Below are positions 1 through 64,000 of a stretch of 64,000 bases of DNA, piece after piece. Within the stretch, counting starts at the first letter, position 1; each line of letters opens with the position of its first letter. A program made the position numbers and the translations under genes. The stretch covers positions 1 through 64,000 of the forward strand of contig NZ_JAGQCH010000001.1 in the NCBI RefSeq assembly GCF_024346055.1, in the 5' to 3' direction. Source of the stretch: Cyanobium sp. Cruz CV13-4-11. GTDB lineage: Bacteria > Cyanobacteriota > Cyanobacteriia > PCC-6307 > Cyanobiaceae. The notes beneath the pieces were generated by a model, which had not been told where the DNA came from, did not search any database, and was given only the letters and a program-made list of their open reading frames with translations.

Positions 1-1
1 G

Positions 2-49
2 GGTCTATTCGTGCACTGGCGCGTTGCGGGTGTGGTGGCGGTTGGATGA
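2..49 (+). pseudogene. 3' end of group II intron reverse transcriptase/maturase (cut by window edge)
   Basis: Only the last 15 codons are in the window, ending in TGA at 47-49. The visible tail contains LFVHWR, and a C-terminal HW-containing tail is typical of group II intron-encoded proteins. The call rests mainly on what follows directly: a domain V-like RNA hairpin at 53-86. Whether the upstream protein is intact cannot be seen. In the family the protein combines reverse transcriptase and maturase roles and supports splicing and retrohoming of its own intron. Confidence 0.6.
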
Positions 50-126
50 CAGGAGCCGGATGACGCGAGAGTGTCACGTCCGGATCTGTGGGGGCCTCGG
101 GGGGCAGTTCCCCGGGGCTACCCGGC
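50..126 (+). ncRNA. Group II intron domains V and VI, 3' end
   Basis: Bases 53-86 form a 34-nt hairpin with the layout of group II domain V: it starts GAGCC (catalytic AGC triad at 54-56), has a GAGA tetraloop-like turn near 67-70, and closes with CCGGATC. A GC-rich hairpin follows at about 90-123 and ends in CTACCC, as expected for domain VI and the intron 3' end. The exact 3' splice site, about 123-129, is inferred. The intron interrupts an IS3-type orfA, which resumes at 127. Confidence 0.7.
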
Positions 127-255
127 GGCAAGCTCCAGATGGAGTTGGAGTGGCTGAAAAAAAAATCTCAGCAGCTCTGATGCCCGTGAACTACGCCAAC
201 TGGTGGATCATGACCACCGTGAGCTCACGGTCAGCCGCCAGTGCGAGCTCCTCGT
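127..255 (+). mobile_element. IS3-family remnant: end of orfA and start of orfB
   Basis: From 127 the reading frame gives a C-terminal orfA tail (LQMELEWLKKKSQQL, stop TGA at 178-180), the usual end of an IS3-family orfA leucine-zipper/HTH protein. A run of nine A at 157-165 sits where the family has its frameshift site. Another frame then reads like an orfB start, with LVDHDHRELTVSRQCELL at about 200-253. The match stops there, so orfB is truncated. OrfB lies in the +1 rather than the expected -1 frame, so frameshifting in this copy is probably already broken. Confidence 0.65.
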
Positions 256-475
256 CAGCCCAGCGCCGCCAAGTGCTGGGGGCCTGAGGGCCGCTGATTT
301 GGCTGCTGGGACAACTCTCAGCCACCCCAGGATCGCCGTGGTTGTTCAAGCAGGGGCCTGCTGCGCGGCAGCGGCCCCATGGCGGATCGATTTGCACTGC
401 TGATGGTCGTTGCGAGCTCAGAATGGGGCGGGTGGCTGCCTGCCGTGCGGCTCCTCACCGCCTGACTTGCGGCGG
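256..475. other. Intergenic sequence, no gene recognised
   Basis: Between the IS3 remnant and the TerB gene the open frames on both strands show no family motif. This is probably eroded mobile-element sequence. Confidence 0.4.
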
Positions 476-1171
476 ATGTCCTTCACCGGCCTCACGCATC
501 CCATGGGCCACCCTGTTGCCATCGACGGCCTCGACGCCAAAGCGGCGCGACGGCGGCTGTGGCTCGCTGCGCTGCACCAGCTGGCGCTTGCCGACGGCGA
601 TTTCTCCCCTGCAGAGGAACGGCTGCTGGCGGAGCAGCTGACCAGGGATCTCCCCGGTCTGACCCTCGAGGATCTGCACCATCCCGGCGACGGGGCCCTG
701 GTCCACCGCTTCGGGGTCGGCACGCCCACTGCGGAAGAGTTCCTGCGCTCGGCTGTGCTGGTGGCCCTGGCCGATGGCCATCTCAGCGCGATCGAATGTG
801 AGTGGCTGCGGCACTGGAGTGACGTGCTTCAGGTGGGCCAGGTCTTGATCGAAGACCTGCTCAAGACGCCGATGATCCGCGACGGCTCCAGCGCCGTCTG
901 CTGTGACACCCATCAGCACCCAGGGCGCCTCGATGCGGTGCGGCGCTGGATGGATGCGCTCGAGCCTTCCGATCCGGAGGTCGCCCGCTTCCTGGTGCGG
1001 CTGATCCCCGCCTAGTGCCCTTTTGAGCGCGACGTGAAGCTGTTCGGCTGGAAGCTGGTCCACATCCCGCCGATGTGCAAGATCAACCCGCTCTATGACC
1101 AGCTGGTCGCCCTGCGCTTCCGATGCCTCTGCCGGCTGGAGGAGGTCGAGGACACCGGGCTGCCCAGCTGA
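476..1171 (+). pseudogene. TerB-like plus Mo-dependent nitrogenase C-terminal domain protein, split by an in-frame TAG
   Basis: One frame runs from ATG 476 to TGA 1169-1171, interrupted only by TAG at 1013-1015. The first part (179 aa) is a TerB/DUF533-like helical domain with repeated acidic motifs (ALADGDFSPAEERLL, ALADGHLSAIE). The frame then reads DPEVARFLVRLIPA, stop, CPFERDVKLFGWKLVHIPP, MCKINPLYDQLVALRFR. In the cyanobacterial Mo_nitro_C family the LIPA and CPFERD blocks are joined by a Gln, so TAG looks like a CAG-to-TAG change. An ATG at 410 is an alternative start. Function is unknown. The first part may still be made as a truncated protein; readthrough is possible but unsupported. 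Confidence 0.7.
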
Positions 1172-1682
1172 GTCGCCCAGCTCAGCGGTGCGTGGCTTGC
1201 TGCGCATCGGAGACAGATCGCGCCGCCGTCTTTCCTCTAACAGTCATTGGATGGATGCAGGCGCCCCATGACCAAAACAAAGCCCGGAGCGTTGGCCCCG
1301 GGCTTCAGGAGTGTTTGGTTGAGGCTTCGGAGCTGCTGGCGCTGGCACCTGGGGCCAGGTGTCTAGTGGGACGTTCCGTTGGGTCCGGGGCACCTAAGGC
1401 GGTGCAGTGAACGGCGACGGCGTGACACGCCTGGAACGTCAGAGATCCGTTGAGAGTGTTGGAGCAGGGGCCGGATCGTCAGCGCGCTCCTGACGCCTGC
1501 TGCGGGGGGCTGTCTTCCATCACTGAAGCCTCCGAATCCCTGTGCCATCACCATCGTTCAACCCACCGCTGCGGGCAAGACGTTCTAGGTGATCGACACC
1601 TGTCTTCATTGGCGGCAACGGGTCTTCATGAATGGCGCAGCGGCAGCCCTGGCCATAGTGATGTCCAGAGCCACCTGCGGCT
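1172..1682. other. Intergenic region with one terminator hairpin
   Basis: No open frame here shows recognisable motifs. The only clear structure is the hairpin at 1280-1305. A small RNA upstream of it on the minus strand is conceivable but not supported by any recognised sequence. Confidence 0.4.
1273..1305 (-). terminator. Rho-independent terminator, minus strand
   Basis: AAGCCCGG (1280-1287) pairs with CCGGGCTT (1298-1305), perfect 8-bp arms. On the minus strand the stem is followed by TTGTTTTGG, so it would end leftward transcripts such as that of the gene at 1683-1967. Confidence 0.65.
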
Positions 1683-1967
1683 TCAGCCTGGACGTTGTTC
1701 ATCCACACGGCGACGGGGGGTGAACTGGCCTCGGGTGTTGCGGGGCTGGTCGGGGTGGCTGCCGCCACGGCCGCTGTCCATGAAGTAAGTGGCGGCCGAT
1801 TGGCCCACCAGGGCGACGCTGGGCAGCACCAGGCTCCAGCGGTGCTCGCAGATCGCGGGGCCAGACGCCCGCAGCTCGCACACCCCCACGAAGGCCAGCA
1901 GGACGGCGATCTCAGCGGCCACCAGGGCCATGATCGGCCCGGTGTTGTTGGATTGGTGGCGGGCCAT
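1683..1967 (-). CDS. Small membrane protein of unknown function
   Basis: A 94-aa frame. It has a hydrophobic segment (IMALVAAEIAVLLAFVGVC, about residues 10-28), a second moderately hydrophobic stretch around SLVLPSVALVGQSAATYFM, and a hydrophilic Arg/Pro-rich tail. The size and two-segment topology are holin-like, but no family is recognised. ATG at 1967 is chosen; a GTG at 1988 would add 7 residues. The terminator at 1273-1305 lies downstream on the same strand. The next gene, 2007-2261, is on the same strand 39 bp upstream, so the two may be co-transcribed. Confidence 0.5.
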   Translation of the reverse strand: MARHQSNNTGPIMALVAAEIAVLLAFVGVCELRASGPAICEHRWSLVLPSVALVGQSAATYFMDSGRGGSHPDQPRNTRGQFTPRRRVDEQRPG

Positions 1968-2006
1968 CTCCAGCTGCGCAAACCTCACCAGCTGTTGCCA
2001 GGGCGC

Positions 2007-2261
2007 TCAGCGCTGCGGCGCACCGGCAGGGCCGTGGCCCCGCAGGTACACCTCCACTTCCTGCTTGCGCACCACCCGGCTCTCGCGGTTGTTGCTGATC
2101 TGCACCCGGCCGCCATGCATCTGGGCGGTGACGCGCCAGGGGCCGGGGGAGGGATCTGCCGCTGCCGAAGGCGGGTGGGGGGTCGCCACGACGCTTGCCT
2201 CGCTCGTCAGCGGTCGCTCGCCGAGGACTGCAGCCAACAGATCACGGGTGGAGGGAGGCAT
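2007..2261 (-). CDS. Hypothetical protein, 84 aa
   Basis: Start chosen at ATG 2261. A frame extending to 2336 exists, but its first 25 residues look non-coding. The N-terminal half is rich in Pro, Ala and Ser. The C-terminal half (WRVTAQMHGGRVQISNN, then Arg/Lys/Glu-rich) looks like a small folded domain. No family is recognised. It lies just upstream of the small membrane protein on the same strand and could share its transcript. Confidence 0.4.
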   Translation of the reverse strand: MPPSTRDLLAAVLGERPLTSEASVVATPHPPSAAADPSPGPWRVTAQMHGGRVQISNNRESRVVRKQEVEVYLRGHGPAGAPQR

Positions 2262-2547
2262 GGCGGCACGGGGCCTAGGGAGAGCGGAGTTGTGCAGCCG
2301 GAGAAAAGGCATCCCGCTACCTGAAGCTCTTGCCACGCCAGGTCCTCGTCTCGTTCAGCGACGGGCGATCAACGCTGCACGTCAGCACAGGGCCGGGGCT
2401 GCGGGCAGATGGGCGGCGACAGCAAGGGCGCGTCACAGGTTGCCCTCGGCTTGCGGTTCGGCAAGGGCTGCGCAAGGCCGCTGCGCGGCCCCTTGCCTTC
2501 ACCGGCCACGCCGGGGCGGTCCTGTCGCGTCCCTCGCCAGTCCTCCC

Positions 2548-2763
2548 ATGGCTGCACCACAAGGCCCCAGCTGCGAAATCCGCTGTGTCATCGAGCATCA
2601 CTATCCCGAAGGCCCCAAGGGCGGGTCCAGCCCCTGCGAAGTCCGCTTCTTTGGCAAGCGCGGCAAGCCCGTCAAGAAGCTGCGCTTCGTGCCGGCCGCC
2701 AAGGCCCATGAGATCGCCCGCAAGCTGCAGGGCGCCAAGGGCTCCACCATCTCGGTGCTCTGA
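2548..2763 (+). CDS. Small basic conserved protein, 71 aa
   Basis: ATG 2548 to TGA 2761-2763. Basic protein with alternating charged and hydrophobic residues (CEVRFFGKRGKPVKKLRF, then AAKAHEIARKLQGAKGSTI). It resembles short conserved cyanobacterial proteins of unknown function, and the Lys/Arg content would suit RNA or DNA binding, which is inference. A strong terminator starts five bases after the stop, which supports a real monocistronic gene. Confidence 0.6.
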   Translation: MAAPQGPSCEIRCVIEHHYPEGPKGGSSPCEVRFFGKRGKPVKKLRFVPAAKAHEIARKLQGAKGSTISVL

Positions 2764-2767
2764 GCCC

Positions 2768-2790
2768 AAGGGGGCTTTGGCCCCCTTTTT
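2768..2790 (+). terminator. Rho-independent terminator
   Basis: AAGGGGG (2768-2774) pairs with CCCCCTT (2781-2787) and is followed by T residues to 2790. It ends the 71-aa gene at 2548-2763. Confidence 0.85.
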
Positions 2791-3115
2791 CAGGCACCGG
2801 CGTGGAGCCGAGCCAGGTCATCAGCACGGACCAAGCTCACTTCCGGCTAACCGGGGTCAGCACGACTGTGATCTACTCCCATGAGTGCATACGGAGGCTG
2901 GTTGGGTCTGACCCCCCCCGTGGACATGGTGAAGCAAATCACACAGCTGGTTCTCGTGTCCGAGAACCATGGCCATGTCTTTGGAGTTGAAGCTAATATC
3001 CTTTGGCCCAACTGGCTTGTCGTCTCGTGGTCGCTTGGCTTCAGCCGTGGTTCTCGGAAAGTGGTGACGCCTGTCCGTAGTTCACGGAATTCACCGTATA
3101 ACAAGTTAAACCGAG
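2791..3115. other. Intergenic region at the left border of a low-GC island
   Basis: No convincing gene. Base composition shifts from GC-rich to near-balanced at about 2,870-3,000 and stays low to about 4,690, marking acquired DNA. The promoter of the following gene should lie here (for example the AT-rich stretch near 3090-3112), but no clear consensus is seen. Confidence 0.5.
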
Positions 3116-4574
3116 TTGAGAAAAGTGCTGCATCCATCTAGGCTCCAATACGTCGCTCTCTTCCTACTCGTAACCATGGTTAGTACGCTTGTTGCTAGAC
3201 GAGCACTAAAACAGCGAAAAAGAGACATAGTCATTGAAGATATGCATCATTCCTTTGCCGCACTTCCGCTTGCATTGACTTCGCCACTTGATGCCTTATC
3301 ACCTAATGAGCCGATCCCTATCTTTAGTGGCGAGCTCGCATTAAATTGCGATAGCAGGACGCTTTACGGATCAGGGGACGTAAGTTTCTTATGGTTGCCT
3401 AGGCCTCGAGTTGTATTTCGAGGCGTTTTCTCAGGACCCTCAAGGGTTGACATAATGGAGTGTCACACTCTTTGTGTTGAGAGGTACGAACCCACGGAAG
3501 CTCTGATTGCCAATGCATGTTGCAAGAGTTCTTCCAGCAGCACAGAGGTTAATGGAATTCTCAATGAAACTCTACGGCCAAAGCTGCCTGGTGGAGAGCT
3601 TGGGGAAATTCGTTTCCTACTTACCAACTTCAGTTCTTACTTCGGCGAGCCAGTCAGGTTCTCCGGCAAACCACTCGCAATGGCGAGGAGTAGGTGGCGA
3701 CTAAGCATAGAAGGCTATGAAATTGCTATTGATCTCAAAGAGAGGCATAAAGAGCTAGAAGACAACTTGAAGGCGAATGGCGGATTTGGAATTACAAACA
3801 TCGGCAGGGTATCCAAGGCTGACGGAATGCTGCTAAACATGGAAGATTATGAGACACTAAGTTTACTTCCTAGGGCTTTGTAGGGGATTCTGGGTGGGCC
3901 CAGTACTTCCATTCGCGGACATTGATGGCATGCCGCTGTTCGTCTTTTCTCCTTCTAGATTAACAACATGGCAAAATGTAGAATCCTGGTTCCCAAGACT
4001 GAAGCCAAAGGATGCTGGCGCTGCTTTCAACCGCTTCCACCAGCTGCTTCAAGACCCTGACTGGGGAGATGGTCTTCGTCACGCTATTGAGTGGTATGTT
4101 GATGCTAACACAGCCGATACACTGGAGTCTTCGATTGTAAAGGCACAAGTTGGACTTGAGCTTTTGGCATGGTTGATATTGGTTGACAGGCACGAGTGCA
4201 AGAGTAAAACAATGTATCGACATGATGGAGCCGCAAAGAACTTAGAGGATATGCTGTCACTCTTTCGCATCCCTGTAGCCTTTCCCGTGCATCTTGAGCA
4301 TCTAAAGAGCGGTACAGCTGCTTGGAGTGCTGAAAATGGTGTTCATGCGATTGTAAAAGTCCGTAATCACATTATTCATTCCACATCGGTCAAAAGGAGA
4401 GAACTGGCCACATTAGGAAAAATGGCAAAGCTAGAAGCAAAGCACCTTGGTCTGCAGTACTTGGAGCTTTCTCTTCTGGCGATTATCGAGTACATCGGTG
4501 CATATTCCGATCGCACACGATTTAATCGTTTTCTCGGTCAAGATCAAGTAGTTCCTTGGGGGATGACGAGTTAA
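3116..4574 (+). pseudogene. Large HEPN-like protein broken by one frameshift
   Basis: Two frames belong to one protein. The first (TTG 3116 or GTG 3125, to TAG 3881-3883) carries a hydrophobic N-terminus and ends near DGMLLNMEDYETL. The second (annotated start 3894, stop TAA near 4572) is open upstream from 3861 and reads VYFLGLCRGFWVGPVLPF. Joining them at about 3857-3868 gives a continuous protein of about 485 aa. The C-terminal part has a helical bundle with VRNHIIHS, the RNxxxH core of HEPN RNases. HEPN proteins are common toxin or abortive-infection effectors. A one-base indel explains the break. GC content is well below the neighbours, which indicates transfer. Confidence 0.65.
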
Positions 4575-4693
4575 TCATCTTGTCTAACAACGGGATCCAG
4601 GGTGCGGGACTTACAGAGATTGGTGAGAGCTTCAAACTCCTTCCTGCCGTTGATCCTGAACGTTGAGCCAAAGCACCACAGCCACAGCCCCCC

Positions 4694-5140
4694 TTACAGC
4701 AACGACTCTTGGTGTTCTTGGGGCGCCAGTGCCGGCGCCGCCTCAGGCTGTTCCTCAGCCTCGCCGGCCCGCACCTCCAGGACCTGTTCGATCACCCGGT
4801 CGGTGAGGGCATCGAAATAGGCCACCAGGGTGCTTTGCAGCTCCAGGAATTCGGGCCAGAGCGTTTCATTCACAAAGGCCCGGCTCAGGCGCGCCATCAC
4901 CGTGGTGCGTCGCTGGCCGCGGTAGCGGTAGGGGTGGACGCCGTAGCGGCGCAGCAGAGCCACGAACAGGTGGCGCGACCACTGATCCGCCAGGGAGAAG
5001 CGGAATTCGATCGGCGGCTCCTCGGCCTCCAGCTGCTTGAGGCGGGCCTGGATGCGCTCGCGGGCCCGCTCGGCCGCATAGCGCTCCCCCTCACTGCCGG
5101 GCCGGGCGTGCAGGGCCTCGATGCGCCGCAGCTTCTCCAC
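4694..5140 (-). CDS. Conserved hypothetical protein, 148 aa
   Basis: GTG at 5140 is the first usable start; the frame stays open upstream to a stop at about 5246 but has no ATG. The N-terminal half is a charged helix (EKLRRIEAL, then an Ala/Arg/Glu-rich repeat). It is followed by the conserved-looking block EFRFSLADQWSRHLFVALLR, RYGVHPYRYRGQRRTTVMAR and SRAFVNETLWPEFLEL. Similar proteins occur widely in bacteria without an assigned function, and no catalytic motif is recognised. The gene reads away from the CRISPR array, whose degenerate end lies about 135 bp upstream. Confidence 0.7.
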   Translation of the reverse strand: MEKLRRIEALHARPGSEGERYAAERARERIQARLKQLEAEEPPIEFRFSLADQWSRHLFVALLRRYGVHPYRYRGQRRTTVMARLSRAFVNETLWPEFLELQSTLVAYFDALTDRVIEQVLEVRAGEAEEQPEAAPALAPQEHQESLL

Positions 5141-5276
5141 AAGCTGCTGCTCGGGGCCCGGCGGCAGAGCGCCGCGCTCGCGGGTTTGCTCCGCAGCGTT
5201 GAAGCCGGCGGCCTGGGATCGGGTGCGGCGTCCGATGGCGATCTCCCGTGGTCAACCGGCAGCCAGGGTAGGCAGT

Positions 5277-6112
5277 AGCGGTAGTGGAGGTGTCGCGGGG
5301 AGAACTCCTTCTCGCGTTTGGATCGGGCTTCGCCTTCCGGGCAATCCCCGCGTGTGCGGGGAGAACGAACTCCTCGGCGGCGCACGCTTCGATGCGGGAC
5401 GGGCCATCCCCGCGTGTGCGGGGAGAACGCCCCAGGCGGCGACCAGCACGCGGCGCATCGACGGGCCATCCCCGCGTGTGCGGGGAGAACGCGCCCCAGG
5501 CGGCGACCAGAACGCGCCTCATGCTCGGGCCATCCCCGCGTGTGCGGGGAGAACGGCAGTGAGCTGTCGTTCGAGGGTGGTGAGCTGCGGGTCATCCCCG
5601 CGTGTGCGGGGAGAACTTCGCGCAGGCGATAGCAGCCGGCGAGGCGCCCCGGGCCATCCCCGCGTGTGCGGGGAGAACGGAGAGGATGTTCTGGATGCGT
5701 TGCCGGTCGGCCGGGCCATCCCCGCGTGTGCGGGGAGAACCGGTTCGGGTAAGCTGCTGCCGAACCATATCCACGGGCCATCCCCGCGTGTGCGGGGAGA
5801 ACGGATTGCGCAGCATCACCATCGGCCCCGAGCACGGGCCATCCCCGCGTGTGCGGGGAGAACGGCGGAACTGCAGCTTGCGTGCCTTCAGCTCTTTCGG
5901 GCCATCCCCGCGTGTGCGGGGAGAACGGTGGCCGAGAGGCTGCCGGAGCTTCGCCACACCGGGCCATCCCCGCGTGTGCGGGGAGAACACCTTACGGGCG
6001 GTGGCTCTACGGGCGCCAAGGCGGGCCATCCCCGCGTGTGCGGGGAGAACGAGAATCTGGACCCGGAGACCGGCTATTCACACCGGGCCATCCCCGCGTG
6101 TGCGGGGAGAAC
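5277..6112 (-). CRISPR. Type I-E-like CRISPR array, 13 repeats plus one degenerate end repeat
   Basis: Thirteen 29-nt repeats start at 5338, 5400, 5462, 5526, 5588, 5650, 5712, 5774, 5835, 5898, 5960, 6022 and 6084. On the minus strand each reads GTTCTCCCCGC, ACA, CGCGGGGATGGCCCG, matching the I-E repeat class and orientation. Spacers are 32-35 nt, mostly 33. Repeats at 5338 and 5588 have one substitution each. A fourteenth copy at 5277-5305 keeps only its first 11 bases and sits exactly one period from the next, as expected at the leader-distal end. The leader should therefore be right of 6112, but that DNA is GC-rich and coding-like. No cas gene is present in the window. Confidence 0.97.
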
Positions 6113-6115
6113 GCC

Positions 6116-6427
6116 GTGCTCTGGTTCGCCGCTGAGCTCAGCGTTGAGGCCGCCCGCGCCTTCGGTGCCGCCCTGCAGCGCCTGCAGGCAAGTCTTGCCG
6201 CCTGGGCCGCCAGCAAGGCCGAGGATCCTGGGCGCAAAGCCGCTTCCGAGGCGGAAGATCCCCAGCAGGAAGCGGTGATCAGCGGCTGGGAGGCCGCCGT
6301 GGCTGCCGGGGAGTGGCAGGAGCCTGAGCCGATCGAGCCCCTGTGCCCCGGTGCCTGGTGGGATCTGATCGATCCCGGCGAGCGGGCCGAGGCCGATCCG
6401 GAGCAGCCCCTGCGCTGGGCCGTCTGA
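6116..6427 (+). CDS. Hypothetical Ala/Glu-rich protein, possibly truncated
   Basis: The frame is open through the CRISPR array; the first start outside it is GTG 6116, four bases past the last repeat, giving 103 aa. The sequence is helical and acidic with coding-like composition (AARAFGAALQRLQASLAAW, then a Glu/Pro-rich tail). No family is recognised. Its abrupt junction with the array suggests it could be the 3' remainder of a gene cut when DNA next to the array was rearranged. Confidence 0.45.
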   Translation: MLWFAAELSVEAARAFGAALQRLQASLAAWAASKAEDPGRKAASEAEDPQQEAVISGWEAAVAAGEWQEPEPIEPLCPGAWWDLIDPGERAEADPEQPLRWAV

Positions 6428-6517
6428 GCCGTCCCATCAGAAGAAATCACAGGTTGCCGCTGCGCTGCGCCGTGGCGGCACCAATCCGCAAGGCTGGACC
6501 GACCGCAGGCGAACGCC

Positions 6518-6691
6518 ATGGAGGCCCGCAGGCAACGACTCGCTGAGTTGCGTGTCCAGCTGGAAGAGCTGAACGTCAAAGGGCGGCTGACGGCTCCCTG
6601 CTCGCCCGAGCGCGAGGCCGTGCTGGAGGAGTGGGCTCCGGTGTTTGCCGCGGTGCTCGCCCTCAAAGAGGAGCTTGAGGAGTTGGCGTGA
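6518..6691 (+). CDS. Short helical protein, 57 aa
   Basis: ATG 6518 to TGA 6689-6691. An amphipathic, Glu/Leu-rich sequence (MEARRQRLAELRVQLEEL, then VLALKEELEELA) predicts coiled coil. No family is recognised. It ends directly against the stop of the convergent PIN-toxin remnant. It may be co-transcribed with the preceding frame 6116-6427. Confidence 0.45.
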   Translation: MEARRQRLAELRVQLEELNVKGRLTAPCSPEREAVLEEWAPVFAAVLALKEELEELA

Positions 6692-7096
6692 TCAACGGCT
6701 GTCATCCGCCTGCCATGGGTTGACCACCGTGAGCGGCAGGTCCACCACATCCTTGAGGTTGCGGGTGATCAGCACCAGGTTGTGCTCCAGGGCCGTGGCC
6801 GCCAGCAGACTGTCGATCGCCGGTAACGGCCGGCCCATCTCCGCCAGTAGCCGGCCCCAGCGGTGGGCGATGGCCTCATCAATCGGCAGCACCCGCCCTG
6901 AGAAAAACGCCGGCAGGTCCTGCTCCAGCCAGCGCCTCAGGTCCTGCTGCCGCTCGCTTTCCGCCAGCCGCTCCACACCCCGGCGGATCTCACCCAGGGT
7001 CAGCACGCTCAGGAAGAGCTGGTGCGATGGGTGCTGCTCAAACCAGTGCACCACCCGGGGCTCCGGCTCGCGGCGGCGCAGCTCCGAGATCGAGAT
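6692..7096 (-). pseudogene. PIN-domain toxin (FitB/VapC type) without its N-terminus
   Basis: The recognisable part begins ISELRRREPEPRVVHWFE and continues with LTLGEIRRGVERL, PAIDSLLAATA and LVLITRNLKD, the usual blocks of a FitB-like PIN ribonuclease. The expected start with the first catalytic Asp (LLDTN) is absent: upstream, the sequence passes straight into the antitoxin gene in another frame. The metal site therefore lacks one ligand and the gene has no start of its own. Inactive toxin is the likely outcome. Confidence 0.75.
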
Positions 7097-7331
7097 CTCT
7101 GGTGAGGTCAGGTTGGCGATCCAGATCCAGCTCGTCGGCAGCCACCAGCGGTGAGCGGCGGATGAAGTCCACCAGCGACTCCCCTGCGTGCTGCTGGCGG
7201 TGATAGGCCTCCGTGGAGAGCACCACCGCCACCGGTTCGCCATGGGAGGTGAGCTCCTGGGGCTGCTTCTGGGCACGCTTGACCAGCTCCGAGAGGCGGG
7301 CCTTGGCTTCGTGGATCGGCCAGCTCTGCAT
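7038..7331 (-). CDS. Phd/YefM-type antitoxin, C-terminally extended by a deletion
   Basis: ATG at 7331. The start MQSWPIHEAKARLSELVKRA and the block GEPVAVVLSTEAY are typical of the Phd fold, which binds the operator and neutralises a toxin. A normal protein of this type would end near LTRDLDL. Here the stop is missing and about 15 junk residues follow before TGA at 7038, because a deletion removed the stop and the start of the toxin. The antitoxin domain itself looks intact, so it may persist as an orphan antitoxin. Confidence 0.75.
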   Translation of the reverse strand: MQSWPIHEAKARLSELVKRAQKQPQELTSHGEPVAVVLSTEAYHRQQHAGESLVDFIRRSPLVAADELDLDRQPDLTRDLDLGAAPPRAGAPGGALV

Positions 7332-7364
7332 CGCCTCGTCCTTGCCTCTGACCATTGTAGTCAT

Positions 7365-7712
7365 CGTCTGGCTTCATGGATGTGCCAGCCGCACGGTGCC
7401 CGGTGCCGTTGCGGTGCTCGGCCAAGGCTGCGTTCGCTGTCAGCACGCCAGCAGCTGGCTGCGTCGAGTCGTCCCATCGGCTTGTCCGCAAGGGGCCAGT
7501 CCGTCCCGGTGTCATTCGATGAACATCCGATGTCCAGAATTGCTCAGATTTCAGAAGCGACTGGCGCGGGGTTTTGGTGTTTGGGGGTATATACCCCAAA
7601 TGTTGATCGTCGTTTGTTGATGTTTCGATCGTGCGTTTTCTGGGGCGCGCGTGTCTGAATCGTGGCGGCCATGTATCCCGTGTGGTTCCATTGTTGCGCT
7701 GGCTTGCGCCGC
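7365..7712. other. Intergenic region with a perfect 14-bp palindrome
   Basis: No gene recognised. The palindrome GGGGTATATACCCC lies at 7584-7597 in a locally AT-richer stretch, and could be a protein-binding site. Confidence 0.4.
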
Positions 7713-7745
7713 CAAAGCAAAGCCGGCCACGGATCCGTGACCGGC
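7713..7745 (-). terminator. Rho-independent terminator, minus strand
   Basis: A 24-nt near-palindrome at 7722-7745 centred on GGATCC has one imperfect pair (a G-U wobble in minus-strand RNA). On the minus strand it is followed by TTTGCTTTGG. It would end the transcript of the acidic pseudogene at 7839-8267. Confidence 0.65.
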
Positions 7746-7838
7746 GCGTTGTCTCGTTTCCCACCGGGTACGTGCGCACGCGGATGGTGCCGGGCTGATG
7801 GCTGTTAGTCGGCTGTGCCTGGCAGAGGCCGGTGGCCC

Positions 7839-8267
7839 TCAGAGATGGGCCACGACCGGCTTTTTGGCGAAGGTGGCCAGGTAGAGCTCGGAGGGGCACA
7901 TGGTCTTCAGGTTGTTGATGTTGCCGTTGCCGCCGAACTCGGCGATGGTCACGGCCGTTGCTGTCCTGGGCGAGGCAGAACTCGCCGCCGACCTGCCGTT
8001 CGCGGTGGGCGATCTGGTGCTCCAGCTGCTCCTTCTGGCGGTCGGCCTCCTTGAGGTGTTCGTCATCCTCGGGGTTGATCTTGGAGAACTGCCCCAGCTG
8101 GTTGGTCTTGCGCTGGGCGGATCGACGCTGCCCGCGTCCTCCTCCAGCTCCTCGTCGTCGCTGTCCTCGTCGTCGGAGTCGCTGTCGTCCTCCTCGGCAG
8201 CGGGCGGCTGGTTCGGCCACTGCTGCGGTTGCTCGAAGCAGACCAGCGGCGGCTGCGGGTCCACCCA
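7839..8267 (-). pseudogene. Acidic protein of unknown function with two compensating frameshifts
   Basis: The frame starting at GTG about 8264 reads WVDPQPPLVCFEQPQQWPN followed by an Asp/Glu/Ser run. The sensible sequence then moves to another frame (NQLGQFSKINPEDDEHLKEA, then LEHQIAHRERQVGGEFCLAQ, about 8115-7955). It returns to the first frame for TIAEFGGNGNINNLKTMCPS and LYLATFAKKPVVAHL before the stop at 7839. So two small indels, near 8115 and 7955, broke one protein of about 140 aa. A terminator lies just downstream. No family is recognised. Confidence 0.5.
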
Positions 8268-8439
8268 TCACGGCTGTGGTTGAAGCGGACGCCCCATCCG
8301 GGCTGCGTCCACTCCAGCTATTGCCAGGCGCCCCTGCTGCGGTGGCCACCGCCTTGAGCAAGCCGGCAGCAGCGACGCTTTCAATCCTCGAGCAGGTTTT
8401 CGAGGCCATCGCCGCCAGGCTGCCGATCAATGCCGCCTG

Positions 8440-8835
8440 TCAGCTGCCGAGCAGCAGTGCAACGCCCTGCTGCTCGGCGAAGCGCTTGTCGAAACTCAGC
8501 ACCGGCAAGGCTCCGGCGCTGGCGGCTCGGGCCAGGATCAGCTGGTCGGCCAGATCGCCGCCCTGGCGGAACTGATCCAGCGCCTTGATCACCGCGTCGA
8601 TGTCATCCACCACCACGCCACGGGTGCGCACCAACCGCTCCAGCAGCCCATAGCGCTCGGAGCGACCCAGGTCGTAACCCCGCAGGACCCAGGCCACTTC
8701 CGCCAGCACCACATCCGGCAGGTAGACCCCGCCGCTGGCGATGGCCTCCAGAAAGGCGCGCTCGGCGATCGTGGTCTGCTGCGGATCGTCGCCGATCAGC
8801 AGCCGCACCACCATGTTGGTGTCAAGGGTCTTCAC
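8440..8835 (-). CDS. VapC-type PIN-domain ribonuclease toxin
   Basis: 131 aa, a normal VapC length. Acidic metal-binding positions are visible: MKTLDTNMVVR (Asp5), VLAEVAWVL (Glu near 46), GGDLADQLIL (Asp near 93-96) and LSFDKRF (Asp near 115). It would act as a translation-blocking RNase in the cytoplasm, held off by the upstream antitoxin. Its start overlaps the antitoxin stop by 14 bp, typical of a coupled module. The gene appears intact. Confidence 0.85.
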   Translation of the reverse strand: MKTLDTNMVVRLLIGDDPQQTTIAERAFLEAIASGGVYLPDVVLAEVAWVLRGYDLGRSERYGLLERLVRTRGVVVDDIDAVIKALDQFRQGGDLADQLILARAASAGALPVLSFDKRFAEQQGVALLLGS

Positions 8836-9067
8836 GGCTGGCAGCAGCGGCGATGGCGCGGTCCATGCCCTCCAGGCTGAGCACCCGATCCACCGTGGGG
8901 CGATGGCGGAAGAGGTCCTCCGGCTCGTACTTCGAGGGAACCAGCACCAGGCGGCCGTGTCTGTCGATCGAGGCCTGCAACCTGGCGCCCGGTGCCAGGC
9001 CGAGGGCCTCGCGCATCTGCCGGGGGATCGTCAGCTGCCCTTTGGAGGAGAGGGTCACGGTGTCCAT
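8822..9067 (-). CDS. AbrB/MazE-fold VapB antitoxin
   Basis: 81 aa. The start MDTVTLSSKGQLTIPRQMRE and the following LGLAPGARLQASID form a standard SpoVT/AbrB swapped-hairpin DNA-binding domain. The C-terminal tail would bind the toxin encoded at 8440-8835. An inverted repeat at 9077-9095 lies 10 bp upstream of the start and is the probable autoregulatory operator. The same motif recurs before the divergent module at 9194-9840. Confidence 0.85.
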   Translation of the reverse strand: MDTVTLSSKGQLTIPRQMREALGLAPGARLQASIDRHGRLVLVPSKYEPEDLFRHRPTVDRVLSLEGMDRAIAAAASREDP

Positions 9068-9076
9068 GGTTGCAGT

Positions 9077-9168
9077 GTAAGGCGGATCGCCTTACTGGCT
9101 GGGCACGGCCGGTAGCGATGGGCGGGAAGCAGCTGAGCCAGGCCTGCGGTAAGGGTCAAACGCCTTAC
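9077..9168. promoter_or_regulatory. Twin operators between two divergent VapBC modules
   Basis: GTAAGGCG (9077-9084), GAT, CGCCTTAC (9088-9095) is a perfect dyad in front of the leftward module. A second copy, GTAAGG (9149-9154) with CGCCTTAC (9161-9168), sits 25 bp before the rightward antitoxin start. The shared half-site suggests that both AbrB-type antitoxins read the same or similar sites. Confidence 0.65.
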
Positions 9169-9193
9169 GCTTGGTTCGTCGGCGTTTTGAGCC

Positions 9194-9445
9194 ATGACCA
9201 CCCTCACCGTCACCGCCAAGGGCCAGGTCACCTTCCGCCGCGAGCTGCTGCGCCATCTCGGGGTGCAGCCAGGCCAGCAGATCGAGGTGACGATCCTCCC
9301 CGGCGGCAGGATCGAGGTGCGTGCCGCGCAGCCCCCCGGCAGCATCGAGTCCTTCATCGGCCACCTCGCGGGCCGCAGCGGCAAGGTGGCCAGCCTCGAG
9401 GAGATCCAGGCCGCCGCTGCGGCCGGATGGGCTGGCGAGCCATGA
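9194..9445 (+). CDS. AbrB-fold VapB antitoxin
   Basis: 83 aa. MTTLTVTAKGQVTFRRELLR and HLGVQPGQQIEVTILPGG form the AbrB-type DNA-binding hairpin. The C-terminal half (ASLEEIQAAAAAGWAGEP) is the toxin-binding tail. It is coupled to the toxin gene by an ATGA stop-start overlap at 9442-9445. An operator-like dyad lies at 9149-9168. Confidence 0.85.
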   Translation: MTTLTVTAKGQVTFRRELLRHLGVQPGQQIEVTILPGGRIEVRAAQPPGSIESFIGHLAGRSGKVASLEEIQAAAAAGWAGEP

Positions 9446-9840
9446 GGATCACGGCTGACACCAACGTGCTGGTGCGAGCGGTGGTGGGTGATGATCGCTC
9501 CCAGTCGGATGTCGCCATCGCGGCGCTGCGCGGTGCCGAGCAGATCGCCGTGGCGCTGCCGGCCCTGTGTGAGTTCGTCTGGGTGTTGCGCCGGGTGTAC
9601 GCCTTCCCGGTGGCCGACATCGTCGCCGCGATCCGCGTCCTGATGGCGGCGGGCAACGTCAGCCTCGATCGGGCTGCGGTGGAGGTGGGGCTGCTGCAGC
9701 TGGAGGCCGGCGGTGATTTCGCCGATGCCGTCATCGCCCACGAGGGTCAGTGGCTGGGTGGCGACACGTTCGTGTCGTTTGATCGCAAGGCCGTGGCGTT
9801 GCTCCGGCAGCAGGGCATCGCCGCCGAGCTGCTCGGCTGA
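9442..9840 (+). CDS. VapC-type PIN-domain ribonuclease toxin
   Basis: 132 aa from ATG 9442. Acidic residues of the PIN site are visible in ITADTNVLVRAVVGDD (Asp6), LCEFVWVL (Glu44), GGDFADAVIAH (Asp near 92-95) and FVSFDRKAV (Asp near 114). It looks intact, with normal length and a normal partner. Together with 8440-9067 it gives two complete VapBC modules back to back, probably the result of module duplication or independent capture rather than decay. Confidence 0.85.
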   Translation: MRITADTNVLVRAVVGDDRSQSDVAIAALRGAEQIAVALPALCEFVWVLRRVYAFPVADIVAAIRVLMAAGNVSLDRAAVEVGLLQLEAGGDFADAVIAHEGQWLGGDTFVSFDRKAVALLRQQGIAAELLG

Positions 9841-10418
9841 GCGTGCTCCACTTCCCTCTGGCGGCGACTCCGGTTCCGGCACATCAAGGTAGTTGCGGTC
9901 GTCCGGGTCGGCGACCGAGCGGCGCGGCTTGGGCAGGTGGATCCAGCCGTCGTAGGGCAGCAGCCCCTGGGGGCTGTCGCGGGGCACCAGCAGCACGGCC
10001 GGCGGCTCCTCACCAGGGCAGCGGCCTAGCTGAGTTGGCTGCCGAGAACGGCGTCAGTGAGCGCTGCCCAGACGGCGGACTCTCGATCAGCAGCGGCGAC
10101 TGCCGCAGGCCGTCGACCTCAGGCAGTAAGCGGATTAGCCCCCCCCGAGCCCATTGCACCGTTGGCTCAATGGCGTAAGGCTTCTTGTCCTGCGTGGAAA
10201 CGCGCTGGCGCCGCCCAGGAGCTGCCCCATCCACTGGCTCACCTGGAGTAGGCGCTACGTGCCGTCAGCGGCGATAGCCAGGAGCGGCTTGCGACCACTG
10301 ATCGCCTCCATGGCGACCTACCGAAAGCGGAAGACTTGGGCTCGGGCCTTGTTCTCGGGGCTGAGGGTGCTGCGTTTGCCCGGGGGTGGTGCCCCGCCTC
10401 AAAGTTGACGATGGGCCC
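9841..10418 (-). pseudogene. Unrecognised minus-strand remnant with several stops
   Basis: The minus strand carries coding-like stretches in changing frames: LSPENKARAQVFRFR then TAG then VAMEAISGRKPLLAIAADGT then TAG (about 10,380-10,260); STQDKKPYAIEPTVQWARGG (about 10,200-10,140); and LLPYDGWIHLPKPRRSVADP (about 9,975-9,915). None matches a family I recognise. The pattern of stops and frame changes indicates one or two decayed genes. It lies between the VapBC modules and an IS-end-like repeat at 10419. Confidence 0.35.
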
Positions 10419-10462
10419 TGTCCAGAAAAGCCAGACAACCTCACTGTCGAGAAAAGCCAGAC
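10419..10462. repeat. Tandem 18-bp direct repeat resembling an insertion-sequence end
   Basis: TGTCCAGAAAAGCCAGAC (10419-10436) recurs as TGTCGAGAAAAGCCAGAC (10445-10462), one mismatch, 26 bp apart. IS21-type termini begin with TG and carry such repeated transposase sites, so this may be an orphan IS end. No transposase is recognised beside it. Confidence 0.5.
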
Positions 10463-10500
10463 CGGATCTTCTTGTTAGATGTAGATTCTTGATTGCTTAA

Positions 10501-10800
10501 TCAATAGTCATCACCATATTTCACATCGGTATTGGCATTCATGAGCTCTACGGTCGTCTGATGTCCTTGTGAAATTGTATAGTCGTGCTGAATGCCAATG
10601 CTTCTGAGGGCTTCTACGTCGTAACTTGGAGCCGTAATCCAGCTAAAGCCCTTTCCAAAGGTATTGTCAGGGTTGACAATATACCAATGGCATGCGGTGT
10701 CAGGCACTGAAACCGAACATTTGGTCCAGTCGTTATCCCACTGAGGAACCTGGACAAACGTAAGCATCGCAAACAAGAAGCTAAAAATGGCGGGAAACAC
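10501..10800 (-). CDS. Small exported protein, 99 aa
   Basis: GTG start at 10800. The N-terminus MFPAIFSFLFAMLTFVQVPQ is signal-peptide-like. The mature part has two Cys (KCSVSVPDTACHWYIVN) that could form a disulfide, then ISQGHQTTVELMNANTDVKY. GC content is clearly lower than in flanking core genes, which suggests transfer. No family is recognised. ATG at about residue 12 is an alternative start but would shorten the signal peptide. Confidence 0.55.
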   Translation of the reverse strand: MFPAIFSFLFAMLTFVQVPQWDNDWTKCSVSVPDTACHWYIVNPDNTFGKGFSWITAPSYDVEALRSIGIQHDYTISQGHQTTVELMNANTDVKYGDDY

Positions 10801-11217
10801 GAAGCAGGTGCATGTTTATGAATCTTAACATACCGGCCATGCCTCTCCCCCTCTGGGTGCTGTTGATCCACCCGTGTCAGGGCTGATGGCGGGGGGGGCA
10901 TGGGTCGCCCTCGTCGGTTGGATCGCTCCACTTACAGCAGTCAGCCCTCGAAAAGCCTCCCACCCCTGAGCCGGACAACCGGGACTGGCCGGACAGGGCT
11001 CTGCCCCGTCTCATCATTGTCTGCTCTGCGAAAGGGGGGATTTCAGCAAAGCCTGTTGGTGGCGTGTCCGCCCTGTCAGGCAGGCCAGGGCCTCCATGGG
11101 ATCGACGCCCATGGCGGTCAGGGTCGCGGTGTCAGCGCCCCGTCCCAAGACCTCACCCCACTTCCCCCCGAGGACGCACAGGAATGGGGTATGACACGCC
11201 AAAGTGCGTCGCCATGC
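10801..11217. other. Intergenic region, no gene recognised
   Basis: Frames are present on both strands but without recognisable motifs. The first 60 bp upstream of the exported-protein gene is AT-rich and should hold its promoter. Confidence 0.4.
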
Positions 11218-11350
11218 ACTGGCTGGAGGCCTTGAACTGCTGCCCGTGGTTCCGGCCGTTGACCCACTGGCCCGAGACCGTGACCCATTCACCGGCGCTG
11301 ATCTCGGTGGCATGACTCACAACCATCACCAGGTCCCGGTGATTTCGGTT
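11218..11350 (-). pseudogene. RecD2-type helicase fragment (N-terminal OB region)
   Basis: NRNHRDLVMVVSHATEISAG followed by EWVTVSGQWVNGRNHGQQFK matches the N-terminal OB-fold of RecD2/RecD-like helicases (pattern: RDLVTVVGHA, ISAGEW, GEWVNDxxHGQQF). The similarity stops near 11,220 and no helicase motifs follow. The fragment directly follows the Nif11 remnant on the same strand, in a run of decayed pieces. Confidence 0.6.
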
Positions 11351-11403
11351 CCATCGGCCGGGAGGCTCGATGCTGTTCAGCAGCAGCCTCTGCCCCCCCC
11401 TGT

Positions 11404-11603
11404 TCAGATCCAGCTCCACTCCCATAGCAAATGGGCACCGATGAGGCGCTTGTTTGACAGCCAATCGGCTTTGGAGACATCAAATCCCGCCTCCTTGGCA
11501 AGTGTTACAGCATCATCAAGATCAGTGGCACTTTTGAGTTTCCCTGAAACTCAGTATCGTCTTTGAGCTTGAGCAGCAATTCTTGAAGTTGGTCTTTTGT
11601 CAT
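11404..11603 (-). pseudogene. Nif11-type leader peptide gene with a one-base deletion
   Basis: From ATG 11603 the frame reads MTKDQLQELLLKLKDDTEFQ and then derails. Restoring one base near 11,541-11,545 gives KLKSATDLDDAVTLAKEAGF followed by DVSKADWLSNKRL, a standard Nif11 leader domain. Nif11 domains act as leader peptides of ribosomally made, modified peptides, abundant in picocyanobacteria, or occur as stand-alone small proteins. No GG cleavage site or core peptide is visible: the frame runs into unrelated sequence and stops at 11404-11406. No modification enzyme is nearby. Confidence 0.7.
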
Positions 11604-11991
11604 CGTCAAAACGCATTTCACATACCCTTTCTAGTACATGTTCAGCCAGCTCCACTGGGAGCGGGGCTGCTCCAACCGCCCTGTCCGAGCCTGCCGGCGA
11701 TCGACGCCCCAGGCCGCTGTGTCAACGGGATCGTGTGCTTTGGAGGATGTGCGTAACGGGCGCTGCGACCAGGTGGCCAAGGGGCGGGGCCGTCGTCAGT
11801 GGCTAACCAACTGTGCGGGGCTGTAGATGCGGTGGTCGCTCTTGGGTGGTACCCCATCTTGAGCGAAGACTTCCTGACACATTGGATAAGAACCTGCTGA
11901 TAAAAACGAAAGCCCCACTCAACGACGGGGCTTCGTCTGAGGTGGGCGCCCGTCTTCCAAGCATCGAGGCCCGCCATACGTCCTGCACGAC
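11604..11991. other. Intergenic region with one terminator
   Basis: No gene recognised. The only structure seen is the hairpin at 11910-11933. Confidence 0.4.
11901..11933 (-). terminator. Rho-independent terminator, minus strand
   Basis: AAGCCCC (11910-11916) pairs with GGGGCTT (11927-11933). On the minus strand the stem is followed by TCGTTTTTA. No gene is recognised upstream of it on that strand, so it may be a leftover or may serve an unannotated transcript. Confidence 0.55.
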
Positions 11992-12144
11992 ATGGGTGCG
12001 CCCCGGATTCACACCACCGTGAAGGTGTACACCCGCACCGATCAGCACCAGACGCTGGAGGGCAAGGGGGCCAATGGGAAGCCAAGGGCTAGGGCCGGTT
12101 GCAGGGCCATGACTCGCGCTGCCCTGGTCGAAGGCTCTGATTGA
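11992..12144 (+). CDS. Possible short protein, 50 aa
   Basis: ATG 11992 to TGA 12142-12144. It begins MGAPRIHTTVKVYTRTDQHQ and is basic throughout. It could be a real short protein or a fragment; no family is recognised and there is no clear ribosome-binding site. Confidence 0.25.
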   Translation: MGAPRIHTTVKVYTRTDQHQTLEGKGANGKPRARAGCRAMTRAALVEGSD

Positions 12145-12244
12145 CGAATCGATCCAGCCGCCCGGCTTGTCAGTACGGCAAGCCGTTCCTCCCCGGGGCC
12201 GGCGGCACCAGGCTGGGCCCATCGGCACAGTGCAAGGACAGGCC

Positions 12245-12427
12245 ATGACCACGACCCTCGAGAAACCCGCCATGCTGCAGTGCGCCTGCCCGGGCTGCCA
12301 CTGCACGGTGCAGGCGGACAGCCCGTTCCGCGACGGCGCCCTGCTGTTCTGCAGCGAGGTCTGCGCCAAAGGGCACCCCAACGGTGAGCCCTGCCACGCC
12401 GGCTGTGGCTGTGAATGCCATGGCTGA
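12245..12427 (+). CDS. smtA: SmtA/BmtA-type bacterial metallothionein
   Basis: 60 aa from ATG 12245. Ten Cys in the cyanobacterial pattern: CACPGCHC near the start, LFCSEVCAKGH in the middle zinc-finger-like part, and PCHAGCGCECHG at the end. Nearby His residues are also present. Known SmtA proteins are about 56 aa and bind a four-zinc cluster, giving zinc and cadmium tolerance. A frame from 12167 adds 26 residues that do not look coding. The usual SmtB/ArsR regulator is not adjacent, and a 12-2-12 operator is not obvious upstream; only GGCTTG and CAAGCC arms flank about 12,170. Confidence 0.92.
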   Translation: MTTTLEKPAMLQCACPGCHCTVQADSPFRDGALLFCSEVCAKGHPNGEPCHAGCGCECHG

Positions 12428-12646
12428 ATCGGCTCCGCCTTCTGCGGGTCCGATTCCCCTGGAGCTGCCAGCGGGAGTGCACCAGCTCTGCCGCTGCCGC
12501 TGCGGCCGCAGCCGCCACGCCAGATCAGCGAGCCGCAAACGCTGGTGGAGGTGGTGGGACTGAGTGGCTCGATCGTTCGGATGGCTGCCTCCTCCCTGGC
12601 GGGGTGCTCCAGGCCCAGGGCGTCGGCCACCAGGCGGCTTGTATTT

Positions 12647-12662
12647 GCTATTCGCGAATAGC
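12647..12662. promoter_or_regulatory. Perfect 16-bp palindrome, probable operator
   Basis: GCTATTCGCGAATAGC, centred ten bases before the start codon of the HTH gene at 12672. Position and symmetry fit autoregulation by the HTH protein. It would cover the promoter end or ribosome-binding site. Confidence 0.65.
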
Positions 12663-12671
12663 GAATGAGGC

Positions 12672-13184
12672 ATGTCGTTGGCCCGCTTCCCTTCCAATCC
12701 CCAGCCCGTGCTGCGCCCCCAGGATCCGGTGGTGCTGCTGCGGCTGGCGCTTCCGTTCAAGTCGGCACCGAGCTACGCCGCCCTCGGCGCCGAACTGGGC
12801 ATCACGGCCTCTGAGGCCCATGCGGCTGTCGATCGGGCGGTGGTGGCCAGGCTGGCTGTCAAGACCAGCGATGGCAAGCCACAGGTGATCCGTACGGCGC
12901 TGCGGCTGTTTCTCCAGCACGGTGCCCGTTACTGCTTCCCGGCCAGCCAGGGCGGGATGACCCGTGGTACCCCAACCGGGTACGCCGCTTCCCCCCTCAA
13001 GGCGCAGATCCGGCCGGGAAACGATCCGCCGCCGGTCTGGCCGTGGAAGAACGGCACGACCCGTGGCCTCGCCTTCACCCCGCTCTACCCGAGTGTCCCA
13101 GAGGCGGCGGCGCGTAACCCGGCGCTGGGGGAGCTGCTGGCCCTGTTTGATGCGGTGCGCGGCGGCAGCCATGAACCCCAATGA
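12672..13184 (+). CDS. Winged-helix/MarR-like HTH protein paired with a nucleotidyltransferase
   Basis: 170 aa. The N-terminal half shows a helix-turn-helix (SYAALGAELGITASEAHAAV, then RAVVARLAV), and the C-terminal half is Pro-rich with a PLYPSVPEAA block. Related small HTH proteins are encoded just before AbiEii-like nucleotidyltransferases, where the pair resembles a toxin-antitoxin or phage-exclusion module. Here the partner gene starts inside this one (ATG 13171, 14-bp overlap) but is broken, so this HTH gene is probably the surviving half. A palindrome at 12647-12662 is the likely operator. Confidence 0.65.
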   Translation: MSLARFPSNPQPVLRPQDPVVLLRLALPFKSAPSYAALGAELGITASEAHAAVDRAVVARLAVKTSDGKPQVIRTALRLFLQHGARYCFPASQGGMTRGTPTGYAASPLKAQIRPGNDPPPVWPWKNGTTRGLAFTPLYPSVPEAAARNPALGELLALFDAVRGGSHEPQ

Positions 13185-13768
13185 CCCCAATGTCTCCTTG
13201 CTCGAACAGGCGGCTGCGCATCTGGGAGAGGCCCTGCTCGAGCAACTGGTGTTTGTCGGCGGGGCGGTGGCCAGCCTGTTGATCACGGATCCGGCCAGGC
13301 CGTAGATCCGGCCCACCCAGGATGTGGATGTGATCTGCCGCGTGATCGCCAGGGCGACTACCAGCAACTGGGGATGCAGCTGCGGGAACGGGGCTTCCAG
13401 GAGGACACACGGCCCGGTGCACCCCTCTGCCGCTGGCGCATCGAGGAGGTGATCCTCGACCTGATGCCAAGCCAGGGCGAGATGCTGGGCTTCTCCAACC
13501 GCTGGTATCCGCTGGCCGTGGAGTCCGCCCAGCTTCAGATGTTGCCAAGCGGCCGTTCGATCAGGAGGGTGACTGCACCGGTGTTCCTGGCCACCAAGCT
13601 GGAGGCCTTCTACGGCCGCGGGCAGAGAGCGTTCCTCTTCAGCCACGACCTGAGGATCTGATGGCGGTCGTTGATGGTCGCGAGTCGCTGCTGGAGGAGT
13701 GTCGGCTGAGCCTCGACGCTGATCCGAATGGCAGCAGCAGGACCGTGCCGCCGGGCTCCAGCCGATGA
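13171..13768 (+). pseudogene. AbiEii/MNT-type nucleotidyltransferase broken by a stop and two frameshifts
   Basis: Begins MNPNDPNVSLLEQ at 13171 and shows the GGAVASLLITDPARP nucleotide-binding start. TAG at 13303-13305 follows, then the catalytic IRPTQDVDVICRVIA in the same frame. A one-base loss near 13,355 moves the sense frame to LGMQLRERGFQEDT, PLCRWRIEEVILDLMP and APVFLATKLEAFYGRG. A second indel near 13,655 restores DLMAVVDGRESLLEE, and the frame ends at about 13768. The three lesions make it non-functional. Intact members use the GG and DVD motifs to transfer nucleotides in toxin or exclusion systems. Confidence 0.75.
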
Positions 13769-13811
13769 TGCTGGCCAAGCCCCCAAGTGTTCACCCCGCC
13801 TGATCACAGCC

Positions 13812-14312
13812 ATGTCAAAGCCCCTGACTGCCGTTGCCCTGACAAGGTTTCCTGTGGCCCTGATGGCTGCCATGGCTTTCACCAGCAGCGTCGCCACGGC
13901 CGTGGCCCATCCCCTGGCGGTGGTGCCGGAGGCCGAGCGCGTAACAGGCCCTTCGACTCGGGTCGTCGACGCCCCCACCAGCAATGCTGGCGTCTTGGCG
14001 GTGCGCAGCCTCGGCAGCCAGCCCCTGGGGGGAGATTTCAGTGCCCTGAAGGGGCGGGTGCTGCGCCTGCGGGAGATCACCATCGCCCCCGGCGGCCACA
14101 TCGGCCTGCATCGCCATGACAGCCGGCCTGGGGTGGCCTATCTGCTGGAGGGACGCCTGACGGAGCGTCGGGGGCCGTCCTACAGCCCAGTGGTGCTGAA
14201 GGCGGGGGAAGCGGCCTTTGAAACCACGGGTGTCACCCACTGGTGGCGCAATGAAACCAGCCAGCCGGCTCGGGCCCTCGTTGTCGACATCGTCGAGGAG
14301 TCAACGCCCTGA
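13812..14312 (+). CDS. Exported cupin-domain protein
   Basis: 166 aa from ATG 13812. The first 30 residues are signal-like (ALTRFPVALMAAMAFTSSVA, cleavage probably after an Ala near TAVAHP). The cupin core follows: GGHIGLHRHDSRPGVAYLLE with metal-binding His residues, and later THWWRNETSQPARALVVDI. Cupins of this single-domain type bind a metal ion and a small ligand; the substrate cannot be told. An upstream frame to 13728 is not needed. No operon partner is evident. Confidence 0.75.
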   Translation: MSKPLTAVALTRFPVALMAAMAFTSSVATAVAHPLAVVPEAERVTGPSTRVVDAPTSNAGVLAVRSLGSQPLGGDFSALKGRVLRLREITIAPGGHIGLHRHDSRPGVAYLLEGRLTERRGPSYSPVVLKAGEAAFETTGVTHWWRNETSQPARALVVDIVEESTP

Positions 14313-14369
14313 AGAGTCGACCGCTTTGAGCCTGCGGGTCCCGGTCCAGCCAACCTTCCGGCCTGGAAT

Positions 14370-14730
14370 CCCTGGCTTTCCGGGGTCGAATGCCGGTGGC
14401 TGAAAGTGTGTCCTTGAACCAGACATTGCGCTCGATCTCGCTGCCCGGCAACACGAACGCCTCTGGAACGTTGACCAGCCGCCCCTAGCGCTCCGTATTG
14501 GCCTGGCTGATCTGCATGATGTCCATGCCGTGATCCCAGATCCGCTGGCCCGCCCTGCGTAGATCGGCCAAATCAATGCTGTCACCGGCGGACTTACCCA
14601 CGAAGGAGCGCAGACGCTGCAGGTCGATCCGATCGCCGCTGCCGCTGAACCCAGCCGTGGCGCAGTGCTCAAGGAACGGCATGCTCAAGCCGGGATCGGT
14701 ATCAGCGGGGTCCGAGGGCCCTTTCGCCAC
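14370..14730 (-). pseudogene. Unrecognised gene interrupted by an in-frame TAG
   Basis: The frame from 14730 reads MPFLEHCATAGFSGSGDRID, LQRLRSFVGKSAGDSIDLAD and GMDIMQISQANTER, then TAG (14485-14487). It carries on in the same frame with RLVNVPEAFVLPGSEIERNV and WFKDTLSATGIRPRKAR. Continuity of coding-like sequence across the stop points to a nonsense mutation. The N-terminus may also be missing. I do not recognise the family. Confidence 0.45.
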
Positions 14731-14855
14731 GGCCAGCGGCCCGGCCCAAGGCCTGAAGAACGTTCAAGCCCACTATCCCAGTCCCGCAACACGCCACCGG
14801 CTGAGAAGCCGAACACCAGGCGGCTGATGCCGATCACCACGCCGATGCTCGGCCC

Positions 14856-16049
14856 TCAGGGCTCCCAGCGCTGCGAGCCCAGGATGGTGAGGTCCACGTA
14901 GCTGCTGCCGTTGTGGTCCTTGGGGCTCAGATGCACCCGGAAGCCGCCGAGGTCCACGTTTCGCATGGTTTCCAGGGCCGTCACAAAGCGCTGGCGGGTG
15001 GGGGCGGGCCCGGCCCGGCGTAGGCCCTCCACGGTCAACTTGGCGGCCAGAAACCCCTCCAGACTGGAGAAGCCGAAGTGCGGTCTGGCCTGCCCGCGCC
15101 GCATCAGGCGCTGGTATTCGCGCACCACCGGCACCCGCTCATTCCAGGGGAAGGGCACCACCTGGGTGATGCCGATGCCGCTGGCTTCCTGGCCCAGCAG
15201 GGAAGCCCGCAGGGCACTGGTGCCCACAAAGGACACGTTCATCAGCTGGGCCCTGCTGCCGTGCCTGTGCATCTCGCGGCTGAAGGCGGCTGAGCTGGGG
15301 TAGGCGGCCACGATCACCACGGCGTTGGCGTTGGCGCGCATCACCGTGCTGACTACCCCCCCTGTCTGGGTGGAGTTGCGCTCCACCCTGCCCGTGGCCA
15401 CCGGCTTGAGGCCGTGGCGCTTGAGGGCCTTGAGGGCGCCGTTGAGCCCATCCTGTCCGAAGGCGTCGTTCTGGATCACCACCGCAATGCGATGGCGACC
15501 GCTACGAACCAGATCATCGACCATCCGGTCGATTTCCATGTGGTAGCTGGCCCGCAGGTTGAACACCATCGGCCGATGGGGTTGGCGCAGCAGCTGGGCG
15601 CCGGTCAGGGGGGCGATCAGCGGGATCTGTTGACTCTCCACCAGGGGCAGCACCGCCTTGACGGTGGGGGTTCCCACATAGCCGAACAGGGCGAACACCC
15701 TGTCGCGCTCAATCAGCTGTCGGGTGTTGCGCAGGGTGAGGGGAGGCTCGTAGCGGTCATCGAGGCTCAGCAGCTTCAACCGCCGTCCATGGATGCCGCC
15801 CTGGCGATTCACCTCGGCGAAGTAGGCCAGGGCCCCTTCCCGGTACTCCTGCCCGAGCATGGCGGAGGGGCCGCTGAAGGCTGCCGACTGCCCCAGCACC
15901 AGCTCCGCTGGCGGTGATGTGGGGCCGGGGGCGCCTAGGGCGGCCAGGCCCGGGACCGCCAGGGCCAGGCTGAGCCCGAGGACGCCGAGTCCCGCCACCG
16001 GCCCACGCCCGCTCAGCTTTAACTTCAGTGAACACCAGCGGGTTCGCAT
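14856..16049 (-). CDS. Type I periplasmic binding protein (branched-chain amino-acid type)
   Basis: About 397 aa from ATG 16049, with a basic start and a hydrophobic export segment (VAGLGVLGLSLALAVPGLAA). The mature part follows the LivJ/amide-sensor fold: LVLGQSAAFSGPSAMLGQEY, YFAEVNRQGGIHGRRLKLL, DDRYEPPLTLRNTRQLIE, FALFGYVGTPTVKAVLP, then FGQDGLNGALKALKRHG. It binds a small ligand in the periplasm. No ABC permease or ATPase is linked. Instead its start codon overlaps that of the divergent channel-like gene at 16048, which suggests ligand sensing rather than uptake. An upstream frame to 16250 looks non-coding. Confidence 0.85.
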   Translation of the reverse strand: MRTRWCSLKLKLSGRGPVAGLGVLGLSLALAVPGLAALGAPGPTSPPAELVLGQSAAFSGPSAMLGQEYREGALAYFAEVNRQGGIHGRRLKLLSLDDRYEPPLTLRNTRQLIERDRVFALFGYVGTPTVKAVLPLVESQQIPLIAPLTGAQLLRQPHRPMVFNLRASYHMEIDRMVDDLVRSGRHRIAVVIQNDAFGQDGLNGALKALKRHGLKPVATGRVERNSTQTGGVVSTVMRANANAVVIVAAYPSSAAFSREMHRHGSRAQLMNVSFVGTSALRASLLGQEASGIGITQVVPFPWNERVPVVREYQRLMRRGQARPHFGFSSLEGFLAAKLTVEGLRRAGPAPTRQRFVTALETMRNVDLGGFRVHLSPKDHNGSSYVDLTILGSQRWEP

Positions 16050-17283
16050 GGGGCAGCGCAGGCAAAGACCGTGGAACGTTCTGGCGATGGTGGCCGTCGT
16101 TCTGGCGGCCATCCTGGCCATTCTCGGGATCAGCCGCATCGACGTGATTCCGGTGCAGAGCCGCGATGCCCTGCGCCTGTCCTCGGCGTCTCGCGCCCTC
16201 ACCACCCTGCCCCTTGGCGAGAAACCGCCCATCGGCGTCTGGAGCGCCATGCGGGGCGATCAACTCAGCGCCGGGGAGGACCGGGTCGATCGCACCGAAC
16301 TGGAGCGGGCGCTTTACAAGGTGCAGGTGGGGGTGTACTCCACCAGCAATTATGAGCTGGACCTCACGGTGCCAAGCTATTCCAGTAGTGGCTATGTGTG
16401 GCTGCGCTGGGAGGAGCCCATGCAACGCTATGTGGAGAGTCGCGGCGGTGATATTTCCAGTCTGTTTATTGTCTTGAACACCCTGCTTTCCGACAAGGAT
16501 TCCAGCCTAAATCCGGTGGGAGAGGCCCCGATAAAGCTTGCGGATGGTAGTTTTTACCAGCTCTTCACCTACGTCGGGCGTTATTACGTTGACAGAGCCA
16601 GCTTCCGTCATTATCCATTCATGAGTATCAGTCTGCCGCTGGTGATTGAGGCCAACGACGTGGATGGTCAACTTGGCTACCGCAACCTGCGCCTGATTCC
16701 AGAGATTCGCAACAGTGGAATGGGTCTCTATGCCCATATCATCGGTTGGCTCAACATGGGCTGGTCGATCGCCGAATACCGTCACCATTACGCCACCAAC
16801 TTCGGGCTTGGAGTTGAGGAAAACGAATACAGCCAGATTCTGTTTGAGATCTCCTACGGCACCTCCTCATGGGCGTCTTTCTGGAGGCTTCTGTTACCCC
16901 TTGTGGTGCTGATGACGATGGTGTTGCTGGTGTTCAAGGTGCGTCCAGATGAACAGGATGCCCGTGCCAGCATTCCAGTCACGGTGTTGCTGACCCTGGT
17001 CTTTCTGCAGCAGACCTACCGCGACCAACTGCCGGATCTGCCCTTCCTCACGTTCCTGGATCAGGTGTATGTGGTGGCCTACGTTGTTACCCTGGCTGCC
17101 TTTGTGCTCGTGCTTTGGATTGGCCGTCGCTATGGAGTTATGGAAACGATGGAGGATCCGGTTGCCAGGGAGGCTCTCCTGCGGCATCTGCATCGCCTGG
17201 ATGACACCTGGCCGCTGGTGGTGGTGCTGTTGGGTGGTGCGGCCATCACCTTCTGCTGGATCACGATTCCCCAGGCGCTCTGA
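16048..17283 (+). CDS. Pentameric ligand-gated ion channel (Cys-loop-like) membrane protein
   Basis: ATG 16048 (411 aa); ATG 16087 is possible and would relieve the overlap with the divergent start. After an N-terminal membrane anchor (VLAMVAVVLAAILAILGI) comes a beta-rich extracellular domain with VGVYSTSNYELDLTVPSYSS, YVWLRWEE and SFRHYPFMSISLPLVIEA, the position of the F-xx-YPFD-Q motif. Four membrane helices follow: LLLPLVVLMTMVLLVFKV, then ASIPVTVLLTLVFLQQTYRD, LPDLPFLTFLDQVYVVAYVV and WPLVVVLLGGAAITFCWI. Order and spacing match M1-M4 of prokaryotic channels such as GLIC. Bacterial members fused or linked to periplasmic binding proteins are known, matching the neighbour. Confidence 0.7.
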   Translation: MGQRRQRPWNVLAMVAVVLAAILAILGISRIDVIPVQSRDALRLSSASRALTTLPLGEKPPIGVWSAMRGDQLSAGEDRVDRTELERALYKVQVGVYSTSNYELDLTVPSYSSSGYVWLRWEEPMQRYVESRGGDISSLFIVLNTLLSDKDSSLNPVGEAPIKLADGSFYQLFTYVGRYYVDRASFRHYPFMSISLPLVIEANDVDGQLGYRNLRLIPEIRNSGMGLYAHIIGWLNMGWSIAEYRHHYATNFGLGVEENEYSQILFEISYGTSSWASFWRLLLPLVVLMTMVLLVFKVRPDEQDARASIPVTVLLTLVFLQQTYRDQLPDLPFLTFLDQVYVVAYVVTLAAFVLVLWIGRRYGVMETMEDPVAREALLRHLHRLDDTWPLVVVLLGGAAITFCWITIPQAL

Positions 17284-17335
17284 GGGAGCGGAACGTCGGC
17301 TGGCTCAGCGCGCCACAGCCCAGGTGCCATCCCCC

Positions 17336-17546
17336 GCCCGTTCTGCTGCTCGCGGCGGAACATGACGTTGTCACTCTCCGTTCGAAGCAGGGGTGGCAGA
17401 AACTCGCCACGCAGCGCCTGCTGGTCATCCCTGGAGCGGCGCACCATGCTCGGCTCGAGAGGCCCGAGGCCTATGGCGCGCACTTTGAGGCCTTCCTGCA
17501 GGCACAAGAGGAATCAGAAAGCACCGACCAGAAGCGCCACCGTTGA
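17336..17546 (+). pseudogene. C-terminal fragment of an alpha/beta hydrolase
   Basis: The frame reads PVLLLAAEHDVVTLRSKQG, then LLVIPGAAHHARLERPEAY, and stops at TGA 17544-17546. These are the acid (EHD) and His (AHHARLERP) blocks of an alpha/beta hydrolase. The nucleophile part is missing upstream, where the channel-like gene ends at 17283, so this is a truncated remnant. Confidence 0.65.
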
Positions 17547-17661
17547 GCCCCAGTGGCTCAGAAGCCCCTCAGATCTCCGCATCATGGGTTGACGGGACGT
17601 CCCTGATCTGAGACTGCTTTCCGTTGTAGGCGCCAGGGACTTCGTAGCCCAGTGCCCCATT

Positions 17662-18111
17662 TCAGGCGGTTGCGGCCAGCAGGGTGAGCAGCACCTCACG
17701 GCGGCGTGGGCCGTCGAGCTCCACCAACAGCACGGACTGCCAACGGCCGATGCCAAGCCGGCCCTCCACCACCGGCAGGCTGAGCTGATTGCCCAGCATC
17801 AGGGAAATCAGATGGGCGTGGGCATTGCGGGGTTCGTCAGGCGGAACGCCGGGGCGCAGATGCAGGTCGTTATGGAGCCAGGGGCGTTCCGGTGAGGCCA
17901 GCTCGAGGAAGAAACGCTCGATGTCAACCAGCAATCGCTCCTCATTTTCGTTGAGGGCAAGTGCGGTGGTGGTGTGCTGACCCACGGCCACCAGCAAGCC
18001 GTCGCTGATCCCGCTGCGATCGATCAGAGCCTGCAGGTCCGTCGTGATGTCGTGGCAGGAGAAGGAGCCGACCGTCTGCAGATCGAGACGGTGATGCATC
18101 AGCTGGACCAT
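17662..18111 (-). CDS. YjbQ/UPF0047 family protein
   Basis: 149 aa from ATG 18111; the family is usually about 130-140 aa. Recognisable blocks are SCHDITTDLQALIDRSGISD, GLLVAVGQHTTTALALNENE, PWLHNDLHLRPGVPPDEPRN, AHAHLISLMLGNQLSLPVVE and LGIGRWQSVLLVELDGPRRR. The conserved His residues of the metal site are present. YjbQ proteins have been reported to have weak thiamine-phosphate synthase activity; the physiological role is open. A frame to 18294 exists but its first 60 residues look non-coding. Confidence 0.88.
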   Translation of the reverse strand: MVQLMHHRLDLQTVGSFSCHDITTDLQALIDRSGISDGLLVAVGQHTTTALALNENEERLLVDIERFFLELASPERPWLHNDLHLRPGVPPDEPRNAHAHLISLMLGNQLSLPVVEGRLGIGRWQSVLLVELDGPRRREVLLTLLAATA

Positions 18112-18264
18112 TGGTGGGCGGCGATTGCCTGCAGTGGGCTGAGGGACAGTATCGAACCTGGCCCGGCTGACTCTGCAACCGTGCCGGCTTGGTCTGATCG
18201 GTGCTGCAGGGCTTGCCTGGTGCTCATGATGCGACCAAGTACCGATTTGGCGAGAGGAAGCCCC

Positions 18265-18420
18265 ATGCAGCGCAAGCTGCTCAACCAAGGACAAACTGTC
18301 GCCGCTGGCAGCAGCTGTCCGGTGGCCAAACGGCTCAAAGAGTTGAAGCAGGAGAACAACCGTCTCAAGTGATTGCTGGCCGCTGCGGAGCTCGACAAGG
18401 CCATGCGCTATCGAGCCCGA
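18265..18420 (+). mobile_element. IS3-family orfA remnant
   Basis: The frame from 18265 reads CPVAKRLKELKQENNRLK, then TGA (18370-18372), then LLAAAELDKAM. This is the leucine-zipper end of an IS3-type orfA, where the codon at the stop is normally Arg; a CGA-to-TGA change fits. The similarity then ends. No terminal repeats were found. Confidence 0.6.
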
Positions 18421-18613
18421 AGGGCCTCTACGCCGGCCAAAATCTCTCGAAGGAAAGCCATGGGCCTCAAGGGCTGCGTCGTCCCGGTAATCGGAGGCCC
18501 GAGGGAACCTTCAGGCCCCTTCCTTACGACGTCTGTCGGCCGATGACTGGACCGTGGTGATCCACACAGTCGGCGCAGGCCCGACCCGACCCGTGCCGGG
18601 CTTCTGATGCCAC

Positions 18614-18913
18614 CTATTTCCCGTTCTCCTTCATCAGTCCTTGTGTCATCTGATCGATTTTCTCGCCATCATTAGCTCTATCTTGTGTGTTTCCTTTCTT
18701 CTCCGTCTGGCCTCCTTCACCTGTGACAGAGCCAATGGTGGATTGAAGCTTGCTGTCGGTATCTTGCGTTGAGGCTGGAGCTTTTCCTGATTGCGCTCCG
18801 AGCAGCGACTGGGATTGGGGTAAAGGGATCGAAAGGGCCATTGTTGGAGATGGAATCAACAGTGATGCCATGAGCAAGCCCAGCGAAAGAAAAGACATCA
18901 ATAAAGTTTTCAT
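18614..18913 (-). CDS. Small exported hydrophilic protein, 99 aa
   Basis: MKTLLMSFLSLGLLMASLLI is a clear signal peptide with probable cleavage near PTMALS. The mature part is Gln/Ser/Lys-rich and looks disordered (SGKAPASTQDTDSKLQSTIG, then GEKIDQMTQGLMKENGK). GC content is lower than in neighbours. No family is recognised. It is followed by decayed DNA, and fetB ends 24 bp upstream of its start on the same strand. Confidence 0.6.
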   Translation of the reverse strand: MKTLLMSFLSLGLLMASLLIPSPTMALSIPLPQSQSLLGAQSGKAPASTQDTDSKLQSTIGSVTGEGGQTEKKGNTQDRANDGEKIDQMTQGLMKENGK

Positions 18914-18937
18914 ATCAAATCTCTTGTGACGTTCAGT

Positions 18938-19846
18938 TTAATCCTGCTGCCCATTGTTCTTCCCAAGGGCCATTTCCTGGCTCCGTCCACGCCGCCGCCA
19001 GCTCAGGAAGGCCCCAGCGGGCCGCCATTCAGCCTGTCCGCCAACCTTGACCAGTCGATCGAGCCGCAGCTGATGGTCGGCGCTGGTGAGCCGCCCATAG
19101 GCCAGGCCCACAACCGCGAACACCCCCAGCGCCGTCGCCGACGCGATCATGAACAGGATCACGATCTGGTAGCGAACCGCCGCCGCTGGCGCCGCCCCCT
19201 GGAGGATCTGCCCGGTCATCATCCCCGGCAGGCTCACCAGGCCCATCACCATCATCGAGTTGATCGTCGGGATCATGGCGACGCGGATGGCGTCACGCAC
19301 CACCGCCCGGCACGCCTCCCAGCGGGTCGCCCCCAGGGCCAGATCCGTTTCGACCTGGTCGCGCCCGCTGCGCAGACCTTCCATGAAGCGATCGAGTCCC
19401 AGGGAGAGGCCGTTGAGCGTGTTGCCCAGCACCATCCCCAGCAGCGGGATCAGATACTGGGGGTTGTACCAGGGCTGGGGCTGGATCAGTCCTGTCACCG
19501 CCAGCCCCGTGACCAACGCCGAGGAGGCCATCACCGACAGCAGGCTGTTCAGGTAGATGCCGGCAAAGCGCTGCCGGGTGCGTTGCACGGCGGACACCCC
19601 GGCGATCAGCGCCATCGCCGCCCCCACCAGCACGATCAGGGGCGCATCGTCCTGGCGGAACAGCCACTCGAGCACGAAGCCCACCAGCAGCAGCTGCACC
19701 ACCATGCGCACGGAGGCCAGCAGCAGGCTGCGGCTGAGACCCAGGCGCAGCGCCGCCGACAGTCCCACGTTCACCAGGATCAGCAGGCCGGACAGCGCCA
19801 GGCGGCCATCACTGATCGTCAGGGCGCCGGAACTTGAGGGGGTCAT
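18938..19846 (-). CDS. fetB: FetB/UPF0014-type ABC transporter permease
   Basis: 302 aa with about seven membrane segments, including ALSGLLILVNVGLSAALRLG, MVVQLLLVGFVLEWLF, APLIVLVGAAMALIAGVSAV and YLIPLLGMVLGNTLNGLSLG. The C-terminal half has the permease coupling region around ETDLALGATRWEACRAVVRD. The UPF0014 family partners FetA and is reported to export iron and support oxidative-stress resistance. Its start overlaps the ATPase stop by 4 bp. The C-terminus has an extra basic tail of about 40 residues. Confidence 0.9.
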   Translation of the reverse strand: MTPSSSGALTISDGRLALSGLLILVNVGLSAALRLGLSRSLLLASVRMVVQLLLVGFVLEWLFRQDDAPLIVLVGAAMALIAGVSAVQRTRQRFAGIYLNSLLSVMASSALVTGLAVTGLIQPQPWYNPQYLIPLLGMVLGNTLNGLSLGLDRFMEGLRSGRDQVETDLALGATRWEACRAVVRDAIRVAMIPTINSMMVMGLVSLPGMMTGQILQGAAPAAAVRYQIVILFMIASATALGVFAVVGLAYGRLTSADHQLRLDRLVKVGGQAEWRPAGAFLSWRRRGRSQEMALGKNNGQQD

Positions 19847-20514
19847 CGCGGCAGCTCCAGGGTGCGGGTGGCGAAGCGTTCGATCTGCTCGCTGTCATGG
19901 CTGATGAGCACGGCGGCACGCGGGCCAGCGGCAAGCCAGGCGATCAGCAGGGCCTCGACGGCGGCGGTGGTGGCGCCGTCGAGGGAGGCGGTGGGTTCAT
20001 CCAGCAGCAGCACGGTCGGATCGGACTGCAGGGTCCGCAGCAGCGCCAGCAGCTGCAGCTCGCCGCCGGACAGCCGTTCGGCGTCGTAGCTCAGGAATGA
20101 GTGGTCGCGCCCCAGGGCCGCCAGCCAGCCGGTGATGCGCTCGTAATTCCAGCCACCTCGCCCCCGCCGCTCCTGAAACCGCCAGGGCGCGCGCAGGTTC
20201 GTCTCCACGGTTCCCCCACCGGCCACCGGCCGCTGGGCCAGGTACGCCACCATGGCGCGCCAACGCGGCAGACCCCAGGCCGCCGGAGGGCGCCCCAGCA
20301 GGCTGAAGCGTCCGGCCTGCGGCGGATCGAGCAGGGCCAGGGTCCGCAGCAAGAGGGTTTTCCCCGCCCCGGAGGGCGCCACCAGCCCCAGGCGTTCGCC
20401 GCCGGCCAGTTCGAGATCCAGCCGGCTCCAGAGCCGCCGATCCCCCAACCGCCGCTCGAGACCGGCGGCGCTCAGCAGCAGGGGGCGGTCCAGGGCGGTG
20501 GGAGGGTCGGGCAC
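19843..20514 (-). CDS. fetA: FetA-type ABC transporter ATPase
   Basis: 223 aa. Walker A is in LVAPSGAGKTLLLR, the signature is LSGGELQLLALLRTL, Walker B with the catalytic Glu is VLLLDEPTASLDG, and the switch His is in AVLISHDSEQIER. It drives the FetB permease encoded with a 4-bp overlap downstream. The first gene of the pair, divergent from the AAA ATPase gene at 20601; the 86-bp gap contains a set of dyads that may control both directions. Confidence 0.9.
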   Translation of the reverse strand: MPDPPTALDRPLLLSAAGLERRLGDRRLWSRLDLELAGGERLGLVAPSGAGKTLLLRTLALLDPPQAGRFSLLGRPPAAWGLPRWRAMVAYLAQRPVAGGGTVETNLRAPWRFQERRGRGGWNYERITGWLAALGRDHSFLSYDAERLSGGELQLLALLRTLQSDPTVLLLDEPTASLDGATTAAVEALLIAWLAAGPRAAVLISHDSEQIERFATRTLELPR

Positions 20515-20543
20515 AGCTCACTCTGACCGGAGCCGATCCCGGC

Positions 20544-20597
20544 TTAGGGCCAATTATGGATCAGCCATAATTAGGGCTCAGCCATAGAGCGCCCTAA
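20544..20597. promoter_or_regulatory. Nested dyads in the divergent fetA / AAA-ATPase promoter
   Basis: AATTATGG (20552-20559) and CCATAATT (20565-20572) form an 8-bp inverted repeat. TTAGGGC occurs at 20544-20550 and 20571-20577, with its inverse GCCCTAA at 20591-20597. AT-rich symmetric elements in a GC-rich gap suggest regulator binding; the regulator is unknown. Confidence 0.5.
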
Positions 20598-20600
20598 GTC

Positions 20601-21755
20601 TTGGCCGAGGTGTTCCGCCGTCCCCAGCTTGCCGCCGAGCTGGCCCGCCGCCTGCTGCATCCGGGTGTACTCGATGAGGCGCTGCGCTCAGGACTGTTCT
20701 TCTCCGGCCTGCGGCGCACCGGCAAGACAACCTTCCTGCGCACCGATCTGGTGCCCGAGCTGGAGGCCCGGGGGGCGGTGGTGATCTACGTCGACCTCTG
20801 GAGCGACACCAAGGTGAGCCCGGCCGTGCTGGTGTATGCCGCCGTGCGGCGCACCCTGGCGGAGCTGGCCACTCCGGCCTCACCGCTGCTGGGTCGGCTG
20901 GGGCGGCTGCGGGGGCTGGATCTGGGCGGGATGGGCTTCCGCTTCGGCTTTCAGCTCGAGCAGTTGGGGCACGACGGCGGCGCCACCCTGGCCCAGGCGT
21001 TCAGCGAGCTGGTGGATCAGGCCGGCGCCGATGTGGTGCTGATCGTCGATGAGGTGCAGCAGGCGATCACCACCGATGACGGCCACCAGATGCTGCTGGC
21101 CCTCAAGGCCGCCCGCGACGCCATCAACCCCAGGCCGGACACGCCGGGCCATTTCCTGTTCCTCGGCACCGGCTCCCATCGCGCCCTGGTGGGGGAACTT
21201 ACGGCCCGGCGCAACCAGGCGTTCACCGGGGCCACCTCGCTGCCCTACCCCGTGCTGGATCTGGCCTATGTGCAGCACGTGTTGCAGCGCCTGCGGGACA
21301 GCGGCGCGGGGCGGCTGCCATCAGAAGCGATCGCCTGGAGCGCCTTCCAGACCCTGGGCCACCAGCCCGAGGAGTTCCTGCGGGCCCTGGCCCAACTGGA
21401 GACCAGCAGCAGCACCTGCTCCGGGCTGGAGCCGGACCAGCTCCTGCCCGTCATTGCCGCCACCCTGCGCGGCGCCGCCGCCGACCTGGAGTTGCAGAAG
21501 GTGGAGCAGATCGGTGGACTGGCCGCGGTGATCTTCCAGCGGGTGGCCCTGAGCGACGGCCCCGCCAAGGGCCTGTTCTCCGCCGAAGCCGCCTTGGCCT
21601 ACAGCCAGGCGATCGGCCGGGAGGTGCGGGTGGAGGAGATCCAGCCGGTGGTGAATGAATTGATGGCCGCCAACGTGCTGATGCGGGTCGGCCATGGCCT
21701 CTATGGGGTCACCGATCCGTTTGTGCAGGAGATCTGGCGGGAACGGCAGGGCTGA
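20601..21755 (+). CDS. AAA+ ATPase of the archaeal-ATPase/STAND-like type
   Basis: 384 aa from TTG 20601. Walker A is GLRRTGKTTFLR at about residues 36-47. Walker B is ADVVLIVDEVQQAI at about 143-156. The sensor-like block is HFLFLGTGSHRAL, and the C-terminal part is a winged-helix-like domain (PVVNELMAANVLMRVGHGLY). Stand-alone ATPases of this class are often encoded near mobile or regulatory genes; the role is unknown. It is transcribed away from fetA from the shared dyad region and no downstream partner is evident. Confidence 0.7.
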   Translation: MAEVFRRPQLAAELARRLLHPGVLDEALRSGLFFSGLRRTGKTTFLRTDLVPELEARGAVVIYVDLWSDTKVSPAVLVYAAVRRTLAELATPASPLLGRLGRLRGLDLGGMGFRFGFQLEQLGHDGGATLAQAFSELVDQAGADVVLIVDEVQQAITTDDGHQMLLALKAARDAINPRPDTPGHFLFLGTGSHRALVGELTARRNQAFTGATSLPYPVLDLAYVQHVLQRLRDSGAGRLPSEAIAWSAFQTLGHQPEEFLRALAQLETSSSTCSGLEPDQLLPVIAATLRGAAADLELQKVEQIGGLAAVIFQRVALSDGPAKGLFSAEAALAYSQAIGREVRVEEIQPVVNELMAANVLMRVGHGLYGVTDPFVQEIWRERQG

Positions 21756-21988
21756 TCGATCGCCCGTCGATGGCAAGGAGGCCTGGGGCGCCAGTCCGTA
21801 GGTTCTGCAGTTAAGTGCTGCCTACGGAGGATTGGCAGCTGTTCCCCTTCGATGCCAACCAAAGTTCCACGGTGCCTTGCGGGACGGAGCGTGCCTACGT
21901 CCAGTCCGGAAGACCCGAGGGGACGACCGGCCATCCGCCCTTCAGACCCCTTGCTGCCCCCACCGTCGCTCTGAGTGGGCATGGCCGC

Positions 21989-22585
21989 TCAGACTGTCTC
22001 CGTCGTCAGCCCGATCCCATCAAAAAGGTGGCGACCGGGGGCCTCGGGCGAGGGATCGAACCAGTACTGCTCCACCAGCTTCAGGAAGGCCTGCCGCGGC
22101 AGGCGGCCGGGGGGCAGTCCCAGGGCGGCGAGCATCCGGTCGAGGTTGGCGGCGATGCCGGCGGTGGGATGGCCGTAGGCGGTGGCGAAGGCGGCCAGGT
22201 CGTCGAGGTTGAGATCGCCATCGCCATCGAGGTCGAGCACGTCGAAGAAGCCGCCGGCGGAGCGGGCCATGAACTCCCGCGCGGCCTGGGGATCGGCACC
22301 GAAGGCGGCGAACACCCGTCCATGGGAGGCCAGGAACTCCTCCCCATCCACTGTGCCGTCGTGGTTCTGGTCGCGGCGAGCGTTCTCATGCCGGTAGGTG
22401 TCGAGCAGCAGCCCCAGCAGATCAGGGAAGCGGCCGGGCCGGCCCTGCCAGCGCCGCGCGATCCGCACCGCCACCGGTTCGAAGTCACCCTCCAGGGTGT
22501 GGCGGCCGTCGCCGTCGCGGTCGTAGAAGCTGAACAGCCGGCGGTAGCGCCGCACCAGTTCGGCCGGCAGGGAGACGCTCGACAT
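21989..22585 (-). CDS. EF-hand calcium-binding protein
   Basis: 198 aa from ATG 22585. Three clear EF-hand loops: DRDGDGRHTLEGDF (about residues 19-32), DQNHDGTVDGEEF (about 76-88) and DLDGDGDLNLDDL (about 121-133). A fourth degenerate loop may exist near the C-terminus. The arrangement resembles sarcoplasmic-type or calerythrin-like calcium proteins. No signal peptide, so probably cytoplasmic calcium buffering or sensing. It is divergent from the hli gene at 22701. Confidence 0.82.
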   Translation of the reverse strand: MSSVSLPAELVRRYRRLFSFYDRDGDGRHTLEGDFEPVAVRIARRWQGRPGRFPDLLGLLLDTYRHENARRDQNHDGTVDGEEFLASHGRVFAAFGADPQAAREFMARSAGGFFDVLDLDGDGDLNLDDLAAFATAYGHPTAGIAANLDRMLAALGLPPGRLPRQAFLKLVEQYWFDPSPEAPGRHLFDGIGLTTETV

Positions 22586-22647
22586 CCACCGGACCGCTTC
22601 GGAAATCGATGCTAGTGGGGCCGCCGAGGCCTCCCCTGGGGCCAGGC

Positions 22648-22677
22648 TTGACGCGATCCTTAACAAGCTGTTACAAT
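22648..22677 (+). promoter_or_regulatory. Sigma-70-type promoter of the first hli gene
   Basis: TTGACG (22648-22653) and TACAAT (22672-22677) with an 18-bp spacer, ending 23 bp before ATG 22701. A near-consensus pair in an otherwise GC-rich genome. Confidence 0.75.
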
Positions 22678-22700
22678 TCACGAAACAAACTGAAACACCC

Positions 22701-22844
22701 ATGACTGACTCCTCCGCCCGCTTCGGCTTCGTCGCCTTCGCCGAAACCTGGAACGGCCGTCTCGCCATGCTCGGCTTCGTCATCGGCCTCGGCACCGAAC
22801 TGCTCACCGGCCAGGGGATCCTCAGCCAGATCGGCCTGGGCTGA
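22701..22844 (+). CDS. High-light-inducible protein, 47 aa
   Basis: A single membrane helix with the chlorophyll-binding motif: FAETWNGRLAMLGFVIGLGT, matching ExxNGRxAMxGF, followed by LLTGQGILSQIGLG. Hli proteins bind chlorophyll and carotenoid in the thylakoid and protect photosystem assembly and pigments under strong light. The promoter at 22648-22677 is close and strong. A second hli gene follows 43 bp after the stop on the same strand. Confidence 0.92.
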   Translation: MTDSSARFGFVAFAETWNGRLAMLGFVIGLGTELLTGQGILSQIGLG

Positions 22845-22887
22845 TCGGTCTGATGCCCAGCTTTTCCCTTTTCCCCCTGCTCGACCC

Positions 22888-23124
22888 ATGACCAACACCC
22901 CCGCCAACGACGCCTTTCTCCAGGGCGACAACGAGCATTCCATCCACATGGAGCAGCTCAGGCGCGTGGAACTCTTCAACGGCCGTGCTGCCATGCTCGG
23001 CCTGGTGATCGGGGTGCTCACCGAAGCCATCACAGGTTCCGGCATCGCCCACCAGATCGGCCTCGGCGCCCTGACCGACGGCTACGCCGCCTGCCGCACC
23101 CAGTTCCTGCCCTTCTGCTTCTGA
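22888..23124 (+). CDS. High-light-inducible protein, 78 aa
   Basis: Hydrophilic N-terminus of about 25 residues, then RRVELFNGRAAMLGLVIGV with the ExxNGRxAMxG chlorophyll-binding helix. It continues LTEAITGSGIAHQIGLGALT and ends with a Cys- and Phe-containing tail. It probably dimerises with itself or the neighbouring Hli to hold pigment. Likely co-transcribed with the hli gene at 22701 and perhaps with the small membrane protein at 23139. Confidence 0.92.
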   Translation: MTNTPANDAFLQGDNEHSIHMEQLRRVELFNGRAAMLGLVIGVLTEAITGSGIAHQIGLGALTDGYAACRTQFLPFCF

Positions 23125-23138
23125 TCGCTCCGCTCGCG

Positions 23139-23384
23139 ATGCTGCTCCCGCCTCTCTTCTGCCCCTTCACGGCCGCCCGGATCGCCGGCCTGCAGGCCAC
23201 GGTGCTGCTGCTGCTCACCCTGCTGATCAAGGCCAGGGTGCAGATCAAGGCGGCCTCGGCCCTGGGCCTGTTCCTGCTGGCCCTTCAGACCTTGGTATTC
23301 CTGGCCGCTGCGGGAGCCCTAGGCCTGGTTGGCATCGGTGGTGCGGCCCTGGTCATGAATCGTCCGCAGTCCTCCGAAGCCTGA
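23139..23384 (+). CDS. Small membrane protein, 81 aa
   Basis: Two hydrophobic helices: LQATVLLLLTLLI and LGLFLLALQTLVFLAAAGAL followed by Gly/Val-rich sequence. Unknown family. It starts 14 bp after the second hli gene and ends 13 bp before the NTF2-like gene, which suggests one transcript and possibly a thylakoid location. Confidence 0.6.
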   Translation: MLLPPLFCPFTAARIAGLQATVLLLLTLLIKARVQIKAASALGLFLLALQTLVFLAAAGALGLVGIGGAALVMNRPQSSEA

Positions 23385-23397
23385 AGCCACCACTGCC

Positions 23398-23841
23398 ATG
23401 ACCGCCACGCTGCAGCCACCGCTGGGAGAAGACGCGCTCAGATCCATGTTCACCAAGCCCTACGGCGCCCCCGGGCCCACCCCGCAGCAGTGGCGGGCGC
23501 TCTACGACGGGGACGTCCACTTCACCGACCCCACCCAGGAACGCCAGGGCCTCGAGGCCTACATCGTGGCCCAGGAGGGTCTGATGCAGCGCTGCGATGA
23601 CGTGTTTCTCGAGCCGGGAGCCGTGGCCCTCAGCGGCGATACGGCCTTCGTCGAATGGACGATGGGCCTGAAGATCAAAGGCATCGAATTCGTTTATCCC
23701 GGCACCACCCGCCTCCGCTTCGGCGCCGACGGCAAGATCGTCGAGCACCGCGACTACTTCGATTTCGTCGGCCCCACCTTCGCCCCGGTGCCATTGGTGG
23801 GAGGTTTTGTGCGCTGGCTCTACGGGCGGTTTGTGTCCTGA
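23398..23841 (+). CDS. NTF2/SnoaL-like domain protein
   Basis: 147 aa. The fold is recognisable from WRALYDGDVHFTDPTQERQG, VFLEPGAVALSGDTAFVEWT and TTRLRFGADGKIVEHRDYFD, the standard helix then curved-sheet order of SnoaL-like proteins. These bind or convert small hydrophobic ligands; cyanobacterial members sit near light-stress genes. It ends the hli cluster. The specific substrate is unknown. Confidence 0.75.
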   Translation: MTATLQPPLGEDALRSMFTKPYGAPGPTPQQWRALYDGDVHFTDPTQERQGLEAYIVAQEGLMQRCDDVFLEPGAVALSGDTAFVEWTMGLKIKGIEFVYPGTTRLRFGADGKIVEHRDYFDFVGPTFAPVPLVGGFVRWLYGRFVS

Positions 23842-23909
23842 GCTCGGCGATGGGCGGCGATCCAGGTGTGGCCAGCGACAGTGGCCCCAGGTCTGCCCGT
23901 TGATCCGCC

Positions 23910-24383
23910 GTGTCCCCCTTCCCGCTGCTGGTGATCGTCCACGCCTTGGCCGCCACGGTGTGGACCGGCGGCCACCTGGTGCTCGATCTGGGCGTGCTGC
24001 CGAGGGCCCTGCGGGAGCAGAGCGCTGAACCCATCCGTGACTTCGAGGCGGTCTTCGAGCCCCTTGGCCTCACGGCCCTTGCCCTGCAGGTGATCACCGG
24101 CCTCTGGATGGGTTCGATCCTGCTGCCTGGCTTCCATGGGCTGTTCGATCCAGCGAATCCGATCGGTGTGCTTTTGGGCACCAAGCTGCTGTTGCTTGTC
24201 GCCACCGCCGCCTTGGCCCTGCACGCCCGGCTGCGGCTGATCCCCAACCTCACGGACGCCAACCTCAGTGGCCTGGCCTGGCACATCCGTGGCATCACCG
24301 CCGTGGCGATCGCCTTCGTGGTGGTGGGTGCCCTGATCCGTCTGGGTGGCGTGCCGGGCCTCGGTACCGGTCCAGGCGGCTGA
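23910..24383 (+). CDS. CopD-like integral membrane protein
   Basis: 157 aa from GTG 23910 with four predicted helices: LLVIVHALAATVWTGGHLVL, LGLTALALQVITGLWMGSIL, GVLLGTKLLLLVATAALALH and [20 protein letters not shown]. The conserved His residues in the first and last helices (VHALAATVWTGGHL, AWHIRG) are as in CopD-domain proteins, where they bind heme or metal. Its 3' end overlaps the convergent corA-like gene by 89 bp, so the two transcripts are antisense to each other there. Confidence 0.72.
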   Translation: MSPFPLLVIVHALAATVWTGGHLVLDLGVLPRALREQSAEPIRDFEAVFEPLGLTALALQVITGLWMGSILLPGFHGLFDPANPIGVLLGTKLLLLVATAALALHARLRLIPNLTDANLSGLAWHIRGITAVAIAFVVVGALIRLGGVPGLGTGPGG

Positions 24384-25419
24384 GAAAGACATAACTGGCA
24401 AAGCCGATCACCACCATGGCGAGCATGAAGGCCGGATAGGAGACACGCCAGTTGTCTGGGCCGGTGATCATCGTCCACTCGGACATGCCGCCGATGCCCG
24501 CCAGCAGGGTCAGCGGCATGAAGATTGTCGTGATCAGGGTCAAACGCCGGACCGTGGCATTGGTGTCGTTGGCGGCTTTGGCCATCTGGTTGTTGAGCAT
24601 CGACAGATACATCTCCATCAGGCTGGTGACGATATCCCGATAGGACTCCGTGACCTCGTAGAAACGCACCAGATGGTCATAGATGTCACGATAGTGGTAG
24701 ATCGCCTTCTCTGAAATCAGAGGAAAATCGCCTCGACAGATTTTGCTGAGGATCTCACGCTCATGAAACAGGCTCTTGCGCAACCGCAACAGGTAGCGCC
24801 GGAACCTGATCAGTTCGCCGGGCTTGAAACTGGCCGGATCGGCAATCAGGGCTTCCTCCAGGTCATCCAGCTCATCCTCGAGGGCCTCAATGGCCACAAA
24901 CTTCTGATCGACGATGTGGTCGAGGATCAGTTGCATGAGATGGGAGGGGCCCTGGCGGACCTCGTCGATGCCCCGTTCGACAAGACGTTGAACCCCGTCG
25001 AGGTAGGAGCGATGTCTGGAATCCAGATGACTGATGCTGATCAGAAATCGCTTTCCGAGGAACAGGTTGATTTCACCCACCTCCAGGACGCCGTGATCGT
25101 ACTGAAATGTGTTGAATAGGATGAAGGTGTTGTCTGGAAAATCGTCCACCTTGGGGATCTGGTTGTCATCGAAGCAATCCTCGATGGCCAACGAGTGCAG
25201 GCCAAGCAGGCCGACAAGGCCTGCCAGATCTTCCCTGGTGGCCTCGCGGTACTGCAGCCAGGCAAAACCTTCCGCCTCGGCCGCCGTCACGGCCTCCACT
25301 GCCGTGGCCACGCGCTTCGCAGGGCCATCGCGGCCGATGACATGGAAGCTGGCGACAGACACGCGCTCTTGAGCTGATGGCCGTGGCCAGCGTAGGCAGG
25401 GCTGAAGCGGCGTTCCCAA
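24295..25419 (-). CDS. corA: CorA-like divalent-cation channel with GMS in place of GMN
   Basis: 374 aa as drawn; GTG 25362 ([12 protein letters not shown]) is a likelier start. The CorA layout is clear: a cytoplasmic alpha/beta domain, a long helix with [14 protein letters not shown], and two C-terminal helices ([19 protein letters not shown] and [19 protein letters not shown]). The selectivity signature, normally YGMNF, reads [11 protein letters not shown]. The Asn-to-Ser change is at the residue that forms the ion filter, so selectivity may differ from standard Mg/Co uptake. The C-terminus carries an extra basic tail read from the overlap with the CopD gene. Confidence 0.85.
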
Positions 25420-25518
25420 GCCAAGGTGGCCTGCAGGCCATCTTGGCCCTCAATCGTCAAATCGTCTCACGGCAAAGCCATTGGTTTTGTCAGGTTGGAT
25501 GTTCTGCTTCGTGACCGG

Positions 25519-25713
25519 ATGCCCCACCACGTCGATCGCCCCACCAAGACCTGTCCGGTCTGCGGACGACCGTTCCAGTGGCGCAGGAAATGGAAGCAGG
25601 TCTGGGAGGAGGTGCGCTACTGCTCCGAACGCTGCCGGCGCAACCGCAACCGGGCGCGCCCGGATTCCTCCGAGGCCCCTCAGATCTCGAACGCCGCCAC
25701 CAGCGCCGCATGA
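25519..25713 (+). CDS. DUF2256 zinc-ribbon-like protein
   Basis: 64 aa from ATG 25519. [20 protein letters not shown] followed by [14 protein letters not shown] gives two CxxC/CxxxC pairs around a Trp-rich centre, the whole DUF2256 domain. A small zinc-binding protein of unknown role. The upstream extension to 25426 does not look coding. Divergent from corA. Confidence 0.85.
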
Positions 25714-25841
25714 GGTGGATGGCTTTTATTGGACAGACTGGCCCGACGACGTACTAACTGAGGCTCCCTCTCGACTGGTTGTTGATTGTCAGGGAGGCGG
25801 TGGCCATGGTTTAGCTCGATAGCCGTTCCCAGCGCTAGGTG

Positions 25842-26342
25842 TCACCGGATCGACGTCAGCCAGCGGGCGCTGCGGCGCAGTCCTTCGTCGCAGTCGCCCT
25901 GCATCAGCAGGCCCGCCCCGCCCCACAGCAGCCGCGGGGCCAGATCCAGCGGGCCGCCGCCCAGCTCCCGCAGCGGCCTGAAGCCGAGCCGCCGGAAGTA
26001 ACGCACCAGCCGCCGGTGCTGGCGCTCCCCATCGCGAATCGCCAGCAACCGGGCCGAGCGGCAGGGCGTCTCCTCCAGGGCCCAGGCGAAGGTGGCGGCC
26101 CAGATCAGAGGTCCCACGGCTTCGGTGCGCTCCCCCTGCACCCGCATCGTGTCGAGCCGCAGGCCATCGGCCAAAGGCAGGCACCAGCCCTTGAGCTCCC
26201 CCAGCAGCAGCGGCGGCTGCTCCGCCCGGGGCCGGGCCAGAACCACCCGCAGCCCCCGCACCCCTGCCACCCCCTTCACCTGCAGCCGCAGCAGCAGTCC
26301 ATGGTCCCTGGCCCGCTCCTCCAGCGCAGCCAGGCTCAGCAT
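25842..26342 (-). CDS. GNAT-like hypothetical protein
   Basis: 166 aa from ATG 26342. The order of blocks, LLIAIRD-like CRSARLLAIRDGERQHRRLV followed by RYFRRLGFRPLRELG, resembles the end of an acetyltransferase fold, but no canonical Q/RxxGxG/A motif is seen. Conserved-looking across cyanobacteria from composition only. Its start overlaps the end of the GST-DUF952 gene by 7 bp, so they are co-transcribed. Confidence 0.6.
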   Translation of the reverse strand: MLSLAALEERARDHGLLLRLQVKGVAGVRGLRVVLARPRAEQPPLLLGELKGWCLPLADGLRLDTMRVQGERTEAVGPLIWAATFAWALEETPCRSARLLAIRDGERQHRRLVRYFRRLGFRPLRELGGGPLDLAPRLLWGGAGLLMQGDCDEGLRRSARWLTSIR

Positions 26343-27370
26343 CGCTGGCCGGTTGCGGGCTCCGGCGCCGGGAAAGAGTCGGCCGCGAGCACCGCCTCCA
26401 GGGGCAACGGGCCGTGGATGTGGGGAAAGCACTCGCCCGTGTCCGGAGCCGGCTCCCACAACACCGGCGCCGTCAGGCGATCGGGGGCGATGGTCAGCAG
26501 CAGCACCTCCCCCGCATCGGCGTAAAAGCGCCCATAGGTGGCCTCCACCTGATCGGCCCCACTGGCATGGATGAAGCCCACCTCCTGCAATGACTGCCCG
26601 CGGGTCGAGCGTTCGTAGACCCCTGCGGCCTGGGCCTGGCGCCATTCATCGGCCAGGGCCAGGTGGTAGATCCAACTGTCTGAGCGCCAGGGCCGCCGCG
26701 GCGCCCAGGCCCCGGCCATCACCGTCGCCAGTTCGGGCCCCTCCAGGAACTGCTGCAGCCAGCGTTGCAGCGGCACCAGATCGCTCTGGCGATCGAAGCC
26801 CTCCGCCTCCGCCAGCCGGAACTGGCGCACGAAGGGCAGCAGGGCCATGTCGGCCAGGGAGGGCCGCCCCCCCACCAGCCAGCCGCTGCTCCCCAGGGTG
26901 GCGCTCCAGCCCCTCAGGATCTCCAGGGCCGCGCCGCGATGCTGCTCCCGGTCGCCCTCGGGGTGGCGGTGGGCGTACTTGAAGCGATCCAGATGATGCT
27001 TGAACGCCCCATCGTTCTGCTCGATTAGCGCGGCGATCCTGGCCCGCTCCCCGGCGGCGGCGTCGCTGGCGCCGCTGCGCCGCAGGTCGTCCGGATCGTG
27101 CCGCGCCAGGGCCCAGGCCATCACCGCCAGGCTGTCGGGGAGCACCCGCTCGGCCCCCACAGCACCACCAGCGTCCGGTGGCAGCACCAGCACCGGCACG
27201 GTGCCAGCGGCGGAAGCCTCGAGCAGTTCGGGGGGCTTGCGGCCCAGGTGCACCTCCCGCAGCTCCAGATCCAGCCCCGGTGTCAGGCCCGCCGCCGCCA
27301 GGGCCAGCCGCGCCCGGATCGCGTAGGGGCAGCGGCGAAAGCTGTAGAGGATCGGCAGGGCGGCCGCCAT
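26336..27370 (-). CDS. Glutathione S-transferase fused to a DUF952 domain
   Basis: 344 aa. Residues 1-80 are a GST N-terminal thioredoxin-like domain (LYSFRRCPYAIRARLALAAA with CPYA). Residues about 100-215 are the helical GST C-terminal domain (WLVGGRPSLADMALLPFVRQ). Residues about 232-335 are DUF952 (YHLALADEWRQAQAAGVYER, GFIHASGADQVEATYGRFYA, LLLTIAPDRLTAPVLWEPAP, CFPHIHGPLPLEAV). DUF952 has an ADP-ribosyltransferase-like fold in structural studies. The fusion suggests a thiol-dependent step feeding or regulating the second domain; its reaction is unknown. It precedes the GNAT-like gene. Confidence 0.82.
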   Translation of the reverse strand: MAAALPILYSFRRCPYAIRARLALAAAGLTPGLDLELREVHLGRKPPELLEASAAGTVPVLVLPPDAGGAVGAERVLPDSLAVMAWALARHDPDDLRRSGASDAAAGERARIAALIEQNDGAFKHHLDRFKYAHRHPEGDREQHRGAALEILRGWSATLGSSGWLVGGRPSLADMALLPFVRQFRLAEAEGFDRQSDLVPLQRWLQQFLEGPELATVMAGAWAPRRPWRSDSWIYHLALADEWRQAQAAGVYERSTRGQSLQEVGFIHASGADQVEATYGRFYADAGEVLLLTIAPDRLTAPVLWEPAPDTGECFPHIHGPLPLEAVLAADSFPAPEPATGQRC

Positions 27371-27374
27371 CCGA

Positions 27375-28313
27375 TCAAGCGCCGCCGGGGGGCATGGCCC
27401 GGCCGATGTGGGGCTCGCCGCTGGCCTCGGCCCGCCCCATCTGGCGCTGGCGCTCGGCGAAACGCTCCCGGTCGGCCGGGGTGAACCGATCGATGCAGTG
27501 GCGGCAGCTCACCCCGGCCACGTAGCTCTCCAGCTCCAGGTCGGCCGGGGCCAGGGGCAGGCCGCAGGCGTGGCACACGTGGTAGCTCCCCGGCTGCAGC
27601 TGGTGGTTGAGGGCCACCCGCTGATCGAAGACGTAGCACTCCCCCCGCCAGCGGCTCTCGACTTCCGGCACCTGCTCGAGGTAGCTGAGGATGCCGCCCT
27701 GCAGCTGCAGGACGTCCTCGAACCCCTGGGACAGCAGGTAGGCGGTGGCTTTCTCGCAGCGGATGCCGCCGGTGCAGAACAGGGCCAGCCGCCGCGGGCG
27801 CTGTTGCGCCACCAGCGGCCGCAGTCGCTGCTCCACCCAGGCGGGAAAATCGCTGAAGGTCTCGGTGCCGGGGTCGATGGCGCCCTCGAAGCTGCCCAGG
27901 GCCACTTCGTAGCGGTTGCGGGTGTCGATGGTCAGGGTGCCGGGATCGCCCAGCACGGCGTTCCAGTGCTCGGGCGGCACCGGCACCCCCGTGCCCAGGG
28001 CCGGCTGGGCGTAGGGCTCGGCCATCGTCACGATCTCCGCCTTGAGGCGCACCTTGAAGCGGTGAAACACTCGCCCCTCGGCCTCACTGCGCTTCACCGC
28101 AAGGTTCGCCAGGCGTGGGTCGGCCTGCAGCAGCTCCAGCAGGGCGGCCACACTGGCGGCCGAACCGGCGACCGTGCCGTTGATGCCCTCGGTGGCCAGC
28201 AGGATGGTGCCCAGCAGGCCGGCCTCGCTCCCCAGCGCCAGCAGCCTGGCTTGCCAGTCGGGCAATTCCTCGCTGGCCAGGGGGACGAACCTGTAGAAGG
28301 CGGCGACCTGCAC
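27375..28313 (-). CDS. trhO: tRNA uridine(34) hydroxylase, rhodanese family
   Basis: 312 aa from GTG 28313. An N-terminal acylphosphatase-like domain (LLATEGINGTVAGSAASVAA) precedes a rhodanese domain with LTIDTRNRYEVALGSFEGAI and the active loop LALFCTGGIRCEKATAYLLS holding the catalytic Cys. The C-terminal tail has CHACGLPL and SCRHC pairs. TrhO adds the hydroxyl of 5-hydroxyuridine at tRNA position 34. A longer frame reaches back to 29342 but that part is antisense to bioB. Two bases separate it from bioB. Confidence 0.88.
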   Translation of the reverse strand: MQVAAFYRFVPLASEELPDWQARLLALGSEAGLLGTILLATEGINGTVAGSAASVAALLELLQADPRLANLAVKRSEAEGRVFHRFKVRLKAEIVTMAEPYAQPALGTGVPVPPEHWNAVLGDPGTLTIDTRNRYEVALGSFEGAIDPGTETFSDFPAWVEQRLRPLVAQQRPRRLALFCTGGIRCEKATAYLLSQGFEDVLQLQGGILSYLEQVPEVESRWRGECYVFDQRVALNHQLQPGSYHVCHACGLPLAPADLELESYVAGVSCRHCIDRFTPADRERFAERQRQMGRAEASGEPHIGRAMPPGGA

Positions 28314-28315
28314 CC

Positions 28316-29296
28316 TCAGCGGCCGGCACCGACCGCGAGCGGCTGGCCCTCCAGCTGCAGCCGCACCCCGGCGGCCCGCAGCAGCTCCTGGTCGCTGCTC
28401 ACCGCCGGGTTGGAGGTGGTGAGCAGGGTGTCGCCATAGAAGATCGAATCGGCGCCCGCCAGCAGGCAGAGGATCTGGGCCTCCCGGCCCAGCTGCTCGC
28501 GCCCGGCGCTGAGCCGCACCCGGCTGTGGGGCATGAGGATGCGGGCGGTGGCCACCATCCGCACCAGCTCCAGGGGGTCGACCGCGGGCCGCTCCTCCAG
28601 CGGGGTGCCCTCCACCGCCACCAGGGCGTTGATCGGCACACTCTCGGGGTGGGGATCCAGGCAGGCCAGCACCTGCAGCAGCCCGGCCCGGTCGTCCGGC
28701 GTCTCGCCCAGCCCGATGATGCCGCCGCAGCAGAGATCGATGCCGGCGCTGCGCACCCGCTGCAGCGTGTCGAGCCGCTCCTGGTAGGTGCGGGTGGAGA
28801 TGATCCGGTCGTAGTGCTCGGGGCTGGTGTCGAGGTTGTGGTTGTAGGCGGTGAGTCCCGCCTCCGCCAGCCGGGACGCCTGGTCGCCTGTGAGCATGCC
28901 GGCGGTGACGCAGGCCTCCAGGCCCAGCTCCCGCACCCCCCGCACCATGGCGAGCATGGCCTCGAACGGCGCCCCATCGCGGATCTCCCGCCAGGCCCAG
29001 CCCATGCAGAAGCGGTGGGCACCGGCGTCCCGGGCCTGGCGGGCGCGCTCCAGCACCGGGGCCACCGCCAGCTGCGGCCCGCCGCCCACGTCGCTGGGGT
29101 GGTGCATCGACTGGGGGCAGTAGGCGCAGTCCTCCTCGCAACCTCCCGTCTTGACACTCAGCAGCGAGGCCAACTGCACGTGGTAGCCGGGGTTGGCGCT
29201 GCGGTGGACCCCCTGTGCCTGCCAGAGCAGATCCATCAGGGGAAGCTCGAGCAGGGCCTGGATCTCCTGGCGGGACCAGTCGTGGCGCAGGGTCAT
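28316..29296 (-). CDS. bioB: Biotin synthase
   Basis: 326 aa from ATG 29296. Radical-SAM cluster motif [14 protein letters not shown] (CxxxCxxC), then [38 protein letters not shown] and [13 protein letters not shown], the standard BioB sequence. BioB inserts sulfur into dethiobiotin as the last biotin step. Length is normal. The start overlaps uppS by 4 bp and the stop precedes trhO by 2 bp, so it sits inside a tight operon. Confidence 0.96.
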
Positions 29297-30093
29297 GGGG
29301 CGTTCTCCACACCGTTCTGGACGCCACTCTGGACGCCACCAAAGCGGCGCTGGCGACCCTGATAATCGAGCAGCGCCGCCAGCAGGGCCCCGGTGTCGAA
29401 GTCGGGCCAGAGCACCTCGGTGATGTGCAGCTCGGCGTAGGCCAGCTGCCATAGCAGGAAATTGCTGATCCGCTGCTCGCCGCTGGTGCGGATCAGCAGG
29501 TCGGGGTCGGCATCGCCGGCGGTGAACAGCTCGGCGGCGAACAGGTCCTCGTTGATGCTGGCCGGATCCAGGTCGCCACGGGCCGCCCGCTCGGCCAGGC
29601 GCCGGGCCGCCCGCACCAGCTCGCTGCGGCCGCCGTAGTTGGTGCAGACGTTGAAGTGGATGCCGGTGTTGGCGGCGGTGCGCTCGGTGGCATCGGTGAT
29701 CAGCTCCTTGAGGCCCTCCGGCAGGGGCTCCAGATCGCCGAGGAAGCGGATGCGCACCTGCTGGCGTTCGAGCGCTTCCAGCTCCCGGGCGAGCACCCGT
29801 TCGAACAGGGCCATCAGGAAGGCCACCTCCTCGCCGGGTCGGGTCCAGTTCTCGGTGGAGAAGGCGTAGGCCGTGAGGGCGCTGATGCCCCAGTCGCTGC
29901 AGTGGCGCAGGGTGCGCTTGAGGGTCTCCACCCCGGCCCGGTGACCCATGGCCCTGGGCAGACCACGCTGCCGTGCCCAACGGCCGTTGCCGTCCATGAT
30001 GACCGCCACATGACGGGGCAGCCGAGCCGGATCCAGCTGGGCGGGCAGCTGGTCGTGATCGGACGATGGAGTGGTCGCCAGGGCGCGACTCAT
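29293..30093 (-). CDS. uppS: Isoprenyl transferase (undecaprenyl diphosphate synthase family)
   Basis: 266 aa. [20 protein letters not shown] holds the catalytic Asp, followed by [53 protein letters not shown] and [14 protein letters not shown]. It makes the C55 lipid carrier for cell-wall synthesis. Overlaps cdaA upstream and bioB downstream by 4 bp each. The last 20 residues (Gly/Val/Gln/Asn-rich) look like a low-complexity extension. Confidence 0.95.
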
Positions 30094-30905
30094 CCGCGAT
30101 GTTCCGGCGGGTCCGCAGCCACGCTACGCCCCGTGGGCGCTGAGGCCAGGGCCTCGGTGAGCAGGTCGTGGAGCCGGCTACTGGTGATCGGCCGCTCCAG
30201 TCGCCCCTGGGAGGCCAGCGACAGGGTGCCCGTTTCCTCGGAGACGACGATGCAGAAACAGCCGTCGTGGCGCTCGGTCAGCCCCATGGCGGCCAGGTGG
30301 CGGGTGCCATAACGGTTCAGCCCTTGGCGGGAGAGGGGCAGAATCACGCCGGCCGCCACGATGCGGTTCTTCTGAACCAGCACGGCGCCGTCGTGCAGGG
30401 GCGTGTCCACGGCGAAGAGGTTCAGCATCAGCTCGACCGAGAGATGGGCGTCGATGCGGATGCCGGGGTTGAGGAAGTCCTCGGGGCGCAGGTCGCTGCC
30501 CAGATCGAGCACGATCAGGGCCCCGCAGCGGGCCTGGGAGAGGCGGCCGGCGGCTTCCGTGATCATGCTCACCGACCCCGAGGCCAGCTGGTCACGGCTG
30601 CGATCGGCAAACAGCACTCCGAGGCGCCCGGTGCCCAGCAGTTCCATCAGCCGCCGCAGTTCTCCCTGCCACAGGATGGCCAGGGCGAGGCTGCAGGCCA
30701 GCACCAGGGCGTCCACCAGACTGCTGGTGAGCGGCAGGTTGGCGTAGCGCTGCACGAACCAGGCGAGCGCCACCAGAAACAGATAGCCCCGCAACAGCCA
30801 GAGGGTGCGCTCTTCGGTGACCCGCCCGAGCAGAAGCAGCCCGAGAAGGGAGGCGAACAGAAGATCCAGCAGCAGGCGGAAATCGATGAGCCGCAGCCAG
30901 ATCAC
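30090..30905 (-). CDS. cdaA: Diadenylate cyclase CdaA
   Basis: 271 aa. Three membrane segments at the start ([18 protein letters not shown], then [13 protein letters not shown] and [17 protein letters not shown]) precede a DAC domain with [20 protein letters not shown] (DGA motif) and [19 protein letters not shown]. The second motif is usually RHR; here it is RHL. It makes c-di-AMP from two ATP at the membrane. C-di-AMP controls potassium and osmotic balance and the day-night response in cyanobacteria. Overlaps uppS by 4 bp, downstream of lysA. Confidence 0.93.
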
Positions 30906-30953
30906 AACACTGAAGAGGGACAGGCCGGTTCAACACAGGGCCGCCTGACGGTT

Positions 30954-32369
30954 TCAGGATACCGGCAGGAATCGGTGGGGCAGAACGTCGTAGCGCAGTA
31001 GGTCTTCCGGCTGCTCCCGCCGCTGCACCACCTCGGCCACGCCGTCGTGGACCAGCACCGCCGCCGGCCTCGGGATGCGGTTGTAGTTGGACCCCATCGC
31101 CGCGTTGTAGGCGCCGGTGGCGAACACGGCGAGCACGTCGCCAGGGGTGGTGGCCGGGAGACGGACATCGTGCAGGAGCACGTCGCCGGACTCGCAGTGC
31201 TTGCCGGCCACGGTCACCCGGTCGGTGCCCTCGGCCAGGGGGCGGTCGGCCAGCACGGCGGTGTATAGGGATTGGTAGGTGATCGGGCGGGGGTTGTCGC
31301 TCATGCCGCCATCCACCGACAGGTAGGTGCGCAGGCCCGGAATCTGCTTGCGGCTGCCCACCGTGTAGAGGGTCAGGCCGGCCGTGGCCACCAGTGAGCG
31401 GCCGGGTTCGCAGAGCAGCCGCGGCAGCACCAGCTGGCGCTGGCTGCAGGCCTCGGCCACAGCCTCCGCCACCACCCGCACCCACTCCTGGATGCTCGGG
31501 GGATCATCGGAGCCCACATAGCGGATGCCGAGGCCGCCGCCGACGTTGAGATCGCCGCAGGGATGGCCCAGGGAACGGGCCAGAAGCAGGGCCTCCGCCA
31601 TCACCCCGGCCAGGTCGCGGTGGGGTTCCAGTTCGAAGATCTGGGAGCCGATGTGGGCGTGCAGCCCATCCACCCGGGCCCAGGGGCAGCCGGCCAGGTG
31701 GCGCAGCACCGACTCCAGCTGGTCGGGGTCGAAGCCGAACTTGCTGTCGAGGTGGCCGGTGCGGATGTACTCGTGCGTATGGCATTCGATGCCCGGTGTG
31801 AACCGCACCAGCAGCCGCACCGGCTCGGCCCGCCCGGCCGTCAGGCTGGAGAGCAGGTCGATGTCGTTCCAGTTGTCGAGCACCACGGTGACGCCGCGGT
31901 CGATGGCGAGCTGGAGCTCCTCGGCCGACTTGTTGTTGCCGTGGAAGACGATCCGCTCGGCCGGCATGCCGCCCTGCAGGGCCGTGAGCAGCTCGCCAGC
32001 CGAGACGGCATCGAGGCCCAGCCCCTCGGAGGCCACCAGCGCCGTGATCGCCAGGGAGCTGTTGGCCTTGGAGGCATAGAGGGCCAGGGCGTCGCCCGGG
32101 TAGTGGGCGGCCAGCGCTTGCCGGTAGGCCCGGCAGGTGGCCCGCAGGGTCTCTTCGTCGAGCACATACAGCGGGGTGCCGTAGGTCTGGGCCAGTTCGC
32201 CCAAGGCCACCCCTCCCACCTCCAGCCGGCCGAGGTCATCAAGCCGGGCAGTGAGCGGGGCCAGGTTGCGGTTGGGGCTGTCGCGATCGAATCCCTGCTC
32301 GAACGGCGCCGCTGCTTCCCCGGCGGCTGGGACGACCGCATCGGTCGCCGGAGATGCGCTGGTCAGCAT
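30954..32369 (-). CDS. lysA: Diaminopimelate decarboxylase
   Basis: 471 aa from ATG 32369; a TTG at 32396 would add nine residues. LALYASKANSSLAITALVAS carries the PLP Lys, GLDAVSAGELLTALQGGMPA and IVFHGNNKSAEELQLAIDRG follow, and DVLLHDVRLP after HCESGD marks the active-site Cys region. It converts meso-diaminopimelate to lysine. First gene of the leftward run lysA-cdaA-uppS-bioB-trhO; 48 bp separate it from cdaA. Divergent from rimI. Confidence 0.95.
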   Translation of the reverse strand: MLTSASPATDAVVPAAGEAAAPFEQGFDRDSPNRNLAPLTARLDDLGRLEVGGVALGELAQTYGTPLYVLDEETLRATCRAYRQALAAHYPGDALALYASKANSSLAITALVASEGLGLDAVSAGELLTALQGGMPAERIVFHGNNKSAEELQLAIDRGVTVVLDNWNDIDLLSSLTAGRAEPVRLLVRFTPGIECHTHEYIRTGHLDSKFGFDPDQLESVLRHLAGCPWARVDGLHAHIGSQIFELEPHRDLAGVMAEALLLARSLGHPCGDLNVGGGLGIRYVGSDDPPSIQEWVRVVAEAVAEACSQRQLVLPRLLCEPGRSLVATAGLTLYTVGSRKQIPGLRTYLSVDGGMSDNPRPITYQSLYTAVLADRPLAEGTDRVTVAGKHCESGDVLLHDVRLPATTPGDVLAVFATGAYNAAMGSNYNRIPRPAAVLVHDGVAEVVQRREQPEDLLRYDVLPHRFLPVS

Positions 32370-32432
32370 GACGGCCTGTTCTGGAATAGAGATCAAGATG
32401 GTTGATCGTAAGGATCCCTGCGCCCGCCGGCT

Positions 32433-32897
32433 GTGCTGTCCCCGTCACCGCCGCCGGCCCCGACGCTGATCCAGCTGGCCCCGAAGCACGCCGGCGCCTG
32501 CCTGGAGCTGGATCGGGCTGCCCTCGGCGGCATCTGGAGCCTGGCCCAGTGGCAGCGGGAGCTGGAGGAGGAGGCACGGCCAGGCCTGGGGTTGCGCCAG
32601 GGACAGGAACTGCTGGCCATGGCCTGCGGCTGGCTGGTGGTTGATGAGCTCCACATCACTCTGGTGGCCGTGGCTCCGGAGCACCGCCGCCGGGGACTGG
32701 GACGCCGGATCCTTCAGGAGCTGATGCGGGCCGGGCTGCGCAGCGGCGCCACCCGGGCCACCCTGGAGGTGGCGGCCACGAATGGGGCCGGGAAGGGGCT
32801 GTATGAGGCCCTGGGGTTCCGCACTGCCGGCATTCGTCATGGTTACTACCGCAGTGGCGAGGATGCCCTGATCCAATGGTTCAACCTGAAGAGGTGA
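32433..32897 (+). CDS. rimI: RimI-like ribosomal-protein alanine N-acetyltransferase
   Basis: 154 aa from GTG 32433. GNAT fold with ELHITLVAVAPEHRRRGLGR, the acetyl-CoA loop, then RATLEVAATNGAGKGLYEAL and GFRTAGIRHGYYRSGEDALI, typical RimI blocks. It would acetylate the N-terminal residue of ribosomal protein S18. The next gene, clpC, starts after a 177-bp gap with a promoter-like region. Confidence 0.85.
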   Translation: MLSPSPPPAPTLIQLAPKHAGACLELDRAALGGIWSLAQWQRELEEEARPGLGLRQGQELLAMACGWLVVDELHITLVAVAPEHRRRGLGRRILQELMRAGLRSGATRATLEVAATNGAGKGLYEALGFRTAGIRHGYYRSGEDALIQWFNLKR

Positions 32898-33074
32898 AAG
32901 GGTGCGGATAACCGTAGATATCTATACCTACATCCCATCAATCTGGACGTATTGTTTGTTTTCAGCTTCCCCTGAGCGCTTGCGGCGCAGCGCTTTGGCC
33001 TGAGAGTGTCCCCGGCCTCTCACCCAGCCCTTCAATCCTGATAGGTTGGTTGCACTTGCATCAGGTCCCGCCCC

Positions 33075-35633
33075 ATGTTCGAGCGGTTTACCGAGAAGGC
33101 CATCAAGGTGATCATGCTGGCCCAGGAAGAGGCCCGCCGCCTCGGCCACAACTTCGTCGGCACCGAGCAGATCCTGCTGGGCCTGATCGGCGAAGGCACC
33201 GGTGTCGCCGCCAAGGTCCTCAAGTCGATGGGGGTCAACCTCAAGGACGCCCGGGTCGAGGTTGAGAAGATCATCGGCCGCGGCTCCGGCTTCGTCGCCG
33301 TCGAGATCCCCTTCACCCCCCGGGCCAAGCGGGTTCTGGAGCTCTCCCTGGAGGAGGCGCGCCAGCTCGGCCACAACTACATCGGCACCGAGCACCTCCT
33401 GCTCGGGCTCATTCGCGAGGGTGAGGGGGTCGCGGCCCGCGTACTTGAGAACCTCGGCGTCGACCTGGCCAAGGTCCGCACCCAGGTGATCCGCATGCTC
33501 GGCGAGACGGCCGAAGTGGCCTCCGGCAGCTCGGGCAAAGGATCCACCAAGACCCCCACCCTCGACGAGTTCGGCAGCAACCTCACCCAACTGGCCGCCG
33601 AGTCCAAGCTCGATCCGGTCGTGGGCCGCCACAACGAGATCGATCGGGTCATCCAGATCCTGGGTCGCCGCACCAAGAACAACCCCGTGCTGATCGGCGA
33701 GCCCGGTGTCGGCAAGACAGCCATCGCCGAGGGCCTGGCCCAGCGCATCACCCAGGGCGAGATCCCCGACATCCTCGAGGACAAGCGGGTCCTCACCCTC
33801 GACATCGGCCTGCTGGTGGCCGGCACCAAGTACCGCGGTGAGTTCGAGGAGCGGCTCAAGAAGATCATGGAGGAGATCCGCTCCGCCGGGAACGTGATCC
33901 TGGTGATCGACGAGGTGCACACCCTGATCGGTGCCGGCGCCGCCGAGGGCGCCATCGACGCCGCCAATATCCTCAAACCCGCCCTGGCCAGGGGCGAGCT
34001 GCAGTGCATCGGCGCCACCACCCTCGATGAGTACCGCAAGCACATTGAGCGTGATGCGGCCCTGGAGCGCCGCTTCCAGCCGGTGATGGTGGGCGAGCCC
34101 TCCGTCGTCGACACGATCGAGATCCTCAAGGGTCTGCGGGAGCGCTACGAGCAGCACCACCGCCTCAAGATCAGTGATGAGGCCCTCGTGGCCGCTGCCA
34201 CCCTGGGTGATCGCTACATCTCCGACCGCTTCCTGCCCGACAAGGCCATCGACCTGATCGACGAGGCCGGCAGCCGGGTGCGGCTGCTCAACTCCAAGCT
34301 GCCCCCGGCGGCCAAGGAAGTCGACAAGCAGCTTCGTGGGGTGCAGAAGGAGAAGGAGGACGCCGTCCGCCAGCAGGACTTCACCAAGGCCGGTGAACTG
34401 CGTGACAAGGAAGTGGAACTGCGCGACCAGATCCGCTCGATCCTCCAGGCCCGTCGCGACGACGAACCCGCCGCCAGCCCTGCCACTGCCGAAGCCCAAG
34501 GCTCCTCCTTTGCCGGCATCGCACCCGCCGATGACGGTGGCACTGATGAAAGCCGCGCCCCCCTGGTCACCGAGGAGGACATCGCCCAGATCGTCGCCTC
34601 CTGGACCGGTGTGCCCGTGCAGAAGCTGACCGAGAGCGAGTCGGTGAAGCTGCTCAACATGGAGGAGACCCTCCACCAGCGCCTGATCGGCCAGGACGAG
34701 GCCGTCAAGGCCGTGTCGAGGGCCATCCGCCGGGCCCGCGTCGGCCTCAAGAACCCCAACCGCCCCATCGCCAGCTTCATCTTCTCCGGCCCCACCGGCG
34801 TCGGCAAGACGGAACTCACCAAGTCCCTGGCGGCCTATTTCTTCGGCAGCGAAGACGCCATGATCCGCCTGGACATGAGCGAATTCATGGAGCGCCACAC
34901 CGTCAGCAAGCTGATCGGTTCGCCTCCTGGCTACGTGGGCTTCAACGAGGGCGGCCAGTTGACGGAAGCCGTACGGCGCCGTCCCTACACCGTTGTGCTG
35001 TTCGACGAGATCGAGAAGGCCCACCCGGATGTGTTCAACCTGCTGCTGCAGCTGCTGGAAGACGGCCGGCTCACCGACTCCAAGGGCCGGACGGTCGACT
35101 TCAAGAACACCCTCATCATCATGACCTCGAACATCGGTTCGAAGGTGATTGAGAAGGGTGGCGGTGGCCTGGGCTTCGAGTTCGGCGGCGGCGATGTGGA
35201 GGAAACCCAGTACAACCGCATCCGTTCGCTCGTCAACGAGGAGCTCAAGCAGTACTTCCGCCCCGAGTTCCTCAACCGTCTCGACGAGATCATCGTCTTC
35301 CGTCAGCTCACCCGCGCCGAAGTCAAGTTGATCGCCGAGATCATGCTGCGGGAAGTCTTCGCCCGCATGCAGGACAAGGGGATCGGCATGTCCGTCACCG
35401 AGGCCTTCAAGGAGCGCCTCGTGGAGGAGGGCTACAACCCCAGCTACGGCGCCCGGCCCCTGCGTCGCGCCGTGATGCGGCTGCTCGAGGATTCGCTGGC
35501 AGAGGAATTCCTCTCCGGTCGGATCGGCGATGGCGACGCCTGTCTGGTGGATGTCGATGACGACAAGCAGGTGGTGATCCGCAAGCAGTCGATCACCTCT
35601 CCGTTGCCGGAGCTGGCGGGCGCCAGCGCCTGA
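33075..35633 (+). CDS. clpC: ATP-dependent Clp protease ATPase subunit ClpC
   Basis: 852 aa. Two Clp N repeats ([20 protein letters not shown] and [20 protein letters not shown]), D1 ATPase with [15 protein letters not shown] and [20 protein letters not shown], a UVR-type middle region ([18 protein letters not shown]), and D2 ATPase with [20 protein letters not shown] and [16 protein letters not shown]. It unfolds proteins for ClpP/ClpR degradation and is essential in cyanobacteria. Length and motif set are complete. Monocistronic by spacing. Confidence 0.97.
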
Positions 35634-35687
35634 GCCGTCGCGACGTCGTTCGGCCGACTTCTACATTTCAATGATGAGAAGGCGGCC

Positions 35688-36791
35688 ATGACGGATTCCC
35701 TGCAGACCCACGCCATCGCTCCGGCTGTGGTGCTTCGCGGTTGTGGAGCTTGGCTTGAGGCCCTGCCGCGCATCGGGGCCCTGGGCCAGCATCCGCTCCT
35801 GCTGGGGCGCAGCGCCGCCACCTATGGGCTGCGCCAGCAATTGTTCGTCGATCTGGAGCAGGCCGGTGTCCGCCCGGTGGCCAGTCAGCCCTTTCGCGAC
35901 TGCTGCGACGAAGACCTTGTGCCCTTGGCCCAACACGCCCGCGCCGCCGGCTGTGATGCCCTGATCGCCGCCGGTGGCGGCAAGGTGCTGGATGCGGGCA
36001 AGCTGCTGGCCCACCGGCTCGGCCTGCCCTGCATCACGGTGCCCACCAGCGCCGCCACCTGTGCGGGCTGGACGGCCCTGGCCAATGTCTACACACCCGA
36101 GGGGGCCTTCCTGGGCGATGTGGCCCTGGCGCGTTGCCCGGATCTGCTCGTCTTCGACCACGCTCTGGTGCGGCAGGCGCCGGCGCGCACTCTGGCCAGC
36201 GGCATCGCCGATGCGGTGGCCAAGTGGTACGAGGCTTCGGTGAGCAGCGGATCCAGTGGCGATGGCCTGGTGCAGCAGGCGGTGCAGATGGCCCGGCTGC
36301 TGCGCGATCTGCTGCTGCTGGAGGGGGAAGCCGCCCTGGCGGATCCGAACAGCGAGGCCTGGGTGCGGGTGGCCGAGGGCTGTGCCCTTACGGCTGGCCT
36401 GATCGGTGGCATCGGCGGCGCCCGCTGCCGCACCGTGGCCGCCCATGCCGTCCACAACGGCCTGACCCAGCTCGCCGCCAGCCACGGCCAGCTCCATGGC
36501 GAGAAGGTGGGATTCGGGGTGCTGGTGCAGCTGTGGCTGGAAGAGCAGCTGGCCGGCAACCGGCTGGCGGCCCAGGCCCGTCGCCAGTTGCTCCCCTTCT
36601 TCCGCCGGCTGGGGCTGCCCACCGATCTCGAGGCCCTGGGGCTGGGCGGAGCCACCCTGGAGGAGCTGCGTCAGATCTGCCGCTTCGCCTGCCGGGAGGG
36701 TTCCGACCTGCACCACCTGCCCTTCGCGGTGGCCCCGGAAGACCTGCTGGCCGCCATGGTGGGCGCCACCGCCGACCGGCAGCAGGCGTGA
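35688..36791 (+). CDS. Iron-containing alcohol/glycerol dehydrogenase family protein
   Basis: 367 aa. An N-terminal NAD-binding part with DALIAAGGGKVLDAGKLLAH and CITVPTSAATCAGWTALANV, then the metal part with ASGIADAVAKWYEA, AAHAVHNGLTQL and HGQLHGEKVGFGVL, where Asp and two His bind the metal. This matches GldA-type dehydrogenases. The physiological substrate in picocyanobacteria is not known. Its stop overlaps the start of the alpha/beta hydrolase by 4 bp. Confidence 0.88.
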   Translation: MTDSLQTHAIAPAVVLRGCGAWLEALPRIGALGQHPLLLGRSAATYGLRQQLFVDLEQAGVRPVASQPFRDCCDEDLVPLAQHARAAGCDALIAAGGGKVLDAGKLLAHRLGLPCITVPTSAATCAGWTALANVYTPEGAFLGDVALARCPDLLVFDHALVRQAPARTLASGIADAVAKWYEASVSSGSSGDGLVQQAVQMARLLRDLLLLEGEAALADPNSEAWVRVAEGCALTAGLIGGIGGARCRTVAAHAVHNGLTQLAASHGQLHGEKVGFGVLVQLWLEEQLAGNRLAAQARRQLLPFFRRLGLPTDLEALGLGGATLEELRQICRFACREGSDLHHLPFAVAPEDLLAAMVGATADRQQA

Positions 36792-37708
36792 GCGCCAGCC
36801 CCGTCAGCGCGCCCACCGGCCGCGAACTGGTCAGCGCCGCCGCCGACTCCCTGCTCGACCCCCAGGGCCGCGCCCTGGCTGCCCAGGTGCAGTGGTGGGA
36901 GCTGCCTGGGCACCCCGAGCGCTGGCCCGTGGCCGTGCTGGGGGAGGGCCCGCCCCTGCTGCTGCTGCACGGCTTCGACAGTTCCTTTCTGGAGTTCCGC
37001 CGCCTGGCGCCCCTGCTGGCGGGGAGCCACCGGTTGCTGATCCCCGACCTGCACGGCTTCGGCTTCTGCCCCAGGCCCGCCGAGCGTGATTACACCCCCG
37101 AGGCCGTGCTGCGCCACCTGGACGCCTTGCTGGAGGCCTTCGATCGCCAGGAGCCTGCTGGTGGGCAGACGCTGGGCCTGATCGGCGCCTCGATGGGCGG
37201 CGCGGTGGCGGTGGCCCTGGCCCGCCGCCACCCCGGGCGCTTCGAGCGGCTGCTGCTGCTGGCCCCAGCGGGCCTCACCGGCCGGCCCATGCCCCTGCCA
37301 CCGCTGCTGGATGGGCTGGGGGTGCGGTTCCTGGCCCTGCCGTCGGTCCGTGGCGGCCTCTGCCGCAGTGCCTTTGCCAATCCCGATCAGGACGTGGGCC
37401 CGGCGGAGCTGGAGATCGCTTCGCTGCACCTGCGGGCGCCGGGCTGGGCCGAGGCCCTGCGCCGCTTCGCCCGCAGCGGCGGCTTCGCCGGCTGCGGCGC
37501 CCCCCTGCCCCCCCAGCCGCTGGCAGTGCTCTGGGGCGCCGACGACCGGATCCTGCGCGCCCCGCAGAAGCGGGCCGCCCAGGCCCTGCTGGGGTCCCGC
37601 ATCACCGAGCTGGCGACCTGCGGCCACCTGCCCCACATCGACCAGCCGGAGCGGGTGGCGTCCGCCTGGCTGGGCGCGCCCTGCGCCCCGAACCCCACTC
37701 ACCCATGA
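36788..37708 (+). CDS. Alpha/beta hydrolase
   Basis: 306 aa from GTG 36788, overlapping the dehydrogenase stop. PLLLLHGFDSSFLEFRRLAP is the oxyanion region, TLGLIGASMGGAVAVALARR contains the nucleophile Ser in GASMG, LWGADDRI holds the acid, and CGHLPHIDQPERV the His. The triad is complete. The substrate cannot be read from sequence. Co-transcribed with the dehydrogenase and the DUF1499 gene through 4-bp overlaps. Confidence 0.88.
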   Translation: MSASPVSAPTGRELVSAAADSLLDPQGRALAAQVQWWELPGHPERWPVAVLGEGPPLLLLHGFDSSFLEFRRLAPLLAGSHRLLIPDLHGFGFCPRPAERDYTPEAVLRHLDALLEAFDRQEPAGGQTLGLIGASMGGAVAVALARRHPGRFERLLLLAPAGLTGRPMPLPPLLDGLGVRFLALPSVRGGLCRSAFANPDQDVGPAELEIASLHLRAPGWAEALRRFARSGGFAGCGAPLPPQPLAVLWGADDRILRAPQKRAAQALLGSRITELATCGHLPHIDQPERVASAWLGAPCAPNPTHP

Positions 37709-38163
37709 CACCGTCCTCTCCCCTGACCCTGCCGCGCTTCGTCGTCGGCCTGCTGCTTCTGCTGCTGCTTGGCCTCCCCGGCCCGGCCCAGGCCTCGCTG
37801 CTGCACCTGGAGGGCCCGGTGCCCCAGGAGCTCGGGGTGCATGGCGGCTCCCTGTCCCCCTGTGCGGCGCCGGCCCACTGCGCCAGGGTCGACTGGAGCT
37901 TCAGCGATCCGGCGGCGGCCCTGGCCGCGCTGGTGCCAGTCCTGGTAACCAGCGAGGGGGTGCGGATCGTCGAGCGCGACGGGCCCTATCTGCATGCCAC
38001 CGCCACCAGCCGGCTGTTCGGCTTCGTGGACGACCTTGAGCTCCAGGCCCAGCCCGCCGCCGGGGTGCTGCAGGCCCGCTCCAGCTCGCGGCTCGGGGAT
38101 TCCGATCTGGGCGTCAACGCCCGTCGGCTGGCGGCGCTGCGGCAGCAATTGCCTGGCAGCTGA
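37705..38163 (+). CDS. DUF1499 family exported protein
   Basis: 152 aa. Signal peptide VVGLLLLLLLGLPGPAQAS. The domain shows HCARVDWSFSDPAAALAALV, DGPYLHATATSRLFGFVDDL and RSSSRLGDSDLGVNARRLAA, the usual DUF1499 blocks, lumenal or periplasmic. Its last 50 bp overlap the convergent FAD-oxidoreductase gene. Function unknown. Confidence 0.85.
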   Translation: MTPSSPLTLPRFVVGLLLLLLLGLPGPAQASLLHLEGPVPQELGVHGGSLSPCAAPAHCARVDWSFSDPAAALAALVPVLVTSEGVRIVERDGPYLHATATSRLFGFVDDLELQAQPAAGVLQARSSSRLGDSDLGVNARRLAALRQQLPGS

Positions 38164-39643
38164 ACCGTTCGATGGCGCCGCGGCGGTGCAGGAAGCGGGG
38201 CTGCTGCGGGTCCTCCAGGCTCCACCACCAGAGCCCGTCGGTGTAGCTGGGCGGGCCGGCATTGTTGGTGCGCGGCAGCTGCAGACGCAGCTGCCGCCAC
38301 TCCAGCAGCACCGTGGCGCCGGGCACCGTGCCGGCGGCGCTGTTGGGGATGCCCGGGGCGTCCACCGCTCCGTTGTCGCTGGTCGCCAGCAGCAGGTCGC
38401 CGTCGCAGCGGTAGGGGACGGCGCCGGCCGCCGTCGCCAGCGCCGGCCCCCCCAGGCTGAGGCAGAGCAGCAGCAGCAGGGCCAGCAGCCGGCCCGCCAG
38501 GGCCTGGGCACTGCGCAGGGCCCCTTCGATGCGGCCGAAGCCCGGCCCCGCGATGAAGTCGCCGCAGAAGGCCACCCGGCTGGCGGGGCAGACCATGGCC
38601 GCAGGGGGAAGGCCGGGGGCCACGGGGAAGGCGGCCCCCCAGTGCATCAGTTGACGCTGGCTCACCCCTGCCAGGCCGTCGCCGCCGCTGGCCCACTCCC
38701 CGAGCCAGGGCTCCAGTGCCCCGGCGACGGCCCCCTCCAGGGCGGCCATCGCCGGGGCCTCGTCGGCCGTCACCCCATGGGCCACGACGCCGCAGCGGCC
38801 GTCGGCCAGGGGCTGGATCGACAGCCGCCGCAGCCCCCAGCGCCGCTGGGCCTGCCCGTCAAAGCTGAGCAGCCGGAAGGGCAGGGCCAGCCACCGGGCC
38901 GCCGCGGCCGGTTCGATCGTGAGCATCAGGTTGGTGCGGGTCTCCATCTCCATGCTGGCGAGGGCGGCGAGGGCCGCCTCCAGCGCTCCATCGCCCAGGC
39001 CCTCTGCCGCCCGCTGCAGCGGCACCTCCGACCAGCCGAACCGCTCCATGGCGCGGGGATGGGCCAGCAGGGTGCCGGTGAGCACCAGCCAGTCGGCCTC
39101 GCCCAGCACCGCCCCGTTGGCGTCGGCCAGCCGCCAGCCTTCTTCGGGGCGCACCGCCAGGTGCCGCACCAGGGTGCCGTAGTGGCCCGTGAGGCTTGCT
39201 GGCGGCCCCTGGGCCAGGGCCAGCAGGCCGCGGCAGAGGTCGTCCATGCCCTGGTGGCCCCGGTACAAGGAACCACCCAGCAGGGGGTCGGCTTCGGCGG
39301 GACCCAGGGTCCCGTCGGCCTGCAGCGCCGCCGCCGGCTCCCGCCAGGGCACGATCCAGCCCCCCTGCAGCAGGGGCGCCACCAGGTCCGGTTCGGGGTC
39401 CTCCAGCAGGTTGAGCAGGGGGGCTCCATGGTCGAGGTGCCAACCGGCGTCCTGGCGGGAGCGACGGGTGGCGGCCCGGCCGCCGGGACCCCGACCCGCC
39501 TCCCACAGGTCGATCGGGCCGTCCCAGCCACCGCGCCGCAGCCCGGCGGCCAGGGCACAACCGGCCACCCCGGCACCGATCACCGCCAGCGATGGCGCGC
39601 TTGGCCGCCGCGACTGGCCAGACTCAGCTGAGGTTCCAGCCAT
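38114..39643 (-). CDS. FAD-dependent oxidoreductase fused to an MliC-like C-terminal domain
   Basis: 509 aa from ATG 39643. Residues about 19-370 form a renalase/amine-oxidase-type FAD protein: SLAVIGAGVAGCALAAGLRR, RATRRSRQDAGWHLDHGAPL and VAFCGDFIAGPGFGRIEGAL. Family members end about there. Here the frame continues through a hydrophobic stretch (LLALLLLLCLSLGGPALATA) into VPYRCDGDLLLATSDNGAVD and NNAGPPSYTDGLWWWSLEDP, which resembles small secreted MliC-like proteins. No start codon exists at the junction, so a true fusion or a lost stop is indicated. The 3' end overlaps DUF1499 by 50 bp. Confidence 0.75.
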   Translation of the reverse strand: MAGTSAESGQSRRPSAPSLAVIGAGVAGCALAAGLRRGGWDGPIDLWEAGRGPGGRAATRRSRQDAGWHLDHGAPLLNLLEDPEPDLVAPLLQGGWIVPWREPAAALQADGTLGPAEADPLLGGSLYRGHQGMDDLCRGLLALAQGPPASLTGHYGTLVRHLAVRPEEGWRLADANGAVLGEADWLVLTGTLLAHPRAMERFGWSEVPLQRAAEGLGDGALEAALAALASMEMETRTNLMLTIEPAAAARWLALPFRLLSFDGQAQRRWGLRRLSIQPLADGRCGVVAHGVTADEAPAMAALEGAVAGALEPWLGEWASGGDGLAGVSQRQLMHWGAAFPVAPGLPPAAMVCPASRVAFCGDFIAGPGFGRIEGALRSAQALAGRLLALLLLLCLSLGGPALATAAGAVPYRCDGDLLLATSDNGAVDAPGIPNSAAGTVPGATVLLEWRQLRLQLPRTNNAGPPSYTDGLWWWSLEDPQQPRFLHRRGAIERFSCQAIAAAAPPADGR

Positions 39644-39649
39644 GCCGAG

Positions 39650-39961
39650 ATGACGATGACGCCTGAAGACAAGACAATCCTGGCCGCGTCGGCCCCCTGG
39701 CTGGGGGCTCTGCTCAATGTCGTGCCTGGCCTGGGCACCGGCTACATCTACCAGCGCCGCTGGCGGGCCTACTGGATCACCACGGCCCTGGCCACGGGCT
39801 GGTTCCTGCTGGGCGCCGTGCTCGGCGCCGGGGCCAGCACGACGGAACTGACCGCCCCCGACCCCCGCAACCAGCTGGTCGGCCTGGGGGGATTGCTGTT
39901 GCTGGCGGCAGTGACGGCCGCGGAGGCCTTCCGTGAGGCGCGTCGGGCCCGGAAGGAATGA
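39650..39961 (+). CDS. Small membrane protein, 103 aa
   Basis: Two helices, around GALLNVVPGLGTGYIY with YWITTALATGWFLLGAVLGA, and LVGLGGLLLLAAVTAAEAFR, with a charged tail. The pattern (Pro-Gly-x-Gly then an aromatic-rich turn) resembles small TM2-like membrane proteins. Function unknown. Divergent from the FAD oxidoreductase, six bases apart, and 33 bp before the DUF2993 gene. Confidence 0.65.
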   Translation: MTMTPEDKTILAASAPWLGALLNVVPGLGTGYIYQRRWRAYWITTALATGWFLLGAVLGAGASTTELTAPDPRNQLVGLGGLLLLAAVTAAEAFREARRARKE

Positions 39962-39994
39962 GAATCTGGGACCCCTGTTGCCCCCTGCTGGCGG

Positions 39995-40675
39995 ATGAGC
40001 GAGACACCAGCTGGCAACCGTCCCCCCGAGGCTCCTGAATCCGCTGCCGACGCGGCCCCTGGCGGCCCCGTGATGGGCCTGCTGGCCCGGGGTCTGGAGT
40101 TGTGGCTGCGGCAGCAGTGCGAGGCCATCGATCGGCTGGAGATCCGCCTGGAGGGTTCGGGGCTGCGGCTGCTGCGGGGGCGTCTGGATGGGGTTCGGCT
40201 GCGGGCCCGGCGGGTGGTCTATCGGGCGATCGAGATCGAGGAGGTGGAGCTGCGCTGTGACGGCATCCAGCTGCGCCTGGGCTCCCTGGTGCGAAACCAG
40301 CCGGTCCAACTGGAGCAGCCCTTCCGCATCCAGGGGTTGGTGAGCTTCAGCGGCGACGGCCTCAGCCGTTCCTTCAGCACCCCGGCCTGGCGCAGCCTCG
40401 GCGATGGCCTGGCCGACGACCTGCTGGGTCTGACTCCCCTGGCCGGGCTGCGCATCCGCGAGGACCGGCTGGTGCTGAGGGCGTTTGCCAGCGGCGATCG
40501 GGAGCCGGTGGAGCGGGAGGTGGCGGTGCGAGCTGACGGCGGCACCGTCGAACTGCGCTGCGCGGAGGGGGATCCCTATGCCCGGCTGCCGATGGATCCC
40601 AACATCCGCATCAACCGGGCCGAGCTCGGTGCCGGCCTGCTGCACCTGGAAGGGGAGGCCCGGGTCTCCCCCTGA
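39995..40675 (+). CDS. DUF2993 family protein
   Basis: 226 aa. Repeating beta-strand pattern typical of DUF2993: IDRLEIRLEGSGLRLLRGRL, GVRLRARRVVYRAIEIEEVE and LRCDGIQLRLGSLVRNQPVQ. A cyanobacteria-rich family with a tubular lipid-binding type fold suggested in structure models, which is inference. No signal peptide. Convergent with cdsA, 16 bp between stops. Confidence 0.82.
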   Translation: MSETPAGNRPPEAPESAADAAPGGPVMGLLARGLELWLRQQCEAIDRLEIRLEGSGLRLLRGRLDGVRLRARRVVYRAIEIEEVELRCDGIQLRLGSLVRNQPVQLEQPFRIQGLVSFSGDGLSRSFSTPAWRSLGDGLADDLLGLTPLAGLRIREDRLVLRAFASGDREPVEREVAVRADGGTVELRCAEGDPYARLPMDPNIRINRAELGAGLLHLEGEARVSP

Positions 40676-40691
40676 GGGCCCAGGCAGACGC

Positions 40692-41609
40692 TCAGCCCCG
40701 TTGCAGCAGGGGCAGCACCAGGGTCACCGCGGAATAGACCACCGCCGGCACGAACAGGTAGCTGTCGATCCGATCAAGAATGCCGCCGTGGCCGGGGATC
40801 GCATCGCCCGAGTCCTTGAGGCCTGCATCCCGCTTCATCATCGATTCGGTCAGATCGCCCACCAGGGCGAACAGGGAGACCACCGCCCCCAGCACCGCCC
40901 CGATCAGCCAGCCCCAGCGCCAGCCCAGCAGCAGCCCGCCCACGGCCCCCACCAGCAGGGCGCAGAGCACCCCGCCCAGGGCCCCCTCCACTGTCTTGCC
41001 CGGGGAGATCGGCGAGAGGGCGTGGCGACCCAGGCGGCGGCCGATCACGTAGGAGCCGATGTCGGTGGCGACGATCATCAGGCAGGCCAGCAGGGTGAGG
41101 GCCATGCCGGGGCTCCAGGGCCAGCCCAGCCCGTCGAGCGCCGGGGCCAGGGCGGGGTCGGTGAGATCCCGCAGCTTGATCCAGTGGCTGGGCAGGAAAC
41201 CCAGGTAAAAGAGGCCGAACACCGAGGCGGCGATGTCGGCGATGGTGCCGGTGACCGGCTGGAGCAGCAGCCAGCCGCAGATCACGGCCCCGGACGCGGG
41301 CAACACGGCCGCCGCCACGTCTCCGGCCACGTCGCCCGCCATGCCGCCCCCCGACCAGAGGCTGCCGGCGGCCACCTGGGTGGAGACCAGCAGCAGCTGC
41401 ACCGCCACCAGGGTGGTCTTGGTGGCGGGACGGATGCCCTTGAACTGGGCCATGCGGAAGAACTCCAGCAGACCCAGGTGCACGATCACCCCCACGGCGA
41501 CGGTGAACCACCAGCCGCCCAGGCCCACCACCACCAGCCCGAAGCCGCCGGCCAGCCAGCCGCTCAGCAGGCGGGACAGGGAGGTGGCGGGGCGGGGGGC
41601 GGCAGGCAA
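40692..41609 (-). CDS. cdsA: Phosphatidate cytidylyltransferase
   Basis: 305 aa, about eight membrane helices. The C-terminal signature is present: SLFALVGDLTESMMKRDAGL followed by KDSGDAIPGHGGILDRIDS. It makes CDP-diacylglycerol for phospholipid synthesis. The upstream cbiT gene is 10 bp away on the same strand, so they share a transcript. Confidence 0.94.
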   Translation of the reverse strand: MPAAPRPATSLSRLLSGWLAGGFGLVVVGLGGWWFTVAVGVIVHLGLLEFFRMAQFKGIRPATKTTLVAVQLLLVSTQVAAGSLWSGGGMAGDVAGDVAAAVLPASGAVICGWLLLQPVTGTIADIAASVFGLFYLGFLPSHWIKLRDLTDPALAPALDGLGWPWSPGMALTLLACLMIVATDIGSYVIGRRLGRHALSPISPGKTVEGALGGVLCALLVGAVGGLLLGWRWGWLIGAVLGAVVSLFALVGDLTESMMKRDAGLKDSGDAIPGHGGILDRIDSYLFVPAVVYSAVTLVLPLLQRG

Positions 41610-41619
41610 GGGCTCGGAC

Positions 41620-42228
41620 TCAACGCTCGGCGGCGATCACGAACAGCGGTTCGGCGGCGGCCAGCTTGGCCTGGCTGCCGCGACGCTGCATGCGGTGCAC
41701 GGTGGCCTGCACCACCTGCACATCGTGGGCCCCCAGCTGGGCCAGGGTGTCGGTGGCCTTCACCAGACCCTCCAGGTTCACGGTGCTGATCACCAGCCGA
41801 CCGGAGGGCTGCAGGGCGCCCCAGACGGCCCGCAGCACGTCCTCCAGGGGCCGGCCCACCTCCAGCAGCACCCGGTCGGGGTTGGGGGGCAGCAGAGCCA
41901 GGCCCTCCGGGGCCTCGCCGGCGTGGATGTGCAGGTTGTGGATGCCGAAGCGCTGCCGGTTGCGTTCCAGCAGGTCGATCGCCTCCGGATCCCGCTCCAG
42001 GGTGTGCACGGCGCCGGCAGGCATCAGCCGGGCGATTTCCAGGGCCAGGGCGCCGGTGCCGCCACCCACGTCCCAGACCAGCGAATCGGCGCGGGGGCGC
42101 AGGTGGGCCAGCAGCATCACGCGCAGCTCCAGTGGCGTGGGGCTGAAGCCCGGGGCGTCCTCGAAGGCGCTGTCCGGCAGCCCGGGGGTGACGAAATCCC
42201 AGTGGAAGGGGTTCGGCAACGGGCTCAC
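41620..42228 (-). CDS. cbiT: Precorrin-6Y C5,15-methyltransferase subunit CbiT
   Basis: 202 aa. SAM-binding LVWDVGGGTGALALEIARLM, with FEDAPGFSPTPLELRVMLLA before it and GAVHTLERDPEAIDLLERN after it, the CbiT pattern. It methylates and decarboxylates the corrin ring precursor in cobalamin synthesis. The start overlaps the decarboxylase stop by 4 bp. Confidence 0.9.
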   Translation of the reverse strand: MSPLPNPFHWDFVTPGLPDSAFEDAPGFSPTPLELRVMLLAHLRPRADSLVWDVGGGTGALALEIARLMPAGAVHTLERDPEAIDLLERNRQRFGIHNLHIHAGEAPEGLALLPPNPDRVLLEVGRPLEDVLRAVWGALQPSGRLVISTVNLEGLVKATDTLAQLGAHDVQVVQATVHRMQRRGSQAKLAAAEPLFVIAAER

Positions 42229-43586
42229 GAACCGACCACAACGCTCACCGTATCAGCGATCTGGCCGGGCCAGAGACGCCGCTGCTCCAGCAGCCAGTCG
42301 GCGCGGGCCGCATCGATCCGCTCGCCGGGCACCAGCAGCGGAATCCCCGGCGGGTAGGGGCAGATCAGTGCCGCCGCCACCCGGCCGGCGGCCTCCTCCA
42401 GGGGTACGGCCTCCGCCGGGCTCCGCCAGGCCACGCCGATCGGCAGTTCCGGCGCCGCCAGCAGCGGCAGGGGGGGCGGCGTGAAGGGGGGCAGGGGCGG
42501 CCCGCCGAGGGCCCGGCGCAGCTCCTGCAGCTGGCGCGGCAGACGCCGCACAACCCCCCGGGGCGGGTTCAGTCCCAGGCAGAAGGTGAGGGCGCCGGGT
42601 TCCGGCAGCTCCGCGATCACCCCCCGCTCCAGCAGCCAGGTGTCGGCCTCCAGGCCGTTGATCCCCAGGGGGGCGGTGGCCAGCACCAGGCGCAGGGGAT
42701 CGCCGTTGGCCACCAGCGGCAGGCCCAGGCCTTCCAGGCGCTGGCGCAGTCGTCCGGCCCGGGCCACGGCCCGCTGGCGCTGACGCCTGCCGGCGGCGCT
42801 GGCGCCATGCTCAAGGGCCGCGGCCGTCGAGGCCAGCAGCAGGGCGCTGGGGCTGGAGGTCTGCAGCCACAGCAGGGTCCGCGCGATGGCGGCCGGTGGC
42901 ACCCGTTCGCCCTGGGCCAGCAGGGCGGCGCTCTGGGCCAGGCCGGTGCCGCTCTTCTGCACGGAGAGCACCACCAGATCGGCGCCGGCGGCCAGGGCTT
43001 CGCCGCCGCCGTGGGCCTGGTCCACCAGCACCGGCAGGCTGGCCCGGTGGGCCAGGGCCACCAGGGCCGGCAGATCGGCCGCCAGCCCCTGGTAGGTGGG
43101 ATCCACCAGCACCAGGGCCGCCGGGGGGCTGCCGCCATCCGCGGCGGCCGCCGCCAGCACCCGCTCCAGCCGCCGGGGCTCCGGCGGTTGCCACAGGCCG
43201 GTGACGGGATCGCTTGGCAGGTCGTACAGGAGCGGCTCGATGCCGCCCAGCACGCAGCCGTGCAGCAGGCAGCGATGCAGGTTGCGGGGCAGCAGCACCC
43301 TCGACCCCGGTGGGCAGAGGGCGAGCAGGGCCGCCTGCAGCAGCCCCGAGGCCCCGTTCACCCCGAACCAGCAGCGCTCCGCCCCCAGCAGGGCCGCCGC
43401 CCGTTGCTGGGCCTCGGCCACGGTTCCCTCCGGTTCGAGGGGCCCGCCGAAGCCGGGCAGTTCCGGCAGATCCCAGCTCCCCGGAGGCTGACGCAGCAGT
43501 CGGCGCAGGGCCGGGGCCAGGGCCCGGCCCCGGCCATGGGCCGGTAAGTGCAGGGCCAGCGGCCCTGGCCGCCAGAACGGGCCCAT
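42225..43586 (-). CDS. PLP-dependent Orn/Lys/Arg decarboxylase family protein
   Basis: 453 aa. RCWFGVNGASGLLQAALLAL, VLLPRNLHRCLLHGCVLGGI, AALVLVDPTYQGLAADLPAL, LVDQAHGGGEAL and VVLSVQKSGTGLAQSAALLA; the Lys in QKSG is the PLP anchor. This short form (no wing domain) is widespread in cyanobacteria and may decarboxylate arginine or lysine; some relatives act in polyamine synthesis. It overlaps cbiT by 4 bp and its start codon abuts the divergent AarF gene. Confidence 0.87.
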   Translation of the reverse strand: MGPFWRPGPLALHLPAHGRGRALAPALRRLLRQPPGSWDLPELPGFGGPLEPEGTVAEAQQRAAALLGAERCWFGVNGASGLLQAALLALCPPGSRVLLPRNLHRCLLHGCVLGGIEPLLYDLPSDPVTGLWQPPEPRRLERVLAAAAADGGSPPAALVLVDPTYQGLAADLPALVALAHRASLPVLVDQAHGGGEALAAGADLVVLSVQKSGTGLAQSAALLAQGERVPPAAIARTLLWLQTSSPSALLLASTAAALEHGASAAGRRQRQRAVARAGRLRQRLEGLGLPLVANGDPLRLVLATAPLGINGLEADTWLLERGVIAELPEPGALTFCLGLNPPRGVVRRLPRQLQELRRALGGPPLPPFTPPPLPLLAAPELPIGVAWRSPAEAVPLEEAAGRVAAALICPYPPGIPLLVPGERIDAARADWLLEQRRLWPGQIADTVSVVVGS

Positions 43587-45300
43587 GGAGCACGGAACGC
43601 AGTTCCTAGAGTCTGGCCATCACTGCGGCAGGACCCTGTCAGAGGTCGTCACCCCCACGCCCACCTACGACCCCAACGGCGATCTGCGCTGGCTGCTGCT
43701 GCGGCCCTGGGTTCTGGTGGCTCGGCTGACCGTGGTGCTCTGGCGGCTGGCCGGGCTGACCCTGCGGCTGGCGGTTCAGTCGAGCAGCACCGATGCCCGG
43801 GTGCAGCAACGGCTGGCCCGCGCCATCCTCGAGACCCTCAACGACCTGGGGCCCTGCTTCATCAAGGTGGGACAGGCCCTCTCCACCCGCCCCGACCTGG
43901 TGCGGCGCGACTGGCTGGAGGAACTGGCCCGTCTGCAGGACGATCTGCCCCCCTTCTCCCACGCGGTCGCCCTGGCGCTGATCGAGGAGGAGCTGGGGGC
44001 CCCCGCCCACCAGCTGTACGAGGAGTTCCCCGATTACCCGATGGCGGCGGCCAGCCTGGGGCAGGTCTACCGGGCCCGCCTGGCGGACGGCCACTGGGTG
44101 GCCGTGAAGGTGCAGCGGCCCGACCTGCCCTTCATCCTGCGCCGCGACCTGGTCATCATCCGCTCGCTGGCGGTGCTGGGGGCCCCGTTCCTGCCCCTGA
44201 ATCTGGGCTTCGGCCTCGGGGCGATCATCGATGAGTTCGGCTCCACCCTGTTTGAGGAGATCGACTACCGGCGCGAGGCCGACAACGCCGAACGCTTCGC
44301 CACCCTCTTTCTGGACCACCCCGAGGTGACCGTTCCGGCGGTGGTGCGGCCCCTGAGCAGCCGCCGGGTGCTGACCACCAGCTGGATCAACGGCACCAAG
44401 CTGCAGAGCCGCCGCGAACTGGAGGCCCACCATCTGGATCCGGCGGCCCTGATCCGCACCGGGGTGATCGCCGGCCTGCAGCAGTTGCTCGAGTTCGGCT
44501 ACTTCCACGCCGATCCCCATCCGGGCAACCTGTTCGCCCTGCAGGGCAAGACCAACGGCCTGGGCCATGTGGCCTATGTCGACTTCGGCATGATGGATTC
44601 GCTCAGCGACTCCGACCGCCTCACGCTCACCGGGGCGGTGGTGCATCTGATCAACCGGGATTTCGTCGCCCTCGCCAGGGATTTTGTGGCCCTGGGCTTC
44701 CTCAACCCCAGCACCCCCCTGGGGCCGATCGTGCCGGCCCTGGAAGAGGTGCTCGGTGGTGCCCTGGGGGAGAACGTGGGCAGCTTCAACTTCAAGGCGA
44801 TCACCGATCGCTTCTCGGAGCTGATGTACGACTACCCGTTCCGGGTGCCGGCCCGCTTCGCCCTGATCATCCGGGCGGTGGTGAGCCAGGAGGGGCTGGC
44901 GATGCGGCTCGACCCGGACTTCCGCATCATCCGGGTGGCCTATCCCTACGTGGCCAGGCGCCTGCTGGCCGGCGACACCGCCGAGATGCGCGAGAAACTG
45001 CTGGAGGTGATCTTCGACAAGGACGGCCGCCTGCGGGTCGAGCGACTGGAAAACCTGCTGGCGGTGGTGGAAAACGGCACCACCTCCACCGATCTCCTGC
45101 CCGTGGCGCGCGACGGCCTGCGGCTGCTGCTGGGCAAGGAGGGCACCAGCCTGCGCCAGCGGCTGCTGCTGAGCCTGGTGAGCCACGACCGGCTGCACAC
45201 CGACGATCTCAAGGCGCTGCTGGGTCTCATGGGCCGCACCTTCTCGGCCCGAAAGCTGGCCTCTGGCCTGCTGGCCCGCCTGAATCCGCTCGCCGCCTGA
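43585..45300 (+). CDS. AarF/ABC1/UbiB-type atypical kinase
   Basis: 571 aa as drawn from ATG 43585; the first 25 residues look non-coding, and the conserved part begins near TYDPNGDLRWLLLRPW. The KxGQ motif is FIKVGQALSTRPDLV, the Ala-rich loop MAAASLGQVYRARLADG leads to VAVKVQRPDL, then FHADPHPGNLFAL and YVDFGMMDSLS. C-terminal hydrophobic helices are expected in the family. Members affect quinone or tocopherol biology in plastids and cyanobacteria. Start position uncertain because it overlaps the divergent start. Confidence 0.9.
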   Translation: MEHGTQFLESGHHCGRTLSEVVTPTPTYDPNGDLRWLLLRPWVLVARLTVVLWRLAGLTLRLAVQSSSTDARVQQRLARAILETLNDLGPCFIKVGQALSTRPDLVRRDWLEELARLQDDLPPFSHAVALALIEEELGAPAHQLYEEFPDYPMAAASLGQVYRARLADGHWVAVKVQRPDLPFILRRDLVIIRSLAVLGAPFLPLNLGFGLGAIIDEFGSTLFEEIDYRREADNAERFATLFLDHPEVTVPAVVRPLSSRRVLTTSWINGTKLQSRRELEAHHLDPAALIRTGVIAGLQQLLEFGYFHADPHPGNLFALQGKTNGLGHVAYVDFGMMDSLSDSDRLTLTGAVVHLINRDFVALARDFVALGFLNPSTPLGPIVPALEEVLGGALGENVGSFNFKAITDRFSELMYDYPFRVPARFALIIRAVVSQEGLAMRLDPDFRIIRVAYPYVARRLLAGDTAEMREKLLEVIFDKDGRLRVERLENLLAVVENGTTSTDLLPVARDGLRLLLGKEGTSLRQRLLLSLVSHDRLHTDDLKALLGLMGRTFSARKLASGLLARLNPLAA

Positions 45301-45367
45301 GGCCCCACGGGTGCGCTGAGCGCCGGGTCAGGCGAAGCTGGATCGCGACCCTGCCTTCTGCGGCCCC

Positions 45368-48253
45368 TTGACCGAGGCTCTGCTGCTCATCGCCCTCCTG
45401 CTGCTCCTGGCCGGGTGGATTCTGCAGACCCTCTCGATGGAGCGGCGCCTCAGGCGCCTTGAGCGGCACAGCGCCTCCCTCAGCCAGCGTTTCTTCGCCC
45501 TCTCGCTCTGGAGCGAGGCTCTTGAGAAGCGACTGGCCGGTGAACCCTGGCCCGGCCAGTCGGGAATCGCCCCGGCGGAGGAACCCGCGGCGTTGGCCCC
45601 AGCCCCAGCCCGGGCCCTGGACGCCGCTGTGGAGCCTGCGCCCGCGCCGGTGCCCTTGGCACCGCTGCGGCCGGCCAGGGGCGCGACCCGACCCTGGAAG
45701 CGGATCGAGCGCCTGCTGGTGGAGAACTGGAGCGGCCTGCTCGGCGTGCTCGTGGTGGTGGCCGGAGTCACCTTCATCACGATCCATGCGGGGTTGCGGC
45801 TGGAGGCCAGGGAACGGTTCCTGGTCACCCTGCTGGTGGGAGGGCTCCTGGTATTGCCGTCGCTGCTGTGGGGCCGGCGGGAGCGCTGGCGCGATCTCAC
45901 CGATGGCCTGCGCAGCGGTGGCGGCGCCCTGGTCCTGTTCGCCTGCGCCGCCGCCGGCGGGTTGCCCCAGCTCGGTCTGCAGTGGGTGGAGGTTCCAGCC
46001 CAGGCCCTGGCCCTGCTGGCCGGGGGCGTTGCCGTCAACCTCGGCCTGGCCGCCATCGCCCGCACCGCCACGATCGCCTCCCTGCACGTGGCCGTGAGCC
46101 TGGTGCCCCTGGCGATCGCCCCCCAGGGAGGCCCGGCCCTGGCGATCGCCACCGCCATCGCCCTGGTGGGCTCCGAGCTGCCCCTGCGGCATCGCTGGCA
46201 GCGGCACCGGTTGGTGGTGAGCTGGGTCTATGGCCTGTTTCAGGTCGGCTGGTTTCTGGCCAATGGCCCGGCGCTGGCCGTCTCCAGCGCCCTGTCAACC
46301 GGCGCCGCCCTGGCGGCGGTGCTGGTGTTCGGCCTGGGATTGCTGCGGCTGCACCGGCCGGGGGCCGCGCCACCGCGGCTGCAGGCCCTGCCCGTGGCCC
46401 TGCTGCTGAGCCTCTGGGGCGGCCTCGGCCTCGCCCTGCTGCTCTATCCCCGTGAGGCGGCCGCCAGGGCCGTGGCCCTGGCGCTCAGTGCCGCCGTGGC
46501 CCTGTGGCTGGGGCGGAACGCCCGGCGGCGCGGCCCGCGCTGGCTGGCCCTGGGCGATGGGCTGGTGGCGCAGACCCTGGTGCTGGCCGCCCTGCTGAGC
46601 CTGGCGCCCCTGATCGCGGATGGGCCGTTGCTGGCCGGTGTGGTGTTGCTGGAATGCCTGCTGTTCCTCGGCCTGGCGGTGCGGGAGGACGCCGAGCCCC
46701 TGCGCCGCATCGGCTGGTGGCTGAGCGTGGCGGCGAGCCTGCTGCTGGCGATCACGGGCCTGGTGGCGGCGCTGCTGAGCCGCGATCCGGTGGCCCAGCT
46801 CCAGGCCGGAGCCGTGCTCACCGGCGGGGCCGCCCTGACGGCCGGCATGCAGGTGCTGCTGCAGCGCCGTGGCGTGCCGCTGCCCCTGCCGCCCCTGCTG
46901 GGCTGGCTGGCCGGCGGCCTGCTCGCCGTGGGGACGGGGCTGGTGGTGCCGGAGGACTGGCGCTCCCCCCTGAGCCTGGTGGTGATGGGGGCCTTCCTGG
47001 TGGCGGCCAGGCGCTGGCGCCCCCCGGGCCTGCTGCTGGGCGTCAGCGTTGCCATCGCGGCGGCCCATGGCTTCGGCTGGCTGGCGCTGCTGGCCCAGGC
47101 CCCCTGGCCGGCGATGGCCCTGCTCGCTCGCCTGCTGCCCCTGGCGCTGCTGGCCCTGCTGTTGATGCGCTCGGGCGGCGGCAGCCGCCAGCAGTGCCTC
47201 GGCCTTGGTCTGCTGGGCATCGATGCGGGGCTGGGGGCCCTGTGGTGGCTGGAGCCGGTCTCGCCCCTGCTGCCGGGCGTGGCCTGGCTGCTGCTGGCCG
47301 CCGGCACCCTGGCGGCCACCCACCGGCTGCGGGGGGCGGCCGTGCGGGCCGGCCTGGTGCTGTCCCTGGTGTATCTGGCCGGTTTCGGCGTCACCTTTCT
47401 GTTGGTGATCGGACCGAGCCAGGAGCTGGTCACGCTCGGGGCCCTGCAACTGCGGGGCCGCTGGCTGGTCGAGCTGCTGGCGATCGCCGTGTGTCTGCAC
47501 GGCTGGTTCTTCCGGGCGGGAGCCGACCTGGCGCGGCTGCAGATCTGGCAACGGGTGCAGCCCTGCTTCCTCGAGGGTGCCCTGCTGGGCGTGGGGCTGA
47601 CGCTGCTTGGGGAGATCAGTGCCCCCTGGCGACCCGTCGCCTGGTCGCTGCTGGCCCTGGTGCTGGTCTGCCCGGCGCTGGTGCGGCTGTTCGCCATCCG
47701 CCTGCAGGTCTACGGCGTGGTGGCCTACTGGCTGTCGGTGCTGGCGCTGGTGCACACCCTTGGTGGTGGCCTGTCCCCCTTCCCCCCGGTCAGTGGCACC
47801 GCCCAGGCCGCCGGTGTGGTGGCGATCGCCCTGCAGACGGCCTTCGTCGTGGCCTCCCACCGCTGGCTCGACCTCGAACGGCTGGCCCAGCCGGGTGGAT
47901 GGCCGGTTCTGGTCTGGATCGGAGCGCCTGTGGCCCAGCGCCGCAACCTTTGGCTGTACTACCCCCTGTTCGTGGCCGTGGCCCTCGTGCTGGCCAGCGG
48001 CTACGACCGCGCCCTGCTGACGCTCCTGTGGACCGGCGAAGCCTTCGCCGTCTACGTGCTCGGGGTGGTGCTGCGGGAGCCCCAGTTCCGGCTGGTGGCC
48101 CTGCTGGGCCTTGGGGCCTGCCTGCTGCGGTTGCTGGCCATCGACATGGCCCAGGCGGACCTGGGTCTGCGGGGTCTGGTGTTCATCGGCGTGGGCCTGC
48201 TGCTGCTGGCCCTGAACGCCATCGTTCACCGCCTGGGGAGCCGATTCAGCTGA
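45368..48253 (+). CDS. Large DUF2339-like membrane protein
   Basis: 961 aa from TTG 45368. A short N-terminal helix and coiled-coil (RRLRRLERHSASLSQRFFAL), an Ala/Pro-rich linker, then WSGLLGVLVVVAGVTFITIH and more than 20 hydrophobic helices. This is the DUF2339 architecture (many-helix membrane protein). Function unknown. No neighbour suggests a role. Confidence 0.78.
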   Translation: MTEALLLIALLLLLAGWILQTLSMERRLRRLERHSASLSQRFFALSLWSEALEKRLAGEPWPGQSGIAPAEEPAALAPAPARALDAAVEPAPAPVPLAPLRPARGATRPWKRIERLLVENWSGLLGVLVVVAGVTFITIHAGLRLEARERFLVTLLVGGLLVLPSLLWGRRERWRDLTDGLRSGGGALVLFACAAAGGLPQLGLQWVEVPAQALALLAGGVAVNLGLAAIARTATIASLHVAVSLVPLAIAPQGGPALAIATAIALVGSELPLRHRWQRHRLVVSWVYGLFQVGWFLANGPALAVSSALSTGAALAAVLVFGLGLLRLHRPGAAPPRLQALPVALLLSLWGGLGLALLLYPREAAARAVALALSAAVALWLGRNARRRGPRWLALGDGLVAQTLVLAALLSLAPLIADGPLLAGVVLLECLLFLGLAVREDAEPLRRIGWWLSVAASLLLAITGLVAALLSRDPVAQLQAGAVLTGGAALTAGMQVLLQRRGVPLPLPPLLGWLAGGLLAVGTGLVVPEDWRSPLSLVVMGAFLVAARRWRPPGLLLGVSVAIAAAHGFGWLALLAQAPWPAMALLARLLPLALLALLLMRSGGGSRQQCLGLGLLGIDAGLGALWWLEPVSPLLPGVAWLLLAAGTLAATHRLRGAAVRAGLVLSLVYLAGFGVTFLLVIGPSQELVTLGALQLRGRWLVELLAIAVCLHGWFFRAGADLARLQIWQRVQPCFLEGALLGVGLTLLGEISAPWRPVAWSLLALVLVCPALVRLFAIRLQVYGVVAYWLSVLALVHTLGGGLSPFPPVSGTAQAAGVVAIALQTAFVVASHRWLDLERLAQPGGWPVLVWIGAPVAQRRNLWLYYPLFVAVALVLASGYDRALLTLLWTGEAFAVYVLGVVLREPQFRLVALLGLGACLLRLLAIDMAQADLGLRGLVFIGVGLLLLALNAIVHRLGSRFS

Positions 48254-48305
48254 CGGGGCGGCACCGGCGCCTAGGGTCGGGCGCGATCGCCTCCTGATTC
48301 CTTCC

Positions 48306-48794
48306 GTGACCCAGCTGCTGGCCGCCCTCTCGACTGCTCCGGTGACCCTGCAGCAGGCCGGGCTGGACCAGGCCAGCGGTGATTTCGGCGATCTGGATGC
48401 CCTGGAGATCCTGCTGGAGTACGCCCCGCTCACCTACCCGCCCTACATGTTGGCCGGCATCGGCCTCGCCATGGCCGTGCTCTGCGGGCTCACCTTCGCC
48501 AAGATGATCCAGAACCGGCTGGAGGGCTGGAAGCAGGACAGGCTGGCCCTGCTGCCGATCTCCAACCTGGAGACGACCCTGCCCTACGCAGGTCTGGTGA
48601 TCGGTGTGACGCTGTTCATCGGCGCCAGCCTGCAGGTGTTCGGCTTTGCCGCCGGAGCGGCCCTGCTGGTGGCCTTCGTGCTGTCGCTGCTCACCGGTGG
48701 TGCCCTGTGGGTGCAGCTGGAGCGGCTGATGGCCCAGGTGCAGGAGGGCACCTTCCGGGCGGTCGACTTCGATAACTTCGACCAGTTCTTCTGA
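48306..48794 (+). CDS. Conserved membrane protein, 162 aa
   Basis: GTG start at 48306. Helices around YMLAGIGLAMAVLCGLTF, GLVIGVTLFIGASLQVFG and AGAALLVAFVLSLLTGGALW, with an acidic N-terminus and FDNFDQFF at the end. Likely a cyanobacterial protein of unknown function in the cytoplasmic or thylakoid membrane. Confidence 0.65.
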   Translation: MTQLLAALSTAPVTLQQAGLDQASGDFGDLDALEILLEYAPLTYPPYMLAGIGLAMAVLCGLTFAKMIQNRLEGWKQDRLALLPISNLETTLPYAGLVIGVTLFIGASLQVFGFAAGAALLVAFVLSLLTGGALWVQLERLMAQVQEGTFRAVDFDNFDQFF

Positions 48795-48867
48795 TCCCCC
48801 TGTGCGGGTTGCCGTCACCCGCCCACCGGCAAGACCTCGTAACGTAATGAAATATCGCCCCAGGGTC

Positions 48868-49047
48868 ATGGAAGCCTCTCTCTCCATCAACCGCCAGTTT
48901 TCGATCGCCGTTCACTCCCGTGCCATCGACAGCTGCAATGACATTGAGGAACTGCGCACGGTCGCCAAGACCCTCCTGTCGGCCTGGCAGCACCAGGCCG
49001 AATTCAGCGAGCATTACGGCGCCCAGCTGCTCGGCATCCGCAAGTAA
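48868..49047 (+). CDS. Small conserved cyanobacterial protein, 59 aa
   Basis: MEASLSINRQFSIAVHSRAI, then CNDIEELRTVAKTLLSAWQH and AEFSEHYGAQLLGIRK. Composition and helix pattern fit a short picocyanobacterial family without known function. Start at ATG 48868; ATG 48847 adds seven residues. Confidence 0.65.
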   Translation: MEASLSINRQFSIAVHSRAIDSCNDIEELRTVAKTLLSAWQHQAEFSEHYGAQLLGIRK

Positions 49048-49057
49048 GCCGAGAAGC

Positions 49058-49318
49058 TCAGGGAGCTCCGGTTCCGTTGTTCCCCTCTTCCTCGCGCCCA
49101 GCATCGGAGCCGCCGGCGCCCCTTCGGCGCCACAGCTTCAGGCCGACGCCTCCCCACAGCAGGCTCCAGACAAGGAAGGTGATCAGGGTTCCCACCTGGC
49201 CCCCTTCCAGGTCGTAGACCCTGACGCCGATGAGACCGGCATCGATCAGCGAGCCGCCCACCCCCCAGCCGAGCACCCAGAGCGCCACCAGGGCGATGGC
49301 CGTTGCTTGCTCCTTCAT
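49058..49318 (-). CDS. Small membrane protein, 86 aa
   Basis: Two hydrophobic helices (AIALVALWVLGWGVGGSLID, then GTLITFLVWSLLWGGVGLKL) and a Gly/Glu-rich tail. Unknown family. Convergent with the 59-aa gene, 10 bp apart. Confidence 0.6.
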   Translation of the reverse strand: MKEQATAIALVALWVLGWGVGGSLIDAGLIGVRVYDLEGGQVGTLITFLVWSLLWGGVGLKLWRRRGAGGSDAGREEEGNNGTGAP

Positions 49319-49456
49319 CGTTCGCCTTGCCCAAGGGCCCCAGCCTGCCAGTCCAACCAGGCTGTACGCTTCTACTGATTCAAAGATTTCTCTTCGGCGA
49401 GTGACAACGTCCGGATAGGGCTATCGACGAATCGGTTCATAATTGTTTCTCTGTTC

Positions 49457-49747
49457 ATGACGATTTACGTTGGAAACCTCTCCTTCGATGCGGAGGTGGA
49501 GGATCTCAACCATCTGTTTGCGCAGTATGGAGCGCTGCGTAACTGCAGCCTGCCCCTCGACCGGGAAACCGGCCGCAAGCGCGGCTTCGCCTTCGTTGAG
49601 ATGGCCAATGAGGCCGACGAAACCAAGGCCATCGACGACCTTCAGGATGTCGAGTGGATGGGTCGGATGATCCGGGTCAACAAGGCCCAGCCCCGCACCG
49701 GTGGTGGTGGCGGCGGTGGCGCCGGTGGCGGCCGTCCCCGTTACTGA
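49457..49747 (+). CDS. rbp: RRM-type RNA-binding protein
   Basis: 96 aa. One RRM with RNP2 MTIYVGNLSF and RNP1 KRGFAFVEM, then a Gly-rich tail ending RPRY. Cyanobacterial Rbp proteins of this layout bind U-rich RNA; some localise thylakoid mRNAs or respond to cold. A strong terminator follows 26 bp after the stop, and the upstream 80 bp is AT-rich, so it is a single-gene unit. Confidence 0.93.
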   Translation: MTIYVGNLSFDAEVEDLNHLFAQYGALRNCSLPLDRETGRKRGFAFVEMANEADETKAIDDLQDVEWMGRMIRVNKAQPRTGGGGGGGAGGGRPRY

Positions 49748-49773
49748 TGGCAGGCCTCTTCTGCAGGTGCAAG

Positions 49774-49797
49774 GCCCCCGGAAACGGGGGCTTTTTT
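49774..49797 (+). terminator. Rho-independent terminator of rbp
   Basis: GCCCCCG (49774-49780), loop GAAA, CGGGGGC (49785-49791), then six T. Confidence 0.9.
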
Positions 49798-49813
49798 GCT
49801 GGGCCGTGCTGGC

Positions 49814-50803
49814 TCAGGCCACCAGGTAGGCCTCGAGGGAGCGGGAGTGGTGGCGGATGCCTTCCAGGGCACGTCGCTCCAGGTTGCGGGTCTTGTCCCG
49901 GCTCATGCCCAGGCTGCGGGCGATGCCGGTGAGGCTCATCGGTTCTTCGCCGTCGATGCCGTAGCGCATCTTCAGCACGCGGCCCTGCAGGTCAGGCAGC
50001 TGCTCGAGCAGGGCCCGCAGGTCCCCCTTGAGGCACTCGCCATCCACCAGCTCGGCCGGCAGCAGGTCGTCGCCGGAGAGCAGATCCAGCAGCTCGGTGT
50101 CCTCGCCATCGCCCACCTTTGTTTCGAGGCTCACCGGCTGGCGGGCGCGGCAGAGCAGATCCTTCACTTCCTCTTCGGGCAGTTCCACCGCCACCGCCAG
50201 CTCGCTCAGGGTGGGGGTGCGGCCCAGCTCCTGGCTCAGCTCCCGCTGGCCCTTCTTGAGCTTGTTGAGCGTTTCGGTGATGTGGATCGGCAGCCGGATC
50301 GTGCGGCTCTTCTCGGCGATCGCCCGGGTGATGCCCTGGCGGATCCACCAGTAGGCGTAGGTGGAGAACTTGTAACCGCGGGTGGGGTCGAACTTCTCGA
50401 CGCCCCGCACCAGGCCGATCGTGCCCTCCTGGATCAGGTCGAGCAGCTCCATGTTCCGCTTGGTGTACTTCTTGGCCACGCTCACCACCAGGCGCAGGTT
50501 GGCCGCCACCATCCGCTCCTTGGCGCGGCGGCCGGCGTGGAGACGCTTGCGCAGCATCGCCGGGGTGAGGCCCGCCTCGGCGGCGAGCAGCTCGGGGCTG
50601 GGCTCCTCACCACCGGAGCGGAGGGTGAGTTCCTCGCGCATCTCCTCGAGGGCCATCAGCTCCTGCACCTGCCGGCCCAGGGTGATCTCCTGCTCATGGC
50701 TCAGCAGCGGCACCCGGCCGATGTCGCGCAGGTAGGAGCGCAACGAATCGCCGGTGGCCACGAGCAGGGACGCGGACGAAGCGGTGACGGTGATCGAAGG
50801 CAT
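49814..50803 (-). CDS. RpoD-family sigma factor (group 2 type)
   Basis: 329 aa. Region 1.2 is [20 protein letters not shown]. Region 2 has [40 protein letters not shown] and [20 protein letters not shown]. Region 3 is [16 protein letters not shown]. Region 4 is [20 protein letters not shown] followed by [12 protein letters not shown]. No region 1.1 or long insert, as in non-essential group 2 sigmas of cyanobacteria that respond to light, nutrient or circadian signals. A 10-bp perfect inverted repeat lies 9 bp before the start codon. Confidence 0.93.
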
Positions 50804-50811
50804 CGCCCCTT

Positions 50812-50837
50812 GTTACGAAACTAGTTGGTTTCGTAAC
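50812..50837. promoter_or_regulatory. Perfect 10-bp inverted repeat upstream of the sigma-factor gene
   Basis: GTTACGAAAC (50812-50821), TAGTTG, GTTTCGTAAC (50828-50837). It ends nine bases before the ATG at 50803 on the minus strand, with AAGGGG between as a ribosome-binding site. It could be an operator or a 5' leader hairpin. Confidence 0.7.
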
Positions 50838-50892
50838 TCTACCATCACTTTGCGGACTCGCTCCGACCTGGAGCGGTCCGCAGAATGGGGTC

Positions 50893-51612
50893 ATGGCTGC
50901 CGACCGTCTGCAGAAACTCGTTGCTGCCGCAGGGCTCTGCTCCCGCCGGGAGGCGGAGACGTGGCTGCGCGAGGGCCGGGTGCGGGTCAACGGAGACCTG
51001 GCCCAGCTGGGCGACCGCGCCGATCCCGCCTGCGACCGCATCAGTGTCGACGGCCAGCCCCTGGAGCTGCCCGGCACCACCGTGACGCTGCTGCTCAACA
51101 AGCCCCCCGGGGTGCTGAGCACCTGCCATGACACCCACGGCCGCCCCACCGTTCTGGACCTGCTGCCGCCGCAGCGGCGCCGCGGTCTGCATCCGGTGGG
51201 CCGGCTGGATGCCGACAGCCGGGGCGCCCTGCTGCTCAGCAACGACGGCGACCTCACCCTGCGCCTCACCCATCCCCGCTACGGCCATCGCAAGACGTAC
51301 CAGGTGTGGGTCGAGGGATCGCCGCAGCCGGCCACCCTGGAGCACTGGCGCGCCGGCGTGCCCCTCGATGGCCTGCCCAGCCAGCCGGTGGAGCTGCACC
51401 GGCTGCGCCACCACCGCGGCGCCACCCTGCTGGAGCTGGTGCTGCGGGAGGGCCGCCACCGCCAGATCCGGCGCACGGCGGAGATCCTCGGCCACCCGGT
51501 GCTGGATCTGCGGCGGGTCGCCGTCGGTCCGGTGCAGCTGGGCGATCTGCCGGAAGGATCCTGGCGTGAGGTCGAACCGGGAGAATGGGGCCACCTGGCC
51601 GTCGCTCCCTGA
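50893..51612 (+). CDS. RsuA/RluB-type pseudouridine synthase
   Basis: 239 aa. N-terminal S4 RNA-binding domain (RLQKLVAAAGLCSRREAETW, then LREGRVRVNGDLAQLGDRAD). Catalytic domain with LHPVGRLDADSRGALLLSND, where the Asp of GRLD is the catalytic residue, then HPRYGHRKTYQVWVEG and LREGRHRQIRR. It would modify ribosomal RNA. Whether the target is 16S (RsuA) or 23S (RluB) cannot be decided here. Overlaps the next gene by 28 bp if that gene starts at 51585. Confidence 0.9.
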   Translation: MAADRLQKLVAAAGLCSRREAETWLREGRVRVNGDLAQLGDRADPACDRISVDGQPLELPGTTVTLLLNKPPGVLSTCHDTHGRPTVLDLLPPQRRRGLHPVGRLDADSRGALLLSNDGDLTLRLTHPRYGHRKTYQVWVEGSPQPATLEHWRAGVPLDGLPSQPVELHRLRHHRGATLLELVLREGRHRQIRRTAEILGHPVLDLRRVAVGPVQLGDLPEGSWREVEPGEWGHLAVAP

Positions 51613-52598
51613 GCCCCCCTTCCTTGCCCACTCCGGCCAAGCCCTTGCTCCAGCGGCTGCGCGAGCGCCTGCCGGGCCGGCGCCGGCCGCTGCGCCCGGT
51701 CGTCGAGGAGCGGCCCCAGGATGCCCTGCTGCTCGCCGGCCAGCAGCTGCGCCAGGCCCGGGAGAGCCGTGGCCTCGGCCTGCGCCAGCTGGCGCTCGAC
51801 ACCCGCATCAGCACCGCCGTGCTGGAGGCCCTGGAGCGGGGCTGGCGGGACCGGCTGCCGGAAGCCGCTTACCTGCGCACCATGCTTCCCCTGCTGGAGC
51901 ACCATCTGGAGCTGCCCGGCGGCTGTCTGGACGGGGTGCTGCCTCCGGAGCAGGACCGGCGCCAAGGGCGACGGCGGGACTCGGTACTGCTGCGCTTCAC
52001 CCCCGGCTCGATCGATGTCTTCACCACCTGGCAGGGCACGGTGCTCTACGCGGTGCTGTGCGCCGGGCTCCTCTATGGCCTCAACCTGCAGCAGCGCCAG
52101 CTGGCCGCCCAGGGCCTGAATGCCCTGCGGCCGATCCCGCCCCTGAGTGCCGCCCAGACCGACCAGGCGAATCTGGAGGATGCTGACCGGGCGATCCTGG
52201 GCGCCTACCCCGACCTGCGCCCCCTGGGCAAGGCCGCCGCCGGCCAGGGGCTGCAGCGGCTGCGGCGCGAAACCAGCCAGAATCGCCCTGATCTGGCCCT
52301 CGGCCTGCTGCGCCTGGAGCTGGCCAAGCCCACCCGGGTGTCCCTGCGCAGCGACCGGGGCGTGGAAACCAAGCTGCCGGCGGTGCAGGGCAGCCTGAGC
52401 CTGCCGGTGCTGCCCCCCTTCAGCCTGCGGTTGGAGCCGGCCCCGGCGCCCGGTGCGGTGCGCTGGAATGGCCGGCCCCTGGCGCCGGCAGCGGCGGCGG
52501 CCGCCGATCCCGGCGCTGTGGTGGCCACGCCCCAGGACCAGGCCCAGTTCCTCTACCCGCCCCCGGCTGCGGCTGCCTCCCCGCGCCCCCGCCCGTAG
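51585..52598 (+). CDS. RodZ-like HTH membrane protein
   Basis: 337 aa from ATG 51585; a TTG near 51624 would remove the overlap. N-terminal HTH of the RodZ type (LLLAGQQLRQARESRGLGLR, then QLALDTRISTAVLEALERGW), a single membrane helix (TVLYAVLCAGLLYGLNL) and a C-terminal beta-rich part (LAKPTRVSLRSDRGVE) with a Pro/Ala tail. This is the RodZ order. RodZ helps MreB in cell shape. The 3' end overlaps the convergent malQ by 46 bp. Confidence 0.75.
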   Translation: MGPPGRRSLSPPSLPTPAKPLLQRLRERLPGRRRPLRPVVEERPQDALLLAGQQLRQARESRGLGLRQLALDTRISTAVLEALERGWRDRLPEAAYLRTMLPLLEHHLELPGGCLDGVLPPEQDRRQGRRRDSVLLRFTPGSIDVFTTWQGTVLYAVLCAGLLYGLNLQQRQLAAQGLNALRPIPPLSAAQTDQANLEDADRAILGAYPDLRPLGKAAAGQGLQRLRRETSQNRPDLALGLLRLELAKPTRVSLRSDRGVETKLPAVQGSLSLPVLPPFSLRLEPAPAPGAVRWNGRPLAPAAAAAADPGAVVATPQDQAQFLYPPPAAAASPRPRP

Positions 52599-54106
52599 CG
52601 GGCCGCCATGGCCCCGAAGCCCTGCAGGGGCCCCGAAAGAGCGGCCACGGGCTGGGCCAGCCGCCAGCTCCAGTTGCCTTCGATCGTGCCGGGCGTGTTG
52701 AAGCGGGCCTCATCGCCGAGCTCCAGCAGGTCCTGGAGGGGCACCACGGCCAGCTCGGCCGTCGAGGCCAGGGCCAGCTCCAGCAGCTGCCAGCTGGGCG
52801 CCCGCACCTCACCGCCCACCAGCGCCGCGACCCGTCCCCTGGCGCCGTCGTCGAGGTCCCGCCACCAACCGAGGCTGGTGGCGTTGTCGTGGGTGCCGGT
52901 GTACACCACCCAGCGGTTGCCCTTGTAGTTCGCCGGCAGGTAGGCGTTGTCGTCGTTGCCGTCGAAGGCGAACTGGAGGATCTTCATTCCGGGCAGCTCG
53001 AAGCGATCGCGCAGGTCCTCCACCGCCGGGGTGATGACGCCCAGGTCTTCGGCGATCAGCGGCAGACGGTCGCCGGCCAGCAGCCGGCCCTGGCGGCGGC
53101 AGCGCCTCCAGAGGCGGCGCAGCAGGGCGCGGCCGGGGGAGGGTCGCCAGGTGCCGTGTTCGGCGGTGACATCCGCCCCAGGCACGCTCCAGTAGGCCTC
53201 CAGGGCCCGGAAGTGATCGAGGCGCAGCAGGTCCATCAGCTCCAGCTGGCGCTGCAGCCGTTGCAGCCACCAGCGGAAGCCACTGAGGCGATGCGCCCAC
53301 CAGCGGTACACGGGGGTGCCCCACAGCTGGCCGGTGGCGGCGAAGTAATCGGGCGGCACGCCGCTCTGCTCCACCAGGCCCCCATCGGAGCGCAGGCAGA
53401 AGAGGTGCCGATGGCTCCAGACATCGGCGCTGTCGTGGGCCACGTAGAAGGGCAGATCCCCCACCAGCCGAATCCCCTGGGCGTGGGCCCGCTCCTGCAG
53501 GCGGTGCCACTGGCACTGGAGCTGCCACTGCAGCAGGGCCTCCTGCTGCAGGGCCAGGCTCTGGGCCTCGACCAGGGCCCGCAGGGCGGGGGGCTGGCGC
53601 CGGGCCAGGGGTTCGGGCCATTCCCACCAGGGGCGTCCCCCCTGCAGGCGGCGGATCACCATGAAGCGGCAGTGGTCGACGAGCCAGTAGCGCTGGCGCT
53701 GCTCCCAGTGATCGAAGGCGTCCTGGCGCGGCTGGCTCTGGTCGGCCCAGCGGCGCCCCAGGGCCACGGCGATCGCTGAGGCCCGCTCCGCAGCGGCGGC
53801 CGGATCGAGGCGATCGAGGGGCCCGGCGGGCAGGGCGTCCCGGTCGGCGGCGGTGATCAGGCCCTCGGCCACCAGATCGTCGGCATCGATCAGCCAGGGG
53901 TTGAGGGCCGAACCGCTGGGGGAGCTGTAGGGGGAGCCGGTGGCATCGGTGGGGGACAGGGGCAGCAGTTGCCATACCCCCACCCCCTCGGCGCCCAGCA
54001 GATCAATCCAGTTCCGTGCCGCGGCGCCGAAGCTGCCGCAGGCCGGCGTGCCCGGCAGGGCGGTGGGGTGGAGCAGCACCCCGCAGGCTCGAGGATCGCC
54101 GCTCAT
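52553..54106 (-). CDS. malQ: 4-alpha-glucanotransferase (amylomaltase)
   Basis: 517 aa from ATG 54106. GH77 blocks: CGVLLHPTALPGTPACGSFG, WQLLPLSPTDATGSPYSSPS, GIRLVGDLPFYVAHDSADVW, LDHFRALEAYWSVPGADVTA, PLIAEDLGVITPAVEDL and YTGTHDNATSLGWW; the Asp and Glu of the catalytic set are present. It transfers alpha-1,4 glucan units in glycogen and maltodextrin use. Its start overlaps the bciB stop by 4 bp, an unusual pairing of carbon and chlorophyll genes. Confidence 0.95.
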   Translation of the reverse strand: MSGDPRACGVLLHPTALPGTPACGSFGAAARNWIDLLGAEGVGVWQLLPLSPTDATGSPYSSPSGSALNPWLIDADDLVAEGLITAADRDALPAGPLDRLDPAAAAERASAIAVALGRRWADQSQPRQDAFDHWEQRQRYWLVDHCRFMVIRRLQGGRPWWEWPEPLARRQPPALRALVEAQSLALQQEALLQWQLQCQWHRLQERAHAQGIRLVGDLPFYVAHDSADVWSHRHLFCLRSDGGLVEQSGVPPDYFAATGQLWGTPVYRWWAHRLSGFRWWLQRLQRQLELMDLLRLDHFRALEAYWSVPGADVTAEHGTWRPSPGRALLRRLWRRCRRQGRLLAGDRLPLIAEDLGVITPAVEDLRDRFELPGMKILQFAFDGNDDNAYLPANYKGNRWVVYTGTHDNATSLGWWRDLDDGARGRVAALVGGEVRAPSWQLLELALASTAELAVVPLQDLLELGDEARFNTPGTIEGNWSWRLAQPVAALSGPLQGFGAMAARYGRGRGEAAAAGGG

Positions 54107-55323
54107 GGCTGGGGCAGGCGGTAGCGGGCCACGATCTGGCGGGCGAAGGCGGGGATGTGGGCCTCCACCTTCTCCGGGTGGTGGCGCTGCAGCCAGAGGG
54201 CGTTGCGCGTGAAGTGGGAATCGATCGAGAAGCGGCCGTACTCGAGCCCCTTCGGCCCGAAGCGCTGCACGAACACCCCCACCAGTTCGGCCAGCCACAT
54301 GGGCAGCTTCAGCGCCTTCTCGTAGGCGTCGATGCCCTGCTGCACCGCCTGGCGGCGGTCACCGGAGCTGGTCACCGGCGAAAGATCCAGCTCCGGTTCG
54401 ACCAGATCCAGCAGCTCCTGGCCGAGGGCATTGCGCACCGTGACCCACTGGCGGCCGAAGGTGGCGCCCATGTAGCCCACCACCAGATCGGCGCCGGCGT
54501 TGGTGTAGTCGAAGCAGCTCAGGCAGCTGGGGGCGAACACGTCCTTGAGGGCGGGGGTGTCGAGGCCGAAGAAGGGCACCGTTTCCTCCTGGCCGTCACT
54601 GTGGCGGAAGTGGATGCGGAAGTCCTGCATGAACTCGTAGTGCACCACCGTGTCGGGGGAGCGGCTGGCGCTCTCCAGGAAGGTCTGCAGCCCGTCCCGA
54701 CTGACGTTGTCGACGCAGGGCAGGCCGAGCACGTAGAGCTTCTGCAGGGGCAGGGTGGCCTGCACCGCCCGCAGGGCCTGGATCTGGCAGCCCACGCCGA
54801 TGGCCAGCAGCCGTTCGATGCCGCTGCCCGGCAGCTGCTCGAGCACCTCCAGGTTGGGGGAAAGGGTGGGCTTGTTCACCCGCGCCGCCAGCACCTGCTC
54901 GGGGGTGCGGGCCAGCACCGGCACCGGCGTGAAGCGGTCGTCCTCGCTCTGCTGCACGCACAGCACCGCATCCACCAGGCCGCTCTCCAGGGCCCGCACG
55001 CCGATACGACTGACGATGCCCGTCCACTGGGCCCCCTCGATCGGCTGGTGCAGGCGGGCGGTGACCATGCGCTGATGCACGCCGAAGTAGAGCTCGTTCT
55101 CGTCGTCGAGACGGCGGCTGCGGCCGTGGGCCTGCTCCTCCATCGCCTCGAAGCGCTGCTCGAGGAAGGCGCAGGCCCGGCGCACGTAGGCCACCCAGCG
55201 GCTGTCGCAGAGGCCGCAGTCGCTGCAGAGATCCTTGGCCGGTTTGGGGCTGCCCTTGGCCAGGGGTCGGGCTCGATCATGCGGCGCCACCGACGACGGC
55301 GCCGGTGAAGGAACGGAGGACAA
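54103..55323 (-). CDS. bciB: BciB-type 8-vinyl reductase (F420-hydrogenase beta-subunit family)
   Basis: 406 aa. N-terminal cluster motif KDLCSDCGLCDSRWVAYVRR, then FGVHQRMVTARLHQPIEGAQ and the FAD-type domain. The second Cys pair is in FAPSCLSCFDYTNAGADLVV. C-terminal YGRFSIDSHFTRNALWLQRH. This matches the cyanobacterial ferredoxin-dependent divinyl chlorophyllide 8-vinyl reductase; the related HCAR of plants acts on 7-hydroxymethyl chlorophyll, so the substrate is inferred from taxonomic context. It makes monovinyl chlorophyll precursors in the thylakoid. Confidence 0.88.
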   Translation of the reverse strand: MSSVPSPAPSSVAPHDRARPLAKGSPKPAKDLCSDCGLCDSRWVAYVRRACAFLEQRFEAMEEQAHGRSRRLDDENELYFGVHQRMVTARLHQPIEGAQWTGIVSRIGVRALESGLVDAVLCVQQSEDDRFTPVPVLARTPEQVLAARVNKPTLSPNLEVLEQLPGSGIERLLAIGVGCQIQALRAVQATLPLQKLYVLGLPCVDNVSRDGLQTFLESASRSPDTVVHYEFMQDFRIHFRHSDGQEETVPFFGLDTPALKDVFAPSCLSCFDYTNAGADLVVGYMGATFGRQWVTVRNALGQELLDLVEPELDLSPVTSSGDRRQAVQQGIDAYEKALKLPMWLAELVGVFVQRFGPKGLEYGRFSIDSHFTRNALWLQRHHPEKVEAHIPAFARQIVARYRLPQP

Positions 55324-55463
55324 GCGGTGGTGGGTCGCGGTGGCTCGACGCTCAAGCTATCCGTCCTCTCGCTCTGATGCCGCCGCCCTGCGATGGTCTC
55401 CGGGGCCATGGGGGGCGCCGCCTGCGTCAGAGTGCCCTCCAGCACCCCTCCGTTTCGGCCCCG

Positions 55464-56504
55464 ATGCCCGCCCGCCGGAAGCCCCGCCGCCCCGCCGAAT
55501 CCCCGGCACCCGGAACCGGAACCCCCACCACGACGTCCACGGTGACGTCCACGGTGCCGGCCCCGGCCCCGAAGCGGCCCCGGCTGAGCGGGCGGATGCT
55601 CAGGAGCCTCGGCATCACCGCTGCCGGCGCCGTGGTGGGGATGGCCACCCTGGGGCTGCTCTGGCCGATGCCGGACCGGGCCCTGGCCCCCACGTCGGAG
55701 ATGGGTCCGGCCAGCCTGGCCGCCCCGCCGGCGCGGCCCATCACCCTGCTGGTGATCGGCAGTGATGCCGAGAAGGTCGGCGAGCCGATCAACAAAGCCG
55801 CCCCCGCAGGGCCGGCGAACGCCGATGCCCTGGTGTTGGTGCGCATCAATCCCGAGGGGCCCCTGCAGGTGCTCAACCTGCCCACCGAAGTGGCGGTGAA
55901 CCTGCCCGGCCAGAAGGGAGTGAAACGGCTCGGTGAGGCGTTCCGCCTCGGGGGCGTGGCGCTCACCGCGGATGCGGTGCGGGAGCTGGTGGGGCTGCAG
56001 TCCCCCGCCCCCGACCGCTACCTGGTGCTCCCGCGGGGGGCGCTGAGGGATCTGGTCAACGGCGTGGGGGGCCTGGAACTCAGCCCGCCCCGGCGGATGA
56101 GCTACACCGATAAATCCCAGAAACTGACCATCGACCTGGAGGCCGGTCTGCAGCAGCTGGGTGGCGCCAAGGTGGAGCAGCTGGTGCGCTTCCGCGACCC
56201 GTGGCTGGGCGACGCCGGCCGGCGCAGCAACCAGCAGCTGGTGGCCAGCAGCCTGCGGGAGCGGATGCTGCAGCCCGAACGGCTGGCCAAGCTGCCGTTC
56301 CTGGTGAGCCAGCTGCAGCCCAAGGTGGAGACCAACCTCTCGCCGAGTGAGACCCTCAGCCTGCTGGCGGCCGGACTGGATGGCAGCAAGCCTGTGCAGT
56401 TCGCCAGCCTGCCGCTGAAGCCCGCTGAGGAGAAGCACAAGGGCCTGCGCCAGCTGGATCCCGGCGCGAGCCCACCGCTGTGGAAGGAGCCGGCGGCCCC
56501 GTAG
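55464..56504 (+). CDS. LytR-CpsA-Psr (LCP) family protein
   Basis: 346 aa from ATG 55464. A basic Pro/Thr-rich N-terminus, one membrane helix (ITAAGAVVGMATLGLLW), then the LCP domain: PITLLVIGSD, ANADALVLVRINPEGPLQVL, LPTEVAVNLPGQKGVKRLGE, AFRLGG and RRSNQQLVASSLRERM with the conserved Arg pair. LCP proteins attach glycopolymers to peptidoglycan. The DxxR diphosphate-binding layout is present but the domain is slightly divergent. It ends 14 bp before marC. Confidence 0.85.
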   Translation: MPARRKPRRPAESPAPGTGTPTTTSTVTSTVPAPAPKRPRLSGRMLRSLGITAAGAVVGMATLGLLWPMPDRALAPTSEMGPASLAAPPARPITLLVIGSDAEKVGEPINKAAPAGPANADALVLVRINPEGPLQVLNLPTEVAVNLPGQKGVKRLGEAFRLGGVALTADAVRELVGLQSPAPDRYLVLPRGALRDLVNGVGGLELSPPRRMSYTDKSQKLTIDLEAGLQQLGGAKVEQLVRFRDPWLGDAGRRSNQQLVASSLRERMLQPERLAKLPFLVSQLQPKVETNLSPSETLSLLAAGLDGSKPVQFASLPLKPAEEKHKGLRQLDPGASPPLWKEPAAP

Positions 56505-56518
56505 CGATACTGGGCGCC

Positions 56519-57187
56519 ATGGCCATCTCTCCCGAGCTGCTGGTGCCGAGCACCTTCCAGCACTACCTGCTGGGGTTGTTCGCTGTGGCGAATAACTTCC
56601 CCGCCATCGGACCCTTCCTCACCCTGAGCCAGGGATTGCCCAGCAGCCAGGTGCGGCGGGTGATTCGCATCACCACCTTGTCCAGCCTGCTGATCATGCT
56701 GGCCGCCTACTTCCTGGGCACGGCGGTGCTGCAGTTCTTCGGCATCAGTGTGAGTGCCTTCCAGATCGCCGGCGGCCTGCTGCTGGGATTCAGCGGCCTG
56801 AGCATGCTGAATGCCACCGATCCAGGCGATTCGCACGAGAAGAACTTCGATGTCTCGCACATGGATGTGGGGCAGATGACCTCCTCGGCGATCGTGCCGA
56901 TCTCCCTGCCCCTCACCGCCGGCGCCGGCACGATGTCGACGATCACGGTGTACGCCGAAGGTGCTCACACCCTCAGCCACCGCATCGCACTGTTCGCGGC
57001 CATCTTGGTGATGGCGAGCCTGATCGGCCTGATGTTCACCTTCGCCACCCGCCTCACCAAGATGCTCGGCCATGTGGGCATGACGGTGCTGATCAAGGTG
57101 ATGGGGCTGTTCACCCTGGCGATCGGGGTTCAGTTCATCGCCACCGGGGCCAGCACCATCCTCAGCCTGGTGACGTTGAAGATGTGA
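56519..57187 (+). CDS. MarC/UPF0056 family membrane protein
   Basis: 222 aa from ATG 56519. Six helices: HYLLGLFAVANNFPAIGPFL, TTLSSLLIMLAAYFLGTAVL, AFQIAGGLLLGFSGLSMLNA, then SSAIVPISLPLTAGAGTMST, ALFAAILVMASLIGLMFTFA and VMGLFTLAIGVQFIATGAST. NNFPAIGPF and PLTAGAGTMST are the MarC half-repeats. Function unresolved; transport is presumed. Same strand as the LCP gene and 14 bp after it. Confidence 0.9.
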   Translation: MAISPELLVPSTFQHYLLGLFAVANNFPAIGPFLTLSQGLPSSQVRRVIRITTLSSLLIMLAAYFLGTAVLQFFGISVSAFQIAGGLLLGFSGLSMLNATDPGDSHEKNFDVSHMDVGQMTSSAIVPISLPLTAGAGTMSTITVYAEGAHTLSHRIALFAAILVMASLIGLMFTFATRLTKMLGHVGMTVLIKVMGLFTLAIGVQFIATGASTILSLVTLKM

Positions 57188-57417
57188 GGACGGCCGGGAC
57201 CCCCCATCGGCCCCTGACGTTCAGTCGGGCCGTGCGCGCCTTCGGAAGCTGAATCCGGCGGGCTGGGATTCCTCGCTGCCGTTGGCCTCGATCGTCTCGC
57301 GGCCACTCTCCAGCTCGGCAGGTCGAGTTTCACCGGGTAGGGGTGGCTGCTGCCGGCGGGGCCGGGATCGAGCACGTGGGAGTCGGCGCTGCGGCGCAGG
57401 TCGCCGTGGGCCTGGCG
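57188..57417. other. Intergenic decayed sequence
   Basis: Minus-strand frames continue from the RHH remnant but show no family motif. This is the left border of the second accessory zone. Confidence 0.35.
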
Positions 57418-57510
57418 CTCGCTGCGGGAGCGGCGGGATTCTCCGCAGGCGGCTTCCAGCTGCTGCTCAAGGCCTTCGTCAAGCCAGATGGTAAGCAAAG
57501 ATTCCTTCAT
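57418..57510 (-). pseudogene. Ribbon-helix-helix antitoxin remnant
   Basis: The frame from ATG 57510 reads MKESLLTIWLDEGLEQQLEA, then CGESRRSRSE, the start of a CopG/RHH antitoxin (strand then first helix). The usual continuation of the second helix (RSELVRDAL type) is replaced by unrelated sequence. No partner toxin remains. A decayed toxin-antitoxin module. Confidence 0.5.
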
Positions 57511-57567
57511 GACCTTTATTGTGACCTCCCTGGTCTCCTCGCTTGGCAGTCAACCAACCTTTGGAGC

Positions 57568-57768
57568 TGTCAGCATGAAGGACACGCCTTGCAGGTTGCC
57601 CGAGCGACGCGCATCACGGTTTCGGATGTGCTCGAGTATCTGGCCGGTGGCATGAGCCAGGATAAGATCCTCAGTGATTTCCCCGATCTCAGGCCAGAAC
57701 ATATTCAGGCGGTGCTGCGCTACGCCGCTGAGCGGAAGAAGCGTCTCAGCGAACTGACTGTCGCCTGA
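57568..57768 (+). pseudogene. DUF433 antitoxin-like domain without a clear start
   Basis: The DUF433 core is intact: TRITVSDVLEYLAGGMSQDK followed by ILSDFPDLRPEHIQAVLRYA. The N-terminal strand region, usually CHGKPxIRGTRI, is only loosely kept as CQHEGHALQVARAT and no good start codon is in frame; the nearby ATG at 57575 is in another frame. DUF433 proteins pair with PIN-like DUF5615 toxins, which is absent here. Either a truncated remnant or a gene with a changed N-terminus. Confidence 0.55.
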
Positions 57769-57814
57769 GTAGCGCGATCAAGTTCGGCCTGCCCAATCCG
57801 ATCGGGCTGCCGAC

Positions 57815-58204
57815 CTACTCACGTGCAAGTGCCTCGGGCCCTGCTTCCGGCTCTACCAACCCTTGCTCCATAGCCACGGCGGCGAGGCGACGATCCTGGG
57901 TCCACAGGTGGCAGCCGCTCAAGCGGGCGGAGGCGAGCAGGTGGACATCGACATAGCCGACCCCTCGGCCCATCAGCTGGTCGCGCTCGATCAGCAGCAG
58001 CACTTCCTCGTCGCTGGCTACCACGGCTGCCGGAAGACCCTGCAGAAGACTCAGCACCTGCCCGCGATCGCGCAGATTCCCGCAGGCCAGTTCGCCCATC
58101 ACCCAGGGATGGATCAGCACCTCGCCATCCTGCAGGCGCGTGGCGAGGCGCGGCAAGCCACAGCGCAAGTGGTTCACCCACACGGAGGTGTCGACGAGGA
58201 TCAC
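57815..58204 (-). CDS. VapC-type PIN-domain ribonuclease toxin
   Basis: 129 aa. MILVDTSVWVNHLR (Asp5), HPWVMGELACG (Glu near 39), VGYVDVHLLASARL (Asp near 85) and LWTQDRRLAAVA (Asp near 103) give the four acidic positions. Intact length. Coupled to the antitoxin by a 4-bp overlap. Confidence 0.88.
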   Translation of the reverse strand: MILVDTSVWVNHLRCGLPRLATRLQDGEVLIHPWVMGELACGNLRDRGQVLSLLQGLPAAVVASDEEVLLLIERDQLMGRGVGYVDVHLLASARLSGCHLWTQDRRLAAVAMEQGLVEPEAGPEALARE

Positions 58205-58395
58205 ATCGGGCTGCGGCGACGGGGGATCGGCTCCAGTGCGGCTTCACTGCCTCCCAGCGCTGCGAGCCGCTTCGCGCTTTCGCGTTGCACCAGGGCCCGA
58301 AGGGCTTCCTTGAGCAGGGCGCTGCGTTCCAGATCTCCGCACAGCTGCTCGGCCCTGGCGAGCAGGTCATCGTCGAGCGTCACGGTGGTTCGCAT
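58201..58395 (-). CDS. VapB antitoxin
   Basis: 64 aa. MRTTVTLDDDLLARAEQLCG followed by RSALLKEALRALVQRESAKR is a ribbon-helix-helix type VapB, with a C-terminal toxin-binding tail. The direct repeats at 58429-58449 upstream are the probable operator. Confidence 0.85.
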   Translation of the reverse strand: MRTTVTLDDDLLARAEQLCGDLERSALLKEALRALVQRESAKRLAALGGSEAALEPIPRRRSPM

Positions 58396-58424
58396 GCTCT
58401 GTCCTGAGCGGTCATCAGTCTAAG

Positions 58425-58450
58425 CATCATTTGATGACGCATTTGATGAT
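58425..58450. promoter_or_regulatory. Direct repeats upstream of vapB, probable operator
   Basis: ATTTGATGA at 58429-58437 and 58441-58449, period 12 bp, 34-54 bp before the vapB start. Each lies in a partly palindromic CATCA/TGATG context, which suits a ribbon-helix-helix dimer pair. Confidence 0.5.
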
Positions 58451-58925
58451 CACGGCACCGGTGGCGATGTCCGCCTCTTTCGCACGAAGGCTGCCCTGGC
58501 GAGCGATGGGGGCGGCGATGCTGCGTTCCGCAACCGCTCTGTCCCGCGTGGCCAGCCCCATCCAGCAGGCCGATGCCGCTGGAGGCCTCGGCCTGCTGGA
58601 TGGGGCGATCGTGAGTGCGTTCTGCCTCCCGCAGCCGCTGCCTCCCGGTGAGGAGCCTCTCTGGGATGGCCTCCGGGCCCTGCCGCTGGGGCGGCTGCGT
58701 CTGCAGCTGGTGGCCGCCGCGCCCGCAACGCGATGGGTGCTGCAGCCCCCCAGGGGCGCTGCTCCGCTGCTGCATCAGGCCGTGATCGCCCGGGGCTTCA
58801 CGGTGGAGCTGACGGAAGTGGCGGAAGCCGAATTTGAAACACCGTCGCTGAAGATTCGGGACAGCCGTCAGGGCTTCATCGCGATGAAGTTGATCTCGCA
58901 GCCTTTCACCAGCCGGGCCTCCTGA
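58431..58925 (+). CDS. Hypothetical protein antisense-overlapping brxL 3' end
   Basis: 164 aa as drawn; the start is uncertain because it lies in the vapB operator region, and a later ATG (for example near 58467) is possible. The second half looks coding: LLHQAVIARGFTVELTEVAE, EFETPSLKIRDSRQGFIAMK. The last 58 bp are antisense to the end of brxL. No family recognised. It carries the 18-bp inverted repeat at 58556-58605 in its first half. Confidence 0.35.
   Translation: MMTHLMITAPVAMSASFARRLPWRAMGAAMLRSATALSRVASPIQQADAAGGLGLLDGAIVSAFCLPQPLPPGEEPLWDGLRALPLGRLRLQLVAAAPATRWVLQPPRGAAPLLHQAVIARGFTVELTEVAEAEFETPSLKIRDSRQGFIAMKLISQPFTSRAS
58556..58605. repeat. Perfect 18-bp inverted repeat
   Basis: CCCCATCCAGCAGGCCGA (58556-58573) and its exact complement at 58588-58605, with a 14-bp loop. 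No T-run follows on either strand, so it is not a standard terminator. Confidence 0.85.
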
Positions 58926-60928
58926 ACAACGGCGGCGGCGTTGAAGGCGTTGAACTCAAACCATTGGAAGAGGTCGAGCCCCCGATCCAGGGTGATTTTC
59001 CAGCCTGTGCTGGCGGTGATGCTGCGGGCGTGGAAGTTGGGGCTGGCATCGATCTCCCAGGTGAAGGGGGTGCTGGTGCCGGCAAAGGAGTCCTGCACCT
59101 GGCCGAGGTTTTCCACCTGCTTTTCCATGGATTCCTGGTCGGAACTGGTGATCAGATGCACGCTCACCTCGTCGCCGATGGGGGTGATCTCGTTCACCAT
59201 GCGCAGGAACTCCACCAGGTTGCGGATCTGGTGGAAGGCACGGATGTAGGGATCCCGAATGATGATGCCACTGGCGCCGATCAGGTAGTCGCCAAACAGG
59301 CGCCGGTAGCTCCAACCCCTGGAGTTTTCAGGGACGACCAGATGGTGCTCCTGGAGAGAAGAGGTGGAAAGTTCCGGTGTTTCCTGCGGGGCCTGTTCAA
59401 CGGGGCCCGGGGCATCAGGCTGCTGAAGGCGGGGTCCAGAGAAGGCGGGGTACTGTTGCTCTTCCGGCGTCAGTACCAGCACCTCAGTGCCGGATTGCTG
59501 ATTTCTGTAGGCGAAGTCATTGGGTTTGAAGGTGTCGTCGATTCGCAGGATCTGCTCCCGCACCCGGCGGCGACACTCCATGGCGAAGTTCAGTAAGTCA
59601 CCGATCTCCTCCGGGGTGGCCTTGCCGTTGGGATGAAGGATCTTCATCAGCCCGGAGAAGGTCTTCTCAAAGCCGGTCTGGTCGCGGGTGGAAACTTCTG
59701 AGGTGACCTCAAAGAAGGGCTTGTAGAGGCCGGTGTAGTCCTCGGTGCGCAGGTGCTTGAGCACTTCGGCGATGTAGTCGACCACGAAGCCATAGCCGGT
59801 GCAGAACAGCTCGTGCCGAACCGGTGCCACCTCCCAGCCGGGGTTGAAGGCGTGGATGCGATCGAGGAAGGCTGAATCGATGTACTTATCGGGCAGGGGC
59901 TCGTAGAAGTGGGAGTGCTTGAGCATGTAGGCCACGGATTTCTGGGTGTTGCCCATGAACACCATCGAGGCTTCCGCAGTGAGCTGCTCGATACCGCGTG
60001 AAAAGGTGCGGTTGGCCATGTAGTTCTTCATGATATCCACCAGCGTCTTGTCAACTTTTTTGTCTTTGCCGGCGAACTCATCGAAGCAGATGCAATCCCA
60101 GTAGCCCACCAGGCCGATCTTGCCGTTGGCATTGCTGACGAACAGCTTGGGGGCGGTGACCTCCGATCCGGAGATCAGCATGCCGTGGGGGGAGAACTCG
60201 GCAAAGATGTGGGATTTACCGGTTCCTTTGGGGCCCAGCTCCAGCAGGTTGTAGTTGCGCTCGCAGTAGGGGATCAGCCGGATCAGGGTGAGCAGCTTGG
60301 CGCGGCGGCTGAAGTGTTCTGGATTGAAGCCCACGCTCTGCATGAGCACATCCATCCATTCATCGGTGCTGAATTGAGCGCGGGCGGCGAGGAAGGCCTC
60401 GTGATCGACACCCGCCACCTGAATCGGTTTGACACCGGCGATCTGCCATGGGCTGGACTTGGGGTCAACGGGGAGCTCGTACTCCACATCGGTGATCGCC
60501 CAGATGCCGCCCACCAGCAGTTTGGGATACCGCTTCACGTAGGAATCGTCGATCGGCACCTTCTTGATGCCGAGGTTGGTGAACTCCACCTCGTGGAACC
60601 CTGCCTTGTCGTTGAAGGTCACGGTGAGCTTGTCGATCACCTTATGGGTGCCCTTGTCCTTGATCGTGGATTTCACCAGCTCCGCCTGGTTGCGGTGCAC
60701 GTAATGCTTGGCCAGGATGCGACGTACCGTACCCAGCCCCTCGGCGATCAGGGTGGGGTCATCGGTGGCGCAGTGCTGTCCGAGCAGATATTCGAGCACG
60801 TAGGTGGGTACCACGGCGTTCTGCTTTAGCTCGGTGGTGAGGTCCTTGCGCACCACCAGGCCAGGGAAGTGCTCAAGAATCTTCTGATCCAGGGGGCTGT
60901 GGGCTGCGGGGGTCGTGGTGGGGGTCAT
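58868..60928 (-). CDS. brxL: BREX protein BrxL (Lon-like AAA+ protein)
   Basis: 686 aa. N-terminal helical region (FPGLVVRKDLTTELKQNAVV), a central AAA+ core with LLELGPKGTGKSHIFAEF (Walker A near residue 234), WDCICFDEFAG (Walker B near 281) and VFMGNT (sensor), and a C-terminal Lon-protease-like part with RGWSYRRLFGDYLIGASGII, ITPIGDEVSVHLITSSDQES and HARSITASTGWKITL. BrxL is a DNA-binding ATPase needed for phage blocking in type I BREX. It is the last gene of the leftward operon and starts 8 bp after pglZ. Confidence 0.93.
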   Translation of the reverse strand: MTPTTTPAAHSPLDQKILEHFPGLVVRKDLTTELKQNAVVPTYVLEYLLGQHCATDDPTLIAEGLGTVRRILAKHYVHRNQAELVKSTIKDKGTHKVIDKLTVTFNDKAGFHEVEFTNLGIKKVPIDDSYVKRYPKLLVGGIWAITDVEYELPVDPKSSPWQIAGVKPIQVAGVDHEAFLAARAQFSTDEWMDVLMQSVGFNPEHFSRRAKLLTLIRLIPYCERNYNLLELGPKGTGKSHIFAEFSPHGMLISGSEVTAPKLFVSNANGKIGLVGYWDCICFDEFAGKDKKVDKTLVDIMKNYMANRTFSRGIEQLTAEASMVFMGNTQKSVAYMLKHSHFYEPLPDKYIDSAFLDRIHAFNPGWEVAPVRHELFCTGYGFVVDYIAEVLKHLRTEDYTGLYKPFFEVTSEVSTRDQTGFEKTFSGLMKILHPNGKATPEEIGDLLNFAMECRRRVREQILRIDDTFKPNDFAYRNQQSGTEVLVLTPEEQQYPAFSGPRLQQPDAPGPVEQAPQETPELSTSSLQEHHLVVPENSRGWSYRRLFGDYLIGASGIIIRDPYIRAFHQIRNLVEFLRMVNEITPIGDEVSVHLITSSDQESMEKQVENLGQVQDSFAGTSTPFTWEIDASPNFHARSITASTGWKITLDRGLDLFQWFEFNAFNAAAVVQEARLVKGCEINFIAMKP

Positions 60929-60936
60929 GGAGAGGA

Positions 60937-63471
60937 TCAGAAATCGTCGAAGTCACTGCCGAAGGGCCGCTGCAGCTTCATCTCGACAGTCTTGTAGGGA
61001 ACGGGCGTGGCGACACCCTCAAGCTGCTGCTCCAGGCGAAGCTCCAGCACCTGGTTGTTGTAGTCGGCAGCGGCGTTGGAGAGCTCCAGAATCACCTGCT
61101 GCTCCCGTTCGCGGGCCTCGCTGGCCGCTGAATCGAGCAGCACGGTGCGATGGGCGCAGAGCAGGGCGCCATCCGCCTTGGCGTAGAGGCCGATGCGCAG
61201 CTTCAACGGCAGCCGCTTGCGAGGCTCCACCGGCTCCAGCTGGAACAGGCCGAAGGACAGCCTGCCGGTGGTGACCTTGGCGGGCACCCGCAGCAGCTCG
61301 GCCTCCACCACGCGGGTCTCGACCTTGCGCTCGCGCCTGAGCCGGATCACCGGCACCACCACCTCTTGGAGGGAGGTGCCGCCATGCACGAAGCGTGAGC
61401 CCGACCCCGAGCGGGGGTAGCGATCGAGCCCGAGGGGGAAGACGGCCTCCCAGCTTCCGCCCAGGCCCAGTGCGGCGGCGCTGAACACCTTCTGGCCGGC
61501 ACTGGCCTGGATGCCGGTGCCGAGGGCAAAGCGTCGGTTCTTGAAGGTGAGCTCCTTGGCGGCGGGGAACTGGGAGCGGTCGTTGGCGGCGACGGGCTCC
61601 TGCTGGAACAGGAAGCCGTGATCGGCCGTGATCACCGCCTGGCTGCCCTTGAGGCTGGCGATCTTGCGCAGGATCAGCTCAAGATCCTCGAAGGTCTGCT
61701 CCACCGCCAGGCAGGTGTCGGCTTCGCTCTCGCGCTTGTCGCCGATGCGGTCGATGCGGTTGTGATAGATGACGATCAGGTCGTGGTCGCGGGTGAGCTC
61801 GGCCCCTTCCTTGGAGGAGGTGAGGTTGAGGAAGTCCTCCGCCAGGATCGCCCTGGCGCGGCCATTGGCGTAGGACTTGAGGATCTTGCTTCTGTTCTCG
61901 GTGCCGGTGGCGCTCTGGCCATCCACCAGGGCCGTGGCATCGGCGGGGTTGAGGCCCAGTTGCGCCCCGGGCAGCAGGGCCGCCATCCCCAGCTGGGTGA
62001 AGGTGGGCAGTGCCCCCAGAAGGGCGTCCACCTCGGCGTTCCAGCCCTTGCCGGCCTGGCTGGTGAGGCGATCGGCGAAGTCGCGGGCCGCTTCGTAGCG
62101 CAGGGCGTCGGAGATCACCACAAACAGGCGCTTGAGCCCCTGGGAGCCGAGGGGAGCATGCACATAACGCATGTGGAACTCCTTCTGCCGCGGCAGCACC
62201 TCGCTCCCCCAGCTGCTGAGCCCGGCCACCTGATCGCTCCAACGATTGGTGAGCGGCAGCAACACATTGTTGACGTACTGGGCCTCCAACCAATCGCGCA
62301 GCGGCTTGAGCAGCCCGGGCTGTTGATAGGCACGGGCGTGGTGGATGCAGCGGCGGTAGGCCTGATCCAGCCGCCACCAGCCGTTGCAGTAGCGCTGCAG
62401 GCCCTCCTCGAAGCTGGGCACCTGCAGATCGGCTTTCGCCAGCAGGCTGCGGAAGGTGATGGCCTGCTCGAGGGCGCGATAGCCGTGCTGGTGCTTCTCG
62501 AACCAACACGAACTGCTGCGGTTGCGGATCGCCTCCAGCAGGTCGGCGTCTGAGGCGTTGCTCACGAAGCGCTGCAGGAGGCGGCTGAGCACAAAACGCT
62601 CGATCAGCTCGTAACTGTCGTCGTCGTCCGGGTCGTAACTGTCGGGCGCATCGTTGAGCTGCTCCTCCACCCGCAGCACGCCGGCAAGGTGGTCACTCCA
62701 TGTTTCGAAGGACGGCCGGGCACTGAGGCTGTCCTTCCAGATGCTCTGGAAGACGCGGGCGTGGGGCAGCAGCTCGCCTGAGGGGCCGATGCCGCTGACA
62801 CTGTTGAACAGGGCAACGGCGAAGTCGCGCAGGTTGGGCTCAGGGCAGCGGTAGCCGAACTTCTCGCCGACGGCCTGCCAGAAGTGGCGGCTCAGCTGAT
62901 GGCTGCCGTAGAGGGCCTCCACGGGGTCATCGGCGTCTGGATTGGCGGGATCCAGCTGGCTGAAGGCGTGCAGCAGCAGCTTGTCGATGTCGGGCGGCTG
63001 CTTGGCCAGCACGGCCAGCATCTTGAGCCGCACGGCCACCTCGTCGTCGTTGGGACGCAGCAGTTCCTTGAGCTTGCTGGTGCGAACCGGTGAGCGGAAG
63101 AAGGCCTTGTGCTGCTGGGCGAGCTCCTTGAACTCCAGCGTTAGTCCGGCGTCCTGGATGTCGAGTGAGGCGCGGTCGGCGGTGAACTCATGGCCGGCCA
63201 GCAGCAGATCCAGGAGCCAGTTCTGGGGCTCTGGTGGTTTGGCGGAGGGGAGGTAGAGGAGGAAGTGTTGGGCGAGGGGGGCGCGGCTGATCGCCACTTT
63301 CACCGAGAACTCGTTGCCCTCTACCCGCAGCTTCTCGGCCGCAGCGGGTTGGTAGCCATCGAACTCCGAGGCCCATTCACCGTTGGCGTCGTACCAGAGC
63401 ACCACGCGCCTGCGGGAGAGCGCGGCGTCGAGGCTTTCGTGGATGCGAGTCGTGGCGGGGGAAGCAGGCAT
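60937..63471 (-). CDS. pglZ: BREX protein PglZ (BrxZ), alkaline-phosphatase superfamily
   Basis: 844 aa from ATG 63471; an ATG at 63483 is also possible. RRVVLWYDANGEWASEFDGY opens the type I PglZ N-terminus. The phosphatase-type core has LKRLFVVISDALRYEAARDF (metal Asp near residue 450) and AVITADHGFLFQQEPVAAND (DHGF near 615). The C-terminus is a beta-rich accessory part. PglZ proteins are part of every BREX system and have metal-dependent nuclease activity in studied cases. ATG 63471 overlaps the hipA stop as TGATG, so the two are translationally coupled. Confidence 0.93.
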   Translation of the reverse strand: MPASPATTRIHESLDAALSRRRVVLWYDANGEWASEFDGYQPAAAEKLRVEGNEFSVKVAISRAPLAQHFLLYLPSAKPPEPQNWLLDLLLAGHEFTADRASLDIQDAGLTLEFKELAQQHKAFFRSPVRTSKLKELLRPNDDEVAVRLKMLAVLAKQPPDIDKLLLHAFSQLDPANPDADDPVEALYGSHQLSRHFWQAVGEKFGYRCPEPNLRDFAVALFNSVSGIGPSGELLPHARVFQSIWKDSLSARPSFETWSDHLAGVLRVEEQLNDAPDSYDPDDDDSYELIERFVLSRLLQRFVSNASDADLLEAIRNRSSSCWFEKHQHGYRALEQAITFRSLLAKADLQVPSFEEGLQRYCNGWWRLDQAYRRCIHHARAYQQPGLLKPLRDWLEAQYVNNVLLPLTNRWSDQVAGLSSWGSEVLPRQKEFHMRYVHAPLGSQGLKRLFVVISDALRYEAARDFADRLTSQAGKGWNAEVDALLGALPTFTQLGMAALLPGAQLGLNPADATALVDGQSATGTENRSKILKSYANGRARAILAEDFLNLTSSKEGAELTRDHDLIVIYHNRIDRIGDKRESEADTCLAVEQTFEDLELILRKIASLKGSQAVITADHGFLFQQEPVAANDRSQFPAAKELTFKNRRFALGTGIQASAGQKVFSAAALGLGGSWEAVFPLGLDRYPRSGSGSRFVHGGTSLQEVVVPVIRLRRERKVETRVVEAELLRVPAKVTTGRLSFGLFQLEPVEPRKRLPLKLRIGLYAKADGALLCAHRTVLLDSAASEAREREQQVILELSNAAADYNNQVLELRLEQQLEGVATPVPYKTVEMKLQRPFGSDFDDF

Positions 63472-64000
63472 CACAGTTGGCATTCGAGCTGGCTGGCGGA
63501 GGCTTGCAGGCCTGTCAGCACGGGTTCGGCGACGGCGTGTGGAAACCCAGCAGGCAACTGGGCCCGCACGGAACCAATCACAGCCGGAGTCTTAGCGATC
63601 AGAGCTTCGAGGATGGCTTGAGCATCAGCAATCCCAAGCCGTTTTGCGGTGAGCAGCATGCGACGACCTGTGATCTCCAGAGGCTTGGTGGAATGGCCTT
63701 GTTCACCAAACCAGGCCATCGCCATCTTGAGCTTTTGCTGGGGCCATTGGCCGCTGCCGCGGCCGATCACCGGCCAGGCCGAGAGCACGTCGTAGAGCGG
63801 TGTGAGCTGAAAGCGGCCGCCCGGGCTCAGAAAGAGGCTGAAGTTTTTGGCGTGGCCATCAATGGCGCGCAGCATCCAGAACAACACCTGCGCCTTGAAA
63901 AAGGTGGCCAGATCGCTGCGCTCGGAGGATTGAGCCAGCAGCTCGGCAATGGGCACCATGCCTGGACCGCCGTTGTTCTCGTATTTGTTGGCGGCTGCTT
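63471..64000 (-). CDS. HipA-family kinase toxin, C-terminal part (runs off window)
   Basis: The stop is at 63471; the frame is open to the window edge and reads AANKYENNGGPGMVPIAELL before LATFFKAQVLFWMLRAIDGH. The kinase motifs are visible: AIDGHAKNFSLFL (HxxN catalytic loop) and FQLTPLYDVLSAWPV (metal Asp). HipA proteins phosphorylate glutamyl-tRNA synthetase or other targets and cause dormancy. It sits between the unseen upstream BREX genes and pglZ, an unusual position inside the defence operon. Its antitoxin HipB would be upstream, outside the window. Confidence 0.85.
   Translation of the reverse strand, partial: AAANKYENNGGPGMVPIAELLAQSSERSDLATFFKAQVLFWMLRAIDGHAKNFSLFLSPGGRFQLTPLYDVLSAWPVIGRGSGQWPQQKLKMAMAWFGEQGHSTKPLEITGRRMLLTAKRLGIADAQAILEALIAKTPAVIGSVRAQLPAGFPHAVAEPVLTGLQASASQLECQL

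Follow-up and report, generated by a model that had tools for sequence, protein, structure and literature searches.

Conserved linkage of a pentameric ligand-gated ion channel gene to a periplasmic binding protein gene in picocyanobacteria: a candidate two-part receptor

The natural role and the ligands of most bacterial pentameric ligand-gated ion channels (pLGICs) are obscure, even though GLIC and ELIC serve widely as models for nerve receptors. In a 64,000-nucleotide stretch of Cyanobium DNA, here called the window, a pLGIC-like gene lies head-to-head with a gene for a periplasmic binding protein (PBP), which raises the question of whether the two products form one receptor. An earlier reading made from the letters alone (the sequence-only reading) had proposed an amino-acid-gated, two-part channel in a picocyanobacterium. 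Its description of the locus was borne out: the host is a picocyanobacterium, and a check of the sequence found both genes at the positions first noted, with start codons that overlap at a CATG. The features are listed below with the evidence for each.

14856–16049, minus strand: type-I PBP gene (397 aa, P0002) with a signal-peptide-like N-terminal stretch and no lipobox (Pfam PF13458; PDB 3lop, 4kv7; aligned relatives)
14859–14879, minus strand: C-terminal PBP tail GSQRWEP, candidate docking tail (C-termini compared)
16047–16050, no strand: CATG common to both start codons (also in L002–L006, not in more distant relatives)
16048–17283, plus strand: pLGIC subunit gene (411 aa, P0001; fold search with an AlphaFold model, weak sequence matches to families and a PDB entry)
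16078–16134, plus strand: N-terminal hydrophobic helix, residues 11–29, probable membrane anchor, presumably uncleaved (model helix; kept in relatives)
16159–16200, plus strand: linker motif SRDALRLSSASRAL, residues 38–51, candidate PBP docking site (conservation pattern)
16303–16866, plus strand: extracellular beta-sandwich domain, residues 86–273, with the Pro-loop motif YPF (P190) (alignment, model, structural alignment)
16867–16932, plus strand: M1, residues 274–295, with the conserved M1 proline P284 (alignment, model)
16954–17028, plus strand: M2 pore helix, residues 303–327 (ELIC alignment, relatives' alignment, model)
17053–17145, plus strand: M3, residues 336–366 (model)
17158–17262, plus strand: M4, residues 371–405 (model)

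Sequence searches with the channel gave distant matches to Pfam Neur_chan_memb (E 1.6e-4, 22.4 bits, under the cut-off of 28.1), to NCBIfam LIC (E 3.6e-7; LIC and LGIC_1 both have E below 1e-6 yet fall far under their own cut-offs) and to ELIC in the PDB (E 1.3e-6). An AlphaFold model built from 27 relatives (pLDDT 71, pTM 0.61) retrieved pLGICs in all top rows of a Foldseek search (ELIC, GLIC, sTeLIC), and its structural alignment with GLIC covered 282 residues in model positions 86–408, spanning both domains, at Z 19.5. The model runs from the hydrophobic helix (11–29) through a linker (31–85) into a beta-sandwich with four membrane helices after it, the feature of the pLGIC superfamily. The earlier claim of a pLGIC fold, made from a beta-rich outer domain and four C-terminal helices, agrees with the model, by which 16048–17283 encodes a divergent pLGIC subunit. 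P190, within HYPF at the tip of the beta6–beta7 loop, is invariant across the 27 relatives; the proline of this loop is the most conserved position of the superfamily (PMC4795631). Since no clear cleavage site is evident in the N-terminal helix, it probably serves as a fifth helix that anchors the protein.

Alignment of the M2 stretch DARASIPVTVLLTLVFLQQTYRDQLP with ELIC places Ser at 2′, Thr at 6′, Leu at 9′, Arg at 0′ and an acid at −2′, the last being Asp or Glu in all aligned relatives. GLIC too has an acid at −2′. On this analogy cation selectivity is the better guess, and the pore is probably cation-selective. An invariant proline at 4′, unusual in a pLGIC pore helix, marks together with two glutamines at 15′–16′ the whole picocyanobacterial channel family. 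Because the genome holds one channel of this kind, the subunit likely assembles as a homopentamer. Two diverged channel genes lie near one PBP gene in some other loci (L027:5351–8819, where the PBP sits between the two; G168:C36:46592–54091; L008:6806–15506), an arrangement that could mean mixed pentamers.

The divergent partner is a type-I periplasmic binding protein. It matches Peripla_BP_6 (PF13458) at E 7.7e-57 (194 bits, cut-off 31.7) and is closest to 3lop and 4kv7, with a Foldseek TM of 0.73 to 3lop. In a low-identity alignment with LivJ, whose sequence was confirmed against 1z15, the whole PBP family has T in place of S79, G in place of T102 and S in place of E226, with L or R replacing A100 and A, S or T replacing Y202. 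Since the LivJ residues that hold the alpha-amino acid, among them E226, T102 and A100, are replaced, the ground for calling the system amino-acid-gated is gone; at such low identity this is no proof. The family keeps the whole two-lobed fold, with invariant residues T127, T149–G150 and S273 in the LivJ-equivalent pocket region.

The neighbour genes examined included no amino-acid permease gene. The transporter genes at 18938–20514 (−), a UPF0014 membrane protein and an ABC ATPase with a 4-bp overlap, are FetAB-like, of another kind than an amino-acid permease and unrelated to the gene pair. The genome's other two PF13458 PBPs adjoin PF02653 (LIV-type) permeases on contigs C4 and C23, and the window PBP does not. 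The earlier description of a binding protein without its own transporter beside it was accurate in this respect; the window PBP could conceivably serve a LivHM-type permease in trans.

Conservation of the head-to-head pair had been named beforehand as a check on a joint role. Some pLGIC relative is carried by 87 of 299 genomes of the order. Among the 40 channels in these genomes that are at least 57% identical, which span about 11 genera, 37 have the PBP divergently adjacent at gaps of −14 to 217 bp; one of the three exceptions lies at a contig end, and the others are in G046 and G121. The pairing of orthologous channels with the PBP is far beyond chance. Pairwise distances in the channel and PBP families also correlate (r 0.76 for 43 pairs, permutation maximum 0.36). 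The CATG overlap recurs in five close relatives (L002–L006), more distant ones having other start codons or intergenic gaps of up to about 220 bp, and is a detail of one subclade. Five diverged channels (39–43%) keep a diverged PBP (41–44%) in convergent, tail-to-tail orientation, so the linkage is independent of shared start codons. In a separate marine channel clade (about 29% identity) a UrtA-like PBP lies directly downstream in 8/8 genomes. The pLGIC–PBP link occurs in divergent, convergent and co-directional arrangements and with two kinds of PBP. Loci of the UrtA-like pair are L064:5267–7656 (−), with a 4-bp overlap, L071, L076 and L089; G043:C11:137619–139800 holds another pLGIC gene in convergent orientation with a UrtA-like PBP gene.

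Pairing as a trait of all picocyanobacterial pLGICs was rejected, as the 25 commonest of 45 Pfam families included no PBP when 63 neighbours of paralogous channels from outside the paired sets were examined. In the window and the paired loci, PBP and channel are separate genes and not a fusion with the PBP at the N-terminus. Open frames of 700–900 aa in the window's genus (L078–L082) resembled fusions but were dismissed, their N-terminal parts having no Pfam match and looking like out-of-frame sequence. Carriage of the pair by plasmids or phages was likewise rejected, with no match in plasmids or viral contigs.

The channel is kept without the PBP in G121, G051, G042 and G046. As such lineages survive, the PBP is not strictly needed and the channel has some use alone. 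In L028:2139–2883 and L093:5996–6145 the pair or the PBP survives as a broken remnant, evidence that decay sometimes removes the unit. It has also moved. Comparison of window positions 41164–54950 with L002 and L116 shows that Cyanobium relatives carry two such gene pairs flanking an ABC1-kinase gene; the homologue of that gene at 43.6–45.3 kb of the window lacks a pair, and the window's pair is found instead at 14.8–17.3 kb. A second whole pair lies nearby at two loci, L002 and L005. The cyanobacterial gene pair also turns up, at about 70% identity, on contig L007 (CALPNT020000043.1), deposited as a Bifidobacterium breve MAG; mislabelling or contamination is the probable reason.

Given the folds, the conserved pairing and the linker signal described below, the best reading at present is that the two genes encode a two-part periplasmic receptor in which the loaded PBP docks on and gates the pLGIC, to which we assign a probability of roughly 0.55. 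The two-part sensor-channel of the sequence-only reading is retained in this form, and its amino-acid ligand is set aside as unsupported. The PBP would be exported to the periplasm, bind a small molecule as its candidate ligand and close around it. Once loaded, it would dock on the anchored, putatively homopentameric channel, probably at the conserved linker between the N-terminal membrane anchor and the beta-sandwich, with a likely contact through the W-x-P tail at its C-terminus. This would then shift the open probability of the channel, whose pore is probably cation-selective.

The linker that follows the channel's N-terminal anchor is conserved as SRDxLRLSSxSRAL. Its motif R-[DE]-x-[LV]-R-L-[STA]-x3-R-x-L (39–51) is intact in 40/40 divergently paired channels, a count that holds partly by construction because the positions were picked post hoc from the alignment, which does not apply to the decay of the motif in lineages that lost the PBP. 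Such channels are nested within the paired clade at two places (L021; the clade of L090, L025 and L088), and the loci there hold no recognisable PBP remnant. They keep 4–5 of the 8 motif positions, two convergent channels keep 6/8, and L093, with a PBP remnant (E 5e-8), is intermediate, also at 6/8. In the PBP-less channels the residuals range from −0.10 to −0.30 for residue windows 26–60 and 51–85 and stay within about 0.1 of zero for the others; these channels match paired ones in how well the extracellular and transmembrane domains are conserved, but not in the linker, a dependence on the PBP that is drawn from two clear independent losses only. Constraint at the DNA level was rejected as the cause, since silent sites in the linker are no more conserved than elsewhere. 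As the convergent class, too, keeps most of the motif though the PBP promoter cannot lie there, the constraint acts on the protein. The decay of the linker with loss of the PBP suggests that the PBP docks at this site, and the result favours docking.

Relatives of the PBP beside other partners bear on the same question. Nine in-order relatives, seven intact and two broken (two short fragments were left aside), do not adjoin a pLGIC, and all nine have a bestrophin-like PF14023 gene immediately downstream (L098–L106, e.g. L098:5234–8240 (−) and L100:5530–8500 (−)). Several of these loci then continue with a PstS-like PBP. The PBP and the bestrophin-like gene may form a second PBP–channel system; a structure search returned no credible solved-structure match for the bestrophin-like partner, so its identity as a channel comes from the Pfam name only. 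Outside the order, four PBP relatives (36–42%) adjoin an MCP, a PilJ/HAMP protein or Cache-HAMP-PAS-SpoIIE proteins; loci of this kind in other cyanobacteria are L109:3839–8027 (−), L110:1766–3776 (+), L111:6684–10006 (+) and L112:6905–10256 (+). The neighbour pattern of the family fits a signalling PBP rather than a transport PBP.

The C-terminus of the PBP varies with the partner. All channel-linked PBPs that could be read through to the C-terminus close with W-x-P, among them the convergent ones on long branches and that of L092. Intact bestrophin-linked PBPs end in IH or IN and the MCP/HAMP-linked ones otherwise, W-x-P being absent from both. Since most channel-linked PBPs form one clade, shared ancestry accounts for part of this pattern; the partner-specific tail nonetheless suggests docking.

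Hand-over of ligand would explain the pairing without stable docking: the PBP would concentrate the ligand or pass it to the classical inter-subunit site, which is the general idea published by Tasneem et al. in 2004 (PMC549065). The gene pairing and the loss of permease context are expected here as well, and the extracellular loops of the channel are aromatic-rich and strongly conserved (W234, W239, Y244). What hand-over leaves unexplained is that loss of the PBP is followed by decay of the linker and not of the extracellular domain, and that PBP C-termini are partner-specific; we consider it rather unlikely. Alternatively, the genes might share regulation only, with a common promoter region serving one response, the PBP feeding an ABC transporter elsewhere and the channel gated otherwise, for example by pH. 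Divergent genes with close or overlapping starts, the two LIV-type permease clusters elsewhere in the genome and the pH gating of GLIC and sTeLIC, channels of the same fold (structure entry titles), agree with this view. Still, each permease cluster already has its own PBP, the pair persists when convergent, the protein-level constraint on the linker depends on the PBP, and PBP relatives pair with signalling receptors, which makes shared regulation alone quite unlikely. Very unlikely is a PBP that has lost ligand sensing and acts as a structural or assembly partner of the channel, which would fit the missing LivJ ligand-binding residues and, like any stable complex, the linker and tail signals, but not the retention of the two-lobed fold and its invariant pocket-region residues or the pairing of relatives with several classical signalling receptors.

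The docking of a loaded PBP on the channel is accordingly the reading we prefer, with several points against it: the PBP-less channel lineages, a linker signal drawn from two clear losses only, the post hoc motif, the ancestry of the tail and the replaced LivJ residues. A fuller version, in which a soluble, ligand-loaded PBP gates the pLGIC through linker and W-x-P tail while its relatives are re-used for bestrophin-like, chemoreceptor and phosphatase-type receptors, is put forward tentatively, at somewhat less than even odds. If true, the PBP family would supply an interchangeable sensor subunit to membrane effectors that are unrelated to each other, two kinds of channel possibly among them. 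A pLGIC gene beside a gene for a soluble sensor protein is kept by many picocyanobacteria, freshwater and marine, and the pair offers a natural setting that is widespread, together with a named partner and two candidate contact motifs that are short and can be mutated. Should the PBP gate the channel, relatives of nicotinic and GABA receptors can be driven by a diffusible sensor protein, and assays on the soluble protein could reveal the ligand. With bestrophin-like genes as the alternative partner, the same PBP family can be tested a second time and independently.

A general linkage between PBPs and pLGICs has been known since 2004: Tasneem et al. (PMC549065) described PBP-I domains fused to bacterial pLGICs (Bradyrhizobium, Magnetospirillum) and stand-alone PBP-II neighbours, proposed their cooperation and noted simple pLGIC architectures in cyanobacteria; their Figure 3 may already show a Synechococcus neighbourhood. 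Jaiteh et al. (PMC4795631) urged follow-up of such architectures. What is added here is an unfused pair that is conserved, the signals in linker and tail, and the swap of partner; a literature search, thin on subscription journals and run without figures, yielded no paper on the genes in head-to-head order, on either signal or on the bestrophin-like alternative.

Compared with known systems, the channel resembles GLIC, ELIC and sTeLIC in its beta-sandwich and four-helix fold, its Pro-loop and its M1 proline, and differs in an identity of 14–19%, an extra N-terminal anchor helix and linker, the adjoining PBP gene and the M2 4′ proline. The PBP shares the fold of LivJ/HAAT-type binding proteins (Foldseek identity 25–35% to 3lop, 4kv7 and 4m88), whereas its alpha-amino-acid-binding residues are replaced and there is no adjacent ABC permease. 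In LuxP–LuxQ and in maltose-binding protein with Tar, a soluble PBP, once loaded, relays its signal via a receptor in the membrane; here, the effector would be a pLGIC and not a kinase or chemoreceptor. Like the systems of Tasneem et al., the window pair has a periplasmic binding domain genome-linked to a pLGIC, but it is unfused, of type-I PBP, head-to-head, kept across many picocyanobacteria and marked by linker and tail signals. In DeCLIC and further pLGICs that carry an additional N-terminal domain (PMC9897478), a periplasmic module acts on the channel from within the same chain, whereas the window PBP would act as a separate soluble protein.

Follow-up and report, generated by a model that had tools for sequence, protein, structure and literature searches.

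We found that a CorA-like gene of Cyanobium sp. Cruz CV13-4-11 encodes GMS in place of the GMN selectivity motif, and that the clade sharing this substitution is a real, conserved CorA pore variant on an otherwise normal CorA body. The gene lies at positions 24295 to (probably) 25362 on the reverse strand of the window, i.e. the whole 64,000-nucleotide stretch of DNA analyzed here. We propose, with about even odds of being right, that such proteins are Mg-gated divalent-cation channels with an alternative filter composed of Ser and Glu rings.

The first-pass annotation had described this open reading frame as CorA-like with GMS for GMN, and this description was confirmed. The window protein matched the Pfam CorA family (PF01544) over residues 50–346 with 171.9 bits (E = 2.4e-50; cut-off 27), and the codons GGC ATG TCC (Gly-Met-Ser) at 24481–24489 on the reverse strand occupy the position of the GMN motif. 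The frame, spanning 24295–25419, is open as far upstream as a TTG at 25419. According to the genus alignment and the codon positions, the GTG at 25362 is more likely to be the start, because the conserved sequence begins there; from this position on, the alignment shows MSDASF in 2 of 13 genus orthologues. The protein scored 173 bits against the corA equivalog of NCBIfam (TIGR00383), under the cut-off of 200.75, which counts against the channel function proposed here. Its score for the ZntB equivalog (NF007092) was 54 bits, compared with a cut-off of 292. Three CorA genes were found in this genome, including the GMS gene. The two others (L001 and L002) also belong to PF01544, and the C14 copy is 29% identical to the window protein over the matched part; however, both encode GVYGMNF followed by MPEL and exceed the TIGR00383 cut-off (317.7 and 213.5 bits). 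Purifying selection acts on the GMS gene: pN/pS averages 0.182 across the 78 pairwise comparisons of the 13 genus orthologues and is lower in the first transmembrane helix (TM1) and loop (0.128) than in the N-terminal domain (0.216). The pore helix and loop are among the most constrained parts of the protein.

The predicted structure has the CorA fold, with an alpha/beta cytosolic domain, a long stalk helix and two C-terminal transmembrane helices, as seen in the AlphaFold2 model and by Foldseek. The model reached a pLDDT of 84.1 and a pTM of 0.70; it is weak at the loop and the second transmembrane helix (TM2), where pLDDT is 67–70 in part, and two of the five models averaged just 64–66. The 50 PDB matches listed by Foldseek were all CorA (E = 6.7e-22 to 1e-18). 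The CorA of Thermotoga maritima (TmCorA; PDB 3jcf, 4i0u and others) was the best PDB match by sequence (E = 6e-43) and also by predicted fold, with TM-scores of 0.68–0.76 among the 50 matches listed.

To map residues, we aligned 26 members of the GMS clade with TmCorA. The sensor residues D89, D179, D253 and D256 are kept in all 26, and E88 and D175 in 25. In the inner pore, N288, L294, T295, T299 and M302 are kept in every member and T305 in 24, the other two having Ser; N288, T295 and T299 have been described as the polar track (PMC3629940). Two further positions differ from TmCorA: M291 is Val in 24 of 26, and V293, beside the hydrophobic gate, is Arg in all. The outer loop, on the other hand, is rebuilt. 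Between TM1 and TM2, where the GxN (GMN) signature is expected, the window protein reads GMS, with IGGMSEW at the place of the CorA sequence IYGMNF; the GGMSEW stretch is encoded at 24475–24492 on the reverse strand, as placed by codon positions and alignments. Y311 is replaced by Gly in 25 of 26 members, and the following changes are common to all 26: N314 to Ser, F315 to Glu, E316 to Trp or Phe, P319 to Gly, and loss of E320. From the MPEL motif, only M318 is kept (26/26). Consequently, the loop Y-G-M-N-F...MPEL has become G-G-M-S-E-(W/F)-(S/T)-M-(M/I)-T in most members, and the window protein, with G-G-M-S-E-W, is not of the aromatic-GMN-F and MPEL type. The Asn-to-Ser replacement noted in the first-pass annotation is therefore real, but as a description it is incomplete, since the whole loop has been replaced (Y311, N314, F315, E316 and all of MPEL except M). 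According to PMC3629940, the Asn ring and the Gly carbonyls form the selection site and E316 is auxiliary. Because the TmCorA sensor and inner-pore residues are kept and the outer loop is rebuilt, the gate, polar track and sensor of these proteins look standard, whereas the filter does not. The window protein also differs from TmCorA by seven extra residues in the stalk helix (approximately placed at 24562–24582, reverse strand). This insert is also present in three of the four aligned actinobacterial GMN proteins and is thus not specific to the GMS type.

We then examined whether Ser at the filter is a clade feature. Scanning genome contigs with the 13 genus orthologues as queries yielded 61 loci. 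All 37 loci with at least 52% identity carry Ser (36 with GMSE and one, L096, with VMSE), and the other 24, with 27–31% identity, all carry GMN; these counts rest on peptides read by eye and not on an automatic motif tally, whose columns are shifted by loop insertions in some GMN proteins. The suggestion that the replacement characterizes a clade is accordingly upheld. A recent point mutation or a sequencing error was excluded as its source because Ser is invariant in the 13 genus orthologues and in 21 diverse members. L096 (5989–7062) reads GVMSEW, having lost even the initial Gly of the motif but retained MSEW. A profile built from 21 members and scored against the open reading frames of the collected loci gave 39 rows with at least 487 bits, all with Ser, compared with at most 183 bits for GMN proteins; a half-length piece of a split gene scored 240 bits and the GMS protein L158 just 94.

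Seventeen of the 37 Ser-bearing loci are cyanobacterial. The other 20 derive from metagenome-assembled genomes (MAGs), several on contigs of 100–650 kb, and represent Deltaproteobacteria or Syntrophobacterial groups, Chloroflexi, Anaerolineales, Ignavibacteriales, Aminicenantes, Acidobacteriota, Elusimicrobia, Spirochaetes, Planctomycetota and Verrucomicrobia. GMS-type loops probably occur in Pseudomonadota as well. Within the genus, an orthologue with at least 68% identity is present in 15 of the 42 genomes, counting that of the window. Two cyanobacterial copies are irregular: in a Cyanobium MAG (L048/L100), the gene is broken across two reading frames, reflecting either gene loss or an assembly error; in an uncultured cyanobacterium MAG (L045/L069), it has lost its 3' end, the sequence changing part-way through TM2 near the end of the contig.

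In searches by phylum, profile hits with E ≤ 1e-60 were obtained in two genomes among the 244 from the window's phylum, each belonging to the window's own genus, and in 2 of 297 in the phylum of a Smithella MAG, both already known. Motif searches at the DNA level gave hits in 2 of 301 genomes in the phylum of the Chloroflexi MAG (one being the centre genome itself), 1 of 296 in that of the Ignavibacteriales MAG (the centre genome itself) and 33 of 288 in that of the Verrucomicrobia MAG (centre counted); the reversed motif pattern gave zero hits in these three phyla. Thirty of the 33 Verrucomicrobia-phylum hits read as CorA-like with GMSE. As for the remaining three, L166 (GMWEL) was dropped, having no open reading frame of at least 150 codons that contains the motif, and two genomes (G620 and G681) gave no locus. 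No close relatives were found on plasmids: judged by identity, the 52 plasmid records with a match to the window protein were all below 60% (at most 31% among the 40 matches listed), and 13 records matched L158 at no more than 31%. GMS CorA is rare and patchy among the genomes sampled, and it represents an old and sparsely distributed protein family. In a tree of the cytosolic domain, eight cyanobacterial members form one clade within the family (support 100/100); this monophyly suggests one transfer of the gene into picocyanobacteria. It has been reported that one corA cluster is unique to freshwater/brackish strains of subcluster 5.2 (PMC9361551), a cluster that may correspond to the GMS gene.

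A second family with nearly the same loop was found in Verrucomicrobiota. L158 and 29 Verrucomicrobiota loci (L163–L165 and L167–L192) encode GGMSEF(S/T)MMT, placed at the same distance from TM2 as in the window's family. However, their cytosolic backbone is very different and most closely resembles that of proteins with FSMN (L155–L157). Most of the TmCorA sensor residues are not kept in this second family, and N288, T295 and T299 are not kept in most rows, although the alignment is uncertain here; therefore, a mechanism proposed for the window protein is not simply transferable to it. We constructed a tree from the cytosolic part only (67 rows, 18 of them from the second GMS family). The second family clusters with the FSMN proteins in a single clade (100/100), whose branch measures 5.13 changes per column; the window's clade (98/96) stands apart. 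Grouping both GMS sets without the FSMN proteins was rejected (p-AU 2.9e-60), partly because the FSMN rows nest within the second family. The best tree does contain a weakly supported grouping (47/29) of both sets that includes the FSMN rows, and caution is required because long branches meet between these groups. The loop could have reached both backbones by convergence, by module exchange, or by one origin followed by loss in the FSMN proteins. A tentative reading, which we consider somewhat less probable than its negation, is that GMSE(W/F)(S/T)MMT is a second self-consistent CorA filter class, formed by neighbouring rings of Ser and Glu and having its own ion preference, placed on two widely separated backbones by convergence or pore-module exchange.

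The surroundings of the gene were compared next. No conserved neighbour hinting at a substrate was found; 30 flanking proteins contained no recurring family, and neighbours differ among lineages. Two settings recur among the 17 cyanobacterial loci, namely a DUF2256 gene beside corA (10/17) and a SulP permease downstream (4/17). In the window, the DUF2256 gene (25426–25713; 71.4 bits) is divergent and lies upstream of corA. In L077 (6959–8890), a SulP/STAS permease gene of the same strand immediately follows the GMS gene, with similar matches in L074–L076; in L077 and L074, the longest open frame of the permease overlaps the 3' end of the GMS gene. In the Smithella MAG (L081, 7071–9615), the GMS gene is followed by genes for a PRC-barrel/MgtE_N/CBS protein and an NRAMP-type transporter.

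On its other side, the window's gene converges with a CopD-like membrane gene (23910–24383, forward strand; PF05425, 43.7 bits). The two genes overlap tail to tail by 89 bp (24295–24383), as had been noted, but the further proposal that this antisense overlap ties the expression of the two genes was not supported; the overlap was seen in this genome only. Compared with the sister locus L037, approximately 164 bp are missing from the window (a manual count from the alignment), including the CopD stop, the spacer and the corA stop. This deletion took both stops, and therefore the frames run into each other; the C-terminal residues with which both proteins end in this genome are a by-product of it. 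In sister loci, the two genes are 15, 129 or 736 bp apart, or CopD lies at a greater distance, is present in fragments or was not found. Among 31 further cyanobacterial loci scanned by pattern (several representing one gene twice), none had an overlapping convergent CopD-like open reading frame, and tblastn against 17 cyanobacterial loci found CopD in five, never over corA. The overlap is thus a private deletion of the window's genome among the relatives examined, and sense–antisense coupling was rejected. No promoter- or terminator-like sites were found at 23850–25800, where shuffled sequences gave means of 0.4 and 1.2, a comparison that carries little information. Matches to the CopD-like gene occur in 25 of the 42 genus genomes, sometimes as pieces only (e.g. 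G004, G008 and G023), and the gene seems dispensable.

Homology, the constant Ser and Glu of the aligned members, the conservation of the sensor and inner pore, and the distribution are direct observations, and from them we propose how a GMS CorA might work. The protein would be a CorA-fold membrane channel, presumably homopentameric. At intersubunit sites equivalent to D89/D253, E88 and D175 of TmCorA, cytosolic Mg2+ would bind and keep it shut; when internal Mg2+ drops, the stalk helices would relax and divalent cations would enter. The ions would encounter a ring formed by Ser hydroxyls and Gly carbonyls, with an adjoining Glu ring (G-M-S-E), in place of the Asn ring, E316 and MPEL, and beyond this filter the usual polar track formed by the equivalents of N288, T295, T299 and T305. 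As a probable effect of the altered filter, divalent cations would be selected or conducted differently; Mg2+ would remain the gating ligand and probably be one of the permeant ions. A changed ion selectivity is a plausible hypothesis.

The genomic context bears on the permeant ion. In 9 of 20 carrier genomes, the GMS protein was the sole CorA detected; MgtE was not found in six of these nine, and MgtA above the cut-off was not found in three of these six, although most of these genomes are MAGs and such absences are weak evidence. A role in Mg2+ uptake fits because carriers without another CorA, MgtE and MgtA exist, and these absences lean towards Mg2+ as a permeant ion. Counting against the proposal, replacement of GMN by AAA in Mrs2 was reported to reduce growth (PMC11919701), and the plant variants AMN and GIN, in which Asn is kept, to complement weakly or not at all (PMC9948656). 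The GVN, GIN, AMN and AIN filters described in plant MRS2/MGT and other CorA/MRS2-type proteins likewise have a changed motif but keep the Asn that the window protein loses (PMC9276622, PMC6345045, PMC9948656). Among the open-access papers listed in literature searches, none dealt with a GMS motif of CorA, and no characterized GMS protein was found.

A less likely alternative is that these proteins are ordinary Mg2+/Co2+ channels in which the Ser-Glu loop is functionally equal to GMN and the preference is unchanged. The kept sensor and inner-pore residues and the nine carriers with a sole detected CorA would agree with this. Moreover, a comparison of three family members, each carrying GMN or a GxN variant, concluded that they recognize similar divalent cations (PMC6972854), and thus a changed motif need not mean a changed preference. 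However, N314, E316 and MPEL, which have been tied to ion capture, are changed together in 26 of 26 members, and the window's genome retains two GMN CorAs and one MgtE hit beside the GMS gene, which suggests a separate job. We regard as improbable a channel or transporter for another substrate (e.g. Mn2+, Ni2+, Zn2+ or a monovalent ion), or an efflux device, in which Mg2+ is a regulator only. The loss of the canonical filter residues and the NRAMP-type transporter and MgtE_N/CBS protein next to L081 point in this direction; however, that neighbourhood occurs in one locus only, with no family recurring among the flanking proteins, and the Mg-sensor residues are still in place. A non-conducting Mg2+ sensor, or a subunit modifying a GMN CorA, would explain a lost filter beside kept sensor residues and coexisting GMN paralogues, but it is very improbable given the strong constraint on the pore helix and loop relative to the N-terminal domain and the nine carrier genomes (mostly MAGs) that show no partner CorA.

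The preferred reading, a Mg-gated divalent-cation channel with Ser and Glu rings, concerns a motif that has been called 'universally conserved' (PMC3629940), with an Asn called 'omnipresent' in the CorA/Mrs2 family (PMC11919701). A natural clade that lacks this Asn, with the gating residues in place, would provide a direct test of the role of the Asn ring. If GMS CorA passes Mg2+, the Asn ring would not be essential; if it passes another ion, it would represent a naturally re-tuned filter.
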